Shown here in pieces: positions 1 to 64,000 of a DNA stretch of 64,000 bases. Below the pieces are notes generated by a model. The model had not been told where the DNA came from and did no database searches. It saw only the letters and a list, made by a program, of their open reading frames with translations. The stretch's first letter is position 1; the number at the start of each line of letters is the position of its first letter. The DNA comes from a virus: positions 50,944 through 114,943 of the IMG/VR virus record IMGVR_UViG_3300044953_000102; one strand, given 5' to 3'. The position numbers were made by a program, and so were the translations under genes.

Positions 1-1
1 A

Positions 2-1507
2 ACTGAGGTTGGTCTTAAAGGAACTATACAAGGTATGTCATTTGAGAAAGATCCAACAAATGGTGTAGGGGGTCCAGTTAAATACTTCTTTCATGAGGAG
101 GCTGGGATTGCTCCTAAGATGGATCAGACATATGAGTATATGAGACCAGCAATGAGATCAGGTCTCATCACTACGGGAATGTTTATAGCTGCAGGATCTG
201 TGGGGGATTTATCCCAATGTCTTCCACTTAAAGATATGATACTAAACCCTACTGCAAAAGATATATATGCGGTAGAAACAGATCTTATGGATGATAAAGG
301 TACTGTTGGTCTTTCTGGTTTATTTATTCCAGAACAATGGTCAATGCCACCATATATTGATAAATATGGTAATTCACTTGTAGAAGAAGCAGTAGATGCT
401 TTAGAAAAACAATTCAAACAATGGAGAGATGAACTTGCTCCAGAAGAATATCAGTTAAGAATTTCTCAGCATCCAAGAAATATAAAAGAAGCATTTGATC
501 ATAGAACAGTATCTGTATTCCCTCCACATCTTCTTGCAGCACAAGAAAGAAGAATAGAAGATAAAGAATATGGTTTTGAATTCTTAAATATTTCAGCAGA
601 TGCTGATGGTAGACCTGAAGTTACTAAAAGTAACAAAAGGCCTATCATAGAATTTCCAGTAAACAAAAAGACAGAAGATAAAACAGGATGTCTTGTTGTT
701 TGGGAAAGACCCGTTAAGGATCCAAATTTTGGTGATTACTATGCATCTGTTGACCCTGTATCAGAGGGTAAAACAACAACATCAGAATCATTATGTTCTA
801 TATATGTGATGAAAGCACCTATTCAAGTAACTAGACATACTGGTTCAGAATCAGAAACTTATATAGAACAAGGTAAAATTGTAGCAGCTTGGTGTGGTAG
901 ATATGATGATATTAATCAGACACATAAGCAACTAGAACTTATTATTGAATGGTATAATGCTTGGACACTTGTAGAGAATAATATATCATTGTTTATTCAA
1001 TACATGATATCTAGACGTAAGCAGAAATATCTTGTGCCAAAAAATCAAATCATGTTCTTAAAAGATCTTGGATCAAATAACAATGTATTCCAAGAATATG
1101 GGTGGAAAAATACGGGTACTTTATTTAAATCACATCTTCTTAGTTATGCCATAGAATATACTAAAGAAGAATTAGATCAAGAATTAAAATCTGATGGTAC
1201 TGTTGTAAGAACAACATATGGTATTGAACGTATACCAGACCCTATGTTAATCAAAGAGATGAGAGAATATGCAGATGGGGTTAACGTGGATAGACTAGTT
1301 TCTTTTGCAGCTCTTGTTGCTTTTATGAAAATTCAAGAGTCAAATAGAGGATATAGTAAAAGAACAATAATGGATGAGACTGCTAAAAACTTGCAAAAGT
1401 CAGAAAATTTGTTTAAATTAAATAAGAGTCCGTTTAGACATATGGGCAGTAAAATGAGCAACACTACTGGTAGATTTAAAAAATCTGCATTTAAAAATAT
1501 TAAATAA
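2..1507 (+). CDS. terL: Terminase large subunit, C-terminal part (5' end outside window)
   Basis: The large terminase is the ATP-driven motor and nuclease that packages DNA through the portal. The reading frame is already open at base 2, so the Met codon at 35 is internal and the N-terminal part with Walker A lies upstream of the window. A Walker B-like strand ending in FFHEEAG is at about 86-106, with Glu-Glu where Asp-Glu is usual. A RNase H-type nuclease domain follows: YYASVDPVSEG gives a first catalytic Asp at 752-754, and later acidic positions lie near VNVDRLVSFAALVAF. The basic, Ser/Asn-rich C-terminal tail is typical. It sits directly before the portal gene (6 bp gap), the usual packaging order in crAss-like and other tailed phages. 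Confidence is high for terminase and lower for exact motif assignment. Confidence 0.88.
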   Translation, partial: TEVGLKGTIQGMSFEKDPTNGVGGPVKYFFHEEAGIAPKMDQTYEYMRPAMRSGLITTGMFIAAGSVGDLSQCLPLKDMILNPTAKDIYAVETDLMDDKGTVGLSGLFIPEQWSMPPYIDKYGNSLVEEAVDALEKQFKQWRDELAPEEYQLRISQHPRNIKEAFDHRTVSVFPPHLLAAQERRIEDKEYGFEFLNISADADGRPEVTKSNKRPIIEFPVNKKTEDKTGCLVVWERPVKDPNFGDYYASVDPVSEGKTTTSESLCSIYVMKAPIQVTRHTGSESETYIEQGKIVAAWCGRYDDINQTHKQLELIIEWYNAWTLVENNISLFIQYMISRRKQKYLVPKNQIMFLKDLGSNNNVFQEYGWKNTGTLFKSHLLSYAIEYTKEELDQELKSDGTVVRTTYGIERIPDPMLIKEMREYADGVNVDRLVSFAALVAFMKIQESNRGYSKRTIMDETAKNLQKSENLFKLNKSPFRHMGSKMSNTTGRFKKSAFKNIK

Positions 1508-1513
1508 TAGGTT

Positions 1514-4261
1514 ATGCAAGTATACAACGCATTACAACTTAAAAAAGGAGCTAAGACAGAACAAAATAGATTGGGTAGTATTACTCAGCCGTTGCAGTTT
1601 TTACCTAAAAAAGATAAAACAGAAGAGTGGGCTGCTTGGAACTTAGACTGGTTAGAATGGCAAGGATTAAAACAAATCCGTAGAAATGCCAGAAGATTAA
1701 TGAAAAACTACAAACTTGCAAAAGGTATTATTGATAGAACTGATTATATAATTGAAGAGGATAATGAATATAGAGATGTTGTAGAACTATTAACAAAAGA
1801 AGATGTATCTGCACTAGAATTAAAGTTCTATCCTATTATTCCAAATGTTGTTAATGTTTTAGTAGCAGAATTTGCTAAAAGATCAACAAGATTAACCTAT
1901 AGAGCTGTTGATGATTTTTCATACAATGAAATGCTTGAACAAAAAAGAGCACAAGTAGAACAAACATTAATGGCTGATGCTGCTACAAAAATGTTAGCGG
2001 CTATGTTAGAACAAGGACTAGATCCTGGGTCAGAAGAAGCCCAACAACAACTTACACCAGATAATTTAAAGACACTACCTGAAATAGAGCAATTCTTTAA
2101 AAAGGATTATAGATCTATGGTAGAACAATGGGCTGAACATCAACATAAAGTAGATGTTGAAAGATTTAGAATGGATGAACTTGAAGAAAGAGCATTTAGA
2201 GATATGCTTATTACAGATAGAGAGTTCTGGCATTTTTATATGATGGAAGATGATTACCAAGTAGAACTCTGGAATCCGGTGCTTACATTCTATCACAAAT
2301 CTCCAGATATTAGATACATATCACAAGGTAACTGGGTAGGTAAAACAGATATGTTTACTGTATCAGATGTTATTGATAAGTTTGGACATGTACTTACTGA
2401 AGAACAACATAGAGCACTTGAATCAGTATATCCAATTAGATCTGCTGCTTATAACATTGGTGGTTTACAAAATGATGGAAGTTTTTATGATGGAACTAAA
2501 ACACATGACTGGAATGTCAATATGCCATCTTTAGCATACAGACAGTATACATCATTTATGGCAGGTAATATTTTTGATGGTTCAGATATTATTGCACAGA
2601 TACTTGCCGAAGGTGAAGATTACTATGATCAGGGTACAGCATACTTGTTAAGAGTAACAACAGCATACTGGAAATCTCAAAAGAAAATTGGTCACTTAAC
2701 TAAAATATCAGAAGAAGGTGAAGTAACTAATGAAATTATTTCTGAAGATTATAGAATTACAGATAAGCCAATTTATGATACTAGACTCTTTAAAAATAAA
2801 ACAAAAGATAATTTACTCTTTGGAGAACATATTGATTGGATTTGGATTAATGAGGTTTGGGGTGGAATTAAAATAGGACCAAATGTACCATCATTCTGGG
2901 GTATGAATAATCCAGGTGGATTTTCTCCTATATACATTGGAGTAAATAGAAATCATATTGGACCAGTTAAATTTCAATTTAAAGGAGAAGCAAATCTATA
3001 TGGATGTAAACTTCCGGTAGAAGGTTCTGTATTCTCAGATAGAAATACTAAGTCTACTGCACTTATTGATTTAATGAAGCCATATCAGATTGGATATAAT
3101 ATTGTAAATAACCAGATTGCAGATATCTTAGTAGATGAGCTTGGTACTGTAATCATGCTTGATCAAAACTCATTACCTAGACATTCATTAGGAGAAGATT
3201 GGGGTAAAGGTAATTTAGCTAAAGCATATGTTGCAATGAAGAACTTCCAGATGTTACCTTTGGATACTTCAATTACAAATACAGAAAATGCATTAAACTT
3301 CTCTCATTTCCAAAAACTTGACTTAGAACAGACTAATAGACTTATGTCAAGGATTAACCTTGCAAACTATTTTAAACAGCAAGCATATGAAGTTATAGGT
3401 GTAAATCCACAAAGAATGGGACAACAACTATCACAGACTACTGCTACTGGAGTAGAGCAAGCAATGCAAGCATCTTATGCTCAAACAGAAACTTACTTTA
3501 TTCAACACTGTGATTATTTAATGCCAAGAGTACATGAAATGAGAACTGACTTAGCTCAGTATTATCATTCTACAAAACCTTCAGCAAGATTAACATATGT
3601 AACATCTGCAGATGAAAAAGTAAACTTTGAAATTAATGGAACAGATCTTTTACTTAGAGATCTTAATATTGCTATAAGTACTAATGCAAATCACAGAGCT
3701 ATTCTAGAGCAGTTAAAAAAAATGGCTATTCAGAATAATACAACAGGGGCTTCTATATATGACTTAGGTAAAATTGTACAATCTGACTCTATTGCTTCTC
3801 TTAACAGTGTTCTTAAAGATTCTGAACAAAAACAACAGCAGATGAAACAACAGGAGATGCAGCAACAACAGCAAATGCAACAAGAACAACTTCAAAAACA
3901 ACAAGAGATTGAACAAATGAAGATTGATTCAACTGCTGCTGAGAAAGAAAAAGATAGACAAAGAGATATTCTAGTTGCAGAAATTAGAGCTGCTGGCTAC
4001 GGATCTATGGCAGATGTTGATCAAAATCAAATGTCTGACTATAGAGATGCTATGAAAGATATTCGTGAAACAGAACAATATCAAGAACAAACTGGACTTC
4101 AAAGAGAAAAAGAAGTAAATAGAATGACTATTGAAAATCAAAAAACTCAGTTAGAACGTGAGAAAATACAAGCACAGAAACAAATTGCAGATAGACAATT
4201 ACAAATTGCACAAGAAAATAAAAACAAATTTGATGTAAAACCTCCTAAAGAAAATAAGTAG
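1514..4261 (+). CDS. Portal protein
   Basis: The portal is the dodecameric ring at one capsid vertex through which DNA enters and leaves. This 915-residue protein follows terminase immediately and precedes scaffold-like and capsid genes, and its length fits the large portals of crAss-like podoviruses. The N-terminal half is mixed alpha/beta with many Trp/Tyr residues (EEWAAWNLDWLEWQG near residue 40). The region near residues 590-650 has the long helices expected for stem and crown. From about residue 770 the sequence becomes a Gln/Met/Glu-rich coiled coil (QQQMKQQEMQQQQQ) that could be the barrel extending into the head. It ends in TAG, so TAG is read as stop here. The call rests on position, length and composition, not on a single diagnostic motif. 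Confidence 0.82.
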   Translation: MQVYNALQLKKGAKTEQNRLGSITQPLQFLPKKDKTEEWAAWNLDWLEWQGLKQIRRNARRLMKNYKLAKGIIDRTDYIIEEDNEYRDVVELLTKEDVSALELKFYPIIPNVVNVLVAEFAKRSTRLTYRAVDDFSYNEMLEQKRAQVEQTLMADAATKMLAAMLEQGLDPGSEEAQQQLTPDNLKTLPEIEQFFKKDYRSMVEQWAEHQHKVDVERFRMDELEERAFRDMLITDREFWHFYMMEDDYQVELWNPVLTFYHKSPDIRYISQGNWVGKTDMFTVSDVIDKFGHVLTEEQHRALESVYPIRSAAYNIGGLQNDGSFYDGTKTHDWNVNMPSLAYRQYTSFMAGNIFDGSDIIAQILAEGEDYYDQGTAYLLRVTTAYWKSQKKIGHLTKISEEGEVTNEIISEDYRITDKPIYDTRLFKNKTKDNLLFGEHIDWIWINEVWGGIKIGPNVPSFWGMNNPGGFSPIYIGVNRNHIGPVKFQFKGEANLYGCKLPVEGSVFSDRNTKSTALIDLMKPYQIGYNIVNNQIADILVDELGTVIMLDQNSLPRHSLGEDWGKGNLAKAYVAMKNFQMLPLDTSITNTENALNFSHFQKLDLEQTNRLMSRINLANYFKQQAYEVIGVNPQRMGQQLSQTTATGVEQAMQASYAQTETYFIQHCDYLMPRVHEMRTDLAQYYHSTKPSARLTYVTSADEKVNFEINGTDLLLRDLNIAISTNANHRAILEQLKKMAIQNNTTGASIYDLGKIVQSDSIASLNSVLKDSEQKQQQMKQQEMQQQQQMQQEQLQKQQEIEQMKIDSTAAEKEKDRQRDILVAEIRAAGYGSMADVDQNQMSDYRDAMKDIRETEQYQEQTGLQREKEVNRMTIENQKTQLEREKIQAQKQIADRQLQIAQENKNKFDVKPPKENK

Positions 4262-4336
4262 TTAGCCATATATTACAAAATTTTTTTTGCAGAGTTTTAA
4301 ATTTTTGAAGTTTATTTTATATATTGATATATAAAC

Positions 4337-4349
4337 AAAAACCAACAGA
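4337..4349 (+). promoter_or_regulatory. A-rich translation leader AAAACCAACAGA
   Basis: This leader abuts the start codon of the scaffold-like gene. Nearly the same string precedes the starts at 7346 (two copies) and 14350. No Shine-Dalgarno sequence is present. Bacteroidota genes usually start from A-rich leaders, so this is probably the ribosome-loading sequence. The role is inferred. Confidence 0.35.
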
Positions 4350-5606
4350 ATGGAAACAACCAACACAAATCCTGAAAATCAGGTCCAAGATTCTACAACG
4401 GTAGAACAGGTAGATGTAAATATTGATGCCCTCTTTGGAATGCCTGGAGCAGAGAATGTAATGCTCCCTGCAGAAGAAGAAAAACCTAAATCAGTGTTTC
4501 ATAAAGAAACAGTTGATACATCGTTCTTTGACAACCCTACTGCTTCACCAGAAGAAAGACAACAAGAGCAAGAAAAGAAAATTGAAGTTCAAGAAACAAT
4601 TAATGAACTAGATAATCTAATTGCTCAAGAAGAAGAAGCCGGTAATAAAGGAAGACCAAAGGTTGATAAATCAGGTCTTGCAGAGTTAGCACAGAAAATG
4701 ATTGAGGATGGGTCTTTAGTACCTTTTGATGATGATAAACCATTAGAAGAATATACTACAAAAGATTTTCGTGAACTCTTTGAAGCAAATTTTCAAGAAA
4801 GAGAAAATCAAATAAGAAGAGATACTCCAAGAGAATTTTTTGAAGCATTACCAGAAGAACTTCAAGTTGCTGCTAAATATGTAGCTGATGGAGGACAAGA
4901 TTTGAAAGGTCTATTTAGAACTCTAGCTTATGTAGAGGAAATGAGACAACTTGATCCTGCTGATGAATATGATCAAGCAGAAATTGCAAGACAATATTTA
5001 CATGCTACAAACTTTGGTACTCCAGAAGAAATTGAACAAGAGATTCAAGACTGGAGAGATTTAAACCGACTTGAACAAAAAGCTAATCAGTTTAAACCAA
5101 AGTTGGATGCAATGCAAGAAGAAATTGTTGCAAGACAACTAGCAGAACAAGAGCATAGAAGAAATATGCAAGCAGAACAAGCTAAAGCATATCAAGAAAA
5201 TGTGTATAGTACACTTGCTGCAGGAACAATTGGTGGATTAAAACTAGATAAAAAAGTACAAGGTCTTTTATTTTCTGGATTAGTTCAACCTAATTATCCT
5301 TCTATCTCTGGTAAACCTACAAACTTACTAGGCCACCTTTTAGAGAAATATCAGTTTGTAGAACCAAGACATGACCTTATTGCTGAAGCACTTTGGTTAC
5401 TTGCAGATCCAAATGGATATAAGAATAGAGTAAGAGAACAAGGATCAAGACAAGCAGTAGAAAAAACTGTAAGACAATTGAAAACAGAGGAGTCTAGAAA
5501 GATTGCTTCTTCAACAAATACATTGTATGATGATGAACCAAGAAGAACACCTTCTAGATCTGAACCTAGAAAATTGTCAAAAAACAGTATGTTTAAAAGA
5601 TTTTAA
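4350..5606 (+). CDS. Putative capsid scaffolding/head assembly protein
   Basis: This 418-residue protein lies between portal and major capsid protein, the place where tailed phages encode scaffold or head-assembly proteins. It is strongly acidic in the N-terminal third and rich in Glu/Gln helices likely to form coiled coils (about residues 65-100 and 225-285). The C-terminus is basic and Ser/Arg-rich (EPRRTPSRSEPRKLSKN), as in scaffolds that dock on coat protein. There is no signal peptide, membrane segment or protease signature. An 88-base AT-rich gap precedes it, so it may have its own promoter. No family was recognised; the name rests on position and composition. It could instead be a packaged internal head protein. 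Confidence 0.55.
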   Translation: METTNTNPENQVQDSTTVEQVDVNIDALFGMPGAENVMLPAEEEKPKSVFHKETVDTSFFDNPTASPEERQQEQEKKIEVQETINELDNLIAQEEEAGNKGRPKVDKSGLAELAQKMIEDGSLVPFDDDKPLEEYTTKDFRELFEANFQERENQIRRDTPREFFEALPEELQVAAKYVADGGQDLKGLFRTLAYVEEMRQLDPADEYDQAEIARQYLHATNFGTPEEIEQEIQDWRDLNRLEQKANQFKPKLDAMQEEIVARQLAEQEHRRNMQAEQAKAYQENVYSTLAAGTIGGLKLDKKVQGLLFSGLVQPNYPSISGKPTNLLGHLLEKYQFVEPRHDLIAEALWLLADPNGYKNRVREQGSRQAVEKTVRQLKTEESRKIASSTNTLYDDEPRRTPSRSEPRKLSKNSMFKRF

Positions 5607-5635
5607 ATTAAGTAACAAATAAAACAAATATAAAA

Positions 5636-7252
5636 ATGGCAACTCCAGTTTTAAACAATGGTATCTTTCTACGGGATACAGCCTACCAGGCAAGCTCACA
5701 CGTAGACTCCTACCACTTGGTTAACATGTTGAAGGATGCAGAACCAATGGACCTTGGTCCAGTAGACCTATGGGCTATGGCTCAGAAGGTGGAAATGCCC
5801 CTTTACCAAATGTCTAGCTTTGGTGGTAAGAATGTAATCATGGTGGATAACCACCGAGGAGAATATAGATGGCAGACTCCTGTATCTATTGATCTTCCAT
5901 ACATTGTTGAGGATATTGAACCTCAAGCAGCTTACAGAGGTACTGATGGATCTACCTTCCGTATCAAAATCAACAGACGTGAATTTGGACATGGTGATAT
6001 CATCACTTATCACAAATATAACGGAGTTGAGATGTACATCACTGACGAGGATATCCTTCCTGTAGGTGACGGTTATATCTATACTGTACAGTTGGTAAAC
6101 AACGATAACTACAAGTATCTAGATGCAAAATATCTTACTAATGGTACTAAAATCTTCCGTAAGGGTTCTGCCCGTGGGGAGTATGGTGAAAGATTCTCTG
6201 ACATCACAACAAGAACTGGTTTCCGTGAATTCTACAACTTTGTAGGAGGTGCTGAAGCTCACGTACATTATTCTATCTCTTCTCGTGCAGACTTGATGAT
6301 CAAAGGTGGAATGAATGCAGATGGTACAGTTCCTGTAACTGAGATCTGGAGAACTTTTGACAAAGGTATGGATCCTTCTATTTCTTCATTAGAAGATATG
6401 GTTAAAGTAATGGGTAAAGATAAAGTTAAACGTGCATTTGACAATGGTGACTTATCTAGAACATTCTTGACTCAAATGGAAGCTGCACACTTAAGTAAAG
6501 TTGCAAGTGACATTGAGACCTACTTAATGTGGGGACAAGGAGGTCGTGTACGTCAAGATGGACCAGATGACATTAGATTATCTGTGGGTCTTTGGAGACA
6601 GTTAGATAACTCATTTAAAAGAGTATATAACAAAAATAACTTTACACTTGATTTGTTCCGTGGAGAAATCTACAACTTCTTCAATGGTAAGGTTGAGTTC
6701 CAAGGTCCAGATCCAAAAAGATCTCTAGTAGTTCAAACTGGTATGGGTGGAATGAGAATGGTAAATGAAGCTATCAAAAGAGAAGCTGTTGCTTCTGGTC
6801 TATTGATTCAGGCTGCTGATATTGGTGCTATCACTGGTAAAGGTATGGACTTGAACTTTGGATTTGCTTATACTTCATATGTAATTCCATTCTTGGCAAA
6901 TGTTAAGTTTGTTCTTAACTCAGCATTTGACAATGTTCATACAAATGATATTGAGAACCCAATCATTGATGGTTTCCCATTATCTTCTTATAGCTTTATC
7001 ATCTTTGATATCACTGATAACACTAATGACAATATCTACTTATTGAAATTGTCTTGGGATAATCAATTGAAGTGGTGGTATCAAAATGGTACTATGGATT
7101 ACATGGGACGTACCCAAGGATTCCAGTCTTCTGGTCAATTCAACGGATACCGTGTAATGATGTCTCAAACAATGCCTGCAATTTGGGTAAAAGACCCAAC
7201 TAAGGTATTGAAGATTGTTATGAGAAACCCAGTAACCGGTGGTTCATTCTAA
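5636..7252 (+). CDS. Major capsid protein (HK97-fold type)
   Basis: This 538-residue protein probably builds the icosahedral shell. It follows the portal and scaffold-like genes and is followed at once by a strong intrinsic terminator. Its codon use differs from neighbours, with many CGT, TTC, AAC and GGT codons where other genes prefer AGA and AT-ending codons, as expected for the most highly translated gene. The sequence is mixed alpha/beta without low-complexity regions. A segment rich in charged and Gly residues (FRKGSARGEYGERFSD, about residue 175) could belong to the E-loop or an insertion. It starts with MATPVLNNGIFLRD after an A-rich leader. The crAss-like capsid family is the best fit by context; the fold itself cannot be proven by eye. 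Confidence 0.8.
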   Translation: MATPVLNNGIFLRDTAYQASSHVDSYHLVNMLKDAEPMDLGPVDLWAMAQKVEMPLYQMSSFGGKNVIMVDNHRGEYRWQTPVSIDLPYIVEDIEPQAAYRGTDGSTFRIKINRREFGHGDIITYHKYNGVEMYITDEDILPVGDGYIYTVQLVNNDNYKYLDAKYLTNGTKIFRKGSARGEYGERFSDITTRTGFREFYNFVGGAEAHVHYSISSRADLMIKGGMNADGTVPVTEIWRTFDKGMDPSISSLEDMVKVMGKDKVKRAFDNGDLSRTFLTQMEAAHLSKVASDIETYLMWGQGGRVRQDGPDDIRLSVGLWRQLDNSFKRVYNKNNFTLDLFRGEIYNFFNGKVEFQGPDPKRSLVVQTGMGGMRMVNEAIKREAVASGLLIQAADIGAITGKGMDLNFGFAYTSYVIPFLANVKFVLNSAFDNVHTNDIENPIIDGFPLSSYSFIIFDITDNTNDNIYLLKLSWDNQLKWWYQNGTMDYMGRTQGFQSSGQFNGYRVMMSQTMPAIWVKDPTKVLKIVMRNPVTGGSF

Positions 7253-7267
7253 TCTATCATATATAAT

Positions 7268-7301
7268 AAAAAAGGGAGGGGGTAACTCCTCCCTCTTTTT
7301 T
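7268..7301 (+). terminator. Intrinsic terminator after the capsid gene
   Basis: A six-pair GC stem, GGGAGG (7274-7279) with CCTCCC (7288-7293), has an eight-base loop. It is flanked by an A run upstream and a T run downstream (7296-7301). It should stop or attenuate transcription from the capsid operon and stabilise the capsid mRNA 3' end. Confidence 0.85.
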
Positions 7302-7316
7302 AAAAAGTAATTTAAT

Positions 7317-7345
7317 AACCAACAAAAATAAAAACCAACAAAAAC
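7317..7345 (+). promoter_or_regulatory. Double A-rich leader AACCAACAAAA
   Basis: Two copies of AACCAACAAAA lie in tandem directly before the ATG at 7346. With the four following codons this matches the leader and start of the gene at 4350 (both begin METT). It is a likely ribosome-loading leader that may have arisen by local duplication. Confidence 0.35.
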
Positions 7346-8368
7346 ATGGAAACAACAGGATTTACAATGGTAGAAGTAGGGGTAGGCAGCATTAAAAAAA
7401 CATCACTTGCTGTTAGACCTTACTTTGATAAACAAGCAACTAATATGGGGCTTGAAGAATATGGAATGAGTCTCTTTGATGGAGTAACTCATAATGAGCA
7501 ACTTGCATGCTTAGAATTAAATGGAGTAATTAGATATATCACAGGTTTAAATGAATTTGCACCTGAGATTAAATTACTTGACTCAGAAGTAAGAGAAGCA
7601 AGAATCAGAGAAATTAGAACTTCAATTGCAGAACTTGAAAAAGAACTTGCTGCAAATTTTATTGAAATTGATGATAAAGATTTTTGGAATAAAGTAAAAT
7701 TACTAAAACCTGATAATAAAGAGTTTTGGAATAAAATTGAGATATCATGTGGTAATGAACCATTATATTTAGATCCAACTAAACCATTTGATAAAATAAA
7801 ACTTCATGCAATTGAGGCAGGTGGTTTTCCAATGATAGCAAAAAGTTATGAAGATGCCAGAGCAAAAGCAGTACCACCTAAGTTTTATCTAGATAAAGAA
7901 GAAGAAACTGTAATGGCAAGAACTGAATACAAAAAGATGCGTAACAAAGCACTTTCAGAACTTCAGAAACTATATGATAAAAACAGTACTAAACTATTCT
8001 ATGTTGCTAAAGTAGTAGATGCAAATAGTTCTCAGTACAGAAAATCAACTCCACTAGATATTATTTATGAGAATATGGATAAATATATTTCTGGAGAAGG
8101 AGCTGAGTCAAACAAAGAAAGAGCTTCAAGAACATTCCTTGATGCAGTAAATTTAGATATGGAATCATTAAAAATTAAATCAATTGTACGAGATTCCGTA
8201 TTTTTTAAGTATATTATTAATAAGCCGGATGGATATATTTACCATGCTAAAACAAATGCTTTACTTGGTAGAAATGTATCTGATGTAATTGAACACTTAA
8301 AAAATCCTTTGAATGAGGATATTTTAAAAGATTTAATTGCATCCTGTGAAAAATATTGGAACACTTAA
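7346..8368 (+). CDS. Conserved head-region protein of unknown function
   Basis: This 340-residue soluble protein has no signal peptide or membrane segment. It lies directly after the capsid terminator and before the small basic protein cluster, so a virion or head-assembly role is likely. The centre (about residues 85-105) is a short coiled coil. Two similar segments, DKDFWNKVKLLKPD and NKEFWNKIEISCG (about residues 110-135), form a short internal repeat. The C-terminal 90 residues look like a compact alpha/beta domain (SIVRDSVFFKYIINKPDGY). No catalytic motif was recognised. It may belong to the uncharacterised structural proteins that follow capsid genes in crAss-like phages, but this is inference from position. 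Confidence 0.5.
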   Translation: METTGFTMVEVGVGSIKKTSLAVRPYFDKQATNMGLEEYGMSLFDGVTHNEQLACLELNGVIRYITGLNEFAPEIKLLDSEVREARIREIRTSIAELEKELAANFIEIDDKDFWNKVKLLKPDNKEFWNKIEISCGNEPLYLDPTKPFDKIKLHAIEAGGFPMIAKSYEDARAKAVPPKFYLDKEEETVMARTEYKKMRNKALSELQKLYDKNSTKLFYVAKVVDANSSQYRKSTPLDIIYENMDKYISGEGAESNKERASRTFLDAVNLDMESLKIKSIVRDSVFFKYIINKPDGYIYHAKTNALLGRNVSDVIEHLKNPLNEDILKDLIASCEKYWNT

Positions 8369-8379
8369 AATTAAATAAC

Positions 8380-8577
8380 ATGAAAGCAAAAATGCCAATG
8401 GTAACAAAAGACGGTAAACAAATACCAGCTTTTGCTGCAGATGGAAAAGGTAAAATGAAAATGGGTGGAGCTAAAAAACCAAAGATGATGGCTGGTGGTG
8501 CTAAACCAAAAGCTATGTATGGTACTGCTATGAAACCTAGTATGATGAAAAAAGGTGGAGCTAAAAAAATGAAATAA
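8380..8577 (+). CDS. Small Met/Lys/Gly-rich basic protein 1
   Basis: This 65-residue protein is first of a run of small basic genes. The ATG at 8380 is preferred over an in-frame TTG at 8356, which would overlap the previous gene and lacks the A-rich leader. After a short ordered start (MPMVTKDGKQIPAFAADGKG) it becomes low-complexity repeats of the type KMGGAKK, MAGGAK and KKGGAKK. The charge is strongly positive, with almost no hydrophobic core. The stop overlaps the next ATG as TAATG, indicating translational coupling. Its role is unknown; nucleic-acid binding inside the head is the simplest idea. Confidence 0.6.
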   Translation: MKAKMPMVTKDGKQIPAFAADGKGKMKMGGAKKPKMMAGGAKPKAMYGTAMKPSMMKKGGAKKMK

Positions 8578-8774
8578 TGGCCACTAAGAAGACAACTAAA
8601 AGCAAAGTAAACCAGGCTGGTGTTTATACTAAGCCTGGTATGCGTAAGTCTTTGTTTGAAAGAATTAAAGCTGGTACAAAGGGAGGAGATCCTGGAGAAT
8701 GGTCTGCAAGAAAAGCACAACTTTTAGCTAAAGAATATAAGTCTAAGGGTGGTGGTTATAAAACTAAGAAGTAA
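8577..8774 (+). CDS. Small basic protein 2 (tyrosine/Trp-containing KAGxYTKP type)
   Basis: This 65-residue basic protein has a compact pattern QAGVYTKPGMRKSLFERIKA followed by GGDPGEWSARKAQLLAKEYK and a Gly/Lys tail. I recall the same pattern as a recurring small domain in environmental phage and algal-virus proteins, often near other Lys-rich domains, but its function is not known to me. It overlaps both neighbours by one base (TAATG), so it is probably translated in step with them. An internal head or DNA-binding role is inferred from charge and neighbours. Confidence 0.6.
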   Translation: MATKKTTKSKVNQAGVYTKPGMRKSLFERIKAGTKGGDPGEWSARKAQLLAKEYKSKGGGYKTKK

Positions 8775-9040
8775 TGGCTAAAGATCCTCAGCAAAGTTTA
8801 AGAGATTGGTCAGCACAAAAGTGGATGACATCTGGAACTTATGCAAATAAGAAGAAAGGTTCTTCTAAAGAGGTAAAGTCAAAAGGTAAAAAAAGGTATT
8901 TACCTGAAGCTGCTTGGGGTTCTTTATCAGCAGGAGAAAAAGCAGCTACAAATAAAGCAAAGGCTAAAGGTAATAGTAAAGGAAAACAATTTGTTAAACA
9001 GCCAAAGGGTATAGCCCAAAAAGCAGCAAGATTTAGATAG
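8774..9040 (+). CDS. Small basic protein 3, DUF5872-like
   Basis: This 88-residue protein has the pattern SLRDWSAQKWMT, then YLPEAAWGSLSAGEKAATNK, then KGKQFVKQPKGIAQKAARFR. This resembles, from memory, the uncharacterised DUF5872 domain of large viruses and phages, with a Trp pair, an RYLPE motif and a basic KQFVKQPK tail. The domain function is not known. High Lys/Arg content and placement in the basic cluster suggest nucleic-acid binding or packaging. The domain number should be confirmed by a profile search. Confidence 0.6.
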   Translation: MAKDPQQSLRDWSAQKWMTSGTYANKKKGSSKEVKSKGKKRYLPEAAWGSLSAGEKAATNKAKAKGNSKGKQFVKQPKGIAQKAARFR

Positions 9041-9042
9041 TT

Positions 9043-9282
9043 ATGGCAATTAAAAAAACAACAACAAAATCAACACCAGCTAAGAAAAGTTCTTCAGTTG
9101 GTATTTCTATTTTTGGTGGTAACAAAGCAGAAATGAGAAAATGGGAAGTTGAATCTGCTATGTCTACATTACAAAGAGCTTCTGAGATTCAGAAGAATGC
9201 AAAGTTAATGGCAGATGTAAAAAAGATGGCAGCTGAGAAAGCAAAAGAATTTAACAGTATTGCATCTGGTAAAAAGATTTAA
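9043..9282 (+). CDS. Small basic protein 4, unknown
   Basis: This 79-residue protein has a Lys/Thr/Ser-rich disordered start (about residues 1-20), a short hydrophobic segment (VGISIFGG), and a long amphipathic helix (about residues 30-75) rich in Ala, Lys, Glu and Met. No known family was recognised. It may be a helical DNA-binding or scaffold peptide. It starts two bases after the previous stop and ends two bases before the next start, inside the co-oriented basic cluster. Confidence 0.55.
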   Translation: MAIKKTTTKSTPAKKSSSVGISIFGGNKAEMRKWEVESAMSTLQRASEIQKNAKLMADVKKMAAEKAKEFNSIASGKKI

Positions 9283-9284
9283 TA

Positions 9285-9629
9285 ATGGCACAGGCAAAAA
9301 CTAAGAAAGTAAAAGTTACTGCCGGTGGTGAAAAACATGTAGTATATAAGAAGACTACAAAAAAAGGAGAAGGAAAGGTTGGTCATATTATGGTCAACCA
9401 TCCTACTAAAGATAAAGGACAGTGGGATACTATAGATTTAACTGCTAAAGCAAAAGCAAAAACAGTTAAACAAGGTGTGGCAGCAACTAGAAAATGGCAT
9501 AAAGAAAATCCTTATCCCAAACAAAAAATGAAGTTGGGTGGAAGTGCAAAGAGTTGTTGGCCTGGTTATGAAAAAAAAGGTACTAAAAAGATGTATGGTA
9601 AAACATATAACAACTGTGTAAAAAAATAG
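9285..9629 (+). CDS. Small basic protein 5 with C-terminal CWPGY...NCVKK module
   Basis: This 114-residue basic protein has an N-terminal half that looks like a small beta-rich domain (HIMVNHPTKDKGQWDTIDL). The C-terminus carries CWPGYEKKGTKKMYGKTYNN followed by C-V-K-K. I recall that type of ending (Cys-Trp-x-Gly-Tyr, Gly-Lys, Asn-Cys-Val) as a recurrent tail on marine phage structural proteins, and its two cysteines could form a disulphide or bind metal. A linker, KQKMKLGGSAK, repeats the KMxxGG style of the neighbouring proteins. The function is unknown; an internal virion protein is likely. Confidence 0.6.
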   Translation: MAQAKTKKVKVTAGGEKHVVYKKTTKKGEGKVGHIMVNHPTKDKGQWDTIDLTAKAKAKTVKQGVAATRKWHKENPYPKQKMKLGGSAKSCWPGYEKKGTKKMYGKTYNNCVKK

Positions 9630-9631
9630 TC

Positions 9632-9952
9632 ATGGCAAGTAGTAGAGCACAACAAGCAGCAATAGCTATCTCAATGAAGAAAGCTGGTAAGAAACCTAAG
9701 ATGAAATCAGGTGGTTCTACTCCTGCTTGGACAAGAAAAGAAGGAAAATCTCCTTCTGGAGGACTTAATGCTAAAGGTAGAGCTTCTTATAACAAGTCTA
9801 CTGGTGGTAATCTTAAAGCTCCTCAACCAGAAGGAGGTCCTAGAAAAAAATCATTTTGTGCTAGATCTGCAGGTCAAATGAAGATGTGGCCTAAAGCAGC
9901 TAAGGATCCAAATAGTAGATTACGATTAGCTAGAAAGAAATGGAAGTGTTAA
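9632..9952 (+). CDS. Small basic protein 6, DUF6321-like with SFCAR...DPNSR...KWKC tail
   Basis: This 106-residue protein contains TPAWTRKEGKSPSGGLNAKG, RASYNKSTGGNLKAP and then SFCARSAGQMK, DPNSRLRLARKKWKC. From memory this matches a domain common in marine and freshwater phages and algal viruses (DUF6321-type), with no known function. Two Cys residues near the C-terminus and a WTR/KW pattern are conserved features of the type. The last 18 residues resemble the separate 30-residue gene at 10198-10290, suggesting duplication of the tail module. Confidence 0.6.
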   Translation: MASSRAQQAAIAISMKKAGKKPKMKSGGSTPAWTRKEGKSPSGGLNAKGRASYNKSTGGNLKAPQPEGGPRKKSFCARSAGQMKMWPKAAKDPNSRLRLARKKWKC

Positions 9953-9982
9953 AAATATTATTAATTAAAAAATAAATGTATA

Positions 9983-10198
9983 ATGAAAAAGTTAGTAAAA
10001 AAACAAGTGGGTGGTCCAGTAAGACCTAAAAATGTACAAAGAACAAGCGGTTCACAACCTTTAACAGAATATAGTCCAAAGATTAATAGAGGAGGTGGAA
10101 ATCTTATACCTGTTGGAGCAACTAAACATCCTAAAACAGGAAAACCTTTAAAACCTTCTATGAAGAAAGGTGGAATTGTAAAAGGTAAGAAAAAATAA
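9983..10198 (+). CDS. Small basic protein 7, unknown
   Basis: This 71-residue Lys/Gly/Pro-rich protein is without predicted secondary structure over most of its length. It starts MKKLVKKQVGGPVRPKN and ends with KPSMKKGGIVKGKKK, the same KKGG style as its neighbours. A 30-base A/T-rich spacer precedes it, longer than other gaps in the cluster. Its stop overlaps the next ATG (TAATG). No family was recognised. Confidence 0.55.
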   Translation: MKKLVKKQVGGPVRPKNVQRTSGSQPLTEYSPKINRGGGNLIPVGATKHPKTGKPLKPSMKKGGIVKGKKK

Positions 10199-10290
10199 TG
10201 AAAGGTATGAAAGCTAAACTTACATCTGCTAAGACAGCTAATGATCCTAACTCTAGGATCAATAAGTCTTTAAGAAAGTGGAATTGTTAA
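10198..10290 (+). CDS. 30-residue DPNSR/KWNC peptide
   Basis: This very small gene encodes 30 residues, MKGMKAKLTSAKTANDPNSR followed by INKSLRKWNC. The start codon overlaps the stop of the previous gene (TAATG), as elsewhere in the cluster, and the gap to the next gene is 17 bases. The peptide matches the tail of the protein at 9632-9952 (DPNSR, then KW and a terminal Cys), so it looks like a free-standing copy of that module. Coding is supported by this similarity and by the overlap. The function is unknown; a basic peptide with one terminal Cys could bind nucleic acid or another capsid component. Confidence 0.6.
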   Translation: MKGMKAKLTSAKTANDPNSRINKSLRKWNC

Positions 10291-10307
10291 ACTAAAAATT
10301 ATAAGAA

Positions 10308-10973
10308 ATGAAAATGTGTGCTAAATGTGGTGGATCTATGAAAAAAGGTGGTGCTACAAAAAAGATGGCTAAAGGTGGTGTGCAAAAAATTGTTGGTATG
10401 CCTGGATATAATGCAACTCTTTACCCTACATCTTTTAAGAAAGGTGGTGTTAAGAAAATGCAGAGTGGTGGAGAAAAACCTGATAAAAGTGTTTTAAAAA
10501 ATATACTAGGTTTAATTGGTGGAGGATCTGGTATTTTAGCTGGCACAATATTAGGAAATAGAGAAAAGGATTCTGAAAAAGCTAATGAAAGAGATAATAA
10601 AAGAATCCAAAGAAAAAGTGATAGAAGGGAAAAGAAAGGTTACAAACCAATCTCTAGACCATCATTCAAAAATGGTGGTTCTACTTCTTTTGGTATGCTT
10701 TCAGTAAAAGCTGGTGTAGATAAAAATCCTAAACCAACTGCTGCTGATAGAATTGCTGGAGCTAAGATGAAAAAGAAAATGGGTGGTTCAGCAAAACCTT
10801 CTGCTGATCTTAGTGCAAAAACTAAATCTAACATTGCTAAAAAAGCTAGTGCTGGAAAAGACATTGGTAAGAAAGGTAAAGGTTTTGCAAAAGTAGCTGC
10901 TGCTGCAGGTGGTGGTGAAAAAGGTAAAAGAATTGCTGCAGCTGCAATGTGGAAAAATATTAAAAGAGGATAA
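10308..10973 (+). CDS. Basic protein 8 with CxxC start and hydrophobic segment
   Basis: This 221-residue protein is the last of the basic cluster. It opens with a CAKCGG pair and KKGG/AKGG repeats. A Gly-rich hydrophobic stretch lies at about residues 62-84 (ILGLIGGGSGILAGTILG), then a charged Arg/Lys-rich helix. The C-terminal 60 residues (KASAGKDIGKKGKGFAKVAA and a following AAAAMWKN) form an Ala/Lys-rich helical module seen, from memory, in other environmental phage proteins. The hydrophobic stretch could interact with membrane during ejection, but its length is marginal. It ends in TAATG overlap with the ring-like protein gene. Confidence 0.55.
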   Translation: MKMCAKCGGSMKKGGATKKMAKGGVQKIVGMPGYNATLYPTSFKKGGVKKMQSGGEKPDKSVLKNILGLIGGGSGILAGTILGNREKDSEKANERDNKRIQRKSDRREKKGYKPISRPSFKNGGSTSFGMLSVKAGVDKNPKPTAADRIAGAKMKKKMGGSAKPSADLSAKTKSNIAKKASAGKDIGKKGKGFAKVAAAAGGGEKGKRIAAAAMWKNIKRG

Positions 10974-11671
10974 TGTTAAATAGTACTATTACCATAAAGA
11001 TTAAACAAAGACTCAATAAACTTGACAGTCAAGATTATGATAACATAACCTGCTGGCAAGTTGTTGAGGCTTTTAATAAAGCTCAGGTGGAATGGTCTAG
11101 GAGACAGCTACATGGTATTAATGTAGTTAAGGAAGGTGATGAACAATCTACTCGTAGAAAGGATGACCTTCAAAAACTTTTAATTAAAACACCTTTGACT
11201 TCAGTAAAGAAAGATCTTTATTATGAAGGAGATGTTCCTGTAAACTATTTACAATGGAAACGTGTAGACATCTATGCAAAAAAAGAGTGTTGTGATAAAA
11301 GAAGAATGACTGTATATCTTGCAGAAGAAGGGAATCTTAATCAACTTCTGAGAGATAAATCAAAACAACCAAGTTTTGAATGGGCAGAAACATTTGCAAC
11401 TTTAATCAACGACACAGTACATCTTTACACAAACAATGAATTTGAAGTAGAGGAAGCATACCTAACCTACTACAGACAACCGGTAAAAATACAAATTGAT
11501 GGATGTTCAGATCCATACACCGGGATTACTTCCACTACAAATGTAGATTGTGAATTTAAAGATGACATAATAGAATTAATAATTGATGAGGCAGTAAGTA
11601 TTCTAGCTGGAGACATAGAGTCTGGAAACCAATTCTCTAGAACACAAGAATCTGCTGAACGTAGTAACTAA
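10973..11671 (+). CDS. Ring/head-tail adaptor-like structural protein
   Basis: This 232-residue protein has an alpha-helical N-terminus (a motif like ITCWQVVEAFNKAQVEWSRR), a middle beta region and a C-terminal pattern. In that pattern a strand (EEAYLTYYRQPVKIQIDG) is followed, after a Cys-containing loop, by a helix (DDIIELIIDEAVSILAGD). The same strand-then-helix architecture recurs in the proteins at 20397 and 21059 and resembles gp11-like tail adaptor/ring proteins of podoviruses. In crAss-like phages several such ring proteins stack between portal and tail. This gene is separated from the other two by about 9 kb of ferritin and fibre genes. Ring protein is an inference from pattern and context. 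Confidence 0.55.
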   Translation: MLNSTITIKIKQRLNKLDSQDYDNITCWQVVEAFNKAQVEWSRRQLHGINVVKEGDEQSTRRKDDLQKLLIKTPLTSVKKDLYYEGDVPVNYLQWKRVDIYAKKECCDKRRMTVYLAEEGNLNQLLRDKSKQPSFEWAETFATLINDTVHLYTNNEFEVEEAYLTYYRQPVKIQIDGCSDPYTGITSTTNVDCEFKDDIIELIIDEAVSILAGDIESGNQFSRTQESAERSN

Positions 11672-11677
11672 TAAATA

Positions 11678-12295
11678 ATGGAATCAAAACCAAGAACTTT
11701 AAAAAGACCAGAAATTGTAAAAGTGCCTCAATCAACTGGCATACCAAATATTGATAAACCAAGTACAGGAACATCAAAAGATACTCCTGAATTTAAAACC
11801 ATGAACCCTCTAATTACAGAGTCATGTGTAGAATATCTTAATTATAGAATTCAACAAGAAGAATATTCTTCTAGAATCTACATGGCAATGACGATGTGGT
11901 TGGATGAAAAAGGATTTAAAGGAGCTGCTGGTCTTTGGAGAAAATATTCAGATGAAGAACTTACTCATGCTGACATAGCACGTAAGTATCTTTTATCTTT
12001 TGGTGTACAACCATTAACTCCAAGATTAGACCAACCTCAACAAGATTTTCCAGGAAGTCTTCCTGAGATTATTCAGTTATCTTATGAGCATGAGATAGAA
12101 GTATCTACTCAAATTAAAAAGATGGCTGATCATGCACTTGGCATGAAAGATCATATGTTATATGAATTATGTCTTGGTTATCTTAAAGAACAAGTTGAAG
12201 AGCATGATAAAATGCAAACATGGGTTGACAAATTAAAAACATTTGGTACAGATCCATTAGCTCTTAGATTACTTGATAATGATATGGCCGGATAA
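11678..12295 (+). CDS. Ferritin with intact ferroxidase centre
   Basis: Ferritins oxidise Fe(II) with O2 or peroxide and store Fe(III) in a 24-subunit shell. After a 41-residue Pro/Lys/Thr-rich extension not found in usual ferritins, residues 42-190 align with E. coli FtnA. The ferroxidase ligands are all present: Glu62 (QQEEYSS), Glu94 and His97 (EELTHA), Glu139 (YEHE) and Gln172 with Glu174/Glu175 (KEQVEEHD). The length of the core is normal and the four-helix bundle pattern is complete. The gene lies between a ring-like protein and a highly expressed structural gene, so a virion-associated or late-expressed role is possible. It may be host-derived; the N-terminal extension could be a virion-targeting or scaffold-binding tail. 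Confidence 0.9.
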   Translation: MESKPRTLKRPEIVKVPQSTGIPNIDKPSTGTSKDTPEFKTMNPLITESCVEYLNYRIQQEEYSSRIYMAMTMWLDEKGFKGAAGLWRKYSDEELTHADIARKYLLSFGVQPLTPRLDQPQQDFPGSLPEIIQLSYEHEIEVSTQIKKMADHALGMKDHMLYELCLGYLKEQVEEHDKMQTWVDKLKTFGTDPLALRLLDNDMAG

Positions 12296-12326
12296 TTTTT
12301 ATAATAATTTGGATAATTAAAAACTT

Positions 12327-12355
12327 TTGACTATATTATAGTATATATTTATTAA
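12327..12355 (+). promoter_or_regulatory. Candidate promoter with TAGTATAT element
   Basis: The 75-base gap after ferritin contains TTGACT (12327-12332), a TATTAA 17 bases later (12350-12355), and TAGTATATATTTA (12339-12351). The TAGTATATT-type string also occurs upstream of the genes at 19819 and 34537. It is probably a late phage promoter driving the abundant protein that starts at 12371. It is weakly supported because the whole region is AT-rich. Confidence 0.35.
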
Positions 12356-12370
12356 CTAAAACAAAAAACA

Positions 12371-13720
12371 ATGGCTTATTTTGATCATGCGTACAGAAAA
12401 GTCCTTTTGGCAACAAATGGAGTTTCTAACCTAACAGGTGTACAATTAGGTACTCCTACTGCACCTGGTGCAACAACTACTTACCAGCTTGCTCCTGGTA
12501 CAATTACATTTATCAACCCTGAAACATTTATTGTTGATGATGCTCCTGCATCTTGTTGTGATGTAATTCTTGCTGCTGGTTCAATCTATCCTAAAGATAA
12601 GATTGGTCCTTTCCACGGAGGTTATCAAGAGTCTAACAAAACTAAGACTATCAAACCTCAGTATGTAAGCAAGTATTGGTATGTTAATGCTAATGCACCT
12701 TCTAACTATATTATCCATGTTGGATATACTCCATGGACAGATGCAAATCCACCTTCAAGCAGCAACCCTGGTGAAACAGGAGGTACTTGTTGTAAAGAGT
12801 TCTTATGTGGTGAGACTTATTATCTACGTTTAGATGTTAAAGGTTCTCCTGCAATGAGATACTTAAATCACAATGCATATGAGACTCTTGAGGCTTATAC
12901 AGGATGTTGTGATCCTGCTGCAATTGCACCTACTCCAGTTGATCCACGTAAAGTATATCTTGCTTGGGCTAATCAACTTTTAGAGTCTCCAATTGTAAAT
13001 CCTTTTGCATATCCAGTAGTTACTTTCTCAAATGATGGTGGAGCAACTTGGACATACTACTATCCAAATAATGTTAATACTGCTACATTACCTGTAATCC
13101 CAGGTGTAACATATGCAAATTATGAGGATTGGACTGAGCAAGTTTATGCAAACACAATGTGTGCTGGTTTAGCTTTAACTGGTGCTTATGTTGATACTAA
13201 GTTTGGTAACTGTACATTCCAAGTTTCTGACTTCTATGAATTAGAGCCAGTAAGACTTTATGCTTCTGAAGTAGATTACACAGGTTCACCTTGTGAGTTT
13301 AACTCACTTTGTGTTGGTGTAGAATGTTATGGATTACAAGCAAATGGTACTGGAGAAACTGTAGCAAGAGATTACATCTTGTCAGAATCTTACAGACAAA
13401 GCTACTTTGCAACTGACTTCCGTATCAGAGAGATTACTCAAGGAGATGCAATTGTTGGATGTAATGGATTTATTGATAGAAACTCTCTATATGATAGAAT
13501 CTACTTACTACACAATGTACCTCGTTTCTACAATCCTACTGGAACATTTGACAATGATCAATATTTAGTAGAAGTTATTGTAGATCAAGGAGACATTTTA
13601 AATCCAAATGGTGTTTGGAATGCAATCTCTGATTGGTTAACAAACTGTTCAAGTTGTAATGCTGAACCTAATGTAACAGGTACCAACTGTCCTACTCCAG
13701 TGGTTCCATTACCAGCATAA
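12371..13720 (+). CDS. Cysteine-rich structural protein, probably abundant
   Basis: This 449-residue beta-rich protein has about 20 cysteines, including Cys-Cys pairs (PASCCDV, GGTCCKEFLCG, TGCCDPA), and many Tyr, Asn and Thr residues. Codon use resembles that of the major capsid protein (CGT, TTC, AAC). It has its own candidate promoter and a strong terminator, so it is probably made in large amounts. It opens a run of cysteine-rich surface genes that lead into the fibres. No enzymatic motif or signal peptide was seen. It may be a head decoration or collar protein; I did not recognise the family. Confidence 0.55.
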   Translation: MAYFDHAYRKVLLATNGVSNLTGVQLGTPTAPGATTTYQLAPGTITFINPETFIVDDAPASCCDVILAAGSIYPKDKIGPFHGGYQESNKTKTIKPQYVSKYWYVNANAPSNYIIHVGYTPWTDANPPSSSNPGETGGTCCKEFLCGETYYLRLDVKGSPAMRYLNHNAYETLEAYTGCCDPAAIAPTPVDPRKVYLAWANQLLESPIVNPFAYPVVTFSNDGGATWTYYYPNNVNTATLPVIPGVTYANYEDWTEQVYANTMCAGLALTGAYVDTKFGNCTFQVSDFYELEPVRLYASEVDYTGSPCEFNSLCVGVECYGLQANGTGETVARDYILSESYRQSYFATDFRIREITQGDAIVGCNGFIDRNSLYDRIYLLHNVPRFYNPTGTFDNDQYLVEVIVDQGDILNPNGVWNAISDWLTNCSSCNAEPNVTGTNCPTPVVPLPA

Positions 13721-13743
13721 TAGAACATAGTAATAACTCATAA

Positions 13744-13777
13744 GGAGAGTGAGAGTCTATCTCTCCTCTCCTTTTTT
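13744..13777 (+). terminator. Intrinsic terminator after the abundant Cys-rich gene
   Basis: A long stem pairs GGAGAGTGAGAG (13744-13755) with CTCTCCTCTCC (13761-13771), with a small bulge and a five-base loop, followed by TTTTTT (13772-13777). The next start codon is only 12 bases beyond. The embedded AAGGAG is part of the stem, not a Shine-Dalgarno site. Confidence 0.85.
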
Positions 13778-13788
13778 ATTATAAAAAA

Positions 13789-14331
13789 ATGGCAAATCAT
13801 GTATTAAGTTTGGAGATACCTACTGTATCAAATCCATGTGTGTTCAAAATCTTTGACACAAGTGTATACTCACCACTGGTTGGAATATTTAATCCAAGAC
13901 TTTATGTAGTTGTTCCTGGATTTAAAAATACTGCTGAGTTATCTTTTGTACCAGAATCTAGTCCTACACTTACTGCTTGTGACTTTGGTTTACAAACTGA
14001 AGGATGTGGTAGTACATATGCTAATCTTCCAGATGGTATATATGGTATTAAATATTCTGTAGATCCTGAGTGTAAAGTTTACGTAGAATACAATCATTTA
14101 AGAATTACATGTGCATTGAATAGATATGAAAAAATACTGTGCACATTGAGTATTTCAGATTGTGATCCTCCAGTAAAAATAAAACAAAAGCTACGAGATC
14201 TTCATTTAATTAAAATGTATTTGGAAGCAGCTAAGGCAAAAGTTGAAACGTGTCATGAAAATCAAGAAAGTATGACATTGTTTAACTATGCAGTTAAGCT
14301 TCTAAATAAATTTGAATGTAAAAATTGTTAA
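13789..14331 (+). CDS. Conserved structural protein of Bacteroidota phages
   Basis: This 180-residue protein has two parts. An N-terminal beta domain carries LSLEIPTVSNPCVFKIFDTS and later LPDGIYGIKYSV...VEYNHLR. A C-terminal helical hairpin carries KLRDLHLIKMYLEAAKAKVE, then a CHEN motif and LFNYAVKLLNKF. I recall this same arrangement (IPD/IFDTS, LPDGIY, EYNHLR, AAKAKVE) in proteins of several Bacteroidota phages next to Cys-rich and fibre genes, without known function. It ends KFECKNC. A role in fibre attachment or in the head surface complex fits the neighbours. Confidence 0.6.
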   Translation: MANHVLSLEIPTVSNPCVFKIFDTSVYSPLVGIFNPRLYVVVPGFKNTAELSFVPESSPTLTACDFGLQTEGCGSTYANLPDGIYGIKYSVDPECKVYVEYNHLRITCALNRYEKILCTLSISDCDPPVKIKQKLRDLHLIKMYLEAAKAKVETCHENQESMTLFNYAVKLLNKFECKNC

Positions 14332-14336
14332 ACTCT

Positions 14337-14349
14337 AAAAACCAACAAA
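14337..14349 (+). promoter_or_regulatory. A-rich leader AAAACCAACAAAA
   Basis: This is the third genomic site of the ACCAACA-type leader, immediately before the zinc-ribbon peptide start. The previous gene ends only six bases upstream, so it serves translation rather than transcription. The role is inferred. Confidence 0.35.
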
Positions 14350-14493
14350 ATGAGTGCATGTCCAAATTGCGGAAAAAAACTGTCTTGTGGATGTCAAAAG
14401 AAAAAAGCATCTAATGGACAAACTGTATGTAATGACTGTAAAGTACAGTATGAGCAGCAGTTACAACAACAAATGAAAAAATTTACTAAATAA
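14350..14493 (+). CDS. 47-residue zinc-ribbon peptide
   Basis: This small gene encodes 47 residues with CPNCGKKLSCGCQKK and a later CNDC, that is C-x2-C, C-x-C and C-x2-C. This is enough for one or two zinc sites. The C-terminal third is a Gln-rich basic helix. An A-rich leader directly precedes it and its stop overlaps the next ATG (TAATG). Similar tiny CPNCGKKLSCGCQ proteins occur, from memory, next to fibre genes in other Bacteroidota phages. It could be a folding helper for the cysteine-rich proteins around it or a small nucleic-acid binder; neither is shown. Confidence 0.7.
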   Translation: MSACPNCGKKLSCGCQKKKASNGQTVCNDCKVQYEQQLQQQMKKFTK

Positions 14494-16640
14494 TGTGTAC
14501 AATTGTTCCAGGTTCCCTTACCGTAAGAGTCTCAGAATGTGACCCAGATACAGGATTATATTCAATATCAGGAGAAGTTGATGTTATCAACCCTCCTGGA
14601 CAAATGAATTCTGGAACAACAGGTTATGCAGTATTTGGTACTACATGTAGTGGAGGGGGATCAAGTCCAGAAGTTGTTTCTGGATTGTTTCCAGATCTTC
14701 CAGTTGTAACAGTAAGTTATACAATTATTAATTTAATTGCTAATGGTGTTAATGGTTGTATACTTTCTGTAGAATTTTATGATAATACTTTTCCAACAAA
14801 TAATTTAGATCCTGTAGTTGTTTGTTCTGCTGAATTAGAATTTAATGCACCAGAGCCATGTTTTACAGAGTTTCTTTATTATGAGTTTACAAACTGTTGT
14901 AATCCAGATGAAGTAATATCATTTAATCCAGGACAAGATCCTTTTGTTACAATTACTCCAGGAACATATTTATATTCTGGTCCAGCATATCAAGGTTTAT
15001 TACCTAATACATGCTATACTATATCAGAGGCATTTACAATAGATCCTGCATTTTTTACTAATCTCCCAAATGTACCATTAAACATTCCAGCAAATTACAC
15101 AGAAGCTGTTGATTGTAATGATACACTTGTTTGTCCAGGATGTGATGTAAAATGTTATAGACTTTTTTCTTGTGCAGGTACAGCATTACCTTTTAATACA
15201 CATACAAATCTTTCTGCATACTTAGGTCAGTTTATAGAAATAAGTTTGGTTGGTCAAACTTCAATTGGTTGTTTTTATGTACAAGAAGTTGATCCTTTTA
15301 CTTGTTCTGATGCTGTTGAGATAGAAGTTCTTGGTACAGGTTGTAATTGTGAATGCTTATGCTATACAATATTAGGAACTGTTAAAAAATTACAATACTT
15401 ATCTTGTGATAATCAAATAATAAAAGATCCTACTGTAAGTCAATTTTGTTCAAGAATATATCCTATAGTTTCTGGCACACCTGGTGAATATCAAATAAAT
15501 CAAGGTTTACCGTGTGTAGATGGTGAATGTCCTGAAGTTTGTTATTTACTAACTAATTGTCAAACCGGTGCTACAATTACTACACAAAATAATCTGTCTC
15601 AGTATTATTTAAGTAATCAGGTAGTTGTAATAGTTGGAGAAGAAGGATGTTGGGAAATTGAAATTGCTGAAGCTTGTGATTGTCCACAAGAAGTTATAGT
15701 TGCACAATTCTATGATGATTGTCCATCATGTATTCCACCGATTGCATATAAGTTAATAAACTGTACAACACAACAAGTACAATTTTATACAACTACAGAT
15801 TTATCTGCCTATGTAGGCAAAAGTGTAGAAATAGATTGTGGTTGTTATTTTGTAGAGCAAATAAATATTATACCCCCAACAGATACACCTATTGTAGTTG
15901 AATTTGTTTTTGATGATTGTATTGCTTGTAAAAAAGTTTATTACAGATTACAAGATTGTTTTGATCAAACTAATGTAATTTATACAACAACTGATTTAAG
16001 TTTATACCTTAATGAAGTAATTAAAATAAAAGGTTGCGATAACTGTTGGCAAGTAACAGAAACAAGAACTTTTACCACATTAGAAAATGTAGAGGTAGTA
16101 CAGGATTTTCTAACCTGTGAAGATTGTTATGTAGATGCTCCATGTATCTGTACTAAGATAACTAATCTTACTCTTACAACACAAACTATTAGTTATATAG
16201 ACTGTGAAAATAATGAAGTAGATCTAACACTGTTAGTAAATGAAACATCAGATAAGATATGTGCTAAAAGATGGATTCTTCCAGATCTACCTGCTGGTCA
16301 ATTCCTTTACCAAGAAACATTTGGAGAATGTCAACAAGGAGTGTGTCCACAGCCAGTATTTAAAAATAATAGAACAGTACGTCCAGGATATAATACACCA
16401 ATTTGTACACCGGCAAAATATGATGAAATAACTTGCAAGTTTGCAGACATCTTATATAAGATTGCTCTTGAGAAAAGATATGGTATTACAAATTGTTGTC
16501 CTGAAGATGATGACAAGTGGTTGATTAAAAAAGAACTTATAGATCTTCAAGCTTTAAAAGATCCAAATTATGATTGTAAAGAATGTACGTGTGGTTGCAA
16601 TCCAGTAAATGCATGCTCTACTTGCAATTGTAAAAATTAA
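14493..16640 (+). CDS. Cysteine-rich tandem-repeat virion protein
   Basis: This 715-residue protein has more than 60 cysteines. Residues about 221-545 hold four modules of 60-70 residues that start Y-x-L-x-x-C (CYRLFSC, CYLLTNC, AYKLINC, YYRLQDC). They continue with T-x-x-L-S-x-Y-L/V and end with D-C-x-x-C. A second module type beginning CYTILG or CTKITN occurs twice (about residues 290 and 553). The C-terminus has a helical segment (DEITCKFADILYKIALEKRY) and a Cys-rich tail. The modules are beta-rich and probably disulphide-bonded or metal-bound outside the cell. Being next to the fibres suggests a head or tail spike/fibre base. The exact role is unknown. Confidence 0.6.
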   Translation: MCTIVPGSLTVRVSECDPDTGLYSISGEVDVINPPGQMNSGTTGYAVFGTTCSGGGSSPEVVSGLFPDLPVVTVSYTIINLIANGVNGCILSVEFYDNTFPTNNLDPVVVCSAELEFNAPEPCFTEFLYYEFTNCCNPDEVISFNPGQDPFVTITPGTYLYSGPAYQGLLPNTCYTISEAFTIDPAFFTNLPNVPLNIPANYTEAVDCNDTLVCPGCDVKCYRLFSCAGTALPFNTHTNLSAYLGQFIEISLVGQTSIGCFYVQEVDPFTCSDAVEIEVLGTGCNCECLCYTILGTVKKLQYLSCDNQIIKDPTVSQFCSRIYPIVSGTPGEYQINQGLPCVDGECPEVCYLLTNCQTGATITTQNNLSQYYLSNQVVVIVGEEGCWEIEIAEACDCPQEVIVAQFYDDCPSCIPPIAYKLINCTTQQVQFYTTTDLSAYVGKSVEIDCGCYFVEQINIIPPTDTPIVVEFVFDDCIACKKVYYRLQDCFDQTNVIYTTTDLSLYLNEVIKIKGCDNCWQVTETRTFTTLENVEVVQDFLTCEDCYVDAPCICTKITNLTLTTQTISYIDCENNEVDLTLLVNETSDKICAKRWILPDLPAGQFLYQETFGECQQGVCPQPVFKNNRTVRPGYNTPICTPAKYDEITCKFADILYKIALEKRYGITNCCPEDDDKWLIKKELIDLQALKDPNYDCKECTCGCNPVNACSTCNCKN
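15153..16127 (+). repeat. Four Y-x-L-x-x-C protein repeat modules
   Basis: Modules begin at 15153, 15540, 15744 and 15939. Each encodes Y-x-L-x-x-C, a T-x-x-L-S-x-Y motif about 20 residues later, and a closing C-x-x-C. The first is separated from the second by an inserted CYTILG module starting at 15360, which has a relative at 16149. Identity is at the protein level; DNA copies have diverged. Confidence 0.7.
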
Positions 16641-16658
16641 TTTGTATATTATAAATAG
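16641..16658 (+). promoter_or_regulatory. Candidate GTATATT promoter element
   Basis: TTTGTATATTATAAATAG lies in the 26-base gap before the fibre gene at 16667. It resembles the TAGTATATT strings found upstream of 12371, 19819 and 34537. This is a weak call in AT-rich DNA. Confidence 0.25.
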
Positions 16659-16666
16659 AACAAAAT

Positions 16667-18376
16667 ATGAAGCCTTTAAATTTAGATAACAGACCATGCT
16701 CTCCAATATCATCTAATTGTGTGATATGGCAAGGACCTACATTAGATTGTATTAGTCTATGTACTGGAGATACTATATCTGATGTTGTAGCAAAAATGGC
16801 TACAGAACTTTGTACATTACTTGATCAAACTAATGTTACAAATTATGACCTTACTTGTCTTGGAATTACATCTTGTGGTCCTCAAGATTTTCAAGCTCTT
16901 ATACAATTACTAATTGATAAAATTTGTGAACTTCAAGGTTTACCAGTTAATCAACTTCAGTCAACTTCTACATGTCCAGATTGTTTGGTTTCAGTAGCTC
17001 CATGTTTTGTAGAAAATGGTCAAACTACAATGCAGTTGATTGACTATGTTCAAATGATTGCAAATAAACTTTGTGATTTAATTGCACAAATTGCAGACAT
17101 ACAAACTCAAATAGACAATTTGGATATTAGAGTTACTGTATTAGAAAATACTCCTCCACCATCATTTACACTTCCAAGTATAGCAGTAGATTGTACATTA
17201 TCAGATGGTGTTATTGTTGGAGGAAATGCTTATACAATTGATCTTATACTAAATGCATTAGTAAATGATGATACTTATGGATACTGTGCACTATTGGGTG
17301 CAACAGGTTTACCTGCTGATATTATCTCTGCAGTATCTGGTGCATGTATTACATCTACCACTCCAACATTGTCTAATGCACCAACACCTTATGGTACTGA
17401 GTATTTAGGTTCTTGGGTTAATACCCCTACTACGGTTGCTGATGCAATTACTAATATTTGGATTGTACTTTGTGATATTTATCAATACTTACAAAGTCCA
17501 ACTTTAAATGTAACTGACACAACTACTGTAAATCTAACATATTCATCTGGAACACTATCTGCACAAGTACAAGATACTGGTTGGCTTGATTTAGATGGTT
17601 TTTCATTTATGGCATCAAATGCTAATAGACCTCAGTGTAGAAGAATAGGAAATGAAGTACATTTTAGAGGATATGTAACAGTACCAATGGGAAATGCTGA
17701 TTCTGGAGGAAGTGGTAGTGTTAATCCTGCAACAAATGCTAATGATTATGTAGGATTAGCTTATGGTAATACATTTAATACTGTGCAATCTGGAAATGCA
17801 CCTGACTCATGTAAATTAGTTACTTATAATAGTGGTGTTTGGGCTGCAGGTAATGTGGGTATTGGATTAAGTTTTAATCTTGGTAATTCTGTTATTCCTT
17901 CTGGAATACTTGCTCCTGGACAACTTTTTGATGGTAGTTATGCTTTAGGTGGTGGGACAAGAAATATTATTTTTAGAACTGTAAGAACTACTGGTGGTAA
18001 AAATGCAGCTCTTCATTCATTAGGAAGTCTTTCTATATCAAGCACTGGTATATTATTTTGGGGAGGCCCATTATATGATGAGACATATCCTTCAGCAGTT
18101 TCTGGTTGGGAATATAGTGGGATTGGTAGAAGTATGATAAGTAATATAATATCTGGAGAAAATGTACCAACATTTACACCAACAGCACCATCAAGTTATA
18201 ATGCAACTGGAGCAGGAGCATATACTCCAAGTTTAACAGGGGTTGCAGATACATGGGCATTTACTCAAAATGCTGGTCATGCAGATCAACTTGGTGGATT
18301 TATAATTAGAATAGATGGTTTAAAAGCATTTATTGATCCTTGTGATCCAATAATACCAACACCATCACCTTGTTAA
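16667..18376 (+). CDS. Fibre protein with conserved N-terminal attachment domain
   Basis: This 569-residue protein is probably a trimeric head or tail fibre for receptor binding. The N-terminus has NCVIWQGPTLDCISLCTGDT and then a heptad-rich helix. This attachment module is, from memory, common in Bacteroidota phages of the Cellulophaga phi14:2 and crAss-like groups. A second coiled coil (about residues 125-160, IADIQTQIDNLDIRVTVLEN) probably drives trimerisation. The C-terminal part begins GWLDLDGFSF and CRRIGNEVHFRGYVTVP, a beta module typical of fibre tips. A Gly/Ser/Asn-rich distal domain of about 200 residues follows and is the likely receptor-binding part. Confidence 0.75.
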   Translation: MKPLNLDNRPCSPISSNCVIWQGPTLDCISLCTGDTISDVVAKMATELCTLLDQTNVTNYDLTCLGITSCGPQDFQALIQLLIDKICELQGLPVNQLQSTSTCPDCLVSVAPCFVENGQTTMQLIDYVQMIANKLCDLIAQIADIQTQIDNLDIRVTVLENTPPPSFTLPSIAVDCTLSDGVIVGGNAYTIDLILNALVNDDTYGYCALLGATGLPADIISAVSGACITSTTPTLSNAPTPYGTEYLGSWVNTPTTVADAITNIWIVLCDIYQYLQSPTLNVTDTTTVNLTYSSGTLSAQVQDTGWLDLDGFSFMASNANRPQCRRIGNEVHFRGYVTVPMGNADSGGSGSVNPATNANDYVGLAYGNTFNTVQSGNAPDSCKLVTYNSGVWAAGNVGIGLSFNLGNSVIPSGILAPGQLFDGSYALGGGTRNIIFRTVRTTGGKNAALHSLGSLSISSTGILFWGGPLYDETYPSAVSGWEYSGIGRSMISNIISGENVPTFTPTAPSSYNATGAGAYTPSLTGVADTWAFTQNAGHADQLGGFIIRIDGLKAFIDPCDPIIPTPSPC

Positions 18377-18409
18377 TGTATATATAAGTTTAATTAAAAA
18401 ATAAAAAAA

Positions 18410-19711
18410 ATGGCAACTAATAACTGTGGAAATTCAAATTGTGGATGCACAAATACATATACTGTAACGGCACCATGTCCTCCTTCATGCCCTGAAGTAT
18501 TTAATTCATCTTGTATTGTTTACACAGGTACTGATATTTTATGTAATCAAGATACTGTAATTAGCAGATATGATTATCTTGATACTATTATTACTAAACT
18601 AGTAAACTACATCTGTAGCGTTCAAGCTCCAGTAACAGTTGTAGTAGGATCTACTTATGTTGATGTATCTCAAAATACAGTAGGTAATACAACTACATAT
18701 ACTGTATCTGTAGATATTCCTGCACTTCAAGCATATTTTGATATAATTATTTCTCAAACAATTGCAGCTTCAATTTTTGAAGGGCCTGGTATTGATGTAA
18801 GTGTTAATCCAATTACAAATGCTGTAACTATTTCTCATGAAGATACATCAACTGTAGCAAACTTATCAAGCAGTAATTCAGGTAATACTTTTATTCAAGA
18901 TATCTTCTTTACATTTGACACCTTTGGACATGTTACTGGTGCATCAGTTGTTCCTAGTTCTGTAACTCCTCCAAATGATTTTGATAGAGCTCAGATTAAT
19001 CCTGATTTAGGATTTACATGGGGACCTAATAATGATCCAACTAATATTCAAATTGCTGATGCTCCTGGAGATACATTAAACTTTGTGGCTGGAACAGGTA
19101 TTACACTTAATGCAAGTACTGTACCTACTACTGACGCAATTAGAATTACTAACTCTGATCCAGGTTCTGCAGTTACACTTACTTCAGCCGGTGGTACAGA
19201 AACTTTAGTAAATAATGGTACAGGACCTGCTTTAGCAACAAAAGGACTTACTGCAGGAACAGGTATTTCATTAACTGGTACAGCAACTGCAATTACGTTG
19301 ACTAATACAGATCCAGGATCTGCTGTTACTTTAACAGATGCTGGTACTACTGCACATGAATCATTAGTAAATAATGGGGTTGGTCCAGCTCTAGCTACTA
19401 AAGGATTAAAAGCAGGTACTGGAATTTCATTAAGTGCTACTGGTACAGATATTACTATTACTAATACCATTACTTCAGTTGTTCAAAAATACACAACAAC
19501 AACTTTTCTTCCGGGAGCAGGTAGTGTTACTATCACACATAACTTAAACACACTAGATATTGTTGTTGCTGTCTCTCAAGATGGAGTTCCTCCATTAAAT
19601 GGTTTAGTACCTGGTGTTGACTACACTTACACCATTACAAGTTTAAATACAATAAATGTTAATGATGCAGCATTTGGTGGTGGCTCTATTAGAGTTACTG
19701 TTATAGGATAA
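18410..19711 (+). CDS. Second fibre protein with 51-residue repeats
   Basis: This 433-residue protein begins with a Cys-rich segment and SCIVYTGTDILCNQDT, which parallels the attachment motif of the preceding fibre. The middle holds two tandem copies of a 51-residue unit (DPGSAVTLT...LVNNGxGPALATKGL...AGTGIS). This Gly/Thr/Asn beta pattern is typical of trimeric fibre shafts. The C-terminal 75 residues (VTITHNLNTLDIVVAVSQDG, ending IRVTVIG) form a small beta domain common at phage fibre ends. It is closed by a strong terminator, and it probably forms a second fibre or a partner of the first. Confidence is good for fibre but not for whether it sits on head or tail. Confidence 0.7.
   Translation: MATNNCGNSNCGCTNTYTVTAPCPPSCPEVFNSSCIVYTGTDILCNQDTVISRYDYLDTIITKLVNYICSVQAPVTVVVGSTYVDVSQNTVGNTTTYTVSVDIPALQAYFDIIISQTIAASIFEGPGIDVSVNPITNAVTISHEDTSTVANLSSSNSGNTFIQDIFFTFDTFGHVTGASVVPSSVTPPNDFDRAQINPDLGFTWGPNNDPTNIQIADAPGDTLNFVAGTGITLNASTVPTTDAIRITNSDPGSAVTLTSAGGTETLVNNGTGPALATKGLTAGTGISLTGTATAITLTNTDPGSAVTLTDAGTTAHESLVNNGVGPALATKGLKAGTGISLSATGTDITITNTITSVVQKYTTTTFLPGAGSVTITHNLNTLDIVVAVSQDGVPPLNGLVPGVDYTYTITSLNTINVNDAAFGGGSIRVTVIG
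19157..19462 (+). repeat. Two 153-base tandem repeats in fibre gene
   Basis: Copies start at GATCCAGG, 19157 and 19310, with a period of 153 bases (51 codons). Both encode DPGSAVTLT, LVNNG, GPALATKGL and AGTGISL. DNA identity is clear but incomplete, so the duplication is not very recent. Confidence 0.8.
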
Positions 19712-19719
19712 GGTTGCAG

Positions 19720-19742
19720 GTTTGTTGGTTTCTGTAACAAAC
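19720..19742 (+). other. Hairpin upstream of the fibre terminator
   Basis: GTTTGTT (19720-19726) pairs with AACAAAC (19736-19742) around a nine-base loop. It lacks a T run and directly precedes the main terminator. It may stabilise the fibre mRNA end. Confidence 0.5.
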
Positions 19743-19749
19743 AGACAAG

Positions 19750-19777
19750 CCCTCACACTCGTGGGGGTTTTGTTTTA
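19750..19777 (+). terminator. Intrinsic terminator after the fibre genes
   Basis: CCCTCAC (19750-19756) pairs with GTGGGGG (19761-19767; one G-T pair) around the loop ACTC. T-rich TTTTGTTTTA follows. It separates the surface-protein block from the tail block. Confidence 0.85.
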
Positions 19778-19778
19778 T

Positions 19779-19817
19779 TAGTATATTTGTTAAAGTCATT
19801 AATTTTTAGTATATTAA
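19779..19817 (+). promoter_or_regulatory. Candidate promoter with two TAGTATATT elements
   Basis: TAGTATATTTG (19779-19789) and TAGTATATTAA (19807-19817) lie between the terminator and the next gene. The first contains TATATTTG, a match to the Bacteroidota -7 consensus TAnnTTTG, but no TTG is at the expected -33 distance. The string recurs upstream of 12371 and 34537. Confidence 0.4.
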
Positions 19818-19818
19818 T

Positions 19819-20400
19819 ATGAGGGAATTTAATAAACCAAATGTAAAGGCTTCAAGGTATCGACCTGAAGTAAACACTATTTTAAACAAAGAGTTCTTTG
19901 AAAATTTTAAAAAGAAACATCCTAAGTATAAAGACTTAGATAATAAAATGCTTAGAAAAATTATTAAAAGGTTTAATCAAGTATTGCATCAAACAGTTAT
20001 TGATACAAGGGATGGTGTTCAGTTACCCGAACAAATTGGTTGGATCTTTATTGGTACTTGTGAGAGAAGTAAAAAGGACAATATTGATTATGCCAAATCA
20101 AACAAGTATGGTGTAAAGGTAACTAATAACAACTGGGACACAGATGGCAAACTAGCAAAAATATTTTTTACAAACTATGCTCCAAAACACAGAATGAAGA
20201 ACAGAGAATTTTGGGGGTTTCAAGCATGCAGAGATTTTAAAAGAGCAGTAGCTAAAACATATCCTGAAAATTGGAATATGTATGTACAAGTCTTACCAGA
20301 ATCAAAAATTAATAAAGTTTATAATAGTGTACTTTACAAGGATTATATGAATAAAGTTAAAACAAAAGCTCTTAAGAGCTATAATGAATTTGACATATGA
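19819..20400 (+). CDS. HU/IHF-like DNA-binding protein (tentative)
   Basis: This 193-residue basic protein shows a helix (LRKIIKRFNQVLHQTVIDTR), then GVQLPEQIGWIFIGT. A long charged beta/loop region containing NNNWDTDGKLAKIFFTNYAP follows, and then FQACRDFKRAVAKTYPENW. This order parallels HU/IHF proteins (helix pair, QLPGFG-like turn, DNA-binding arm, FKAGKALKDAV-like last helix) but is much longer and diverged. crAss-like phages are known to carry IHF-like proteins in the structural block beside ring proteins, which matches the position here. It overlaps the next gene by four bases (ATGA). It could instead be an unrelated tail completion protein. Confidence 0.45.
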   Translation: MREFNKPNVKASRYRPEVNTILNKEFFENFKKKHPKYKDLDNKMLRKIIKRFNQVLHQTVIDTRDGVQLPEQIGWIFIGTCERSKKDNIDYAKSNKYGVKVTNNNWDTDGKLAKIFFTNYAPKHRMKNREFWGFQACRDFKRAVAKTYPENWNMYVQVLPESKINKVYNSVLYKDYMNKVKTKALKSYNEFDI

Positions 20401-21059
20401 CAACAATAGGTGAAGCCGTATCAAGAGTTAGAAATGCATTAAAAGCTGTTAAGGAAGATCCTTTCTTAACAGATAGAACTATTTATTATGCATTAACTAA
20501 GTATGGTCAGACACTTCTTAAAAGAGAAGACAATCAATTTAGACTAATGAAAATTAGTTCTATATTCAAGGTTCTTCCCTATATTGAACTTATTGATGTA
20601 GATAAAGTAGAAGCAGGATGTATTGGAGTATATTCTGGTTGTTACTTTAAAAGATCAAAAGAAAAACTACCTACTATATTTGATGGTGCTCTAGGTCCTA
20701 TTATACGTACTGTGTCTTCAATAGATGGTACAATAGAAATGTTTAGAACTGATCCAGGTACTTGGATTTCTATAACTAAATCTACAACTTTTAAATATAA
20801 TACAAGAAAATACTTTTGGTATTTAAACGGATACTTGTATGCACCAAATATTGATTGGGATGCTGTAAGAATGGAAGCAGTGTTTGAAGGTAAAGTAGAT
20901 GCATGTGATACAGATCCTTGTCTTATTAGACAAGATGATCCACTTCCTTTTCCAGAATATTTATTTTCTGAGGTAGAGCAATTTGTAATAAAAGAATTAA
21001 CTATAGCTATGCAAGTACCTACAGATGGTGCTGATGATAGTCAAAATGTACTTAGATAA
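20397..21059 (+). CDS. Ring/tail adaptor-like structural protein
   Basis: This 220-residue protein has an N-terminal helix pair (IGEAVSRVRNALKAVKED, then RTIYYALTKYGQTLLKRE), a beta-rich middle ending in a WYLNGYLYAPNIDWDAVRME strand pair, and a C-terminal helix. Two Cys (DACDTDPCLI) lie in the loop before PFPEYLFSEVEQFVIKEL. The strand, Cys loop and helix order matches the proteins at 10973 and 21059. It overlaps both neighbours (ATGA, TAATG), indicating tight coupling within the tail operon. From memory this family is conserved in crAss-like phages as a ring or connector component. No enzymatic motif is present. Confidence 0.6.
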   Translation: MTTIGEAVSRVRNALKAVKEDPFLTDRTIYYALTKYGQTLLKREDNQFRLMKISSIFKVLPYIELIDVDKVEAGCIGVYSGCYFKRSKEKLPTIFDGALGPIIRTVSSIDGTIEMFRTDPGTWISITKSTTFKYNTRKYFWYLNGYLYAPNIDWDAVRMEAVFEGKVDACDTDPCLIRQDDPLPFPEYLFSEVEQFVIKELTIAMQVPTDGADDSQNVLR

Positions 21060-22057
21060 TGGACTTTAACTATACTCTTAAATATAGAACATTTGACCAA
21101 CTCTTGGAAGATGTAACTATTGACTTACATACTTTTGCTCTAGAAAATATGATAGAGCCTCAGCAACTTATAAAGCTTGTAAGAAAAGTTAATTATCAGT
21201 TAGGTCTTAGAATTAACCAAACAAAGGAAGTTATATTAGATGTAACTCATCACAAAGTAAAATTACCGGATGATTTTTATACATTCAATTATGCACTTAT
21301 TTGTGGTGATTTTAAAGAAGTAATAGGTTATGATGGTATGGCTGGTGGTACAAATATTCAAGAATTACCATATACTGATTGGCCAAATAATATTACAGAG
21401 TGTGGTTGTCCTGTAGATAACACATGTTGTTTAAATGGTAAAGAAGGAATATGCATTACACATAATCCACAAGAACCATATGGTGATCCATTAGCAAAAC
21501 CAAGGGTGTTTCTAAATTGTAAGAATGAGGCATATGAACTTATTCAAGTGATTAATCCAAGTGTAACTAGATTATTTAGATATCTCAAACCTTTGAGAAT
21601 GAAATCTAGTCAAGAGATTGAATGTGAATGTCCAAATCTTTATTATAATACTGCAGATCAAGGTTGGATTAAAGATGGATTTTTAAATACAACATTTGAA
21701 TGTGGTAAAGTATATTTAAATTATCAGGGAGATATGACTGATGACAATGGACACTTGCTTGTTCCAGATCATGAGTTACTTAATGAATATTATGAGTATG
21801 CATTAAAATCTAGAATCTTTGAAAATTTATTTTTAAATGGTGAAGATGTTTCACAAAGAATGCAAGTTGTTGAAACTAGACTTAGAGAGGCTAGAAATAA
21901 TGCTATTAGTTTAGTTAATACACCAAACTTTAGAGAAATGGAAAAACTTTGGTGGACAAATAGAAAAGCAATGTATGGCAAGTATTACTATATGTTTATG
22001 AGCCATTCACCAAATAATCCATACATAAGAGGAAATACAAACAATAGAGTTCTTTAA
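21059..22057 (+). CDS. Ring/tail adaptor-like structural protein
   Basis: This 332-residue protein starts with an all-helical domain (LIKLVRKVNYQLGLRINQTK) followed by HHKVKLPDDFYTFNYALICG, a pattern of gp11-like adaptor or tail-tube proteins. The middle has a Cys-rich insertion (ECGCPVDNTCC, and ECECP later). The C-terminal half shows the strand FECGKVYLNYQGDMTDDNG, then LLVPDHELLNEYYEYALKSR, and ends with Trp/Tyr-rich helices. It lies between another ring-like protein and the giant tail hub gene. In crAss-like phages this position holds a conserved ring protein at the portal-tail junction. The Cys-rich insertion may bind metal. Confidence 0.65.
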   Translation: MDFNYTLKYRTFDQLLEDVTIDLHTFALENMIEPQQLIKLVRKVNYQLGLRINQTKEVILDVTHHKVKLPDDFYTFNYALICGDFKEVIGYDGMAGGTNIQELPYTDWPNNITECGCPVDNTCCLNGKEGICITHNPQEPYGDPLAKPRVFLNCKNEAYELIQVINPSVTRLFRYLKPLRMKSSQEIECECPNLYYNTADQGWIKDGFLNTTFECGKVYLNYQGDMTDDNGHLLVPDHELLNEYYEYALKSRIFENLFLNGEDVSQRMQVVETRLREARNNAISLVNTPNFREMEKLWWTNRKAMYGKYYYMFMSHSPNNPYIRGNTNNRVL

Positions 22058-22059
22058 TT

Positions 22060-25000
22060 ATGGCGAAATATCAAGGATTACAAGATACTAGCAAATCTTT
22101 TACTAATTCATTTACTAAAGGATTAAATAAAGACTCAGACCCTTCATTTGTACAAGAAGGGATGTGGACACATGCTATCAATGTTGTAAATAATACAATT
22201 GAAGGTGACGTAGGTACATTATCTAATGAAACATCAAATATCTTATGTGCCTCAGTAGGTAGATCAATGCCTGCAACAGTAACTGAAAAATTTATTCTGG
22301 GTGCAATTTATTTATACTCTGATAAATGGATAATTTATTCTGTAGGTTATAATGCAATAGGATTAGCCGTTACTTCAGAAATAGGATTGCTTGAAGAAGA
22401 TGTTTGTACATATAGAGAAATAGTTCAAGATCCTTGTTTAAGCTTTGATAAGCATTACCTTATATCTGGAGCATCAAGGGAAAAAGAAGATTGTTCTTGG
22501 CAAGTATATTGGGCAGATGGTTTAAATCCAGATAGATTTTTAAATATAGGAGATCCTAAACTTTGGCCAACTCCAGATTATCAGTGGGTAGGGGGAACAA
22601 TCAATATGAATTTCTATTCTAATGGTTCAGATACAACCTTTCTTTGGCCTGGAGTTCAATGGGAACAAACTTGTCCTACTCCTGCACCAGCTGGTGGTGG
22701 ACCATATGTTTTAGATTGTGAGCATTGTAGAGATGTAAATAAATTAGATTGTCCTAAAACAAGAATTGCAAGACTAATGGAAACACCATGTCTTAATTTA
22801 ATATTAGGTCAATCTGGTGGGACACTTGCCAACGGTACATATTTTGCAGTAATAGCATATTCAATAAAAGGTCAAAAAGTAACTGATTGGTTTTCTCAAA
22901 GTAATTTTCAGTTTGTTTATACAGAAAATGACTTAGAGGGTTCTTTAACTGTTGAGGTAAGTGCTGACTCAGAAAATTTTGATGAGTTTATTCTAGCAAT
23001 AGTAGAATCAACAAATCAACAAACAGTAGCTACACAGATGGGAATTTATTCTACTAAAACTAGTAGAATTGCTATTGATCAAATTAATCCAAGTAATATT
23101 AAAATCCCATTAGAACAAATACCCATACAAACACCAGTATTTGAAACATCTGATCAAATGACAGATGTTAATGGATATTTAATGAGGGTAGGACCCAGAT
23201 CTAAATTTGATTTTAATTATCAACCTCTCGCTAATTTAATTAGAGCTAAATGGACAAGTGTTGAATACCCGGCAGATTATTATGTAAAGGGTGGTAATAA
23301 AACAAATTATCTTAGAGATGAAGTATATACTTTTTATATAAGATGGATTTATGATACAGGAGATAAATCAGCATCATATCACATTCCTGGTAGGCCCTCA
23401 AAGAATTTTCAAATTCCAGGAGGGATATCTATGGCTGAGACAGATTTCTTTAATGTAACAAATGATAAAAACGTATTAGCAACAGATGACCAAGTATTTG
23501 AAGTATATAACACAGCTTCATTTAGTCCATATCCTACAACATTACCTGGAGCAACACTTGTAAATGGTAAATGGGTTTTACCAGATGGAGGTACATTACT
23601 TGCTGTTGGTGAGATGGGTTATTGGCAATCATCAGAAAGATACCCAAATAATAGACCAGATATATGGAATCCAAGTAAATATTGTTGGACTGGTCCTGCT
23701 GCACAAATTCAACCTGGTCAAACAGAAGGTTACTATGATCTTTGTGGTAAAAACATAAGACATCATAAATTTCCAGAAGACTTTATAAATAATAGTGCTA
23801 ATACAGAAGTAATGCACTTTAGACCTACAACAAATGCAGCAACATCTGGAGATGAATACTTTATAAGGATCATGGGAGTAATGTTTGAAAACATTATTCT
23901 CCCTAAAGATCAAGATGGAAATGATATTCCTGGTATTGTAGGTTATGAAATATTAAGAGGTTCAAGAGAAGGTAACAAAACTATTGTTGCTAAAGGAATG
24001 GTAAATAACTTTAGGACATTTGAGTTAAAAGGTGCACTTGCAAAAAACAGAACAGGGTTATATCCTAACTATCCATATAACACAATACAACCAATTGGTT
24101 GGTCAATAAATCAAAATGACCATAACTATAATGTGAATGATCCTTATATAAAAAATGTAGGTAATAATAATGATGTAGTTAATCAAGATATACCAACTGA
24201 TATATTTACATTTCATTCTCCGGATACAATGTTCCGGACTCCGTTTCTTTCTACTACAGAATTTAAACTGTATGGATCATTAAATGGGTATGCTGATATG
24301 AATTTTCAGGAACCTAATGGTCATCCTAAATTTAAACTGCTTTCTGATTATGTGGTTTTACCAATGATTATAGCTGGAGTTGCAGAAGCAATAATATCTA
24401 TGATTGGTAGAAGAACTATTAATTCTCCAACTATTGTTCCAGGTTCAGGTGCAAGTGATGCAGCAGGTGCTGCTTCTGCAGCAGCTTTAGCAGCAATGCC
24501 AATTGTTACTGGTGCAGCTGCGTCATACAATGCATTTATTGGATCATATTATAGTTCTGGTCAAGCATTAGCAGATGTTTTTTTAATGTTAGCTGGTGGA
24601 TATGGTGCAACACAACTTTCAGCTTTTGATCAAGGTCTTGCTGCTGCCACAGCTGCTGCAGCTACATCAAATGTAGTAGTTCCTGCAACAATAGCTGGAA
24701 CAATAGAATTACCAGATTTTGCATATTTAGATCCAATAACAAGAACTCTTGGAGCATTAAATCAAATTGTATATTATTTTTCAGAAGGTGCAGATATTGC
24801 ATTAAAAATATTTTATGCAATTACACCATATAGACAATATGCATTACAACAAGTAAGTCATGGATATTATAACACTATGTCTAGAATTTCTAATTCTTTA
24901 TTGAAAAGATTTAGAATAGATGACAGTTTTTACATGAGAGATAATATTCAACAAGTATCTAAATATCAAGATGTTACAACTGGTAATTATTATAATTATA

Positions 25001-27561
25001 CAATTAATAATTTACAAAGATCTGATGCTGTTGTAATTAGAACAATGTCTGGTCCACAATATTTGGGTGGTGTAAATATTGGACCACATCTAATAACATC
25101 AGGTTTTCAAGATAAATCACTAGTTACTTTAGGAACTCTAGTTCAAAATAGTTCTGATCCTGCAATTTTACCAGGACTTCTTCCAGATTTTAATGATGAT
25201 AAAAAAGACTTACCATTTAGTTTACAAATAGCAAGTCATTATGGTGCAATCAAAGGAAGAGTGAGAAATCAATATGGTCAATTGGGTAGTGAATTTCAAA
25301 CAGTTATTACACCATGTGAACAAAAATTATCAAATTATAATGTACAACCTGCCGGGTGGATTTGTCCTACAATTAATGGACAAAATTATAGTGCAAATGT
25401 AATTACAAGAACTCCAATATTTTTTGGAGGAGATACTTATATAAATAGATATACGGAGAAGAACAACATGATGTTCTTTTATAATTGGTTATATGGACAA
25501 CCAGATGGGTTTGAATATAACTACTTCTTATATAGTATGATACCAAGTGCAAGATTTGCTACAAATAGTATTGCATATGATCCAGGAGATTTAGCAGAAG
25601 TTTTTAATTTTAATTCTCCTGCTGTACCTGGTACAGGTGCATTTCCAGGAAGATTTTATAATTTGGACTACTATGTACCAGGTATACTTGGTAATAGAAA
25701 ATATAATTATAATGATGATACTAAAGGTGGTTCTCCAGGATTTTTTCCTTTTCAAAATTTTGTAGAAAGAGAAAAAGGTTTATGGTCAGTAAGAGATGCA
25801 TACTTTTATTTAGCTAACTCAGGAGTAAGGGATTTCTTTGTTGAATCTGAAGTACTTATTGATTTTAGAAAACAAAGTACAAGAGAGGGTGGTAAACATT
25901 ATGATCCTTATAAATATACTGATATTGAAGCTATGTTTGATATGAACCCAGATATTATGGGTAGACTTAGTGAATATATCTATGATTACTCATTAAGTGT
26001 TTCTAAACTATACAATCAATATTTTTCTGTAGGTAGTTTACAATCAAGATATTATGACCCAGAAGTAGCTAAATATTGTTACACATATTATCCAGATAGA
26101 ATAATTTATTCATTACCTCAACAAGATGAAGCAATAAAAGATAGTTGGTTTATCTATTTAGTAAATAACTATAAGGAATTTAAAGGGCAAATATCTGGTG
26201 TTAAGTCAATTAACAAATCTGGTATATTTATTACTTTTAAAAATGAAAGCCCATTAATGTATCAAGGTGTAGATACACTTGAGACAGATTTAAATACTAA
26301 GATTACTATTGGGGATGGTGGATTATTTTCTCAGCCACAACAATCTGTTTCTAATGCCGATAAGGCATATGAATATGGATCATCACAAAATAGATTATCT
26401 GTAATATCTACACCAGCAGGTATATTCTATATGTCTCAAAATCAAGGTAGAATATTTAGTTATGGTCAAGGTTTACAAGAGATATCCCAATCAGGATTAA
26501 AGTGGTGGTTTATTTTATATATGCCATATCAATTAACTTTAGATTTTCCTGAATATCCTTGGACAGATAATCCTGTAGCTGGTATTGGATGTCAAGCAAC
26601 TTATGACAGTTCTAGTGCAGTTCTTTATTTTGCTAAAAAAGACTACCGTCTTAAAAAAGAATTTAAAGGAAGAGTTACATATGAACCATTAGATAGAAAA
26701 GGATTTGGAGATGTTTTTATTCTTGATGGATCTAAAAATTCTAAATACAGACTAGGAGATCCTTATCTTTTTGATGATGCTTCTTGGACAGTGAGCTATG
26801 ACCCTAAACAACAATACTGGGTAAGTTTTCATGACTGGCATCCTGATTTATTAATACCAACTAAAGATATATTCTTAAGTACAAAAGGTAATGGTATATG
26901 GAAACATAATTTTATCTGTGATGGTTTCTGTAATTTCTATGGTCAACAATATGGCTTTGAAATAGAATTTCCAATTGTTACTGGTCAAACAGTAATGACC
27001 ACTAGATCAATGGAATATATTTTAGAAGCATACAGAAGACGTGGTGATAGTTGTATAGATCAACATCATGTTCTTGATTACAACTTTGATACAGCTGTAG
27101 TTTATAATTCAGAACAAGTTTCCGGATACTTAAATTTAAATATATATCCTAAGAACGATATTAATCTATCACTACAATATCCTAAGATAGGTACAAACCA
27201 GTCTTCATACGATATATTATTTTCTAAAGAAGAACAGAAGTATAGATTCAATCAATTCTGGGATATTACAAAAGATCGTGCAGAGTTCCCTATAGGTTCT
27301 AATTATCCTCCTACAGGTCCATTAGTTCCAGGTACTACTCAACTTCTTGGTAATTACTCTTCTGAAAATACTTGGATTACAGCTGCAGATGGATACAGTA
27401 GAATATTAAATCCAAATAATATGGATTATAGTAAACCTGAATTGCAAAGAAAAAAATTCAGACATTACTTGAATTTCTTAAATTTAAGAAAAGAGCAGTG
27501 TAATGATGTTAACGTCATACTCAAAATGTCAAATAGTAAAAATCAATATTCTTCAAGGTAA
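22060..27561 (+). CDS. Giant tail hub/stabilisation (beta-propeller-like) protein
   Basis: This 1833-residue protein begins SFTKGLNKDSDPSFVQEGMW followed by HAINVVNNTIEGD and LSNETSN. This N-terminal pattern (G-L-N-x-D...G...A-x-N...G) is seen in P22 gp10-like hub and stabilisation proteins of podoviruses and in crAss-like tail hub or muzzle proteins. Most of the chain is beta-rich with many Tyr, Asn and Trp residues. An Ala/Gly-rich hydrophobic insert (about residues 760-880) could insert into membrane or pack inside the tail channel. It starts two bases after the ring protein and overlaps the next gene (TAATG). The length is large for the group, so extra domains are likely, but none was recognised. 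Confidence 0.6.
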   Translation: MAKYQGLQDTSKSFTNSFTKGLNKDSDPSFVQEGMWTHAINVVNNTIEGDVGTLSNETSNILCASVGRSMPATVTEKFILGAIYLYSDKWIIYSVGYNAIGLAVTSEIGLLEEDVCTYREIVQDPCLSFDKHYLISGASREKEDCSWQVYWADGLNPDRFLNIGDPKLWPTPDYQWVGGTINMNFYSNGSDTTFLWPGVQWEQTCPTPAPAGGGPYVLDCEHCRDVNKLDCPKTRIARLMETPCLNLILGQSGGTLANGTYFAVIAYSIKGQKVTDWFSQSNFQFVYTENDLEGSLTVEVSADSENFDEFILAIVESTNQQTVATQMGIYSTKTSRIAIDQINPSNIKIPLEQIPIQTPVFETSDQMTDVNGYLMRVGPRSKFDFNYQPLANLIRAKWTSVEYPADYYVKGGNKTNYLRDEVYTFYIRWIYDTGDKSASYHIPGRPSKNFQIPGGISMAETDFFNVTNDKNVLATDDQVFEVYNTASFSPYPTTLPGATLVNGKWVLPDGGTLLAVGEMGYWQSSERYPNNRPDIWNPSKYCWTGPAAQIQPGQTEGYYDLCGKNIRHHKFPEDFINNSANTEVMHFRPTTNAATSGDEYFIRIMGVMFENIILPKDQDGNDIPGIVGYEILRGSREGNKTIVAKGMVNNFRTFELKGALAKNRTGLYPNYPYNTIQPIGWSINQNDHNYNVNDPYIKNVGNNNDVVNQDIPTDIFTFHSPDTMFRTPFLSTTEFKLYGSLNGYADMNFQEPNGHPKFKLLSDYVVLPMIIAGVAEAIISMIGRRTINSPTIVPGSGASDAAGAASAAALAAMPIVTGAAASYNAFIGSYYSSGQALADVFLMLAGGYGATQLSAFDQGLAAATAAAATSNVVVPATIAGTIELPDFAYLDPITRTLGALNQIVYYFSEGADIALKIFYAITPYRQYALQQVSHGYYNTMSRISNSLLKRFRIDDSFYMRDNIQQVSKYQDVTTGNYYNYTINNLQRSDAVVIRTMSGPQYLGGVNIGPHLITSGFQDKSLVTLGTLVQNSSDPAILPGLLPDFNDDKKDLPFSLQIASHYGAIKGRVRNQYGQLGSEFQTVITPCEQKLSNYNVQPAGWICPTINGQNYSANVITRTPIFFGGDTYINRYTEKNNMMFFYNWLYGQPDGFEYNYFLYSMIPSARFATNSIAYDPGDLAEVFNFNSPAVPGTGAFPGRFYNLDYYVPGILGNRKYNYNDDTKGGSPGFFPFQNFVEREKGLWSVRDAYFYLANSGVRDFFVESEVLIDFRKQSTREGGKHYDPYKYTDIEAMFDMNPDIMGRLSEYIYDYSLSVSKLYNQYFSVGSLQSRYYDPEVAKYCYTYYPDRIIYSLPQQDEAIKDSWFIYLVNNYKEFKGQISGVKSINKSGIFITFKNESPLMYQGVDTLETDLNTKITIGDGGLFSQPQQSVSNADKAYEYGSSQNRLSVISTPAGIFYMSQNQGRIFSYGQGLQEISQSGLKWWFILYMPYQLTLDFPEYPWTDNPVAGIGCQATYDSSSAVLYFAKKDYRLKKEFKGRVTYEPLDRKGFGDVFILDGSKNSKYRLGDPYLFDDASWTVSYDPKQQYWVSFHDWHPDLLIPTKDIFLSTKGNGIWKHNFICDGFCNFYGQQYGFEIEFPIVTGQTVMTTRSMEYILEAYRRRGDSCIDQHHVLDYNFDTAVVYNSEQVSGYLNLNIYPKNDINLSLQYPKIGTNQSSYDILFSKEEQKYRFNQFWDITKDRAEFPIGSNYPPTGPLVPGTTQLLGNYSSENTWITAADGYSRILNPNNMDYSKPELQRKKFRHYLNFLNLRKEQCNDVNVILKMSNSKNQYSSR

Positions 27562-30500
27562 TGTATAATAAAAAAATTCTTATTGATGCGCTAAAGAAGT
27601 TAGGAAGTGCCAAAGCTCCAGCTCAAAAAAAAGACATAGTAGTAGGTTCAAATAATCCTACTGAAATGTTTGCTATGCAAAAAGGTTTTTCACCATATGA
27701 CAAAAAGTTAAATGTAAAAAAATCTAACATACATGGTAAAGGTTTATTTACTGAACAACCACTTAAAAAAGGAGAACTAATTGGTTTAGCACATGTTAAT
27801 AATCAACCTACACCTATTGTTGGTAATTTTCATAATCATTCTGAAAATAATGCAACAGCATTAAGTATACGTAGGGGTAATCAAAGATATTTAGTTGCTG
27901 CAAAAGATTTAGAACCCGGTACAGAAATTACAACTAATTATAGATTGCAACCTGAATTAGGTCAACCAGAAGATTTTTTACATTCAATAAATGAAACTCC
28001 TACTGCTAGACGTGGTGGTTCAGCTCCAAAACTTCCAAATAAAAAAAACTCAAGAGCCTACTCAAGAAGTCTTGATGCTACTAATAGACTATTTGCAGAA
28101 CATCCTTGGTTTAAAAAATCTAAATCTAGAAAGAATAAGATTTATGATCCTAATGCTAAATACTATCAGGATGGTGGAGAACAAGGATGTCCAGAAGGTT
28201 ATACATACAATCCAGAAACAAAAAGATGTACAAGAAAAAACACAAATTGTCCTGAAGGTTATTTCTTTGATGCACAAGAAGGAAGATGTAAATCTAAAGC
28301 TTATAGAGAAAAATTTGAATTATATAATAAAGGCACTAAAATTACACCAACTGAAGAAGAAGAATCTTATTCTTATTGGCCAGATGATCTTACTTTAAAA
28401 TATCTAGATAAAGATATAATGAATAATCCAGAAGGTTCTGAAGTTAATAGACCATTTTTAATAAACCCTATTAAAACAATTGGTATTTATAATCCTGAAA
28501 GAGAATATGAAGAAGATATTGATGACAGATATCTAGCTGATACATACGTTAATGTATATCCAGATTTAAATTACCAAGTAGTTGTAGATCCTAGTAAGCC
28601 AAAAGGATATAATGCAGACAAATCTATATACTATGTTCCTGATGAGAATAATTTTGAATTTGAAAAATTTAAACAATATAAAAAACTAAAAGAAATTGAA
28701 AAAGAAAACTTATCAAATCTTGCAAAATATCCAAATTTAATAACAAAAGAATGGCAAGAAGATTATAAGTATCGTCCACAGGATGATCCTAAACTATTTT
28801 TAGATGCTGAATATTATGGTCAAGGTCTTCCGGGTTATTATACAAACCTAACAAACATGCCTTTTGATAAATATAAAAATTCAATAAAAAGAGAATTTAA
28901 TACGGGTTGTAAAGATTGTAAATATCATTATGGTATAAGTCATGAATATAATGATGATTATAATATCAACTTAATTAATCTTGGACATGTAAAAAAAGGT
29001 CTTAAAAGCAATGACCCTTCTTATGACATAAGAAATATAAAAGAATATGATTATGTAGATCTTCCAGATGAATCTATAATACCAAGATTTGACTTAGAAT
29101 CTGCTGATACAGAACCACCTATTTATAGAGAAGGTGATCCAAGTATGCTAGTACCTCATATGAGATTAGAACCTGGCAAAAAAAAATCTAAAAAACATAG
29201 AGGACGTTTAATGTATGGTAAAGGTCAAAAATATAAATGGACTACTTATAGACAAACTAAAGATTTAGAGTTTGGTACACATAAAACTAATAGACCTATA
29301 CCAGCTTTAGTTCAAAAATTTACAGGTTATGATCCTAAATATTATCAAGGTTATGATAAAGAAGTAGGTGATGAAACTGAATTTGTTCCTGGAGAAATTG
29401 AAAGAGCAGAGCAAGAAGGAAGAAAAGTTAACTTTAAAGGTGCGGCTACACTTAGAGATTTAAAAAAACAAAAGGAGTATGAAAGACAATGGTTAGAATA
29501 TCAAAAACAAAAAGATGAAGTAAGACAAAGAAATGAGGATTACTTAAAACAATATAATATTACCCCTGAAGAATATGAACAATACTATGGTCCTTTTAGA
29601 AGAGGAGGACAATTACCTAAAGCTCAATATGGAATACCACAAGAGTTTTATCAAAACTGGTATCAAAATAGGGTAATGCCTACTCCAGAAGGACAAAAAC
29701 TTTTAGATAAAATACGTCCTGAAGCTTTAGAAAGATCAAGACAAATGATACCTTATATTTATTCTGATAAACTAAAACTAGATGATGCAGGATATTATGA
29801 TACAAAAACTCAAGAAATAATTTTAAATAAGTTTTTACCAGAAGCACAAATAGAAGCTACAAAACAACACGAGTTTGGACATCATATACAAGCAGGAAAT
29901 AAATTTTATAATGTTTTAGATAAACCACATCAATTTCTTGTTGAACAAAATATTGTAGAGCCTGAAAAAATAAGTACAGGAAATTCAGAATGGGATGAAA
30001 AATTAAAAGAAAACTATGATTATGTAACTCAACCAGACGAAATGCATGCAAGAGTAATGACTCTTAGAAGATTAGCTGGATTTCAACCTAATCAAGTTAT
30101 TACTGAAAAAGATCTTAAAGATTATTTTAATAGAGTAAAGGAAGCTGGGGAAGCATTAGACCCAGATATAGAAGATCTAAGAGGAGTTACTAAAGGAAAT
30201 CAATCTATAGTAAATCTATTAAATGATATGGTCTCTGTTCCTAGTAATAGAGAAGATTTACAAGTTGCTAAGTATGGTGTTGAATTAGATCTTACAGAAG
30301 ATGAAATTAAAAAATATGTGGATAGAGGTTATGTGGTAGAAGACATTTCTATACCTTCATTAACAAAGATGAAAAAAGGTGGTTTACCTTGTCCACCTTT
30401 TTGTTCACCATTAATTGAACTTTCAAAAGGCTTGTCATCTATTGCACAAAATATTCCAAAAACAAATTTTTTAGGAAGGGGAATAGCAAATACTGCAACA

Positions 30501-31562
30501 ATTTTAGATGAAGGTTTGGGACAAGCTTTTTTAGCTAAGTCTAACGCAGATGCAATATCTGCAGGTAATAAATGGTTACATAATTGGATACAACATCCTA
30601 CAACACAAATGAAAATTCAAGCTGATATGTTGGATGTAATAAACAATAAAAATTTAAATCCTTACAGGATTAAATATGAAACACCAAGATATGGAGATAT
30701 TGTTCTCAATCCAGAAGAACAATATACAGAAGCATTAAAGATTGCTCAAAATTATATGCCTGATGCTAAACCATATTCTTTTGAAAATTTCTTTTCTAAT
30801 TTAAAAGAGGATAAATTAAATCCAATGTTTGATGTTATGGGTATAACATACAAACATCAGTCAGATCCTATTATGCGTAGTTTATATAGTCATGCATTTT
30901 TTAAACCAAACAGTACTCAAATTGATACTGACTATAAACCTTTTAAACATTATGGGACATTTATTAGAAGAAGTCCATCATTTAGTCCTTATCAAAAAGA
31001 ATTAGTAACAATACATGAAGGTACACATGAGTGGATAACAGATAAATTGTTAAAAGAAACTGGTCAAAAAGATTTAATCTTAAGCAGTATTGATCCAGAA
31101 ATTAAAAAACTTTTTGATAAATGGTCAGTAGATCGTGAAACAAAAGATTTAACTGAGGATGAAAAAAAGCTTGCTTATCTATCAAATCCAACAGAAGTGC
31201 ATGCAAGAATAATGGAATTAAGAAGACATAATAATTTAACTCCTTCTGATTATGTTGATGAAAATATGGCAAAAAAATTTCTTGAACAAATTAAAAATAA
31301 AGAAATATCTGGCGGCAAAGAATTTGCAACAGTTTTAAAAAATGATCCTAAAACATTATCTAAATTAATGAATGATTTATATAATATTTCAATTCCTTTG
31401 GGTGTTGGTATTGGAGGAGCATCTTTATTAAAAAATCCATACAAAGAAGAATCACCAATTGGTGGATATAAAATGGGTGGAGAGTTTGAATTAGGTGATG
31501 AAGTAGATGAAGTTACTATGAAAGAATTAAAAAAATTAGGTTTTACATTTGAAAAAATATAA
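27561..31562 (+). CDS. Virion-type protein: SET domain plus two HExxH zincin domains
   Basis: This 1333-residue multidomain protein probably travels in the virion. Residues 50-128 form a SET methyltransferase domain: SNIHGKGLF (55-63), NFHNHSENNA (89-98) and GTEITTNYR (120-128) match the G-x-G, N-H-S and GEELT-x-D-Y signatures. Two CPEG repeats follow at 210-223 and 230-243, then a long charged region and LPKAQYG (685-691). Zincin 1 has HEFGH at 770-774 and later MHARVMTLRR; zincin 2 has HEGTH at 1152-1156 and later VHARIMELRR. The two zincins look duplicated. Between and after them come EIKKYVDRGYVVED and a related C-terminus, GFTFEKI. Substrates are unknown. Confidence 0.75.
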   Translation: MYNKKILIDALKKLGSAKAPAQKKDIVVGSNNPTEMFAMQKGFSPYDKKLNVKKSNIHGKGLFTEQPLKKGELIGLAHVNNQPTPIVGNFHNHSENNATALSIRRGNQRYLVAAKDLEPGTEITTNYRLQPELGQPEDFLHSINETPTARRGGSAPKLPNKKNSRAYSRSLDATNRLFAEHPWFKKSKSRKNKIYDPNAKYYQDGGEQGCPEGYTYNPETKRCTRKNTNCPEGYFFDAQEGRCKSKAYREKFELYNKGTKITPTEEEESYSYWPDDLTLKYLDKDIMNNPEGSEVNRPFLINPIKTIGIYNPEREYEEDIDDRYLADTYVNVYPDLNYQVVVDPSKPKGYNADKSIYYVPDENNFEFEKFKQYKKLKEIEKENLSNLAKYPNLITKEWQEDYKYRPQDDPKLFLDAEYYGQGLPGYYTNLTNMPFDKYKNSIKREFNTGCKDCKYHYGISHEYNDDYNINLINLGHVKKGLKSNDPSYDIRNIKEYDYVDLPDESIIPRFDLESADTEPPIYREGDPSMLVPHMRLEPGKKKSKKHRGRLMYGKGQKYKWTTYRQTKDLEFGTHKTNRPIPALVQKFTGYDPKYYQGYDKEVGDETEFVPGEIERAEQEGRKVNFKGAATLRDLKKQKEYERQWLEYQKQKDEVRQRNEDYLKQYNITPEEYEQYYGPFRRGGQLPKAQYGIPQEFYQNWYQNRVMPTPEGQKLLDKIRPEALERSRQMIPYIYSDKLKLDDAGYYDTKTQEIILNKFLPEAQIEATKQHEFGHHIQAGNKFYNVLDKPHQFLVEQNIVEPEKISTGNSEWDEKLKENYDYVTQPDEMHARVMTLRRLAGFQPNQVITEKDLKDYFNRVKEAGEALDPDIEDLRGVTKGNQSIVNLLNDMVSVPSNREDLQVAKYGVELDLTEDEIKKYVDRGYVVEDISIPSLTKMKKGGLPCPPFCSPLIELSKGLSSIAQNIPKTNFLGRGIANTATILDEGLGQAFLAKSNADAISAGNKWLHNWIQHPTTQMKIQADMLDVINNKNLNPYRIKYETPRYGDIVLNPEEQYTEALKIAQNYMPDAKPYSFENFFSNLKEDKLNPMFDVMGITYKHQSDPIMRSLYSHAFFKPNSTQIDTDYKPFKHYGTFIRRSPSFSPYQKELVTIHEGTHEWITDKLLKETGQKDLILSSIDPEIKKLFDKWSVDRETKDLTEDEKKLAYLSNPTEVHARIMELRRHNNLTPSDYVDENMAKKFLEQIKNKEISGGKEFATVLKNDPKTLSKLMNDLYNISIPLGVGIGGASLLKNPYKEESPIGGYKMGGEFELGDEVDEVTMKELKKLGFTFEKI

Positions 31563-31564
31563 TC

Positions 31565-34156
31565 ATGGCTAAGTATAGAATTACCAGTATACCACAGTCT
31601 TTACCAAAAGCGCAATTAGGTTTATTTAAAAATAAAAATACATCTCCATTATGGGAAGCTCAATCTGTTCCAGTTTTTCCAGATCAAGAATCTTCTATTG
31701 AAGATGTTATGCCTAGAAGAACTGCTGAAGAACAAGCTAATATTTTTCCTATTATAAATCCAGATTTGTCAGGTTCTGCTGAATATGATTTTTCAAAAAG
31801 TTGTCCAAATCGTCAAATTTTTTATAGAGGTCAATGTGTTAGTGAAGATGTATTAAATGTAATTCTTCAAAGAGAACAAGAAACTGAAAAATTTCAAGCT
31901 AAAGAAAGTTTTAGAAATCAACAAATTGCACATAATAAAATGCTTGATGATTTGTATATAAAAAATATGCAAATAGCTCAAGAAGAAAAAAATCTTGCTC
32001 AAAAAATTAAACATGAAGATTATGTAAAAGATTTTAAAAAATCAAAAAAATCTACACAAATAAAACCATTAGACGTATTTGATACAAATACATTAAGTGA
32101 AATGGTTCCAGTTATTGGGGATGATGGAAAAGTAGTAATGGATGAAGAGACTGGTAAACCAAAAATGCAAACAAGAAGAGAAGCACTTAGTTCACAATAT
32201 CTTTTAATTGATAATGATGAAAATAGTAACATTGGTTCAACTGGAACTACTTCTGCTTGGCCATTAGCAGTTGTTGCAGATAGAATTTACAATAGTGGAT
32301 TTCAACCAACACAGTTTAAAACAATATGGAAATTTAATGATGACCAAGTAAGACAAGTAAAAGAACAAACTGGTTCATTAATGGAAAATGCAAAAAATGC
32401 ATATGATAATGAAGCATATAATAGAATTTTAAAAAAAGCACTTGAGCTCAACATTACACCAGAAGAAGCTGCAAAAATTGTTGCTGGAAAAAATTCTAGT
32501 TTTGGATATGCAGAAAGTCTAACAAAAGAATATGCTCCCAATGTTCAGAAAATTATAAATACAGCATTTGAAGATCTTATGAAAAAAACAGGATCAAGTG
32601 CTGATGCAGAAAAACTTAGTCCTACTCAAAAAGAATTATTGCTTAATTTAGAAGAAACAAAGGATCAACAATTCTTAAATATAAATGGTGGTCATTATGT
32701 AACAGATAAAGATGGTTATAAAATATGGGTTCCTCCCGGAGTAGGAGCAAATATAATGCCACTACCTGCTGAAAGTACTGCAGTAAGAAATAAGATAGGT
32801 GCATGGACTACAGATCCTGCAACAGGTAAAAAACAGTGGGTTGCACCTAATAATAATACAGCTTATGAAAATGCTCAAGCTGAAAAACTAATTAAAGAGC
32901 AAGAAAATATGGTTGCTCAAATACAATATGCTGCTTTAAGAAGATTAATTGAATCTCCAGATGTTACTGATGCAGAAAGATTAAAAATAGCTAACGATCC
33001 AAAAAAACTTGAAAAACTAATAAGTGAATATGTAAATTGGTCTTATTCACCTGAAGGAGAATTTGATCCACGTAGAGAACAAACTCAAGGTGAATATAGA
33101 TATACTCCTGGACATTTAAAATCAGATTTTAAAATAACTCCTGAAGGTGCACAATGGTCTCCTGGTCGCTATGGTCAGGGAAGATATATTGATGGTCCTG
33201 TAAATATGGTTTATCCTGAGAAATATGTTATGGGACCTGGTGCAGGAGTTCTTGGTGGAGGTCTTAGATTACTTAATAAACCACTTGCTAGTTTTATTGG
33301 AAGTAGTGCTGCACCTTGGTTAACTGCTGGTAATTTATTTGGTGCTTATACTATATATAATGCAGTTAGACCAGAAGGAACTATTTCAAGTGCATATGAT
33401 AAATTTTCAGAGGGTGATTATAAAGGTGGTGCTTTAAAAAGTCTTGAAGCAGCATTGGAGTTGTTTCCCACTGTAGGTATTATTTCAAAAGGTGCTAAAT
33501 TATTAAAGTCAACACCAAGATTTTTTGAATATACTGCTCCTTCAGGTAGAACTTTTGGTCTTGGAAATGCAAACTTACCAAATATAACAACTGCAGAAAA
33601 ACCTGAGCAATTTCTTAGTTTAATGACAGGTAGTAATGCTTCTCAGTTAAAAAATTTATATTCAACAGAAGCTGATATTATAAATGCAGAAAAAGCACTT
33701 GCTAGTGGTCAAGCATTTCCAAGATATACATTTACTCATCCTGCAAAAACACAATTACAACTTGAACAAGCATATCAGAATTTAGATCCTAAAGAATTTA
33801 TGCTTAAGAATTTAGGATTTAGATTAGGAGAAAGTTCACCTATTGAATTTGGAACTTTTAGTCAACCTACAAAATATTCAACAAAATTTGGAGAATTTAC
33901 TTTTGGCCCTAAAAGATTTTATCCTGCTAAACTTGAGAGTATAGATTTTAAATCACCCACGGTCTATGATGAAGGTTCTGTAAATATGTTAGGTCTTAAA
34001 GAAGGAGGTTATCTACCACAAGCTCAAGGAGGGTTAATTGCATTAGCTAAAAATTTATCTAAAGGTTTAGCAATTCCAGTTTCATCTACAGTGTCTGCAT
34101 TAAGAAAAATACCAGCAACATATACTGCAATTGCTGAAGGTGGTAATTTATTTTAA
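31565..34156 (+). CDS. Virion-type cargo protein, 5' part of a frameshifted gene
   Basis: This 863-residue reading frame starts YRITSIPQSLPKAQLGL, the same N-terminal style as the genes at 34537 and 39375. A CPNRQIFYRGQC motif is at residues 80-91. A long coiled coil follows (about residues 95-160). Further on are a Gly-rich hydrophobic segment near 560-600 (GAGVLGGGLRLLNKP, then AAPWLTAGNLFGAYTIYNAV) and LPQAQGG at 817-823. The frame stops inside GGNLF at a TTTT run; shifting by one base continues into a 107-residue tail (34155-34478). The intact protein would be about 970 residues. No enzyme domain was recognised. The hydrophobic segment suggests an ejected protein that crosses or lines the host envelope. 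Confidence 0.6.
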   Translation: MAKYRITSIPQSLPKAQLGLFKNKNTSPLWEAQSVPVFPDQESSIEDVMPRRTAEEQANIFPIINPDLSGSAEYDFSKSCPNRQIFYRGQCVSEDVLNVILQREQETEKFQAKESFRNQQIAHNKMLDDLYIKNMQIAQEEKNLAQKIKHEDYVKDFKKSKKSTQIKPLDVFDTNTLSEMVPVIGDDGKVVMDEETGKPKMQTRREALSSQYLLIDNDENSNIGSTGTTSAWPLAVVADRIYNSGFQPTQFKTIWKFNDDQVRQVKEQTGSLMENAKNAYDNEAYNRILKKALELNITPEEAAKIVAGKNSSFGYAESLTKEYAPNVQKIINTAFEDLMKKTGSSADAEKLSPTQKELLLNLEETKDQQFLNINGGHYVTDKDGYKIWVPPGVGANIMPLPAESTAVRNKIGAWTTDPATGKKQWVAPNNNTAYENAQAEKLIKEQENMVAQIQYAALRRLIESPDVTDAERLKIANDPKKLEKLISEYVNWSYSPEGEFDPRREQTQGEYRYTPGHLKSDFKITPEGAQWSPGRYGQGRYIDGPVNMVYPEKYVMGPGAGVLGGGLRLLNKPLASFIGSSAAPWLTAGNLFGAYTIYNAVRPEGTISSAYDKFSEGDYKGGALKSLEAALELFPTVGIISKGAKLLKSTPRFFEYTAPSGRTFGLGNANLPNITTAEKPEQFLSLMTGSNASQLKNLYSTEADIINAEKALASGQAFPRYTFTHPAKTQLQLEQAYQNLDPKEFMLKNLGFRLGESSPIEFGTFSQPTKYSTKFGEFTFGPKRFYPAKLESIDFKSPTVYDEGSVNMLGLKEGGYLPQAQGGLIALAKNLSKGLAIPVSSTVSALRKIPATYTAIAEGGNLF

Positions 34157-34478
34157 TATAGGTTCAGCAAAAGGTGTTCCTGGTCGTGCTACAGATCCAT
34201 TAACTAATACCGCAAGAGGAACTGGTTTACATACAAGACAATGGATAAGTGGTAAGGGAAATCAAATAGGCACTATTGATCCTACTTTTAGATTTACGGA
34301 TATGAACAAAATGAGTGCTAAAGATTATTTAGAAATGGAAAGAGAAAAAGAAGACTTAATAAAGCTTTTTAATACTGGTTGGAGAGGTCATTATAAAAAA
34401 GGTGGTGTTTCAATGAAACTTTCTAAAAAAGAAATTGATCAATATATCAAAGATGGATATATAGTTGAGGATGAATAA
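34155..34478 (+). pseudogene. Frameshifted 3' part of the 31565 gene
   Basis: This frame continues the upstream protein after a one-base slip at the T run 34151-34154. Removing one T joins GGNLF to NIGSAKGVPG in a single frame. It has no credible start of its own (only a TTG out of context at 34131) and no leader. The tail carries KKGGVSMKLSKKEIDQYIKD and GYIVEDE, related to the EIKKYVDRGYVVED segment of the preceding giant protein. It could be a real mutation, programmed frameshifting or an assembly error in a homopolymer. Confidence 0.65.
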
Positions 34479-34493
34479 ACTTTATAAGTTTAT
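34475..34493 (+). other. Hairpin spanning the stop codon
   Basis: A perfect eight-pair stem, ATAAACTT (34475-34482) and AAGTTTAT (34486-34493), with loop TAT includes the stop codon. A near copy is at 42786-42802, in the same position relative to a stop. There is no T run, so it is not a classical terminator. Confidence 0.5.
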
Positions 34494-34507
34494 TGATTAA
34501 ATTAAAA

Positions 34508-34520
34508 TTTAGTATATTTA
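34508..34520 (+). promoter_or_regulatory. Candidate promoter element TTTAGTATATTTA
   Basis: It lies 17 bases before the ATG at 34537. It shares TAGTATATT with the sites upstream of 12371 and 19819. It may start transcription of the second half of the cargo operon. Confidence 0.35.
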
Positions 34521-34536
34521 ATATATAATATATCTT

Positions 34537-37500
34537 ATGAAAAAATCTGTAAGAATAAGAAAAGCACTTCCAGGAGAAAAACCAGGGTATTATAATAAGA
34601 CAGCCAAGTTTTTGAAAAAGGCTCAAATGGGCATGGAAGTAAATTCACCAAGTAATGATCCTCAAAGATTAAATGCAATATATACTAATGTATATGCTTC
34701 TTTAATGTCTGACATTACTCCAGATGTAATTTATAGTTCATTAATTGGTGAGTATGCTTTAGATGAGAATACTGCTCTTATGATATTAAGATCTGCATTA
34801 GGAAAACTTGCAGAAGAAGGTAAAATTGATCCAGAGTCTTTAGAGGGTGGTAATTCACAACAAAATCAAAAACAAGAAGAACAACCTAGTGAAACACAAG
34901 ACAGAGAAAGTCAAGAAGAATATGATCAACGCATGTCTGAAGATGCTGAACAAGATGAGTTGGCAATGTCAGATGAAGGTTATTATGATGAAGAAGAAGC
35001 AGCAAATAATGATAATTCTCATTTAGATACCGAACAAGAACAACAACAACAGGCTTTTGCATTTGGTGGTTACTATGATACGGGTGGTGAGTCAGATGAA
35101 GATTATTCAGATTACTATGATGATTCAAATCAAAGTTCTTCTCCAGAAAATGCTGTTATAAATCAATATAATAATCCTGGTCAAAATAAAATGAAGAAAC
35201 CTTTTTCTATGGAAGATCTAATAAATATGACACCAGGTATTCAAGGTACTCAATCTGTACCAGGTATAGAAGATTATTTAGGAGATTATAGACCTATATC
35301 AGAATCATATGGGTCAATGGATTACTTACCACAAGCACAATGGGGAGGATTAAGTTTACTACCTGGTTTAACAAGACAAGTTGAAAAAGGCATAGAAGCT
35401 TTTAATAAAGGCTATAGTGCAATTAGGGGTTTAAGTCCAATGACTAATGTATCAGGTATAAGAAAAGCACTTCCACTTGCTACATTAACAGGAGAAGCTT
35501 TAACTAAATTACCATATATTGGAAAAAAATTAGCTCCACAATTAAAAACCACATTTACACAAAACAGAAATCATTTATGGAAGGTTTTAAATGGTGCTGG
35601 TCCAAATCAAGAAATTTTTGGAAATGTTGGAACTCGTGCTAATCCTGATGGTAGTTTACAAGTAAATAGATTATTACTATATCAAGATGATGTAGCAAAA
35701 ATAGTTAGTCAAATTGAAGACTCTGGAAGTCCTGCTGCAGTTATAGAACCAGATGGTTCAATGAGTTGGGATTATAGCAAAACACTTCCTGAAAGAAAAG
35801 TATTTGAGCTTGGTGAAGTACAACCAATGGCTGCAGCAGATGGTTTAGTAAGTGGTGTATATCCCATGAATTCTAAAGTAACTGGTGGAGTGGATGATAA
35901 AGGAAATAAATTTTTTGAGATTTCACATAAATTTGGCCCTAATCAAACATTACCTTTTGGATCAACATCAAGTAAAGCAAAAGAATTAACATTTAAAAAT
36001 AGATTTTATTATAAAACTGTAGTTGATCCTGCTACTAATCAAACATCTATTAAAGTGTTTGGACCATTGGGAGAAGAATTAACACCTGGCACTCAAACTA
36101 AATTTAAAATACAAAGACCTTTTATACCATCTGTATTAAGAACTGTAGCAGAAAAATTTTTGCAAGATCCTAATACACCTTTTCCAAATTTTCAAGTAGA
36201 TTTTGGAAGAAATCCAAACGGTCCTTTTACAAGTAGGGTTGGTCGCGTAGATATTACTTCTACTCCACCATCTACAGTAGATAGGTTAAGTACTAGGGGT
36301 AAAATTGGTAGAGGTTTAGAAAATTTTGCTTTAAGTACTTATATACCACAAATATTTGGATTAGGTAATCCATTAAGAACATCTCCAAAAAATGTAACTC
36401 CATTAAAACTTCCAGTTCTTGGATATACAAGTTCTGCATTAGGTCCTAATGTTGTTAATCCAGCACTTGAAACTGGTGTTGCTAGTGACATTGCAAATGC
36501 AATGAACTATAAATATAGAATAGGACGTAATGCATTAATAGGAGCAGGAGGATTAGGTTACTTAGGGTATAAGACTTGGGATGCTTTTTATAATCAGTGT
36601 CAATGTGATAATCCAACAGGTAGAAATTATATGCCTAAAGATGAGTATGGTAATTGTCCTTGTGGAGGAGATGTTGATGATAAAAGAATACTAGATCCTA
36701 CAGAACAGCCGACTGTTCAAGATATTATGAAGTTTTTGGATGAGCAGGGTCTTTATCCTACTGAAAAAGATTACTATAGACTTAAAGGAAAAAATAAAAG
36801 AAGTAAAGCTGTTGATTATAAAACTGGAGGTATAACAGAAAAACAATTTGTAAAAGCATTCTCTTCTAAATTCCAAGATGGTGGACCTCAAGATCAATCA
36901 TTGGGTAAAGGTAAAAGAATGGATACCCTTACTAATGATGTAGAAGCTAGAAAAGATATCTTTAAAAGTAAACTTAAAGATAATTCTAATGTAGCTCTTA
37001 CAAAAGAAATTTATAAAAATGCACAAAGTAATCCTCAGATCTTAAACATGTTAATGCAAGATGGTCCTAAAGAAAATCTTGCTGAAGATACAGGAATGCA
37101 AACAGCACAATTTGGAGGAGTTCCTAATTGGTATACTGGATATAACACAGCTTTATCACCAAAAGAGTATAGAAAGTTATATAGACAAATGAAAAGAATG
37201 ATACCAAGAGGTCTAGATATATCTAGAGCTAACATGGCATCAAACTTTTATGACAATAGATTTATGCAGCCAGGTTACGGTACAGTAGTTACTACACCTG
37301 AGTATATGAATATGCTTGCTATGTCTTCATTACCATTGTACAAAAGTGCAGCCAATGTTTATGGAGGTGGTAGAAAACCTTCTGAATTACAAGCATATGA
37401 AGCTACAGCAATCAATAATGAAAAAGGAATACCATTACTTCCTGAAATGACTCCAGACTTTATTGATTCTCCATTAGTAAGGGGTTCAGGTGGTCAATTT

Positions 37501-39366
37501 ATCGCAGGTGATGAAAATCTTTTGACATATGATCAAGGAGGTTTTGTAGATATGGATGCTGAAAATCCTTTAGTAAGATTTATCTACGGTGGAGATGAAA
37601 CCGGATACTATGAACCAGAAGATTTACCAATGGCTCAATTTGGTCAAAATATAATGAATAAAGATCTTGAGCAAAGAGTAGTAGGGGATAAATTATCATA
37701 TGATGATTGGGTTGAGGGTGAAAGAGATGATTTTGCAACAACACATCCTGGTGAAGATTTTGATACTTGGAAAGCTGGTCAAACTGGTCAAGATGATTAT
37801 AAAAAATATGAAGATTTTTATGGTAAATCTTTATATGATTATACAAACTTTGATGATCCAAATGTAAATCCTAATCCAAATAATAATCCAAATAATAATA
37901 CACAAAATGGTAAAAATTGTCCTCAAGGATATGTTTGGAATGCAACATATAATGCATGTATACCGGTAGCTCAAGTTACTTATAATCCAAGAGTTGTTAG
38001 AGGTCAATCAGGATTATTTAGAAATTTAGCTCCTTGGAATCCAGCATTTGGTTATGCAGGATCTTGGACAAAACAAATGTCATTACCATATCAATTAGGT
38101 TCTCGTAATCCTTATATGGGTCAACTTACCGGTGCACCTGCTGCACGATATGTTACCAAAAAAGGAATATTTGGAAAACCTAAAAAATGGATTGATATTT
38201 ATGATGTTGATGCAGCAGATGATATTTTAAGTAATTACGATTATGTGGGTCCAGAAAATATAAACTCATATGATAATAATAATATGCAGCAAACTAGAAA
38301 AAAAAGTTCTGGTGATAGACTAGATAGACGGATTGCAAGATGGGATAGAAGAGCTGCAAGAAATGAAGAGGAGTATGAACCTATGGAAGGTGCTATTACA
38401 AACTATGAAAACCCAGATGATTTTTATAATGCAATAAATCCTGTTTCTAGAGAAGATGCTCAATTCTTAGGTGCTGGTTATACTGCTTCTGAAGATTATA
38501 AAAATAAAGGTAAAGTAAGAACAGTTAGAGATGCAGAAGGTAACTGGTATGATAGAGATGATAAAATGATACCTGGTAAAAAAGCTCCTTCAGAAGTTCC
38601 TGGATATTATGATAAAAAAAGTAATTTAACAAAAGATGAACTTAAGTTACTTGAAAATTTAAAATATTTTAGACATGGAGGTTTACATACATATGGGCCT
38701 GGTGGTGCTAATGATCCTAATACTAATCCACCGGCTTGGATGTCAGGTCCTAATCCAAAACAATATGGCACATATGATGGAAATATGATAAGTCAAGCAC
38801 CAATGGGTACAACCAAAGGTTTTGATGAGTTTGGTAATCCTGTAAGTCAAGCACCAGCATTTGGTATTCAACCACCAGCAGCTGCATCACCAGAAAACTA
38901 TTATGTTAAAGATCAAAATCCAATTAAAAGAAATTTAGTTGGGGTAGAAAATAAAAGAAAAGACATGTTTAATGTTGATTCAGAATCTTTTCTAAATCAA
39001 ACTAATGCATTTGCAAGAGGAGCTTTAAATTTATTTGATCCTGAGAAAAAAAGACAATGTGGTCCTGGAACTACTTGGAACTCAAGCACACAAACATGCC
39101 AACCTACAGATGCAATGGATATCTATGCTACAGCTACTGAACAAGATAGAGGTGACTGGACAGATATAGGTTCTAAGGCTGGTCTATATAGATATGATCA
39201 AGAAGGACAAGATAGAAGCAGTAGAGCAACCTTTGGTCAGTATGGTGGATACATGCAAGATGGTGGTTTTTATGACCCATATTACGAAGAGGATGAAGAA
39301 GTAATTATGACTCCTGAAGAATTAGAACAATTCTTGGCATCTGGAGGACAAGTTGAATATTTATAA
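34537..39366 (+). CDS. Giant virion-type cargo protein with repeated PxAQxG and CPxG motifs
   Basis: This 1609-residue protein starts with a basic segment (SVRIRKALPG) and FLKKAQMG at 25-32. An acidic, Gln-rich disordered region follows (about residues 105-215). LPQAQWGG is at 264-271, and a beta-rich middle runs from about 330 to 640. A short Gly-rich hydrophobic helix (ALIGAGGLGYLGYKTW) lies near 675. Then come CQC...CPC (688-710), AQFGG at 857, LPMAQFG at 1030, CPQGYVWNATYNAC at 1128-1141 and CGPGTTWNSSTQTC at 1508-1521. The C-terminus is acidic with GGxxxY pieces. No enzymatic domain was recognised. Its place among cargo genes and its shared motifs suggest an internal virion protein that may be cleaved on maturation. 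Confidence 0.6.
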   Translation: MKKSVRIRKALPGEKPGYYNKTAKFLKKAQMGMEVNSPSNDPQRLNAIYTNVYASLMSDITPDVIYSSLIGEYALDENTALMILRSALGKLAEEGKIDPESLEGGNSQQNQKQEEQPSETQDRESQEEYDQRMSEDAEQDELAMSDEGYYDEEEAANNDNSHLDTEQEQQQQAFAFGGYYDTGGESDEDYSDYYDDSNQSSSPENAVINQYNNPGQNKMKKPFSMEDLINMTPGIQGTQSVPGIEDYLGDYRPISESYGSMDYLPQAQWGGLSLLPGLTRQVEKGIEAFNKGYSAIRGLSPMTNVSGIRKALPLATLTGEALTKLPYIGKKLAPQLKTTFTQNRNHLWKVLNGAGPNQEIFGNVGTRANPDGSLQVNRLLLYQDDVAKIVSQIEDSGSPAAVIEPDGSMSWDYSKTLPERKVFELGEVQPMAAADGLVSGVYPMNSKVTGGVDDKGNKFFEISHKFGPNQTLPFGSTSSKAKELTFKNRFYYKTVVDPATNQTSIKVFGPLGEELTPGTQTKFKIQRPFIPSVLRTVAEKFLQDPNTPFPNFQVDFGRNPNGPFTSRVGRVDITSTPPSTVDRLSTRGKIGRGLENFALSTYIPQIFGLGNPLRTSPKNVTPLKLPVLGYTSSALGPNVVNPALETGVASDIANAMNYKYRIGRNALIGAGGLGYLGYKTWDAFYNQCQCDNPTGRNYMPKDEYGNCPCGGDVDDKRILDPTEQPTVQDIMKFLDEQGLYPTEKDYYRLKGKNKRSKAVDYKTGGITEKQFVKAFSSKFQDGGPQDQSLGKGKRMDTLTNDVEARKDIFKSKLKDNSNVALTKEIYKNAQSNPQILNMLMQDGPKENLAEDTGMQTAQFGGVPNWYTGYNTALSPKEYRKLYRQMKRMIPRGLDISRANMASNFYDNRFMQPGYGTVVTTPEYMNMLAMSSLPLYKSAANVYGGGRKPSELQAYEATAINNEKGIPLLPEMTPDFIDSPLVRGSGGQFIAGDENLLTYDQGGFVDMDAENPLVRFIYGGDETGYYEPEDLPMAQFGQNIMNKDLEQRVVGDKLSYDDWVEGERDDFATTHPGEDFDTWKAGQTGQDDYKKYEDFYGKSLYDYTNFDDPNVNPNPNNNPNNNTQNGKNCPQGYVWNATYNACIPVAQVTYNPRVVRGQSGLFRNLAPWNPAFGYAGSWTKQMSLPYQLGSRNPYMGQLTGAPAARYVTKKGIFGKPKKWIDIYDVDAADDILSNYDYVGPENINSYDNNNMQQTRKKSSGDRLDRRIARWDRRAARNEEEYEPMEGAITNYENPDDFYNAINPVSREDAQFLGAGYTASEDYKNKGKVRTVRDAEGNWYDRDDKMIPGKKAPSEVPGYYDKKSNLTKDELKLLENLKYFRHGGLHTYGPGGANDPNTNPPAWMSGPNPKQYGTYDGNMISQAPMGTTKGFDEFGNPVSQAPAFGIQPPAAASPENYYVKDQNPIKRNLVGVENKRKDMFNVDSESFLNQTNAFARGALNLFDPEKKRQCGPGTTWNSSTQTCQPTDAMDIYATATEQDRGDWTDIGSKAGLYRYDQEGQDRSSRATFGQYGGYMQDGGFYDPYYEEDEEVIMTPEELEQFLASGGQVEYL

Positions 39367-39374
39367 CATAACCA

Positions 39375-42300
39375 ATGATAAAAGTTAGAATTAAAAAGTT
39401 ACCTCAAGCAAGAACTGGATACCAAGTTCAAGGAGCATTAGTAAATGACGTACCTGCTATGGGAGGTGCAGACTATAATGCATACATTGGTGCACCAAAA
39501 CTTCGGGAAAGTAAATACATCAAAGCTGTCCCTAGAGATGAAGCAAATCTAGAAGCAGAAGGTAGAGAAACAGTATATGGAGACATCAATGGTGATGGAA
39601 TGCCAGAACATAAAATTATTGTTGGTCCAAGACATGCTCAAGGTGGAGTTCCTTTAAATCTTCCAGAAGATACTTTTATTTTCTCTGACACAAGAGCAAT
39701 GAGAATAAAAGATCCAGAATTACTAAACATGTTTGGTAAAGGAGGTACAAATAAATCTTATACTCCGGCAGAACTAGCTAAACAATACGATGTACAGAAG
39801 TATAGAAAAATACTAGAAGATCCTGAGACAGATGCAATAGAAAGAAAGACTGCAGAGTTAATGATCAAAAAGTATGTTGTTAAACTAGGCTGTCTTGCTC
39901 TTGCACAAGAATCTATGAAAGGATTCCCACAGGGTATCCCAGCAGTAGCAAAACCATGTATGGAAGCTAGAGGTTTAACTGAGCAAGATATTCTACCTAA
40001 TAAAGAAATATCTGTTCTAAATGATCAGTTAAAAAAACAAATGGAACAAGAAGGAGCGACAGATGAAAACATACTTCAACAAGCTGAAGAGATGAATGAT
40101 GGTAATCCTGTTGCACAACCACAAGAAATGGGTCCTCCTCAAGAACAAATGGAAGCTCCTTCACCAGAAGAAATGATGATGTATAGTGGATATAGAAGAA
40201 GATTAAGAAGAGCACAAGAAGGAATGCAACAACCATCTCCTGAAGAAATGGCAATGATGCAACAGCAACAACAAGGTGGTCAAGATGAAATGGGTGAGAT
40301 AATGAAAGAAGTTGCAAATGCTCTTCAAAGAGGTGCTGATCCTTCTGAAGTTGTTATGAGTTTATTACAGAACAACATTCCACCAGATGCAATTGTACAA
40401 ATATTTACACAACTTGGTGCTGAACCACAACAAGCTGCTCAAATAGTACAGCAAGTAATAGCACAGGCCCAAGGTGGTGGTCAAGAACAAATGATGCCAC
40501 AAGAACAACCTATGTCAGAAGAAGAAGCAATGATGATGCAACAACAACAGATGCAACAACAAGCTCCTCCTATGGCACAGTATGGTATGACAATGGGTGG
40601 TTATGATATGCCATTCTATGATATGCCAGAAGCTGCTTATGGTATGGCAATGGGTTCTGGTCAATCTCAAAACTATCAAGGAAGGCCTAAAAGAATTCCT
40701 GGATCAGGTCCTATGTTTCCATTAACTAAAGCAGGGAATGGAATAACTATTGATGCTTCTAATATGACTAATGAACAACTTCAAAGAGCTATTTGGGATG
40801 CACAACAAAAAGATAAAAATGCTGAAATTACTGTAACTCGTAAAGATGCTAATGGTCAAGTAAAAACACAAAAACTTAAATCATCAGGATTTATGATTCC
40901 TGAAGGTAAGGATATTACAGATTTAAAAGGTTTTCCAGATACACCTGCAGGAAGGGTTGCTGCAGCACAATATTTATTAATTGAAGAAAACTTAAATAAT
41001 TCTACAGTTAAAGCTGAGATTATTAAAAATACTAAAGAAGCACTTGAAAATCCAGATGCTTGGACAGGTAAAGGTGGTACAAGAAATGCTAATAATACTT
41101 GGTCAAATAAATATGGTGCATTACCTTCTGATGAGGAAATTATAAAACAAGCATTAAATCATCAAAAAAGAAATTTGATGTTTGAAGCTAATGAAATTGA
41201 TCCGCAATTATTTTCTGATGTTGGTCATAAACTTGATGATGTTGATACTGTACTTAATAAAGGGTACGTTAATCCAAAAACTGGACAAAAATATACAAGA
41301 GCTGAGGCAGAAGCAGCACTTAAATCTCTTAATGTTAAAGGTTTTACTAATGTTGCTGCAATGTCAAATATACTAGGAGTTCCTTTAGACCCTAAAGGAA
41401 AAGATAGAGTTCTCCAGCAAGGAACAATGCACGGATATGCAAAAGCATATCAAAACTTTTCATCTGGTGCTTATAACTCTAATCCAGATGCAAAATATGC
41501 TATGGATAATTTTTTGGGTAATGTAAGTTTAGTTCACTCAGGTGCGGATGATGAAACTTCAATGGGAGCTTTGTATGGATCAATAGGTAATAGAATATCT
41601 CCTCTTGATGATAAATATGATTATTCAGATAATAATTGGTATCAAAAAAATTCTGGCAGATTAGTGAAAGGTAAGTTTACTACTTATGGAGATACAACAG
41701 CTGGTCATAAATATATGGTTGGTAAAAGAAATCTAGAATTTGAAGATATTCCAGAAAGTGGACCTTGTCAATGTGAAAAAGATAAATTACCTGATGGATC
41801 ACCGGACCCTTCATATAAACCAAAAGATGCTCAAGGTAATTGTACTTGTGATCCTCCAAAACCTAAAGATTGTCCATGTCAAAAATCTGATGGTACAGTA
41901 ATAAACATGACTGCAAATGCAGATGGTACTTGCCCGCCTTGTACAGAACCTAAAGATATACCTGTACCAGGTCCTCCTGCTGAATGGTGGTTACAAGATA
42001 CAATTAAAACTACCGGTGCATTTGGAGATTTAATGGGAGTTAAAAAGTATATGCCGTGGGCAGCTCCTGCAAAACTTCAAACACCAAGACCTACATTCTT
42101 AGATCCAACAAGAGAACTTGCTGCTAATGCAGAACAAGCAAATATACAAACTGCAGGTATGGCACAGTTTGCTGGACCACAAGCACTATCTGCAAGATCA
42201 TCAAGTGTTCAAGGTCAAGCTTCTAAGAATGCTGCAGATATACTTTCTAAATATAATAATGCTAATGTTAACATAGCAAATCAGTTTGAGATGAAAGCTA

Positions 42301-42788
42301 CAGACATTAGAAACCAGGAAAGTATGTTGAATCAAGCAACACAGCAAAGATTGTATGATCAAAATACAATTGCTAATCAACAGTTTGATAATGCTAAGTT
42401 GGCAATGAGAAACAACTTAAGAAATTACTATACTAACGCAATTACCAATAGATGGAAAACTGATGCATTAAATCAGATGTTCCCGAACTATCAAGTATCT
42501 CCAGGAGTAGGTGGACAAATGTATTATCAACCTACAGCAAAAACAACTAATCCTTCACAAACTTCAGGAAAAACTAAAGAAGAATGGTTTAAGTGGTGTA
42601 AAGATAATGGTGATCCAAATCCTTCTGCATGTGCTAATAGAATGATGAGTGGTAATAATTCAAATTCAGGAGGTGGAGCAGATCCAAATATGGTAAATAC
42701 TATGTATGGAACAGCTAGAGATGGTGGAGAAATGTTTGAAGATGGTGGTTTTGTTTATATTGATTCATGGCTTCCATTTATCATGTAA
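39375..42788 (+). CDS. Gln/Met-rich virion-type cargo protein
   Basis: This 1137-residue protein starts IKVRIKKLPQARTGYQVQ, sharing the LPxAxxG start with its two upstream neighbours. The N-terminal domain contains a Ca-loop-like DINGDG (70-75) followed by a conserved-looking IVGPRHAQGGVPLNLPEDTF. Residues about 210-405 are Gln/Met/Glu-rich coiled coils containing RRAQEG and MAQYG. A paired CQC...GNCTC and CPCQ...CPPC segment lies near 798-855, similar to one in the 34537 protein. A long helical region (about 910-1020) follows, with a GG-rich end. There is no recognised enzyme domain. It is probably an internal or ejected virion protein of the crAss-like cargo type. Confidence 0.6.
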   Translation: MIKVRIKKLPQARTGYQVQGALVNDVPAMGGADYNAYIGAPKLRESKYIKAVPRDEANLEAEGRETVYGDINGDGMPEHKIIVGPRHAQGGVPLNLPEDTFIFSDTRAMRIKDPELLNMFGKGGTNKSYTPAELAKQYDVQKYRKILEDPETDAIERKTAELMIKKYVVKLGCLALAQESMKGFPQGIPAVAKPCMEARGLTEQDILPNKEISVLNDQLKKQMEQEGATDENILQQAEEMNDGNPVAQPQEMGPPQEQMEAPSPEEMMMYSGYRRRLRRAQEGMQQPSPEEMAMMQQQQQGGQDEMGEIMKEVANALQRGADPSEVVMSLLQNNIPPDAIVQIFTQLGAEPQQAAQIVQQVIAQAQGGGQEQMMPQEQPMSEEEAMMMQQQQMQQQAPPMAQYGMTMGGYDMPFYDMPEAAYGMAMGSGQSQNYQGRPKRIPGSGPMFPLTKAGNGITIDASNMTNEQLQRAIWDAQQKDKNAEITVTRKDANGQVKTQKLKSSGFMIPEGKDITDLKGFPDTPAGRVAAAQYLLIEENLNNSTVKAEIIKNTKEALENPDAWTGKGGTRNANNTWSNKYGALPSDEEIIKQALNHQKRNLMFEANEIDPQLFSDVGHKLDDVDTVLNKGYVNPKTGQKYTRAEAEAALKSLNVKGFTNVAAMSNILGVPLDPKGKDRVLQQGTMHGYAKAYQNFSSGAYNSNPDAKYAMDNFLGNVSLVHSGADDETSMGALYGSIGNRISPLDDKYDYSDNNWYQKNSGRLVKGKFTTYGDTTAGHKYMVGKRNLEFEDIPESGPCQCEKDKLPDGSPDPSYKPKDAQGNCTCDPPKPKDCPCQKSDGTVINMTANADGTCPPCTEPKDIPVPGPPAEWWLQDTIKTTGAFGDLMGVKKYMPWAAPAKLQTPRPTFLDPTRELAANAEQANIQTAGMAQFAGPQALSARSSSVQGQASKNAADILSKYNNANVNIANQFEMKATDIRNQESMLNQATQQRLYDQNTIANQQFDNAKLAMRNNLRNYYTNAITNRWKTDALNQMFPNYQVSPGVGGQMYYQPTAKTTNPSQTSGKTKEEWFKWCKDNGDPNPSACANRMMSGNNSNSGGGADPNMVNTMYGTARDGGEMFEDGGFVYIDSWLPFIM

Positions 42789-42802
42789 ACTTTATAGGTT
42801 TA
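42786..42802 (+). other. Hairpin spanning the stop codon (second copy)
   Basis: TAAACTT (42786-42792) and AGGTTTA (42796-42802) pair around TAT with one G-T pair. It resembles the hairpin at 34475-34493 and again includes the stop codon. A 56-base AT-rich gap to the next gene follows. Confidence 0.45.
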
Positions 42803-42844
42803 TTAAACTAAAAAAATTTTAATAGTTTTACACAAAGACAAATT

Positions 42845-45800
42845 ATGGCAACGTATCTACAAGGAGTCACAGATTTTATACCAGATTATCAGCCGTTTCA
42901 ACCTGATTTAAATTTCTATGGAAATCTATTGCAAACTAAACAAACGCAATATGATACTAATTGGAAACAGTTAAATAATCTGTATGGCCAGTTATATGGT
43001 GCTGACCTTACTCATGACATGAATCTTAAAAAGAAAGATGAGTTACTAAAACAAATTGATTTTAATCTTAAAAGAGTTTCAGGATTAGATCTTTCTTTAG
43101 AACAAAATGTAAATCAAGCTATGCAAGTATTTAGACCTTTTTATGAGGATAAGTACTTAATGAAAGATATGGCTTGGACTAAAAATTGGAAAAATACTTA
43201 TGAATCTGCCAATGCTCTTAAAAATTCACAAGATGAAAAACAAAGAAAACAATGGTGGAGTACAGGTATACAAGGACTTGAGTTAAGAAAACAAATGTTT
43301 AAGGATGCAACATTAGATGAAACCTTAAACATGGCAAATGCAAAATATACTGCTAATGTAAATGATTTCCAGGAGTATTTAGATCTTGCTAAAAAATATA
43401 ACATTGGTGCAGTTGTACAAGAACCAGATAAGTCTGGATTATACTTTGTAAGAAAAAAGAATGGAGAATTAATTTTACCAACTCTTCAACAAATGTTTTT
43501 AGCAGAGTATGCTAATAGACCTGATATACAAGATAAGTATAGAGAAGAAGCATTTGTAGAAAGGATGAACTATGCATATCAGAATAAAGAAAAATTTGGT
43601 AGTACTCTTGAAGCTGAAAAAGATTATATTAAACAAAAGTACGACTACATTAAAAAATATGCTGAGCAAAAAGATGGAAAAGCTCAAGATGAATTAAATA
43701 CTACTCAGAACCTTATTGGTAATTTAGAAAAAAATGTTAATTCTGGTAATGTAAATCCTCAACAAAAATCATATTATGAGAGACTTACAGAAAGTTTACA
43801 AGTAAATGCAACAATTGCACAAAATACAAGTAACTTAAATAATCAAATCAATGACAAAAAAGCAGCTGGAGAAGAGGGTCCAGATGATATACTAAGTGAT
43901 ATAGAATTAGCAAGACTTAAAGTAGATGCAGGATATGCAGCTATTGCAGCAGAACAAAAAATAATGGGTGCTGCAAATGCTTATGCTTTTGCAAACTATG
44001 AAGTAGAATATAAAGCAAATCCTGTTGGTCTTGAATTTTTAAGACATAAACATGCAAGTCAAAGACAACAACAAGCTCATAGAAATAGAGAAGAAGAACT
44101 CAGATTGCAACATGAGCAAAGAATGTTTGAAAAAGCTGCTGATCATAATGTTAGTCTAGGGTATTGGTCATATGATCAAAATGGTAGATTAATTACTAAT
44201 CCACAAGCAAATGGATTTAACTTAGATTTTACAGTTCCTGGAGGTACAGGTTCAGAAACTGAAGGTAAATTTACATTTGATGAACTACAAAGAATTAGTA
44301 GAAATCAAATGTTAAGTGGTGCAGTAGAAGGTGGAAACCATTTAATGAAAACAATTCAAAACGGTATTACTACTGGATCATTTAGTGCATCACAACTAGC
44401 ACAACTTATATTAAACTTTAACCCATCACATAAAGTAGCAAATAAAATTATTGATGCAGGGAAAGCAGGTAGTACAGATGCCAATAAAAAACTAATGAAA
44501 GAAGCATGGAATGGTATCTGGACTGAATACAAAAAAGACAATAATAGCTTTATTAAAAAAATGGCTGATTCTGGCCAGTTATGGGAAGTAAATTCATATA
44601 TGCAAAGTTGGGCATCGTTGAAACAAGGAGATCCTCTTTCTAAAGTATATTCAAATGACCCAGCAATATATAATTTGCAACAATTAAAAAGAGTTGATGA
44701 TGCATTGCTTCAAATTAGAAATCAAAACTATGATAACATTAGGGCTAAGTTTAAAAAAGATTTAAATCACATAGTTTCAAAAGTAAAAGCAAAAGATCCT
44801 GAAACATATAAAAATGTAACTCAAGAAAAAATTGATCAAGCCGTTGATTTGATGATGAATCGTTATGTGTTAGATGGTAACGGTCATACAGAAGAGTTTT
44901 ATAAAATTGCAGATCAAGTTGACAGACAAATTGGAAAAATTTTAGGATTTAATATTTCTAAAACGACTAATCGTCCAGCAACATTAAAATGGTATAATTA
45001 TGTATTTCCTATAACAAATATTGGAAAAATATTTGGTGATGGAAGAGAAGATGTTCATGAAACAGCTTCTTGGGTAAGAGATGTATTTGATAAATCATTT
45101 GATGAACTTACAAACATGGATCCTGAAAAAGGTGGTTTATACTCTTATATTCCTGGAACATCAAGTAAAAAAGGAAAAGATAATATATATGGGCTTAAGT
45201 CAGAAACAGGTATGATGCAAGTTGCGCCTGGAGTAAACTGGGATCCAGGAAATCAATCTGCATCAAGTATGTTCAATACTGTTTTATCAACAATTTGGAA
45301 TCGTGATAATTCACAATATAGAATTACTACAAAAGGAAATCAAAAACCTGCTAATAGTGATGATCCAACAGGGATAGAACAAAGTGAAGCACTTGCAATT
45401 GTGGCTGAACTTAAAAATCAATTAAACACTAATAAAGAATTAAAACCATTCTTTATTGGAGCAACTACAATATCTATGGAAAATGAAAAACTTGGGTCAA
45501 TGAAATTGATGGCTCCAAGAGAAGTAATTGAAAAAGTTATTAAAAGTATGGCCGGGGATGATGTTAAAGAAAATGATATTAAAGCTAAGATTGATAAGAT
45601 TTATCAAAATGGTATTACATTTATTGCACCTAAAGATACTTGGGCAGGTAATAAGTTGTACAATAAACAGTTTCCCACACCTATGGAAACTTTACTAAAT
45701 CAAAAAAGCTATGAGTATAATGATCCAAATGGAACGGGTAATTATAGAATTGAAAAAGTTCCTGGATCAGGAGATTATATTGCATCCGGTACTACCTATG

Positions 45801-46036
45801 AATTAAGACCTGATGGATCTAAAGTAGAACATAAATTTCAGTGGGATCTTAATTCTAGAAGTGGTAAAAAAATTGATGCAAAAGATGAAGAAACTTTTGG
45901 AATGTTTCAAAAGCTTACATCTTTAAACTTTGATACTTATAGAAAAATACATCAGTCAGGCAATAAAAACTTAATTGAAAAAGCAAATACAAACTTTGGT
46001 GGTACAGTAAATAATCCTTTTTGGAGGTGGAAATAA
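42845..46036 (+). CDS. Conserved crAss-like cargo protein
   Basis: This 1063-residue, mostly helical, highly charged protein begins TYLQGVTDFIPDYQPFQPDL and continues with FNLKRVSGLDLSLEQNVNQA and VFRPFYEDKYLMKDMA. I recall this N-terminal block as strongly conserved in crAss-like and related Bacteroidota phages, next to the virion RNA polymerase genes. Coiled coils dominate residues 240-440. The last 350 residues look more globular. No enzyme motif, signal peptide or membrane helix was seen. A packaged cargo protein ejected with DNA is the most likely role, matching the internal cargo proteins reported for crAss-like virions. Function in the cell is unknown. Confidence 0.65.
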   Translation: MATYLQGVTDFIPDYQPFQPDLNFYGNLLQTKQTQYDTNWKQLNNLYGQLYGADLTHDMNLKKKDELLKQIDFNLKRVSGLDLSLEQNVNQAMQVFRPFYEDKYLMKDMAWTKNWKNTYESANALKNSQDEKQRKQWWSTGIQGLELRKQMFKDATLDETLNMANAKYTANVNDFQEYLDLAKKYNIGAVVQEPDKSGLYFVRKKNGELILPTLQQMFLAEYANRPDIQDKYREEAFVERMNYAYQNKEKFGSTLEAEKDYIKQKYDYIKKYAEQKDGKAQDELNTTQNLIGNLEKNVNSGNVNPQQKSYYERLTESLQVNATIAQNTSNLNNQINDKKAAGEEGPDDILSDIELARLKVDAGYAAIAAEQKIMGAANAYAFANYEVEYKANPVGLEFLRHKHASQRQQQAHRNREEELRLQHEQRMFEKAADHNVSLGYWSYDQNGRLITNPQANGFNLDFTVPGGTGSETEGKFTFDELQRISRNQMLSGAVEGGNHLMKTIQNGITTGSFSASQLAQLILNFNPSHKVANKIIDAGKAGSTDANKKLMKEAWNGIWTEYKKDNNSFIKKMADSGQLWEVNSYMQSWASLKQGDPLSKVYSNDPAIYNLQQLKRVDDALLQIRNQNYDNIRAKFKKDLNHIVSKVKAKDPETYKNVTQEKIDQAVDLMMNRYVLDGNGHTEEFYKIADQVDRQIGKILGFNISKTTNRPATLKWYNYVFPITNIGKIFGDGREDVHETASWVRDVFDKSFDELTNMDPEKGGLYSYIPGTSSKKGKDNIYGLKSETGMMQVAPGVNWDPGNQSASSMFNTVLSTIWNRDNSQYRITTKGNQKPANSDDPTGIEQSEALAIVAELKNQLNTNKELKPFFIGATTISMENEKLGSMKLMAPREVIEKVIKSMAGDDVKENDIKAKIDKIYQNGITFIAPKDTWAGNKLYNKQFPTPMETLLNQKSYEYNDPNGTGNYRIEKVPGSGDYIASGTTYELRPDGSKVEHKFQWDLNSRSGKKIDAKDEETFGMFQKLTSLNFDTYRKIHQSGNKNLIEKANTNFGGTVNNPFWRWK

Positions 46037-46046
46037 ACATTAAAAA

Positions 46047-49000
46047 ATGATAGAAGAAACATTAAACTCTGCAGAAAGTATTAATAATCAACAGTCAGCT
46101 TTTCAACAGCTGATGTCTCAGAATAATTATCTTGATCCAGCAAAGATTGAGCAACCTCTTGCGCCACAATTAAACTGGAAAGATAATTTTGTTAATCAAA
46201 CTAATTTTATAAAAGATAATACTGCAGGTGTTACACCAGATTATCCACCATCAGAAGTAAAAAGTTCACAAGCAAATGGTCAGACAGGAGGTTCATTTGA
46301 AGCTGTCATGAATGGTAGTTTGGCTAAAGTAAATAACATGACTGATCAGGGAGCATATGTACAACCATATGCTTATGATGCATCTCCACAAGGTACTTTT
46401 AGAAAAAAATATAAAGCTTATGGTCAAGAAACATATAATAAAGTAGGATTTCACCCACTAATTGATAATGAAAGTTGGTTTAATCAAAATACTACATTTG
46501 GAGATGATTTAAAAAGATGGGCAACACATTCTGCATGGCCAATGTTGTCAAAAGGATTTATGGATCCTATTAAATCATACCAAAGTATTTTAAATGGTGA
46601 TGGTTTATTTTATGCAGATGAACAAAGTGCAAGAGACTATGAGTACTACAATGCAATAGGTGCATCAACAAAAGGTGGTCTTGGAGGATTTACTGTAAAC
46701 CTACTCAACTCTGCATCATACTCAATGGGTATTCTTGCAGAAGGTGCTGTTGAAGGTGCTTTGATTGGAGGTTTGTTTGGTGGAGGTAATGTTGCTACTG
46801 GTGCTTTAGAGGGTGCTGGTACTTTTTTAAATAAACTTGGTAGTTTACCAAGAGCATTAGTTGATGCTAGTAAAGCTATTGGTAAATTAATGTCTGGTGT
46901 AAAAAATTATTCAAATCTATCAAAAGCAAAAGAACTATTTGGTTCTGCTTCAAGACATTTTGGAAACTTTATTAATCCTTTACACAATACTACAGCTGCA
47001 TATCAACAATTAAAGAATACAGATAATATAACTAATCTTGCAAGAAGTTCTGTTACTGCTGGTGCACTTTGGCATGATATGATGTCTATGAACTTAGCAC
47101 TATCAGAAGGTAAACTTGAAGGAGGTTTTACAAAATATCAAGCATATGATAGATTATATAATGATTATGTAGCAGAAAACGGAGCACCACCTAGTCTTGA
47201 ACAACAAGAATCTATGATGAAACAAGCATCTAAAGGTGCATTCTGGAATACTTTATCTAACACAGCTTTAATTTACTATAGTTACAAACTTGTTTTTCCA
47301 TCAATTACAAATGCAAGTTTTTTAAAAGGAGTACCAAAATTTGCTTTTGGAAAAACTGTTGCAAATGTTGGTAAAGAGTTTCAAATCTTATTTGATCCAG
47401 GTAAAAAAGCTTTAGAAGGTGCTTTTACTAAACAAAGAGTCAATTTTGTAAATGCAATAAAGTCACTAGCAAAACCTCAAACATATGGTAAAGTAGGTCT
47501 TAATTACTTTAAAGCCAATGTTGTTGAAGGTAGTCAAGAAGTTATGCAAGATATCTTACAAGATACATTTCAAAACTACTATGTAAATACTTATAAAAAT
47601 AAAGATGCTAGAAACTTTAGATATGGTTTAGGATTAATGGGGGATGCTATTGAAAAACAATGGAGTGCTCAAGGTCTTGAAACATTTTTATCTGGTTTCT
47701 TAATGGGGACTATACTGCAAGCTCCTGGTTTTATTAAAAAATATGCCACAATTGGGTATAATGATTACCTTAAAAAAGATGCATCATACAAAGAATATCT
47801 AGATGGTAGAGAAGAATTAGCAGATACTGTTGTAGACCAATTAAATACTATGTATAAAAATGGTCACTTCTTTTTTGATCCTAGAATTAATAACTATGCT
47901 AATCAAGCTCTGGTAGCTAATGTTGTAGACAATCCAGAAGAGCATACTACTAAAGAAATAAAAGATGCAGAGTTTGCTGCATTTCAATCTGCTGTACTTG
48001 GTTCATTACAGAATGGAACCTTTGACATGTTTATAAAACACTATGAAGGTTACAAACAAGCATCAGCAGAAGATATAGAACAAGCATGGAGTTTAAAACC
48101 TGGTCAAGGTACAAAAGCATTAGAAAGATTTGACAAAGCATTAGAGAATGCAAAACAAATCAAAGACCGTTGGAATACTGCTAAAGAAAAAATGAAGTTC
48201 CAAGTTGATGCAACTCAGTATGCAGAAGGTACTGAAGAAAGAGCAATAGCAGAGATTTATAATAAAGCATATAGTCAGTCTCTTTATAATTATGTTTTTC
48301 TACATAACTCATTTGATGATAATGCAAAAAGATTAAATAAATTATATGAAGGAATAGCTTCTTTATCAGTACTGAAAAAATCTAATTTTGCAAACTTTGT
48401 TGGCTTTACAGATCCAACAAGATTAACAAGAGAGATAGAAATGCTTAAAACTGAGGTAGAAAACTTAGAAAGTTTTGGTACTTCAGAAGCTCTTGAGGAA
48501 GCAGCAAAGAAAAGAGAACTTGTAGAATTATATTCTAAGTTTAATGAAAAACAAGAAGCACTTGTAGACTTGTTTATTGATAAAACATTAGGAGAAAGCA
48601 ATATTATTACAACAAGACTAAACGAAATTAAAAAAAGAATTCTTGAATCTAATACTAATTTAGATGAAGATCAAGCCGCAAGTCAAGCTATTGAACAATT
48701 AGTTGATCAATATGAGTCTGGTGAAACTAATGAGTTTTTAGAATATAAAGAAGCATTCACTGAATTACTTTTTGGACTTGCAGATACTGCAGAAGAAAGA
48801 ATGCAGCTTGAACAAGAAATTCAAAGTAAAGGTGGAATAGATGATCTTTTTACAGATCTATTAGATACACATATACTTAAAAATGAAAATGCAAAACTTA
48901 TTGAGTATGTAAATATGCTTGCTACTCCAAGAGAGTTTTATGAGCATTTACAGAGAAACTTTAAGTTTATGAAAGATCTCTACAATAATAGAGAAGAGAT

Positions 49001-52000
49001 AGCAAAAGAGATCGTTAATCAAGAAATTGCAGCTATTGAAAACAATACTTTATTAAACACTTTAGCTGACCAAGGAGTATATGTAGATTTGGACGAATTT
49101 GCAGAATGGATTGAAACCAGAAAATTACCAGAACAATTTTTTGATGTTCCTAATAAAAGAATAATTAACAAGGGTTCAGTATTATATGAAGATTATATTG
49201 ATATATTCTATAGAGCTGCAGAATTAGCAAATAAAAAACCTGCTGGTGAACCATTTACTCAAAAACAATTACTTGATAAAAGAATTGAAGAACTTGAAAG
49301 TGAAAAAGCCGGTTTACTTGATAAAGAAAAAGAAAAGTTTGATGCTAAATTTCAAGAGGTCTATGGAATGACTTTGGAAGAATATAGAATAAAAGAATCT
49401 GAGAGAGTTACTGCAGAAACTTTAACTGATGAAGAAAGACAAAAGTTAGAAAATGAGAAAAAACTTTTAACAAAAGCTGCTGAACAGCTACAGTCTGATA
49501 ACTATGTAGAGGTGCAAGCAGCAGCAGAAGTTGTTGCAGAAGAAATCTTTACTAAGAAAAATGAAAGTGCTGAAGATTTCTTTAATCAGCAAACAGAAGT
49601 TCTTAAAAATGATCGTGATAAAAATAAATCTGTTTTCCAACTTTCTCAAAAGTACGACACTTCTGATATAGAAGATGCTCAAGAACAATTCAATGAAAGA
49701 ATAGATACTGCATTAAAATCTATAATTTATTCACAAGCTGTTTCTGGAAGACTTGCTGAGATAGAACAAGAACTTACTAAAGAACCTGCAGCTCCAGAAA
49801 TAGATGTAGAAAATACTAAAGAATTTTTAGCATATCAGGAAGCTGTTGATGCCATTAATGAAAAGTATGATAATCTTATATCTGAAGTTAAAGAAGACTT
49901 TAGAAGTAAAGGTATAGATGAAAATACTCCAGATCAATATACAACTAAGACAGAATTTTCTGACTTTGATGCACCATTCCGTGAACAAATCACTGAAGAG
50001 TTTGATACTTATTTAGTAGATGTATTAGGGGAGTCTTTAGATATTAAAACCAAAAATCCTTTAGAGTACGAAAGACTTAGAAAAAATTGGTTAGAAACAC
50101 AGACTAATTTAATTAACCAGTTTAATGAAGAAGCTAAAAGACTTGCAGGAGAAAGAGCTGCAAAACTTGCAGAACCACCTGTATTGAAATTTTCTAATAC
50201 TCAAATTGGAGCTAATACTCCTACATGGATTATTGCTAAAATGATTGATAGATACCAGTCATATTTAGAAGCTGGAGAATATCCTAATCCTCAAAAGGTA
50301 GATGAAAAAATTCAACTAACTCCAGAAACTATTGCTATGATCAATGAAGACATAGCAAGTCTAAATGGTTATTTGAATGCAAGAGTTAAGATGGCTCAAC
50401 CTAGAAACATTGCAGAAGAAACTATTGAAATTATACAAGAAAATGTAATTAATAAACAAGATGAAATAGTTGAGATACGTGATGAAGATGGTAATGTAAT
50501 TGGTAGAAATTTTAAAGATAGAGGTCCTACTGATCCAAGACCAGATCGTGTTACCGAAGTTGCTGAAGAAGTTGAAAATTCTATAAAGGAAAAAGAACCT
50601 TTTACATATAGTCCAATTAAACCTGTAGTAGATGCGGAAGGAAATGTATCACCATCTCCTGTAGAAAATCTATATAATCAATTCTTTAATGATCCTGAAA
50701 TAGTTCCAGAAGATCGCATTAGACTTTTTATGGAAGCATTTAAGAAAGAAGTATATAGAGGTAAAACTTCTGGATGGAAAGAATTTAGATTTGATGAAAA
50801 ATTAGAAGCTGTAGAAAACTCACTTAAAACTGTAGGTACTTACGAAGACTTAAGAAATACAATTGAGAAGTATGCTTTTAAAGAATCATCTGATGCCGGA
50901 GATTATGTTGATGGATTAATCAGAATATTCTTGACACCTAATGCAGCTACAGCATCTAAGTTTAGTGAGTTTAACTATAACTCAACTGTAGAGTTAAAAG
51001 GACGGCAAATTAAAATATCAGATGTAATGTCTAGAAAAGCATTTGATAAATTATTTGCTCCGGTAACTTCAACAAGTCAAGGAGGTATAGTTACTAAATT
51101 TAGACTTGGTATTGTAGATGGTACTTATACTATTCTTTCTGAAAATGTTAAATTATTTGACAAATCTTTAAGAGACGGTAAAGGTGTAACTGGTGAGGTA
51201 GATTTACTTCTTATAAAAGAAGATGGTTCTGTAGCTATTGTAGATATCAAAACTAAAAAAAGCTGGAAAACTTTTGGAGATCCAAAAGCAAAATATGAAA
51301 GCTCAACCTACTTTAGAGCACAACAATCAATCTATGCAAATTTATTTTACAATAATACAGGAATAACTCCAGAGATTAAATTAATGCCTTTTGAAGTTAC
51401 TCTTAGTTCTGATAAAATAGGTTATATAGATGATATTGAATTAGCTAGTATTGTACCTGCTGGACAAGATACATTTGATTTAGAATACTTACCAGAAGTT
51501 GAAAACTTTGGAATTGTAAAAATCAAACCAGAAATAAAAACACCAGTTAAAAAAACAGAAACTCCTACTCAAGAAATGGGACAAGGAATTCCTGAGTCTG
51601 ATCCAGTAATGAATAAACTAAAAGATAATGTAGATAAAGCAGTCATCTTTAATGGACGTACAGGTAAGCTTGTTAGAATGTCTAATGGGGCTTTTGGAGT
51701 AGAAGTAGTTGTAAATAGTAACATAACTGGATTACAACTTACACTTGATGCATTACAAGCTAATCTAGCAATTGAAAAAGGAGAGTTTGGAAATCCTGAA
51801 CTTATTGGAGAAATTGAAAACCAAATCAAAAAAATATCTGAAGCAATTGAATCTACTAAAGGTTTAACAGAAGTATTTCCATTACAGGTTGATTCTAAAA
51901 ATGTAACTAATGGTGACGTAACTTTAGATAAAGCAGGAGTACAACTTGTTATTCCAATCCAATCAATTGGTCAGCTATCTACTGTAAATGGTCAAGTAAT

Positions 52001-53468
52001 TAATGCAGCATTTTCAAATAAAGAAAAATCAATTGCTACAATAAATGGTGTTAAGTATGAAGTACTAAGAGATGCTAGTGGAAATATAACAGTTCTTAGT
52101 TATATGTCAAATGATGAAATGATCAGTCAAATCAACAAACAAGTTGGAAAAATGGCTGCTAAAATTTCAGATCTCCGAAACTCTGTTACTGTAGAAGCAA
52201 ACACAAATAGAAAAGATAGTTTACTAAATAGAATAGCAAAACTACAAGAAGATATTAGAACTCTTGATGGTAAAAGAAAATCTTTAATAGAGTCTAATAA
52301 AAAGATGTATCTTTATGGGGAGAATGCAAACAATTATATTTTTGCATTAAATAGATTACCAAATAACTTCCAGAGACTTACTGCAAATGCAACTAAAGCA
52401 AATGAAACACAAGATCTTAAGTCTATTAGTAATTTATCTTCAGACAGCACTATTGCAGATAATATTACAGAAATACTTTCTGATCAATATCCTGAAGCAT
52501 TAGACAAGCTTATAGATGGAGAAACAAAAGATTTAACTTCTGGAGATCTTTTAAAAATTCAGTTGTGGATAGAAGACTCAATAGAAAGATTAAATCAATT
52601 AGGATATACGGTAATTAACAGGGGTGATATTATTGATGATATAACAAATCAAATTAATGCCCTCAATGAAGTAAGAAATAACTTAGAATTAATTAAATTA
52701 ACTAAAGATGGAAAAATCTTCAACTACAAACAAATCGCAAAAATCTTCAGTGGATCAGAAGTACAGGAAGGGACTGGTGTATCTAAGGATGCGGGGACTA
52801 CCAGAAAACCGTCAGAAGGAGTTTCTAGACCAGCTACAAGAGAGGAACTTAAAGACCTTGTCAAACAAGCAAGAGAAGAAAATCTAGGTGAAACATTTGG
52901 AGAACCTACAGCACCAACAGTAAATTCTGCTGCTGTAGAAAAAATAATGAATGCTACACTAAGTAATATTGAAGAAGTTTATCAAACTGAGTTCCTTAAA
53001 GCTCAAGCAAATGATGAAGATATTACAGGATTAACTGAAGCATACAACACTAGACTACAAGAATTAAAGACTGTTGTGTCTATACAAAATGTAGAAGTTG
53101 GTGAATATCTTATTACTAAAAATTTTATTTTTGTAGGACCTACTAAAGTAGGTACTAATGAAATAGTTATTGTAACTAAAGTAAATAGTGATAAAGTCAC
53201 TTTAAAGAACATTAAAACAAATGTATCTAGAGAATTTACAGAAGCAGAACTTGTAGAAAATTTTGAAAAAACAACTATGGAAGCAACACAACCAGAACCA
53301 GAAGCAACATTAACACCAAATGATGTTGAAGATTCTAAAGAGTCAAAAGATACTGTTAAAGAAGTTATGAATGACCAAGAAGCTCTTAATAAATCAAAAG
53401 AGCAATCTAAAGCATCAAATAAAACTTCACGATGGAAGAAATTAGGAGAAAACTCAAATCTTTGTTAA
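46047..53468 (+). CDS. 2473-residue cargo protein with PD-(D/E)XK nuclease domain
   Basis: This giant protein lies directly before the RNA polymerase gene (1 bp gap). The N-terminal 600 residues are helical, with Gly/Ala-rich hydrophobic stretches near 210-250 (a possible membrane or channel part). Residues about 670-1500 are charged coiled coils. A RecB/Cas4-like nuclease core occupies roughly 1660-1800. It has Asp1719 (GEVDLLL), Asp1733 and Lys1735 (VDIKTKK), and QQSIY with Gln1759/1760 and Tyr1763. The order D...D-x-K...Q-x-x-x-Y is diagnostic. More helices follow, then a small beta domain (about 2345-2400) and a basic C-terminus. The nuclease could cut host DNA or process ejected DNA. It is also a candidate RNA polymerase partner subunit by position. 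Confidence 0.7.
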   Translation: MIEETLNSAESINNQQSAFQQLMSQNNYLDPAKIEQPLAPQLNWKDNFVNQTNFIKDNTAGVTPDYPPSEVKSSQANGQTGGSFEAVMNGSLAKVNNMTDQGAYVQPYAYDASPQGTFRKKYKAYGQETYNKVGFHPLIDNESWFNQNTTFGDDLKRWATHSAWPMLSKGFMDPIKSYQSILNGDGLFYADEQSARDYEYYNAIGASTKGGLGGFTVNLLNSASYSMGILAEGAVEGALIGGLFGGGNVATGALEGAGTFLNKLGSLPRALVDASKAIGKLMSGVKNYSNLSKAKELFGSASRHFGNFINPLHNTTAAYQQLKNTDNITNLARSSVTAGALWHDMMSMNLALSEGKLEGGFTKYQAYDRLYNDYVAENGAPPSLEQQESMMKQASKGAFWNTLSNTALIYYSYKLVFPSITNASFLKGVPKFAFGKTVANVGKEFQILFDPGKKALEGAFTKQRVNFVNAIKSLAKPQTYGKVGLNYFKANVVEGSQEVMQDILQDTFQNYYVNTYKNKDARNFRYGLGLMGDAIEKQWSAQGLETFLSGFLMGTILQAPGFIKKYATIGYNDYLKKDASYKEYLDGREELADTVVDQLNTMYKNGHFFFDPRINNYANQALVANVVDNPEEHTTKEIKDAEFAAFQSAVLGSLQNGTFDMFIKHYEGYKQASAEDIEQAWSLKPGQGTKALERFDKALENAKQIKDRWNTAKEKMKFQVDATQYAEGTEERAIAEIYNKAYSQSLYNYVFLHNSFDDNAKRLNKLYEGIASLSVLKKSNFANFVGFTDPTRLTREIEMLKTEVENLESFGTSEALEEAAKKRELVELYSKFNEKQEALVDLFIDKTLGESNIITTRLNEIKKRILESNTNLDEDQAASQAIEQLVDQYESGETNEFLEYKEAFTELLFGLADTAEERMQLEQEIQSKGGIDDLFTDLLDTHILKNENAKLIEYVNMLATPREFYEHLQRNFKFMKDLYNNREEIAKEIVNQEIAAIENNTLLNTLADQGVYVDLDEFAEWIETRKLPEQFFDVPNKRIINKGSVLYEDYIDIFYRAAELANKKPAGEPFTQKQLLDKRIEELESEKAGLLDKEKEKFDAKFQEVYGMTLEEYRIKESERVTAETLTDEERQKLENEKKLLTKAAEQLQSDNYVEVQAAAEVVAEEIFTKKNESAEDFFNQQTEVLKNDRDKNKSVFQLSQKYDTSDIEDAQEQFNERIDTALKSIIYSQAVSGRLAEIEQELTKEPAAPEIDVENTKEFLAYQEAVDAINEKYDNLISEVKEDFRSKGIDENTPDQYTTKTEFSDFDAPFREQITEEFDTYLVDVLGESLDIKTKNPLEYERLRKNWLETQTNLINQFNEEAKRLAGERAAKLAEPPVLKFSNTQIGANTPTWIIAKMIDRYQSYLEAGEYPNPQKVDEKIQLTPETIAMINEDIASLNGYLNARVKMAQPRNIAEETIEIIQENVINKQDEIVEIRDEDGNVIGRNFKDRGPTDPRPDRVTEVAEEVENSIKEKEPFTYSPIKPVVDAEGNVSPSPVENLYNQFFNDPEIVPEDRIRLFMEAFKKEVYRGKTSGWKEFRFDEKLEAVENSLKTVGTYEDLRNTIEKYAFKESSDAGDYVDGLIRIFLTPNAATASKFSEFNYNSTVELKGRQIKISDVMSRKAFDKLFAPVTSTSQGGIVTKFRLGIVDGTYTILSENVKLFDKSLRDGKGVTGEVDLLLIKEDGSVAIVDIKTKKSWKTFGDPKAKYESSTYFRAQQSIYANLFYNNTGITPEIKLMPFEVTLSSDKIGYIDDIELASIVPAGQDTFDLEYLPEVENFGIVKIKPEIKTPVKKTETPTQEMGQGIPESDPVMNKLKDNVDKAVIFNGRTGKLVRMSNGAFGVEVVVNSNITGLQLTLDALQANLAIEKGEFGNPELIGEIENQIKKISEAIESTKGLTEVFPLQVDSKNVTNGDVTLDKAGVQLVIPIQSIGQLSTVNGQVINAAFSNKEKSIATINGVKYEVLRDASGNITVLSYMSNDEMISQINKQVGKMAAKISDLRNSVTVEANTNRKDSLLNRIAKLQEDIRTLDGKRKSLIESNKKMYLYGENANNYIFALNRLPNNFQRLTANATKANETQDLKSISNLSSDSTIADNITEILSDQYPEALDKLIDGETKDLTSGDLLKIQLWIEDSIERLNQLGYTVINRGDIIDDITNQINALNEVRNNLELIKLTKDGKIFNYKQIAKIFSGSEVQEGTGVSKDAGTTRKPSEGVSRPATREELKDLVKQAREENLGETFGEPTAPTVNSAAVEKIMNATLSNIEEVYQTEFLKAQANDEDITGLTEAYNTRLQELKTVVSIQNVEVGEYLITKNFIFVGPTKVGTNEIVIVTKVNSDKVTLKNIKTNVSREFTEAELVENFEKTTMEATQPEPEATLTPNDVEDSKESKDTVKEVMNDQEALNKSKEQSKASNKTSRWKKLGENSNLC

Positions 53469-53469
53469 A

Positions 53470-56400
53470 ATGGCATGTAGTTTAAATAGAGATCAAGTAT
53501 TAGATCTTTATGAAGTAATTTATGGTGAAATCATTGATAGAATTAAAGATTCTAATTTACCAGCTATTGATATTAATCAATTAATAAAAGAAACATATAG
53601 TGTTGTAAAAGAAGGTTCTGGTGATCAAGTAAAAGCTTTATTATATGCTCAGGCAATTCCAGATGTATTTCAATTAGTTACACAGGATGAAGAAGTAAAT
53701 GATTATCTAGTAGATAATAATTTTGACTTTACTGGTCTTGCAAAAATGAGAAAAAGATTTGCAGATCTTGCTGAAGTAGGAAAAGATGTTGCTCAAGAAA
53801 AAATGAGTAAGGATGAAATAGATTCAAAGATTAAAGAAACTAATAAATCTAAAAAAGATTTTTCTCTTAAAGTGGATGTTGATCCAAAGATTCTTTGGTC
53901 TTTTAATGAAGAGAATGGTGCAAAGGTCAGTAGTGTGTGGACTACTACTATTCAAATGGCTGTTGCACAAAATCCAGAAACAGTTTCTGATGAAGACAGA
54001 AATAAAATGGATCCTGAGAAAAAGTTATTTTCTGATGTTGTTAAATCAATTGCAAGAATTGCTAAGGAAAGATCAGGAAATGAACCAATTATTTATCAGG
54101 GAAGAGTGTTAACTCTAACAGCATTACTAACTAGAAACATAGATCGTGATTTATTAACTACAAGTGATAAAACACATATGGAGAAAAACCCTGATGACAA
54201 GGGTATATCTGCAGTTATAACAGATGAAGATGGTAATTTCTTATATTTTACCGAAGAAGGTAATATAACAGATAATCCTGAAGAGGGTCGCATTGTATAT
54301 CAGTATTTAAGAAGAGTAACTAATCAGAATGGTGAGCTCTATATTGGTAATCCTCAAAATAAACAAGGTAGAAAATATACACTCATTGATCCAGAAGTTC
54401 TTGCTAAAAGACATGCTGAAAAAATTGAAGAAAATGGTGGTAAGGTTTCCAAAGAGTTACTTAACTCACTAATAAAACAATATACTGAAAATCAATTAAG
54501 ACAAGTTAATCAGCTTTATGAGCTCAGAAAATTAATTGAAAATGGTAATGTTGAACAAATTATACTTCCAATTACGAGAGCTACATTTGGTGTTGCACCT
54601 ACGGCAACCAAAAGAGTTACTATTGTAGAGGCAGGTATAACTGAAGCAGATGTTAAAAGAGCTGTACCAATCACTAGTGGAAAGTATAGGGGTTATCAAT
54701 ATCTAATAGTTCAAAAAAATAAACCTGGTGAAATTGTTGCAGAACAAGAACTTTTAATAAGTTATTCATCTATAACACCAGAAATTGCAGAAAAAATTGC
54801 AACCGTTCTTACTACAAAAGCTTTATTAAAAGGTAGAGAATTAACTCCTGATGAAAGAAAAGCATATTTTGAACTCTTTATTAATAATACAAAAAAAAAT
54901 GATTCAAATACAAATCGTGATAGAATACAAGTTTTTACAAGAGTAATAAATGGTGAAAAAACTTTTGTTGTAGAAATTGCCGGAAAAAAAATTCCAGAGA
55001 CAGTTCTTTATACAGAAGAAGGTAAACAAATGATAGTAGATCATTTACTTGGTGTAAGTAATACAGCAAGACCTAAATATGTTGCAACAGGTAAAGAAAT
55101 AGGTTCTAATGAATATTGGCCTGCAAATGTTTCTTTCAACTTTACTGGAATGAAAAAACCATTTCCTGATTATGAAATTGAGGGTAATACAATAAAAGAA
55201 ACTTTAAAAAATTACTTTGATACAATCAAATCATTTGTCAGAGTAGTATATACAGATCAAACGTTAGCAGAAGAGGAAGGATTAAATGCATATATTAATT
55301 ATGTAATCCCTGAAGGTACTATTGATAATGAAGGAACTATTCCATTGTATAGACCTAAAACACAAACACAACCTCAAACAAAAACTAAAACTGATAAAGA
55401 AGTAACAAAACCTACTACAAAATCACAGTCACGGAATAAACCGGCTAATACATCTACACCACAAAAGGAATCAACATATACCATTTCTATGAAAAACCAG
55501 ATAAAAGATGCTGGTGGTAAAGTTGAGAATTACAAACCAAGAATGAAAGTAGATGAGTTAGCTAAAGCTGTTGGTCTTACAGAGAAACAAATCATTCAGT
55601 TTAGAGCAAATGCATTAGATGCAAGTCCAGATATAAAATCTACTGTACCAGCTAAACCTTTAACAGAAGCAGAAGTTAAAGAAACTAATGTTGAAAATAA
55701 TCCAGCAACTAGAGTAAATTTATTTGCTGATATTCTTGAAGGTTCTTCTAACAGTGCTTTATATAAAAAAGCAGAAAAGAATGGTCTTAATAGAGACAAA
55801 CTAAGAGGAAAATTTCTTGATAAAGTATTCACATCCAAAGCAGATAGAGAAGCTGCTGAAAGATGGTGGAAAAATTCTCCATTAAGTAAATTCATCTCTC
55901 TTGAGAGAATTACTGAAGTAGTAAACTCTGATGCATTTGCAACCTGGGCAGGATATGGTATTACACTTTATGAAGCTGATGGCGGTACATCAGTAGATCT
56001 TTACCACGAAGCATGGCATGGATTCTCACAGTTGTTCCTAAGTAAGAACACTAAGATAGACATGTATGAAAAACTATTAAAACTTCCAAAATATGCAAAT
56101 AGAAAATATGCTACAAAAGAAGATGCATACTTTGATATAGAAGAAGACTTGGCTGAAGAGTTTAGAGATTATGCAAAGTCTAAAGGTAAAAAAACAACTA
56201 AAGGATTCTTAAGTAAGATTTTTGATGCAATTTATCAGTTCATCAAGAATATGTTTGGTAGAACTAACAAGAAACAGGTTGCTACAAATCTTCAAGATAT
56301 CGATACTGTTAAAGAAATGTTTGACAAGTTGTATAGAGCTTCAGAAAATCCAGAGATTCTATCTAATCTAAAACCTTCTATGGATAATGTAATGTTTGGG

Positions 56401-59400
56401 AAACTAAACAGAGCAAAAACCATCAATGATAATTTTACATTAGAAGAGTCTAAAAAGATTTCTAATGCTATGGATAGTATGATGGCTGTTATATTCCAAA
56501 ACTATAACAGAGACTTTAATACTTCTGCCGCAGCAATAAAACTTTTAAAGAATCCTGAGTATAAAAAAGATCTTTATAAAGATATCTATGATAGATTTGA
56601 AAGACTTAGAATATCTTATATAGATCAGCTTGAACTTAATGATGAGTTACTGTTAGATCCTAAGTTTGTTAAAGAGTACGATCTTTTAGTTAAAATTACT
56701 GATAACTATGGTAATCTTACCGGAACACTTGACGGTAAAGAAAAAAATAATGTTATTGCTTATCACTTAGAGAAATCTAAATTTAAAATTCTTAGAGAGC
56801 AATATATTGAAATAGAAGATCCAAGTAATATTGAAAAGAGTTCAATATTTATAAAGAATGATGGCAATACAATTTCAGCAAAAGAATTAGCAAGTATAGA
56901 AACTATGATGTTACTTGCTAGTGTCTTTAAAGTAACAAGAATTAATGGTGAAGTTGTACAAAGTAGAGAAGGTTTATTTGGTCTTCCTGAACTTCAAGAT
57001 GTAGATATCACATGGAATAGACTTGCTAAAATACTACAAGGTTCATATGATGAAATGGATATGTACATTAGAATTTATGAAAATTCTGAAAACTATCCTG
57101 AGCTTAAGCAATTACTAAATCTTTTACCAGATCCATTTAAAATTAAAATGGGTTCTGAATATGAATCTAGTCTTGAATTTGATTCAGAAACAAATTTCTG
57201 GCAGGACTTTAAGAAACCAAGAATTCCTTATATACAGCTTAATCTAAACAAAGAGTATAAAAAATCTGAAGGAGCACCTACTATTAAGGAATATGAAGCC
57301 AGAATAGCAAAAGCTAATTTTGATGTATACCAAGTAATTCAGGATTGGAAATCTAATTTTGCAACAGCAGATTCTACAATCAATCCATATATTATAAAAG
57401 ATAAGTATGATAGAAACTTGTTAAACACAGCTAAAATAGTTGCAGACTTTGGGACTGATGGACGTTTCAATTATAAAAAAGCAAATGAGTTTCTTCAAGC
57501 ACTTGGTATTGTATTAGATCAATCAAGTACTGCTATTCAATCCATACTAAATAATACTACCAAACCTTTTAGTGCAACATTTGGTGTTGATAGAATGTAT
57601 GAGGTAATTAAAAAAGTAAATAAAAGTATTTCCCCAGATGCATTTCTATTCAAAAGAGATCCATTGACGTTTTTACTAAATGGTCTTCCTAGTTCATTAA
57701 GGGATAATGAAAAACAAAGTGAAGAAGTAAGAGGTAGACTTAGAGCTATTGCTGAAATACAAAATAAATTTTCAGACAGTTATTCTAACTTTAGTGTTCA
57801 GACTCCTGAAGGTAATAGAGTTTGGGAACACATGGTAGATAATACTATTACAAGAATTGTAACGGCAATAAACTTTGCTAAAAACTGGCAAGAGTTAACT
57901 ACAGATGCCGCAGATCCTGCTGGTAGATTTAAACAAATGAGATGGTTGAATGAAGCCAATAATACTTTCTCTCCATTCTCTAAAATATTAAGATCTATTT
58001 TTGATCTTGATCCAATGTCATCTACATATGGTGAGAAAATAACAGATACTAAACTTACTCTAAGTAATGTGGCTGGAACACAAATGGTAAGTTATAAAAA
58101 TGAAGGTGGGACATCTACTGCAGCTATGGATGCTACAAGTAAGTATCTACAAGAGTTTCATACAATGCTGTTGAATGGTGTAGAAGAGTTTATGAGACAT
58201 GCTTCTAAAAACACTGCAATGGGTCTTTCTGTAGATGGGGATATAATAACTTATAATGGTAAAAAGGCTGGTAGATTATATGTAGATATAGAATCCTTTT
58301 TAGAGTATGCTGACGGAGAAATTAAAGGATATGATATAGTTGAAGGTTATATTGCCGCAGAAGCAAATAGAATAGTTAGATTCCAACAAGACATAGATAA
58401 ATATAAAAACTATGCAGGATATAACAGAAAAGTAAAAAGAAAAGACAATCAGAAAACTCCAGTAATGGCTGGACAAGCATTTACAGCATTTGATGATGTT
58501 TTATCTCAGGGAGTTCAAGCTGAAATATATTCTATTCTAGATAAAGTTTCTAAAAATCCATTAGCTGATTTTAATTTTATTTCTGAACTTGATAATAATC
58601 CAGAACTACGAAACAAAATAAGAAAAGATGTAGCTGAATATTTTAATCAAGATACAGATGAAAATTTAAAAAGATTACAAAAAGCTAAATATATAGATAA
58701 GGGATTATTTAATAGAGTAAAAATAACTAATGATCAACTTACAGATGATGAGGTAGAACGTGCTTTAGTAAAAGCATACACTTATAACTCATTTATCCAT
58801 AAAATGGAAACTGTAATCTTAGCATATGGTGATTTAGCACAATACAATCATGCTAAAGAAGAGTTTCATAAAAGAAATGCTGGTTTAGGTTCTGGTGGTA
58901 GAGGGTTCCGTGCAGATGCAAGAGCACAAGTATATCTTAGTTCTTTAAAGAATTACTATGCTGAAAGAAGAGGTTATAATGTAAGAAACTATGATGGAAC
59001 TTTAGTTACAGCTATAATGAAAGAAATGACTTTCAATTCTGTAATGTACAAAGAATACAGAGATGCAATTGAAGAGGCTGTATTTGAAAGAACTAAAGAC
59101 AAGAAAAAAGCAAAAGAAATTGCAGATATCTCAGCATCAGAATACTTCAATGAAGATAAACCACAGATGAAAATTGCTGATGGTCAAGGTCTAATTTCAT
59201 TTGAATGGTATAGAATACTTAAAAATGCTGAAGGAAATTGGAGTGCTGAACAAGAGTTACTGTATAGAAAAGTTTCATTAGGAGAAAATATTACTGCAGA
59301 AGATGTGGTAGAGTTCTTTCCACCATATAAATTGCAGTACTTTGGTAATATAGAAGCAACTGGTCTTCCTATAAATTCATTTCATAAATTTTCACTTGCA

Positions 59401-62400
59401 CCAATAATTCCAGGAGTATGGAAAGAAGGTACACCAATATTTGATTTACATGAAAAAATGATGGAAGATCAAGTAGATTATGTTTTATTTGAGTCTGGAT
59501 CTAAAGTGTCACATCTTGGTTCTGGAGATCAAATACTTAATCCTAATGGCACATTTAATAAAGATGTTAAGTTTACTAAAAATATAATTTTTGCTGATTT
59601 CTTAAAGAATCAAACTGAAATAAACTCAAGCTATAAAGATAAATCAATCTTTTCTACACAGATGAGAAAAATGATTTTAGAAGGTCTTTATGAAAGAGGT
59701 AAAATTAAGTCTACTAAATATAATGATATTACTAATGATAGAGTAAAAAAATATATACGTAATGTAGAAGAATACACAAATCTATTAAAACTAGAACTTC
59801 TAGAAGAAATGGGTTATGAAGAAACTTCTCCAGGAGTTTATAAAACAAAAGACAATTCTAGTACAGGTAAGCTTTTAAATATGATTAGACAAAATCTTGA
59901 AAGAGAAGATCTTTTAAGTGATGATCTTATTGAGTTTATTGATGTATATGATGAGTCTGGAGAACTTGAACATGATTTGTCTTTCCATCCAGAAGCTGCT
60001 AAAATAGAGAAGTTATTACTCTCTATGATTAATAAGAGAATTATCAAACAAAAAGTTTCTGGGGAACCACTAGTACAAGTATCTGTAGGTCTTACTGCTG
60101 GTCAATTTACTAAACCTGATTTAAGAAAAGCAACAAAAGATGAAATAAAAAAGTGGGCATCAGCTACATATCTACTTCCTGGTTATCATAGAAAATCTAA
60201 TGGTTATACTGCAGCATCCAAAGTAATGATTGCAATGCGTGGTACATATTATAATCTTTTCAATTTAGAATACCAAGATGGAGAAACTGTTGGTGTATAC
60301 TTTGAAGATGGTAAACTGGATATGGATGCTTCATTAGCAAGATTAAATGAAAAGATTAAAGATGATGCTTGGTTAGATGCAGACAATGAAGCTAACAGAA
60401 AAGCAATAACTCTTGTTGGTGTAAGAATTCCAGTACAAGGTCTTGCACAAATGGAGTTTGCTGAAGTGTTTGAATTTTTACCACCTCAAGCAGGAAATAT
60501 TATCATTGTTCCAGCAGATATTGTTGCTAAGTCTGGGGCTGACTTTGATATTGATAAAATGACTACATATATTACTACACTTGATGAACAAGGTAAAGTA
60601 ATAAAAAGAGAATATAAAGACAATGATGAAATTAAAAAGCTTAGAGGAACTGATCAATTTTTGCAAGCTATTACTTTACAAAAAATAGCATTAGAAAATG
60701 AGATGATTCAGGATATGAAAAATATTTTGGAGCTTCCAGAAAATTATGCTTCTTTGATTATGCCAAACGGTACTTTTATTCTTAAAGAAATTGCAGATAA
60801 ACTAGCATCAAAGGTCATGGAATATAATCCTAAGAAGAATAAAATGACTGAAGATACTGGAGAAATTAGTCCTACGAGAGTACTTGAAGCATTATATAAT
60901 GTATACAAACATGAATCAAATATTGTAGGTAAGAAAACTTTAGGTCTGGGGGCAATTGAAAATACATTCAATGTGATCATGAATACATTGGGTGCCTACA
61001 TGCCTGATGAATATATTATCAGCAAAGAGGTAAGAAAAAGTAATATGCGGTTGAGACATAACAAAATGGATAAAAATGGCAAAGAAGTTATTTCTATGTC
61101 AGACCTCTATGATGTTGATGGAACAAATAAAATCTCAGATGTTATATCACAAATGATGAACGGATGGGTAGACGTTGAAAAGGATGCATGGATCTTCTTT
61201 ATTCAGGGTAACTATGAGGTTGCTCCAACATTACTCTATCTTGTTAAAGCTGGTGTGCCAGTAAAAGAAGCAATTTATTTTGTGTCAAATCCATTAGTTA
61301 GAGAATATGTAGATGAACAACGTCTTGCTAAATCTACATTTGCTGATGTGCTTGGTAAAAAACCTAAAAGTCCAGGACTTGCAAAATATCAAGCTGCATC
61401 AAATATTATTAAAAAATACTTTGATAAAGATCAATTGAAAGGAACATCTAAAAATGATGAAAGATATTTAGCAGGTCAAGACTTATTAAATGAGTTTTTT
61501 AAAGGTAAAAAGCAAAAGCATTTTACGGAAAATGAAATGTTAGATCTAATTGAAACAGATAATAGAAATAGTGATATAGCAAAAGCAATGTTCTTACATT
61601 ATCTAGAATTAGAACAACAGATTGCTGGCTATACTGCATTGAAGATGTCATCTAATCCAGATACAAGTACTAAGTCTACTCTGTCTGATGTAGAACAAAC
61701 AGAAGCAAATATTGAAGATTTATTCTTTGATAAAAGAGTTCCAACAGAAATAGTTGAAGCTATGATTGATGACTCAATTTTAAAGTCATTTTTTAATGGT
61801 CCTTTAGCTCTGGCTGTAAGTAGACCTTTATTTAAATTAAGATATCATAAGACAATTAGTGATTACTTAATTGGCAAGAAAGATAAAATACGAGAAGATT
61901 TAGAAATTACATTCCCTGGTAAAAACATTGAAATGTTTAGTAATGTATTTAGAAATGACTTGGTAAGTTTTATATTTCAAAATGCCATTAGAAAATATAA
62001 AAAAGAAGATGGTTTTATATCTTTAAACATGGATACCACTATTCCAACATCTATGGCAAAAGAACTTAAGAGAGGTGCATTTGTTAAGAATGGTACTTTA
62101 TATCTTGATATGAAGCAGCTTCAAAAAGAGTTTAAAGAAAAAGCTTGGATTAAAAATTCTGAAGCAGAAAATAGTTATGAAAATAGAGGTTTATATCCTT
62201 TACATCCATCAACATTCATGAATAACTTTGAAGTTAACTTCAATGAGTATTTAAATTTTGTATCTCAAAGAGAATATTTAAGGTCTATTACTCCAATGAC
62301 TCAAGAGTATGTTGATTCATTCTATTTCAAAGAAGAACTTAAAAATACAAAAGAACTATTTGAAGATTTGTCTAATGAAAAAGCCGTAAGATATACTTAT

Positions 62401-64000
62401 GAAAAACTGTTAGCTGTACAAGCATTAGATAATGCATTTAATTTCTTCCATCTTTTTCAAGATAATGAGAATTCATTTGCTGTTAGAATGACACAGCTTT
62501 TACAGAATTATCCAAATCTTAAAAAAGATTTTCCTGTTTTGTCTAAATTAAAATTTGATTCTTCAAAACAAGAATCTGCATTTAATTTATATATAGCTGA
62601 TAAAGATTTTGATAATGATAAATCTAATCTATATACAAATGACTTAAAGAAGCTTGCTGATCCTACAGTTAACAAAGTAAATGACCCTGTAGAAAATGCA
62701 AGAATAAGTTCTATGTTTAAATATCTAAATCTATATGCATTCTTACAAACAGGATTAAATAAAACTAAATTAAGCTTTACAAATATCACTGACTTTACTG
62801 ATATACTAACTATCTTAGAAAGTGAAGCTGAATTATTTATGAATGCATTAGATAAAAATGGGGTTAATCTTTTAGATAATTTTTATGATTTATTTGTAAG
62901 ACAAAATAACTCAGATATAAATACTAATAAATCACGGTTTAAAGATTATCTTTCTAATATAGATTATGAAAATCCTGAAAAAATTAAACGTCCTGAAACA
63001 GCAACTGAGTTAACTGCTCAACAACCCACTCAAGGTAGTGTTAAACCAGGAGTAGATGAACTATTTGAATCTAATCCTGAATTAGCTAATCAGATACACG
63101 AGGTTTTAGGATTTAAAATAGAGTTAAACGATACTTTTATAAATAACTTAAAAACCACTGGTTATAATAAGTATAAAAAGTTAAATACATACGATTTAGA
63201 AAAAGAAGCGTCTAAATTAGGTGTCACTTTAAAAAAAGTAGAAGCAGGAATACCCATTCCTTTTAATAAATTTCAAGACATTAATAGTGCTTTTCAATAT
63301 ATATTGAGTTCTTCTTTACCTAATAGATTAAATATAGACTCTCTTATTAAACTAAAAAAAGAGTATTTGATTAAAGTACAATCAGAAAACGACAGGCAAT
63401 TAGGATTAAACAGTATAGATTATTTAATTGAGTTGTTAAATAATCAAGTAACTCCGCAACAAAAACAACAAGCTCAACAACTTTATTCTCAATATCTAAA
63501 TACTATATTTCCAGATAGTAAAGTGAAGGATATTGTTTATCATGGTACTAAAGGAGAAAAATTTGATAAGTTTATATCTTCTGAAAAAGGAGAATTTGGC
63601 AAAGGTGTTTATTTTGGAAATTATCAAACAGCTTTAGAAAATACGGATACGTTAGATGATTTTACATTAGAACCGAAGATAGGTTTTAATAAAAATAAAA
63701 TCATAGCTGCTGTAATAAATACTCAAAATATATTTGAAAGAAATTTAGGAGGAAATGGAGTTAGAAATGAATATGTAGTTGAACCAGAACAAATCCACAT
63801 ATTAGGTAGTAAACAAGATATAGAAGGGTTTAAAGAGTTTGTTAGTCAACCATCTACTCAACAACAAGGTAGTGTTACAAATAATCCAGCAGAATATACT
63901 AATTATCATGGAGGTGCTAAAAAGTATGATACTTATTGGGAAACTGATGGTAAAACTTTTGGAGTGGAAAAACATACTGTGTACACTACTGATTCTTATG
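53470..64000 (+). CDS. Giant virion RNA polymerase with zincin, ADP-ribosyltransferase-like and SLOG-like domains (3' end outside window)
   Basis: The frame is open from ATG 53470 to the right edge, at least 3510 codons. An HExxH zincin is near 780-900: HEAWH at 846-850 and probable third ligand Glu896 (EEDLAEEF). The RNA polymerase core covers roughly 1900-2500. It has a beta-like segment with Lys1973 (SFHKFSLAP) and Lys2012 (FESGSKV), then RIPVQGLAQM and GADFDIDKM with Asp2358, 2360 and 2362. This matches the DxDxD active site of crAss-like virion RNA polymerases (phi14:2 gp66) and parallels cellular NADFDGDQM. Residues 3350-3450 resemble an ADP-ribosyltransferase: His3358 (VYHGT), Tyr3381 (GVYFG), Glu3438/Glu3440. 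From 3478, YHGGAKKYDTYW looks like the start of a SLOG/YAcAr domain. It probably transcribes early phage genes after ejection. Confidence 0.85.
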   Translation, partial: MACSLNRDQVLDLYEVIYGEIIDRIKDSNLPAIDINQLIKETYSVVKEGSGDQVKALLYAQAIPDVFQLVTQDEEVNDYLVDNNFDFTGLAKMRKRFADLAEVGKDVAQEKMSKDEIDSKIKETNKSKKDFSLKVDVDPKILWSFNEENGAKVSSVWTTTIQMAVAQNPETVSDEDRNKMDPEKKLFSDVVKSIARIAKERSGNEPIIYQGRVLTLTALLTRNIDRDLLTTSDKTHMEKNPDDKGISAVITDEDGNFLYFTEEGNITDNPEEGRIVYQYLRRVTNQNGELYIGNPQNKQGRKYTLIDPEVLAKRHAEKIEENGGKVSKELLNSLIKQYTENQLRQVNQLYELRKLIENGNVEQIILPITRATFGVAPTATKRVTIVEAGITEADVKRAVPITSGKYRGYQYLIVQKNKPGEIVAEQELLISYSSITPEIAEKIATVLTTKALLKGRELTPDERKAYFELFINNTKKNDSNTNRDRIQVFTRVINGEKTFVVEIAGKKIPETVLYTEEGKQMIVDHLLGVSNTARPKYVATGKEIGSNEYWPANVSFNFTGMKKPFPDYEIEGNTIKETLKNYFDTIKSFVRVVYTDQTLAEEEGLNAYINYVIPEGTIDNEGTIPLYRPKTQTQPQTKTKTDKEVTKPTTKSQSRNKPANTSTPQKESTYTISMKNQIKDAGGKVENYKPRMKVDELAKAVGLTEKQIIQFRANALDASPDIKSTVPAKPLTEAEVKETNVENNPATRVNLFADILEGSSNSALYKKAEKNGLNRDKLRGKFLDKVFTSKADREAAERWWKNSPLSKFISLERITEVVNSDAFATWAGYGITLYEADGGTSVDLYHEAWHGFSQLFLSKNTKIDMYEKLLKLPKYANRKYATKEDAYFDIEEDLAEEFRDYAKSKGKKTTKGFLSKIFDAIYQFIKNMFGRTNKKQVATNLQDIDTVKEMFDKLYRASENPEILSNLKPSMDNVMFGKLNRAKTINDNFTLEESKKISNAMDSMMAVIFQNYNRDFNTSAAAIKLLKNPEYKKDLYKDIYDRFERLRISYIDQLELNDELLLDPKFVKEYDLLVKITDNYGNLTGTLDGKEKNNVIAYHLEKSKFKILREQYIEIEDPSNIEKSSIFIKNDGNTISAKELASIETMMLLASVFKVTRINGEVVQSREGLFGLPELQDVDITWNRLAKILQGSYDEMDMYIRIYENSENYPELKQLLNLLPDPFKIKMGSEYESSLEFDSETNFWQDFKKPRIPYIQLNLNKEYKKSEGAPTIKEYEARIAKANFDVYQVIQDWKSNFATADSTINPYIIKDKYDRNLLNTAKIVADFGTDGRFNYKKANEFLQALGIVLDQSSTAIQSILNNTTKPFSATFGVDRMYEVIKKVNKSISPDAFLFKRDPLTFLLNGLPSSLRDNEKQSEEVRGRLRAIAEIQNKFSDSYSNFSVQTPEGNRVWEHMVDNTITRIVTAINFAKNWQELTTDAADPAGRFKQMRWLNEANNTFSPFSKILRSIFDLDPMSSTYGEKITDTKLTLSNVAGTQMVSYKNEGGTSTAAMDATSKYLQEFHTMLLNGVEEFMRHASKNTAMGLSVDGDIITYNGKKAGRLYVDIESFLEYADGEIKGYDIVEGYIAAEANRIVRFQQDIDKYKNYAGYNRKVKRKDNQKTPVMAGQAFTAFDDVLSQGVQAEIYSILDKVSKNPLADFNFISELDNNPELRNKIRKDVAEYFNQDTDENLKRLQKAKYIDKGLFNRVKITNDQLTDDEVERALVKAYTYNSFIHKMETVILAYGDLAQYNHAKEEFHKRNAGLGSGGRGFRADARAQVYLSSLKNYYAERRGYNVRNYDGTLVTAIMKEMTFNSVMYKEYRDAIEEAVFERTKDKKKAKEIADISASEYFNEDKPQMKIADGQGLISFEWYRILKNAEGNWSAEQELLYRKVSLGENITAEDVVEFFPPYKLQYFGNIEATGLPINSFHKFSLAPIIPGVWKEGTPIFDLHEKMMEDQVDYVLFESGSKVSHLGSGDQILNPNGTFNKDVKFTKNIIFADFLKNQTEINSSYKDKSIFSTQMRKMILEGLYERGKIKSTKYNDITNDRVKKYIRNVEEYTNLLKLELLEEMGYEETSPGVYKTKDNSSTGKLLNMIRQNLEREDLLSDDLIEFIDVYDESGELEHDLSFHPEAAKIEKLLLSMINKRIIKQKVSGEPLVQVSVGLTAGQFTKPDLRKATKDEIKKWASATYLLPGYHRKSNGYTAASKVMIAMRGTYYNLFNLEYQDGETVGVYFEDGKLDMDASLARLNEKIKDDAWLDADNEANRKAITLVGVRIPVQGLAQMEFAEVFEFLPPQAGNIIIVPADIVAKSGADFDIDKMTTYITTLDEQGKVIKREYKDNDEIKKLRGTDQFLQAITLQKIALENEMIQDMKNILELPENYASLIMPNGTFILKEIADKLASKVMEYNPKKNKMTEDTGEISPTRVLEALYNVYKHESNIVGKKTLGLGAIENTFNVIMNTLGAYMPDEYIISKEVRKSNMRLRHNKMDKNGKEVISMSDLYDVDGTNKISDVISQMMNGWVDVEKDAWIFFIQGNYEVAPTLLYLVKAGVPVKEAIYFVSNPLVREYVDEQRLAKSTFADVLGKKPKSPGLAKYQAASNIIKKYFDKDQLKGTSKNDERYLAGQDLLNEFFKGKKQKHFTENEMLDLIETDNRNSDIAKAMFLHYLELEQQIAGYTALKMSSNPDTSTKSTLSDVEQTEANIEDLFFDKRVPTEIVEAMIDDSILKSFFNGPLALAVSRPLFKLRYHKTISDYLIGKKDKIREDLEITFPGKNIEMFSNVFRNDLVSFIFQNAIRKYKKEDGFISLNMDTTIPTSMAKELKRGAFVKNGTLYLDMKQLQKEFKEKAWIKNSEAENSYENRGLYPLHPSTFMNNFEVNFNEYLNFVSQREYLRSITPMTQEYVDSFYFKEELKNTKELFEDLSNEKAVRYTYEKLLAVQALDNAFNFFHLFQDNENSFAVRMTQLLQNYPNLKKDFPVLSKLKFDSSKQESAFNLYIADKDFDNDKSNLYTNDLKKLADPTVNKVNDPVENARISSMFKYLNLYAFLQTGLNKTKLSFTNITDFTDILTILESEAELFMNALDKNGVNLLDNFYDLFVRQNNSDINTNKSRFKDYLSNIDYENPEKIKRPETATELTAQQPTQGSVKPGVDELFESNPELANQIHEVLGFKIELNDTFINNLKTTGYNKYKKLNTYDLEKEASKLGVTLKKVEAGIPIPFNKFQDINSAFQYILSSSLPNRLNIDSLIKLKKEYLIKVQSENDRQLGLNSIDYLIELLNNQVTPQQKQQAQQLYSQYLNTIFPDSKVKDIVYHGTKGEKFDKFISSEKGEFGKGVYFGNYQTALENTDTLDDFTLEPKIGFNKNKIIAAVINTQNIFERNLGGNGVRNEYVVEPEQIHILGSKQDIEGFKEFVSQPSTQQQGSVTNNPAEYTNYHGGAKKYDTYWETDGKTFGVEKHTVYTTDSY

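Follow-up and report, generated by a model that had tools for sequence, protein, structure and literature searches.

The stretch of DNA analysed here (the window: 64,000 nucleotides, positions 50,944 to 114,943 of IMG/VR record IMGVR_UViG_3300044953_000102) comes from a phage of the order Crassvirales, as indicated by profile matches of its MCP (PF23898, E-value 8e-30) and ring protein (PF24228, E-value 5e-12), and by a portal assigned to phrog_6547 of PHROGs (E-value 4e-98), with tblastn matches to csAssE-Sib, phi17:2 and cr phages. These MCP, portal and ring proteins are of crassvirus type and stand in the conserved order by which the Crassvirales are recognised. ORF 4350 occupies the scaffold position. 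Near the capsid genes lies a cluster of small Lys-rich ORFs (8356-10973, plus strand, as are all motifs, tags and cargo ORFs given below), one of them with DUF6321.

Four giant ORFs probably encode cargo inside the phage head, judging from the virion location of their relatives. ORF 27561 (27561-31562) contains a SET domain (PF00856, 2e-05, above the Pfam cut-off) and two HExxH metallopeptidase-like domains in motif-delimited modules; DUF6782 (PF20573, 1.9e-04) was matched below its gathering score. As a multi-enzyme ORF with embedded metallopeptidase and effector-type domains, it has the make-up of a polyvalent protein. ORF 31565 (31565-34156) has a leader followed by modules without known identity, and ORF 34537 (34537-39366) a leader, at least four motif-bounded modules and a C-terminal tag. 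ORF 39375 (39375-42788) lies between the muzzle-position and C2-position ORFs, upstream of the RNAP-sized ORFs, which is the position of the crassvirus cargo protein C1 (gp45), and its residues ~45-210 form a domain common to csAssE-Sib and phi17:2 proteins. No tblastn match in the phage collection was found for ORFs 34537 and 39375.

A sequence-only reading of this DNA had reported a recurrent P-x-A-Q-x-G motif in the four giant proteins, and all ten strings that it listed are present. In ORF 27561, LPKAQYG (29613-29633, residues 685-691), preceded by FRRGG, lies at the joint before metallopeptidase-like domain 1. ORF 31565 has LPKAQLG in its N-terminal leader (31601-31621, residues 13-19) and LPQAQGG, preceded by KEGG, near its C-terminus (34013-34033, residues 817-823). 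Four copies are found in ORF 34537: LKKAQMG in the N-terminal leader (34612-34632, residues 26-32), LPQAQWG(G) at a conserved joint (35326-35346, residues 264-270), MQTAQFG(G) at the left edge of a cassette (37096-37116, residues 854-860) and LPMAQFG (37624-37644, residues 1030-1036). ORF 39375 carries LPQARTG in its N-terminal leader (39399-39419, residues 9-15), LRRAQEG (40203-40223, residues 277-283) and PPMAQYG (40566-40586, residues 398-404). The pattern L[PKR]xA[QR]xG occurs eight times in the four proteins, against a mean of 0.024 (maximum 1) in 500 composition-preserving shuffles of the same proteins, and PxAQxG six times versus 0.08; L[PKR]xA[QR]xG has no copy in the window's 22 other proteins with a length of 100 aa or more. 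The recurrence therefore stands, whereas the proline as a fixed position does not, the core among orthologues being L-x-x-A-[QRKAS]-x-G with P optional. Orthologues of the ORF 34537 leader read KKAQMG, KKAAMG or KKASNG, and those of the ORF 39375 leader LPQARTG or LPQAKTG. Nor is the system confined to positions 29613-40590, where it had been placed and does occur, as it is also found in the Lys-rich ORFs (8356-10973), with MKKGG, MQSGG and FKKGG copies; the same cluster in relatives has LPKAQxG and LKKAQDG copies.

These GG strings belong to a sister form, [FYM]-[QKE]-x-G-G or A-[YF]-G-G (type B), which follows the same protein-class rule as the LPxAQxG form (type A) and appears to be part of the same system. 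In ORF 27561, type B copies lie at the joint after the SET/basic module (YQDGG, 28164-28178), at the joint separating the two metallopeptidase-like modules (MKKGG, 30369-30383) and before the C-terminal tag-like end (YKMGG, 31467-31481). In distant crassviruses, A[YFERKQM]GG occurs six times in crAss001 gp45 versus 0.48 expected, and [FYM][QKE]xGG four times in phi17:2 gp041 versus 0.12, suggesting that the motif system reaches these phages, each with its own spelling.

In three of the four proteins the motif follows a basic stretch (MAKYRITSIPQS-, MKKSVRIRKALPG...NKTAKF- and MIKVRIKK-) close to the N-terminus, at residues 9-32, as had been proposed. A shared N-terminal leader is present on several cargo ORFs, which are presumably located in the head: relatives of the ORF 31565 leader form the family 'KYKITGLPKAQ', and the csAssE-Sib leader reads MKLRIIKNRPIFAPGG. 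Over 29 aligned sequences of the ORF 39375 leader, P10, A12, G15 and Q17 are invariant and the neighbouring positions vary. In the structural model of this protein the leader has pLDDT <50, and is thus predicted to be disordered, and the domain at residues 45-210 mostly 80-90.

The distribution of the motif across protein classes was measured in 77 related loci after thinning to <50% identity. Strict type A had 34 copies in cargo ORFs, where shuffles gave 0.97, and 15 in the small Lys-rich proteins encoded close to the capsid genes, where they gave 0.30, so the search over crAss-like cargo proteins that had been suggested returned a clear enrichment, in one protein class. For [FYM][QKE]xGG the counts were 95 versus 10.4 in cargo ORFs and 92 versus 2.9 in Lys-rich proteins; reversed patterns were at or below chance. 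Proteins in the C2 and RNAP positions showed no enrichment (1 versus 0.75 expected), [FYM][QKE]xGG being rare in them (1 versus 7.2), and the set of TerL, portal, scaffold, MCP and gp33-like proteins gave one strict type A copy versus 1.1 expected. The motif thus marks the C1-position ORF, its neighbours and the small Lys-rich proteins. The proposal of a packaging signal for cargo holds for this one class of internal proteins, but a signal common to all cargo is unlikely: the motif is missing from C2 and from the presumed subunits of RNA polymerase, although their crAss001 counterparts are virion cargo too. The dense copies in Lys-rich ORFs, beside DUF6321 and DUF5872 domains, could also suggest that KxGG/QxGG of these proteins, and by extension of the cargo, touch packaged DNA as a condensing element, like KGG/RGG repeats; we regard this as very improbable, as the motif itself is not basic and cargo copies lie in acidic or neutral contexts (YYEPEDLPMAQFG).

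Placing the motif at termini and domain joints proved right. It lies inside the first 45 aa in 78 of the 186 cargo ORFs, compared with 0.038 per 45 aa further in, and 14 of 33 insertions have it at both ends (null mean 2.6, maximum 8, in 1000 randomisations). The ORF 34537 cassette with MQTAQFG(G) at its left edge and YDQGG (37528-37542) at its right edge is missing from the related loci L002, L003, L010 and L035, and at the LRRAQEG site of ORF 39375 an extra cassette of ~105 aa is present in L029 relative to L023. A C-terminal helical tag of ~22 aa was found 37 times in cargo, 20 of these at the C-terminus, and never in 760 control proteins; within the window it lies at the C-terminus of ORF 34537 (EVIMTPEELEQFLASGGQVEYL, 39298-39363) and inside ORF 27561 at a joint (ELDLTEDEIKKYVDRGYVVEDI, 30282-30347). 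Since the tag just precedes the joint in some or many cases, the joint resembles a former gene boundary, with a C-tag followed by the next leader. A structural hinge, that is, a turn or flexible spacer between domains that unfold and thread the tail, with no dedicated partner, would suit a motif found at joints and in a leader predicted to be disordered, all the more as glycine-rich turns are frequent in linkers. However, we consider it improbable, given that four leader positions are invariant while their neighbours vary, that same-composition reversed patterns are not enriched, that the motif also occurs in small Lys-rich proteins in which no joined domains are recognised, and that it is absent from the remaining multidomain proteins of these phages.

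Copies that delimit modules and flank inserted cassettes on both sides, at joints built like a C-tag plus leader, are also what is expected of processing sites. The giant cargo and Lys-rich ORFs would then be polyproteins cut at LPxAQxG-like and xxGG sites in the course of assembly or afterwards, freeing the modules, and the leader would be a removable targeting propeptide. HExxH modules lie within the same cargo cluster, the unmarked C2- and RNAP-position proteins have hardly any [FYM][QKE]xGG, the metallopeptidase-bearing polyvalent protein DdrB of P1 is processed before packaging (PMC5512222), and cleavage at repeated AXE motifs is known for the ejection proteins of SPN3US (PMC10052503). 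Against this, no prohead protease family was recognised by Pfam or PHROGs among the scanned structural and 52 nonstructural ORFs of a record that may be incomplete, in a search that can miss remote proteases; scaffold, MCP and portal lack the motif, whereas prohead-protease substrates of the T4/SPN3US type would include them; and the Lys-rich ORFs would yield very short fragments. The ORF 27561 metallopeptidase is not a convincing universal maturation enzyme, as its HExxH domains, unlike the motif, are not conserved in relatives (BLAST returned a single relative for domain 2 and nothing for domain 1). Nor did the gp33-like ORF 7346 give evidence of a hidden protease: its AlphaFold model (pLDDT 47) fell short of what a structure search needs, and the search with its phi17:2 homologue returned only itself.

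Part of the evidence on cutting comes from crAss001 C1 (gp45, PDB 7qog; PMC10172136), which resembles ORF 39375 in lying just before C2 and in having a basic N-terminus followed by a GG motif, with six A-x-GG copies, among them those at residues 207-210, 261-264, 330-333 and 560-563. The motif of ORF 39375 is spelled differently and the hhalign match, although at the expected place, is weak (probability 0.7%, E-value 0.08); an HMM of its domain matches csAssE-Sib (7e-7) and phi17:2 gp041 (7e-4) but not gp45, and Foldseek/VIA searches with model residues 1-215 returned nothing above noise (Z <= 4.3). Residues 425-552 of gp45 form an ordered domain, 12 copies of which bind the portal wing (PMC10172136). 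AFGG, at residues 425-428, is the start of this domain and hence uncut in virions, since it is inside the ordered region, which holds two further GG. In favour of processing, none of the four gp45 peptide ranges named in that paper's text spans an A-x-GG copy, and the two ordered pieces of gp45 are in different compartments, ~420 Å apart (PMC10172136). The capsid-maturation protease reading is therefore not established, and processing sites in general are, in our view, possible but rather doubtful. That the giant cargo and Lys-rich core ORFs of crassviruses are true polyproteins, cut at LPxAQxG/xxGG marks by an unrecognised protease, perhaps a metallopeptidase from the cargo itself, and that the modules are therefore free in the virion, we consider unlikely; if it were so, the crAss001 C1 pieces in tail and capsid would be explained without one stretched chain.

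We tentatively favour, with somewhat less than even confidence, a short linear address or docking signal of internal core and ejection proteins, rather like the T4 capsid-targeting sequence (CTS). In prohead assembly, a single partner common to the marked proteins, whether the portal, the scaffold or the inner surface of the capsid, may bind their leader or motif; it would draw them into the head and keep each module near the portal. Several copies per protein would provide multivalent binding, and further enzymatic modules, such as SET or metallopeptidase-like ones, could be added as self-addressed cassettes. Cutting would be dispensable, but the leader could be trimmed after loading, as with the T4 CTS. 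The crAss001 domain that starts at AFGG and binds the portal wing speaks for this model. Against it, four or more copies in one protein exceed the need of a simple loading tag, modules flanked on both sides fit polyprotein processing equally well, and neither C2 nor the presumed RNA-polymerase subunits bear the mark, although their crAss001 counterparts are virion cargo.

The T4 CTS is a 10-residue propeptide of the internal proteins IPI-IPIII, cut by gp21 (PMC9026906); like it, the leader described here is short, N-terminal and common to otherwise unrelated proteins, and may admit new head proteins, but its motif is LxxAxxG, copies of this are found at joints inside the proteins and in the Lys-rich ones as well, and no protease was recognised. 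The AXE sites of SPN3US/phiKZ-type phages are likewise one short motif repeated in several ejection and head proteins, mostly N-terminal; in SPN3US, however, the portal is cut too and the protease, gp245, is known (PMC10052503), whereas the phage studied here has no mark on portal, MCP or scaffold. Polyvalent proteins (Iyer et al., PMC5512222) are also giant ORFs with shuffled enzyme modules and metallopeptidase domains, presumably packaged and injected. What sets the present case apart is a motif and a C-tag that recur in several ORFs and delimit their modules; the terms 'short motif' and 'linker' were not found in the text of that paper. A sortase LPXTG anchor does not apply, as the motif is N-terminal or internal and reads LPxARTG or LPxAQxG, without the C-terminal LPXTG, hydrophobic helix and basic tail. 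In adenovirus and ASFV, (M/I/L)xGG-x and GG-x, respectively, are processing sites in core proteins and polyproteins; these GG-type marks are alike only by resemblance, as no such protease family was found here.

The crassvirus accounts consulted (PMC10172136 among them) describe cargo zones and no signal. Our literature search found no account of this motif, which seems to be new as a virion-cargo address label or cutting mark. Crassviruses are among the most abundant gut viruses and carry megadaltons of cargo. A motif found across the order, including crAss001 C1, predicts which proteins enter the head and where modules start and end, and, if it is a loading tag, foreign proteins might be packaged in these phages.

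The window covers the structural half of a virus record 114,943 bases long. Profile matches to a terminase (phrog_6681), a portal (phrog_6547), a ring protein (PF24228) and a major capsid protein of crassvirus type (PF23898, 8e-30) assign it to a crAss-like phage. Its portal shares 27-34% identity with those of Leptolyngbya phage Lbo-JY46, csAssE-Sib and Cellulophaga phi17:2. Four ORFs for giant proteins (starting at 27561, 31565, 34537 and 39375) occupy the position of the crAss001 cargo genes, upstream of the C2-position ORF (42845) and two RNA-polymerase-sized ORFs (46047 and 53470); the names C1, C2, muzzle and RNAP are based on position and size, hhalign of the C1-/C2-position ORFs against crAss001 gp45 and gp46 giving only E-values of 0.08 and 0.1. 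Within a set of 387 ORFs, a profile built from the first 215 residues of ORF 39375 matched csAssE-Sib WOZ57299 (7e-7) and phi17:2 gp041 (7e-4). The structural genes also include a ferritin-like protein (11678-12295; PF00210, 2e-25; phrog_16594), and the nonstructural half of the record encodes a spore photoproduct lyase-like radical SAM protein (L081:10728-11597; PF20903, 7e-22).

The strings quoted in the sequence-only reading as a recurrent motif of the four giant proteins were all found in the window proteins, and the motif is well above shuffle level: the strict form L[PKR]xA[QR]xG (type A) occurs eight times in the four, whereas shuffling gives a mean of 0.024 and, over 500 shuffles, never more than 1. 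It is absent from the nonstructural half of the record and from the 22 remaining window proteins with 100 aa or more. YKKGG occurs in a 115-aa ORF with a TTG start (34131-34478) that lies between ORFs 31565 and 34537 and could be either a genuine small gene or a fragment.

Relatives comprised 77 loci around the C2-position ORF in one scan and, in a second, the best 80 around the ORF that follows the capsid gene, with simple ORF calls as genes; upstream cargo is often missing, because the loci start within 10 kb. Proteins were thinned to <50% identity, pre-thinning counts not being independent, and shuffles served as baseline. The proposed search across crAss-like cargo extended the motif to these phages: in thinned cargo ORFs strict type A, which follows the wording of the sequence-only reading, occurs 34 times against 0.97 in shuffles, and the GG spellings (type B), patterns refined on the data in which they were counted, 95 times against 10.4 for [FYM][QKE]xGG and 43 against 11.5 for A[YFERKQM]GG. 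The motif is likewise enriched in the small Lys-rich ORFs located behind the capsid genes, some of which carry DUF6321 or DUF5872 (type A, 15 against 0.30; [FYM][QKE]xGG, 92 against 2.9), with the GG spelling in the window and additionally LPKAQxG or LKKAQDG in relatives. Reversed patterns were at or below chance, and C2/RNAP-position ORFs had type A once against 0.75, [FYM][QKE]xGG once against 7.2 and A[YFERKQM]GG six times against 8.0. Since both types share the same protein-class distribution, we treat them as two spellings of one signal, and infer a shared partner. The Lys-rich run of the window (8356-10973), with one DUF6321 protein, many xxGG motifs and strong variation among relatives, holds candidate internal DNA-condensing proteins. 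The ORF directly after the capsid gene (7346-8368) has at least 76% identity in the best 80 relatives and a poor AlphaFold model; two crassvirus loci, L170 and L172 (cr130_1, cr109_1), have in-frame TAG codons in cargo ORFs, consistent with stop-codon recoding.

In three ORF families the motif comes after a basic, strand-like N-terminal stretch (MKVRIKKLPQARTG, MKKKVRIYKAPDGKGKFVNKTAKFLRKAQEGG, MAKYKITGLPKAQKG); the N-termini of csAssE-Sib WOZ57299 and of an Lbo-JY46 ORF read MKLRIIKNRPIFAPGG and MKIRIIGLPKAQIG. In the ORF 39375 family (29 sequences aligned), P10, A12, G15 and Q17 are invariant, with R, K or Q after A, and AlphaFold2 gives the leader mostly pLDDT <50 and the next domain mostly 80-90. 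A leader conserved yet predicted to be disordered is as expected of a recognition peptide.

Alignment of ORF 34537 orthologues revealed extra cassettes at motif sites: ~155 aa between FAYGGALPRAQKG and PPYQKGG in locus L008, where L003 has FAKGG; ~140-160 aa between TAQFGG and YDQGG/AEHGG in the window and L008; and one bounded by FKFGG and FGYGG in L006. L029 has a further cassette, of ~105 aa, between LRRAQEG and LAKAQEGG, missing from that site in L023. The motif lies within 15 residues of both ends in 14 of 33 distinct insertions, against 2.6 for random placement (maximum 8 of 1000). The 221 cargo ORFs contain 37 copies of a probably helical C-tag of ~22 residues (EVIMTPEELEQFLASGGQVEYL; ELDLTEDEIKKYVDRGYVVEDI), 20 of them C-terminal; 760 control proteins contain none. 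PEAQxG immediately follows some internal copies, so that a joint, with the C-tag ahead of the motif, looks like two genes fused at their boundary. Loci L023 and L029 have the 34537- and 39375-type ORFs as a single ORF of 1769-1862 aa (L023:4628-9937, L029:4349-9937), in which HMKMGGPKG stands in place of LPxAR in the second leader.

This delimiter role would be accounted for if the motif copies were processing sites, a reading with precedents in P1 DdrB (PMC5512222), T4 (PMC9026906) and SPN3US (PMC10052503), which we hold to be somewhat less likely than docking. A cassette inserted where a motif already exists has to bring only one new copy, so motifs on both flanks cannot alone separate cutting from docking. 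Pfam scans of 52 nonstructural and most structural ORFs gave no recognised protease except the DUF6782-like domain of ORF 27561, whose HExxH modules are not conserved among relatives; moreover, the motif is missing from scaffold, capsid and portal proteins, unlike in T4 and SPN3US. That cargo-position ORF (27561-31562) encodes two metallopeptidase-like domains of HExxH type and a lysine methyltransferase (SET) domain; two sites of the HExxH type also occur in phi17:2 gp042 and phi14:2 g070, the latter annotated as a virion protein from MS/MS.

In the cargo protein gp45 of crAss001, A[YFERKQM]GG occurs six times against 0.48 expected, and every other crAss001 protein of 300 aa or more in the same 50-kb stretch has fewer than two copies; phi17:2 gp041 has four [FYM][QKE]xGG against 0.12. 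In the virion (PMC10172136), two pieces of gp45 have been located: residues 214-245 in the tail and residues 425-552 at the portal. The portal piece starts at A425 of AFGG and contains two further GG, which shows that these copies stay uncut; the tail piece starts four residues past AYGG. The peptides for which the text of that paper gives ranges (79-101, 181-190, 275-300 and 307-320) span no A-x-GG copy, and so speak neither for nor against cutting at 207-210, 261-264, 330-333 and 560-563.

We tentatively favour docking, in which, judging from sequence patterns, the motif would be an address recognised by a common assembly partner. Such an address would explain the leader, the limitation to internal proteins, cassettes that bring a copy of their own, and an AFGG that is ordered at the portal. 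Docking and cutting may also both hold, one after the other, by analogy with the capsid-targeting sequence of T4.

What the first reader, a model, noticed from the sequence alone, without database searches (positions are those of the whole stretch)
53470..64000. RNA polymerase fused into a protein of more than 3500 residues with effector-like domains
One uninterrupted frame joins a zincin, a crAss-type RNA polymerase core (DFDID), an ADP-ribosyltransferase-like domain and the start of a nucleotide-sensing-like domain. The characterised virion RNA polymerase of Cellulophaga phage phi14:2 is a single polymerase protein. Here the polymerase appears to be part of a polyvalent protein that could deliver transcription, proteolysis, protein modification and ligand sensing in one ejected chain, possibly self-cleaved afterwards. 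The combination is the strongest candidate for an undescribed system in the window.
Basis: partly seen in the sequence, partly recalled or inferred. Interest (0 to 1): 0.9.

Follow-up and report, generated by a model that had tools for sequence, protein, structure and literature searches.

The report
Phage polymerase carrying swappable effector domains
A giant protein that a crAss-like phage probably injects with its DNA joins an RNA polymerase to enzymes likely to tamper with the host's NAD-based chemistry, and near-identical phages carry different enzymes at the same spot, which suggests a swappable arsenal built into the polymerase.

Summary
One open frame (53470-63999, 3510 aa, cut by the contig end) joins a conserved HEAWH zincin-like region, a crAss-type two-barrel virion RNA polymerase (profile match to solved phi14:2 gp66, E=4e-34), an ART-PolyVal ADP-ribosyltransferase and the start of a SLOG domain. 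A contig identical over 14.7 kb (L006) completes the SLOG. A relative (L279) has the same set in one closed 4163-aa frame, so this is no assembly artefact. Nor is it unique: GenBank crAss polymerases (cr113_1, cr130_1) already fuse zincin, RNAP and SLOG; N4-type virion RNAPs fuse metallopeptidase, ART and, here, SLOG. New is a cargo slot between polymerase core and terminal domain. Pairs of phages with 97-99.8% identical flanks carry different cargo there (SLOG+ART versus NADAR+ART; SLOG plus two ARTs versus 2OG-oxygenase plus SLOG). Cargo joints are conserved at the DNA level, synonymous sites included (consensus 39-mer in 35% of peptide matches, 0.14% expected). Best reading: a virion-delivered polymerase used as chassis for recombining NAD/ADP-ribose effectors, probably against host defence. 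Cargo activity, ejection as one chain and self-cleavage are untested; the zincin fold was not recovered.

The parts
53470..63999 (+). Giant crAss-type virion RNA polymerase ORF, 3510 aa, cut by the contig end (3862 aa or more in identical contig L006)
   Evidence: ORF list; contig limits; identical longer contig
55543..56613 (+). Zincin-like metallopeptidase region, aa 692-1048; HEAWH at 56005-56019, further acidic motif EEDLAEEF near 56134-56163
   Evidence: H, E, H and later E residues invariant in 17 relatives; profile hits C-terminus of crAss001 gp47, 4e-13; model poor, no fold match
57928..62529 (+). Polymerase core, aa 1487-3020; catalytic DFDID at 60541-60555
   Evidence: Profile matches 6vr4_A (phi14:2 RNAP), E=3.7e-34, over four stretches incl. 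DFDID; also phi14:2 g066, crAss001 gp50, cr113_1, cr130_1
63019..63117 (+). Cargo linker 1 (QQPTQGSVKPGVDELFESNPELANQIHEVLGFK), near-repeated further on in L006
   Evidence: 87-bp repeat at 92% identity in L006 and shared with L025; homology to cargo-free relatives L007/L008 stops just upstream at 62973-62984
63118..63444 (+). Variable cargo domain of unknown family
   Evidence: Not shared with L025, whose homology jumps from linker to linker; no Pfam hit
63445..63543 (+). DNA-conserved N-frame of the ART cassette (QVTPQQKQQAQQLYSQYLNTIFPDSKVKDIVYH)
   Evidence: Synonymous sites conserved across phages; single copy in own contig
63478..63867 (+). ART-PolyVal-type ADP-ribosyltransferase domain (aa 3337 to about 3466)
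   Evidence: 33 of 35 family members hit PF18760, best 7e-14 (window copy itself not hit); model's top 40 PDB matches all PARP/ARTD but E>=0.08
63769..63840 (+). DNA-conserved C-frame of the ART cassette (EYVVEPEQIHILGSKQDIEGFKEF)
   Evidence: Third-position identity 0.80 vs 0.60 expected; right edge of the cargo swap in L280/L281
63880..63999 (+). Start of SLOG domain (HGGAKKYDTYWE); complete in L006
   Evidence: SLOG profile 1.2e-15 here, 2.4e-86 in L006; motif alignment
46047..53468 (+). Upstream giant protein, 2473 aa, likely part of the same transcription block; weak PD-(D/E)XK signal at aa 1700-1764
   Evidence: Pfam E 0.04-0.09, below cut-off

Best explanation
[quoted passage not shown] Its C-terminal part, between the polymerase core and a terminal domain, is a cargo slot. 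Cargo modules (ART, SLOG, NADAR, GNAT-like, 2OG-oxygenase-like and others) are exchanged between phages by homologous recombination at short linkers conserved at the DNA level. Shown here: the domains, the single frame, the slot, cargo swaps between near-identical phages, and linker conservation. Inferred from orthologues: packaging in the virion and ejection with the DNA (crAss001 gp47/gp49/gp50 and phi14:2 g065-g067 are virion proteins). Inferred from families: the cargo acts on NAD+ or ADP-ribose derivatives in the first minutes of infection, most likely blunting NAD-based host defence, while the polymerase transcribes early genes. The zincin-like region may cut the chain apart or have another role; this step is the least certain.
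For: RNAP core to 6vr4_A 3.7e-34. Synteny and homology to virion-proven phi14:2 and crAss001 proteins (PMC10172136). Cargo absent in L007-L010, different in L013 (DUF7831), L014/L028 (NADAR), L025 (GNAT-like, ART); where the ORF is closed a conserved terminal domain follows it. Swap pair L280/L281: 99.71% DNA identity over 13,217 bp, then SLOG+ART vs NADAR+ART, identity resuming inside the ART C-frame. Swap pair L138,L141/L143,L144: 98.1% over 7.1 kb upstream, 96.7% over 6.1 kb downstream, different cargo between; haplotypes each seen in two datasets. DNA-level linker conservation. Cargo families fall in the published NAD+-ADPr set (PMC9503650). SLOG lies in the ORF of a crAss RNAP in 47 of 80 loci and in N4-type vRNAPs.
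Against: No biochemistry, proteomics or infection data for this phage. The window's own terminal domain and stop are not seen. ART fold search is not significant by E-value; SLOG hits to Pfam are weak (best 0.006-0.01). Zincin fold not recovered. The same modules also occur in the next gene or as separate genes, so fusion to RNAP is not required for their use. Linker conservation could partly reflect recent spread of whole cassettes or a DNA-level function other than recombination. N4 vRNAP with a metallopeptidase domain is packaged uncut (PMC5512222).
Confidence: 0.62

Rival explanations
1. Takeover model: the ART modifies host RNA polymerase or translation proteins, like T4 Alt, and the SLOG or NADAR partners tune or undo that modification. 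The cargo serves host shut-off, not anti-defence.
For: T4 Alt is an injected ART acting on host RNAP (PMC5512222). ART is the commonest module found here and sits beside a phage polymerase that would gain from host RNAP inhibition.
Against: Does not by itself explain why NADAR, SLOG, 2OG-oxygenase-like and GNAT-like modules replace each other in near-identical phages, or why many polymerases have no ART.
Confidence: 0.25
2. Phage-phage or host-killing model: cargo modules are diversifying toxins used against co-infecting phages or the bacterial host, as in polymorphic toxin systems.
For: Architecture resembles polymorphic toxins: conserved carrier, variable C-terminal domains, recombination at conserved joints.
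Against: No immunity gene was recognised next to the cargo. NADAR and SLOG are predicted removers or processors of ADP-ribose derivatives more than toxins (PMC9503650).
Confidence: 0.1
3. Assembly artefact: repeated linkers caused chimeric joining of unrelated genes.
For: Contig ends pile up near ART cassettes (11 of 80 within 700 bp, 2.4 expected), so assemblers do struggle here.
Against: Identical junction in two contigs over 14.7 kb; closed 4163- and 4373-aa ORFs with related architecture; swap haplotypes each in two datasets; zincin-RNAP-SLOG fusions in finished GenBank genomes.
Confidence: 0.02
4. Structural model: the SLOG, ART and other modules are degenerate and serve only as packaging or ejection handles on the polymerase.
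For: N4 vRNAP needs its C-terminal region for encapsidation (PMC5512222).
Against: Signature residues are kept (YH of ART invariant; GGA and GGT motifs of SLOG invariant), and cargo-free polymerases exist in close relatives.
Confidence: 0.06

Closest known systems
phi14:2 gp66, crAss-like virion RNA polymerase (PDB 6VR4)
   Same: Homologous two-barrel polymerase with DFDID; same gene order with the next giant virion protein g065
   Different: 2180 aa; no zincin, ART or SLOG motif found in g066 and no zincin profile hit; g065 carries an HExxH of its own
crAss001 gp47, gp49, gp50 (virion cargo proteins)
   Same: gp50 is the RNAP, gp49 matches the downstream giant protein, gp47 ends in the same zincin-like region; all in virions (PMC10172136)
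   Different: Three separate proteins, zincin not fused to the RNAP, no ART or SLOG motif seen
cr113_1, cr109_1, cr130_1 'DprA-like' proteins (Suoliviridae)
   Same: Single ORFs of 4328 to about 5800 aa with HEAWH/HEAFH zincin, DFDID RNAP and SLOG in the same order
   Different: No ART detected; annotation names only the SLOG; in-frame stops under the standard code
N4-type virion RNAPs and polyvalent proteins (Iyer et al. 2017, PMC5512222)
   Same: Injected RNAP fused to metallopeptidase and ART; Klebsiella phage Pylas vRNAP also holds a SLOG 34% identical to this one
   Different: Unrelated single-subunit polymerase; crAss core profile gives no significant hit; domain order differs
Thermus phage P23-45 gp96 tape-measure-fused vRNAP (PMC10770324)
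   Same: Two-barrel virion RNAP fused into a 5002-residue virion protein
   Different: Fused to a tape measure protein; no such effector cargo reported in the passages read
Polymorphic toxin systems
   Same: Conserved carrier with recombining variable C-terminal domains
   Different: Carrier is a phage RNA polymerase; a terminal domain follows the cargo; no immunity genes recognised

Membership tests
crAss-like virion RNA polymerase | Homology to phi14:2 gp66 over the polymerase core, with DxDxD motif | tested here: met
   6vr4_A 3.7e-34, DFDID aligned; D, F, D, D and K of the motif invariant in 20 relatives
crAss-like virion RNA polymerase | Followed by a g065/gp49-type giant protein | tested here: met
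   In relatives; downstream protein matches phi14:2 g065 1.5e-21 and crAss001 gp49 3e-16; beyond the contig end in the window itself
crAss-like virion RNA polymerase | Present in virions and transcribes early genes | not testable with these tools
   Known only for orthologues (PMC10172136, PMC7886860)
Crassvirales | crAss-type portal, terminase and head genes in a structural block | tested here: met
   PHROG portal 4e-98, terminase 1e-40, major head protein 1e-31; portal matches many crAss-like phages at about 23% identity but Leptolyngbya phage Lbo-JY46 at 34%, so the family placement is open
ART-PolyVal (PF18760) | Match to the family profile | tested here: met
   33 of 35 homologues match; the window copy itself gives no direct hit and is placed by homology (1.7e-44 to the profile built here, which includes it)
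ART-PolyVal (PF18760) | ART/PARP fold | tested here: inconclusive
   pLDDT 70; top 40 PDB matches all PARP/ARTD, best E 0.08, probability up to 0.89
SLOG superfamily | GGA...D and GGT..A motifs; match to SLOG profiles | tested here: met
   Motifs invariant in 6 homologues; Pfam hits to cpYpsA, DprA, LDcluster4, YAcAr among members, each weak
Zincin-like metallopeptidase | HExxH plus downstream Glu | tested here: met
   Invariant in 17 relatives; same motif in crAss001 gp47 and gut crAss RNAP ORFs
Zincin-like metallopeptidase | Zincin fold | tested here: inconclusive
   Model pLDDT 58.6, no PDB match; no Pfam zincin hit
Polyvalent protein (Iyer 2017) | Several unrelated enzymatic domains in one phage chain encoded with virion genes | tested here: met
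N4-type virion RNAP | T7-like single-subunit polymerase core | tested here: not met
   No significant match between the crAss core profile and Pylas or PT15-A5 vRNAPs; only the SLOG is shared

The most novel reading that the evidence does not exclude
Virion RNA polymerases of two unrelated kinds (crAss-type and N4-type) independently became delivery chassis for NAD/ADP-ribose effectors, and in crAss-like phages the effector slot is a recombination hotspot with DNA-conserved joints that keeps an injected anti-defence arsenal polymorphic within one phage population.
Probability: 0.5. Interest if true: 0.82.

Novelty: new variant of a known kind. Interest (0 to 1): 0.72.

Why it matters
It points to a simple answer to how crAss-like phages could get counter-defence enzymes into the cell before any gene is expressed: by building them into the polymerase that must enter first. 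It also offers natural near-isogenic pairs (same polymerase, different cargo) that make the function of each effector directly testable, and it shows that proteins filed as 'DprA-like' or 'DUF1768' in gut crAss phages are virion polymerases, some with effector cargo.

Tried and rejected
Whole-protein Pfam and PHROG scans gave nothing useful; slices and relatives were needed. Assembly chimera was considered and rejected. A combined ART+SLOG alignment mixed the two domains and was dropped for structure prediction. Zincin structure prediction was poor and its fold search uninformative. A macro-like stretch in L280/L281 noticed by eye (IFVFGSNPEGRHGAGA) got no Pfam hit and is not claimed. A DUF4326-like stretch in L143 likewise had no hit. 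Leptolyngbya phage Lbo-JY46, nearest by portal, showed no match of the RNAP profile in the giant proteins examined. Literature searches found no paper describing swappable cargo in crAss polymerases, but figure contents and supplements of PMC7886860 and the phi14:2 structure paper could not be read.

Full report
WHAT IS THERE. The frame 53470-63999 is open from an ATG for 3510 codons and runs off the end of the record. A second public contig, L006, is identical over 14,681 bp and goes 1,057 bp further in the same frame to 3862 aa without a stop. Profiles built from relatives place a zincin-like region at 692-1048, the polymerase core at 1487-3020, an ART at 3337-3480 and a SLOG from 3471, complete in L006 at 3471-3675.

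THE POLYMERASE. A profile of 20 relatives matches chain 6vr4_A, the phi14:2 RNA polymerase, at E=3.7e-34 in four collinear stretches that include the DFDID catalytic motif. The same profile finds phi14:2 g066, crAss001 gp50 and the polymerases of cr108_1, cr113_1, cr126_1 and cr130_1, but not the N4-type polymerase of phage Pylas. The giant protein that follows in relatives matches phi14:2 g065 and crAss001 gp49. phi14:2 g065-g067 are annotated from virion mass spectrometry, and crAss001 gp47, gp49 and gp50 were detected in virions (PMC10172136). The terminase, portal and head genes lie on the same strand at the start of the window.

THE ZINCIN. HEAWH-type HExxH and a later Glu-rich motif are invariant in 17 relatives. 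The profile finds the C-terminus of crAss001 gp47 and the parts of the cr108_1, cr113_1 and cr130_1 ORFs that precede the polymerase core. So this region belongs to a separate virion protein in crAss001 and is fused to the polymerase here and in Suoliviridae. The downstream giant protein has its own conserved HExxH in all 19 relatives checked. The predicted structure was poor and matched nothing, so 'zincin' rests on motif and homology.

THE FUSION IS REAL AND RECURRENT. L279 is a closed 4163-aa ORF with zincin, RNAP, SLOG, ART and a terminal domain; L281 is a closed 4373-aa ORF with zincin, RNAP, NADAR and ART. In finished GenBank crAss genomes, cr113_1 (4328 aa) and cr130_1 (about 5800 aa) carry zincin, DFDID and SLOG in one ORF, annotated 'DprA-like'. 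Of 80 IMG/VR loci found with a SLOG profile, 47 have the SLOG in the same ORF as a crAss-type RNAP and 2 in an N4-type vRNAP (the set is biased towards relatives of the query). The SLOG's best match among named phages is the N4-type vRNAP of Klebsiella phage Pylas. The same domain family thus rides on two unrelated virion polymerases.

THE CARGO SLOT. Closed polymerases of the close relatives are 3249-3623 aa and end in a conserved terminal domain (...MPQELFVYLSKRLFEEF...DPFKC). Between core and terminal domain, L007-L010 have nothing, L013 a DUF7831 domain (5.7e-9), L014 and L028 a NADAR (9e-15 in L028), L025 a GNAT-like domain and an ART, the window an ART and a SLOG; in L025 and the window the terminal domain itself lies beyond the contig end. 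DNA homology between the window and cargo-free L007 and L008 stops at 62973-62984, where the core ends; homology to L025 jumps from one linker to the next, skipping the module between. ART modules lie C-terminal of the core in the RNAP ORF in 12 of 80 loci, in ORFs that follow the RNAP in about 29, and in the downstream giant protein in 3 more; in 33 no RNAP was detected in the stretch held at the threshold used.

CARGO SWAPS. L280 and L281 share 13,217 bp at 99.71% identity (3677 aa at 99.8%) and then differ: SLOG plus ART in one, NADAR plus a different ART in the other. Identity returns at a linker (105 bp, 85%) and for good inside the ART at EPEQIHILGSKQDIEGFKEF (402 bp, 93%). L138 and L143 share 7.1 kb at 98.1% upstream and 6.1 kb at 96.7% downstream; between them L138 has SLOG and two ARTs, L143 a 2OG-oxygenase-like domain (6e-6, below the Pfam cut-off) and a SLOG sharing a 619-bp stretch at 90% identity. 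Each haplotype occurs in two datasets (L138 and L141 99.95%, L143 and L144 100%), and L139 lacks about 1.1 kb between the two ART C-frames, consistent with loss of one ART by recombination there. L066 and L109 differ by about 3 kb of cargo, including an L,D-transpeptidase domain, just upstream of the ART frame.

THE JOINTS. The ART is framed by YSQYLDTIFPDSKVKDIVYH and EPEQIHILGSKQDIEGFKEF. Across 53 sequences the interior is 24% identical while third positions of the frames are 0.80 identical against 0.60 expected from codon usage; the two Ile codons in the N-frame are fixed differently (ATA in 45, ATT in 49 sequences). A scan of IMG/VR with the fully degenerate peptide gave 63 matches, 22 of which are the same 39-mer (35%; 0.14% expected). 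Contig ends are over-represented within 700 bp of ART cassettes (11 of 80, 2.4 expected; Poisson p=4e-5), as expected if populations carry several cargo versions with shared joints. Recombination at these joints is the simplest cause; another DNA-level function is not excluded.

HOW IT LIKELY WORKS. Shown: anatomy, recurrence, slot, swaps, joint conservation. Inferred: packaging and ejection from orthologues; early action from being on the polymerase. Published surveys predict that phage NADAR and SLOG domains process ADP-ribose derivatives to counter host NAD-based immunity (PMC9503650) and describe metallopeptidase and ART fusions to N4 vRNAPs, with release by the metallopeptidase as a hypothesis; N4 vRNAP is packaged uncut (PMC5512222). 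I rate anatomy about 0.95, a recombining slot about 0.9, anti-defence as the main cargo role about 0.5, self-cleavage by the zincin about 0.35.

WHAT IS NEW. Not the polymerase, not the fusion of a vRNAP to other domains (PMC10770324, PMC5512222), and not the domain families. New, as far as the literature I could search shows, are the recognition that crAss polymerases carry an exchangeable effector slot, the direct swap pairs, the DNA-conserved joints, and the parallel use of one SLOG family by crAss- and N4-type polymerases.

Noticed in passing
L003 (cr108_1) 9889-10207: A group I intron (Rfam RF00028, 6.6e-19) splits the cr108_1 RNA polymerase gene inside the DFDID active-site motif; the two halves are annotated as separate genes.
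   Followed up: yes
L007-L035 downstream giant protein, e.g. L009 14349-21683: The giant protein after the RNAP has its own conserved HExxH in all 19 relatives, short and long N-terminal forms (HExxH near aa 205 or 660-870), and in L009 a LysM domain (1.2e-5): a second, N-terminal cargo slot is likely.
   Followed up: partly
L109 2317-5954: About 3 kb of extra cargo relative to near-identical L066, including an L,D-transpeptidase (YkuD, 3.2e-9); both also have a small ferritin-like gene (by eye) after the RNAP.
   Followed up: partly
L139 9083-9195: Looks like a haplotype of L138 with one of two tandem ARTs lost between their C-frames (29-bp overlap), but the contig ends 112 bp later.
   Followed up: partly
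window 1514-4261: The portal protein's closest named relative is Leptolyngbya phage Lbo-JY46 (34%, 1e-110), a cyanophage, ahead of all gut crAss phages (about 23%).
   Followed up: partly
L021 10558-10705: RNAP reading frame broken by a shift in a single contig, no intron found; probably sequence error.
   Followed up: partly
G000 46748-47272 (outside window): An N-acetylmuramoyl-L-alanine amidase domain (PF01510, 2.7e-19) in the same virus record.
   Followed up: no
G000 11075-11089 minus strand (outside window): A second DFDID-coding DNA match on the opposite strand; not examined, may be chance.
   Followed up: no
L270 (CAIQRY010000048.1): The only bacterial-genome contig with the ART N-frame peptide, a 6.8-kb bin contig, possibly phage DNA.
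   Followed up: no
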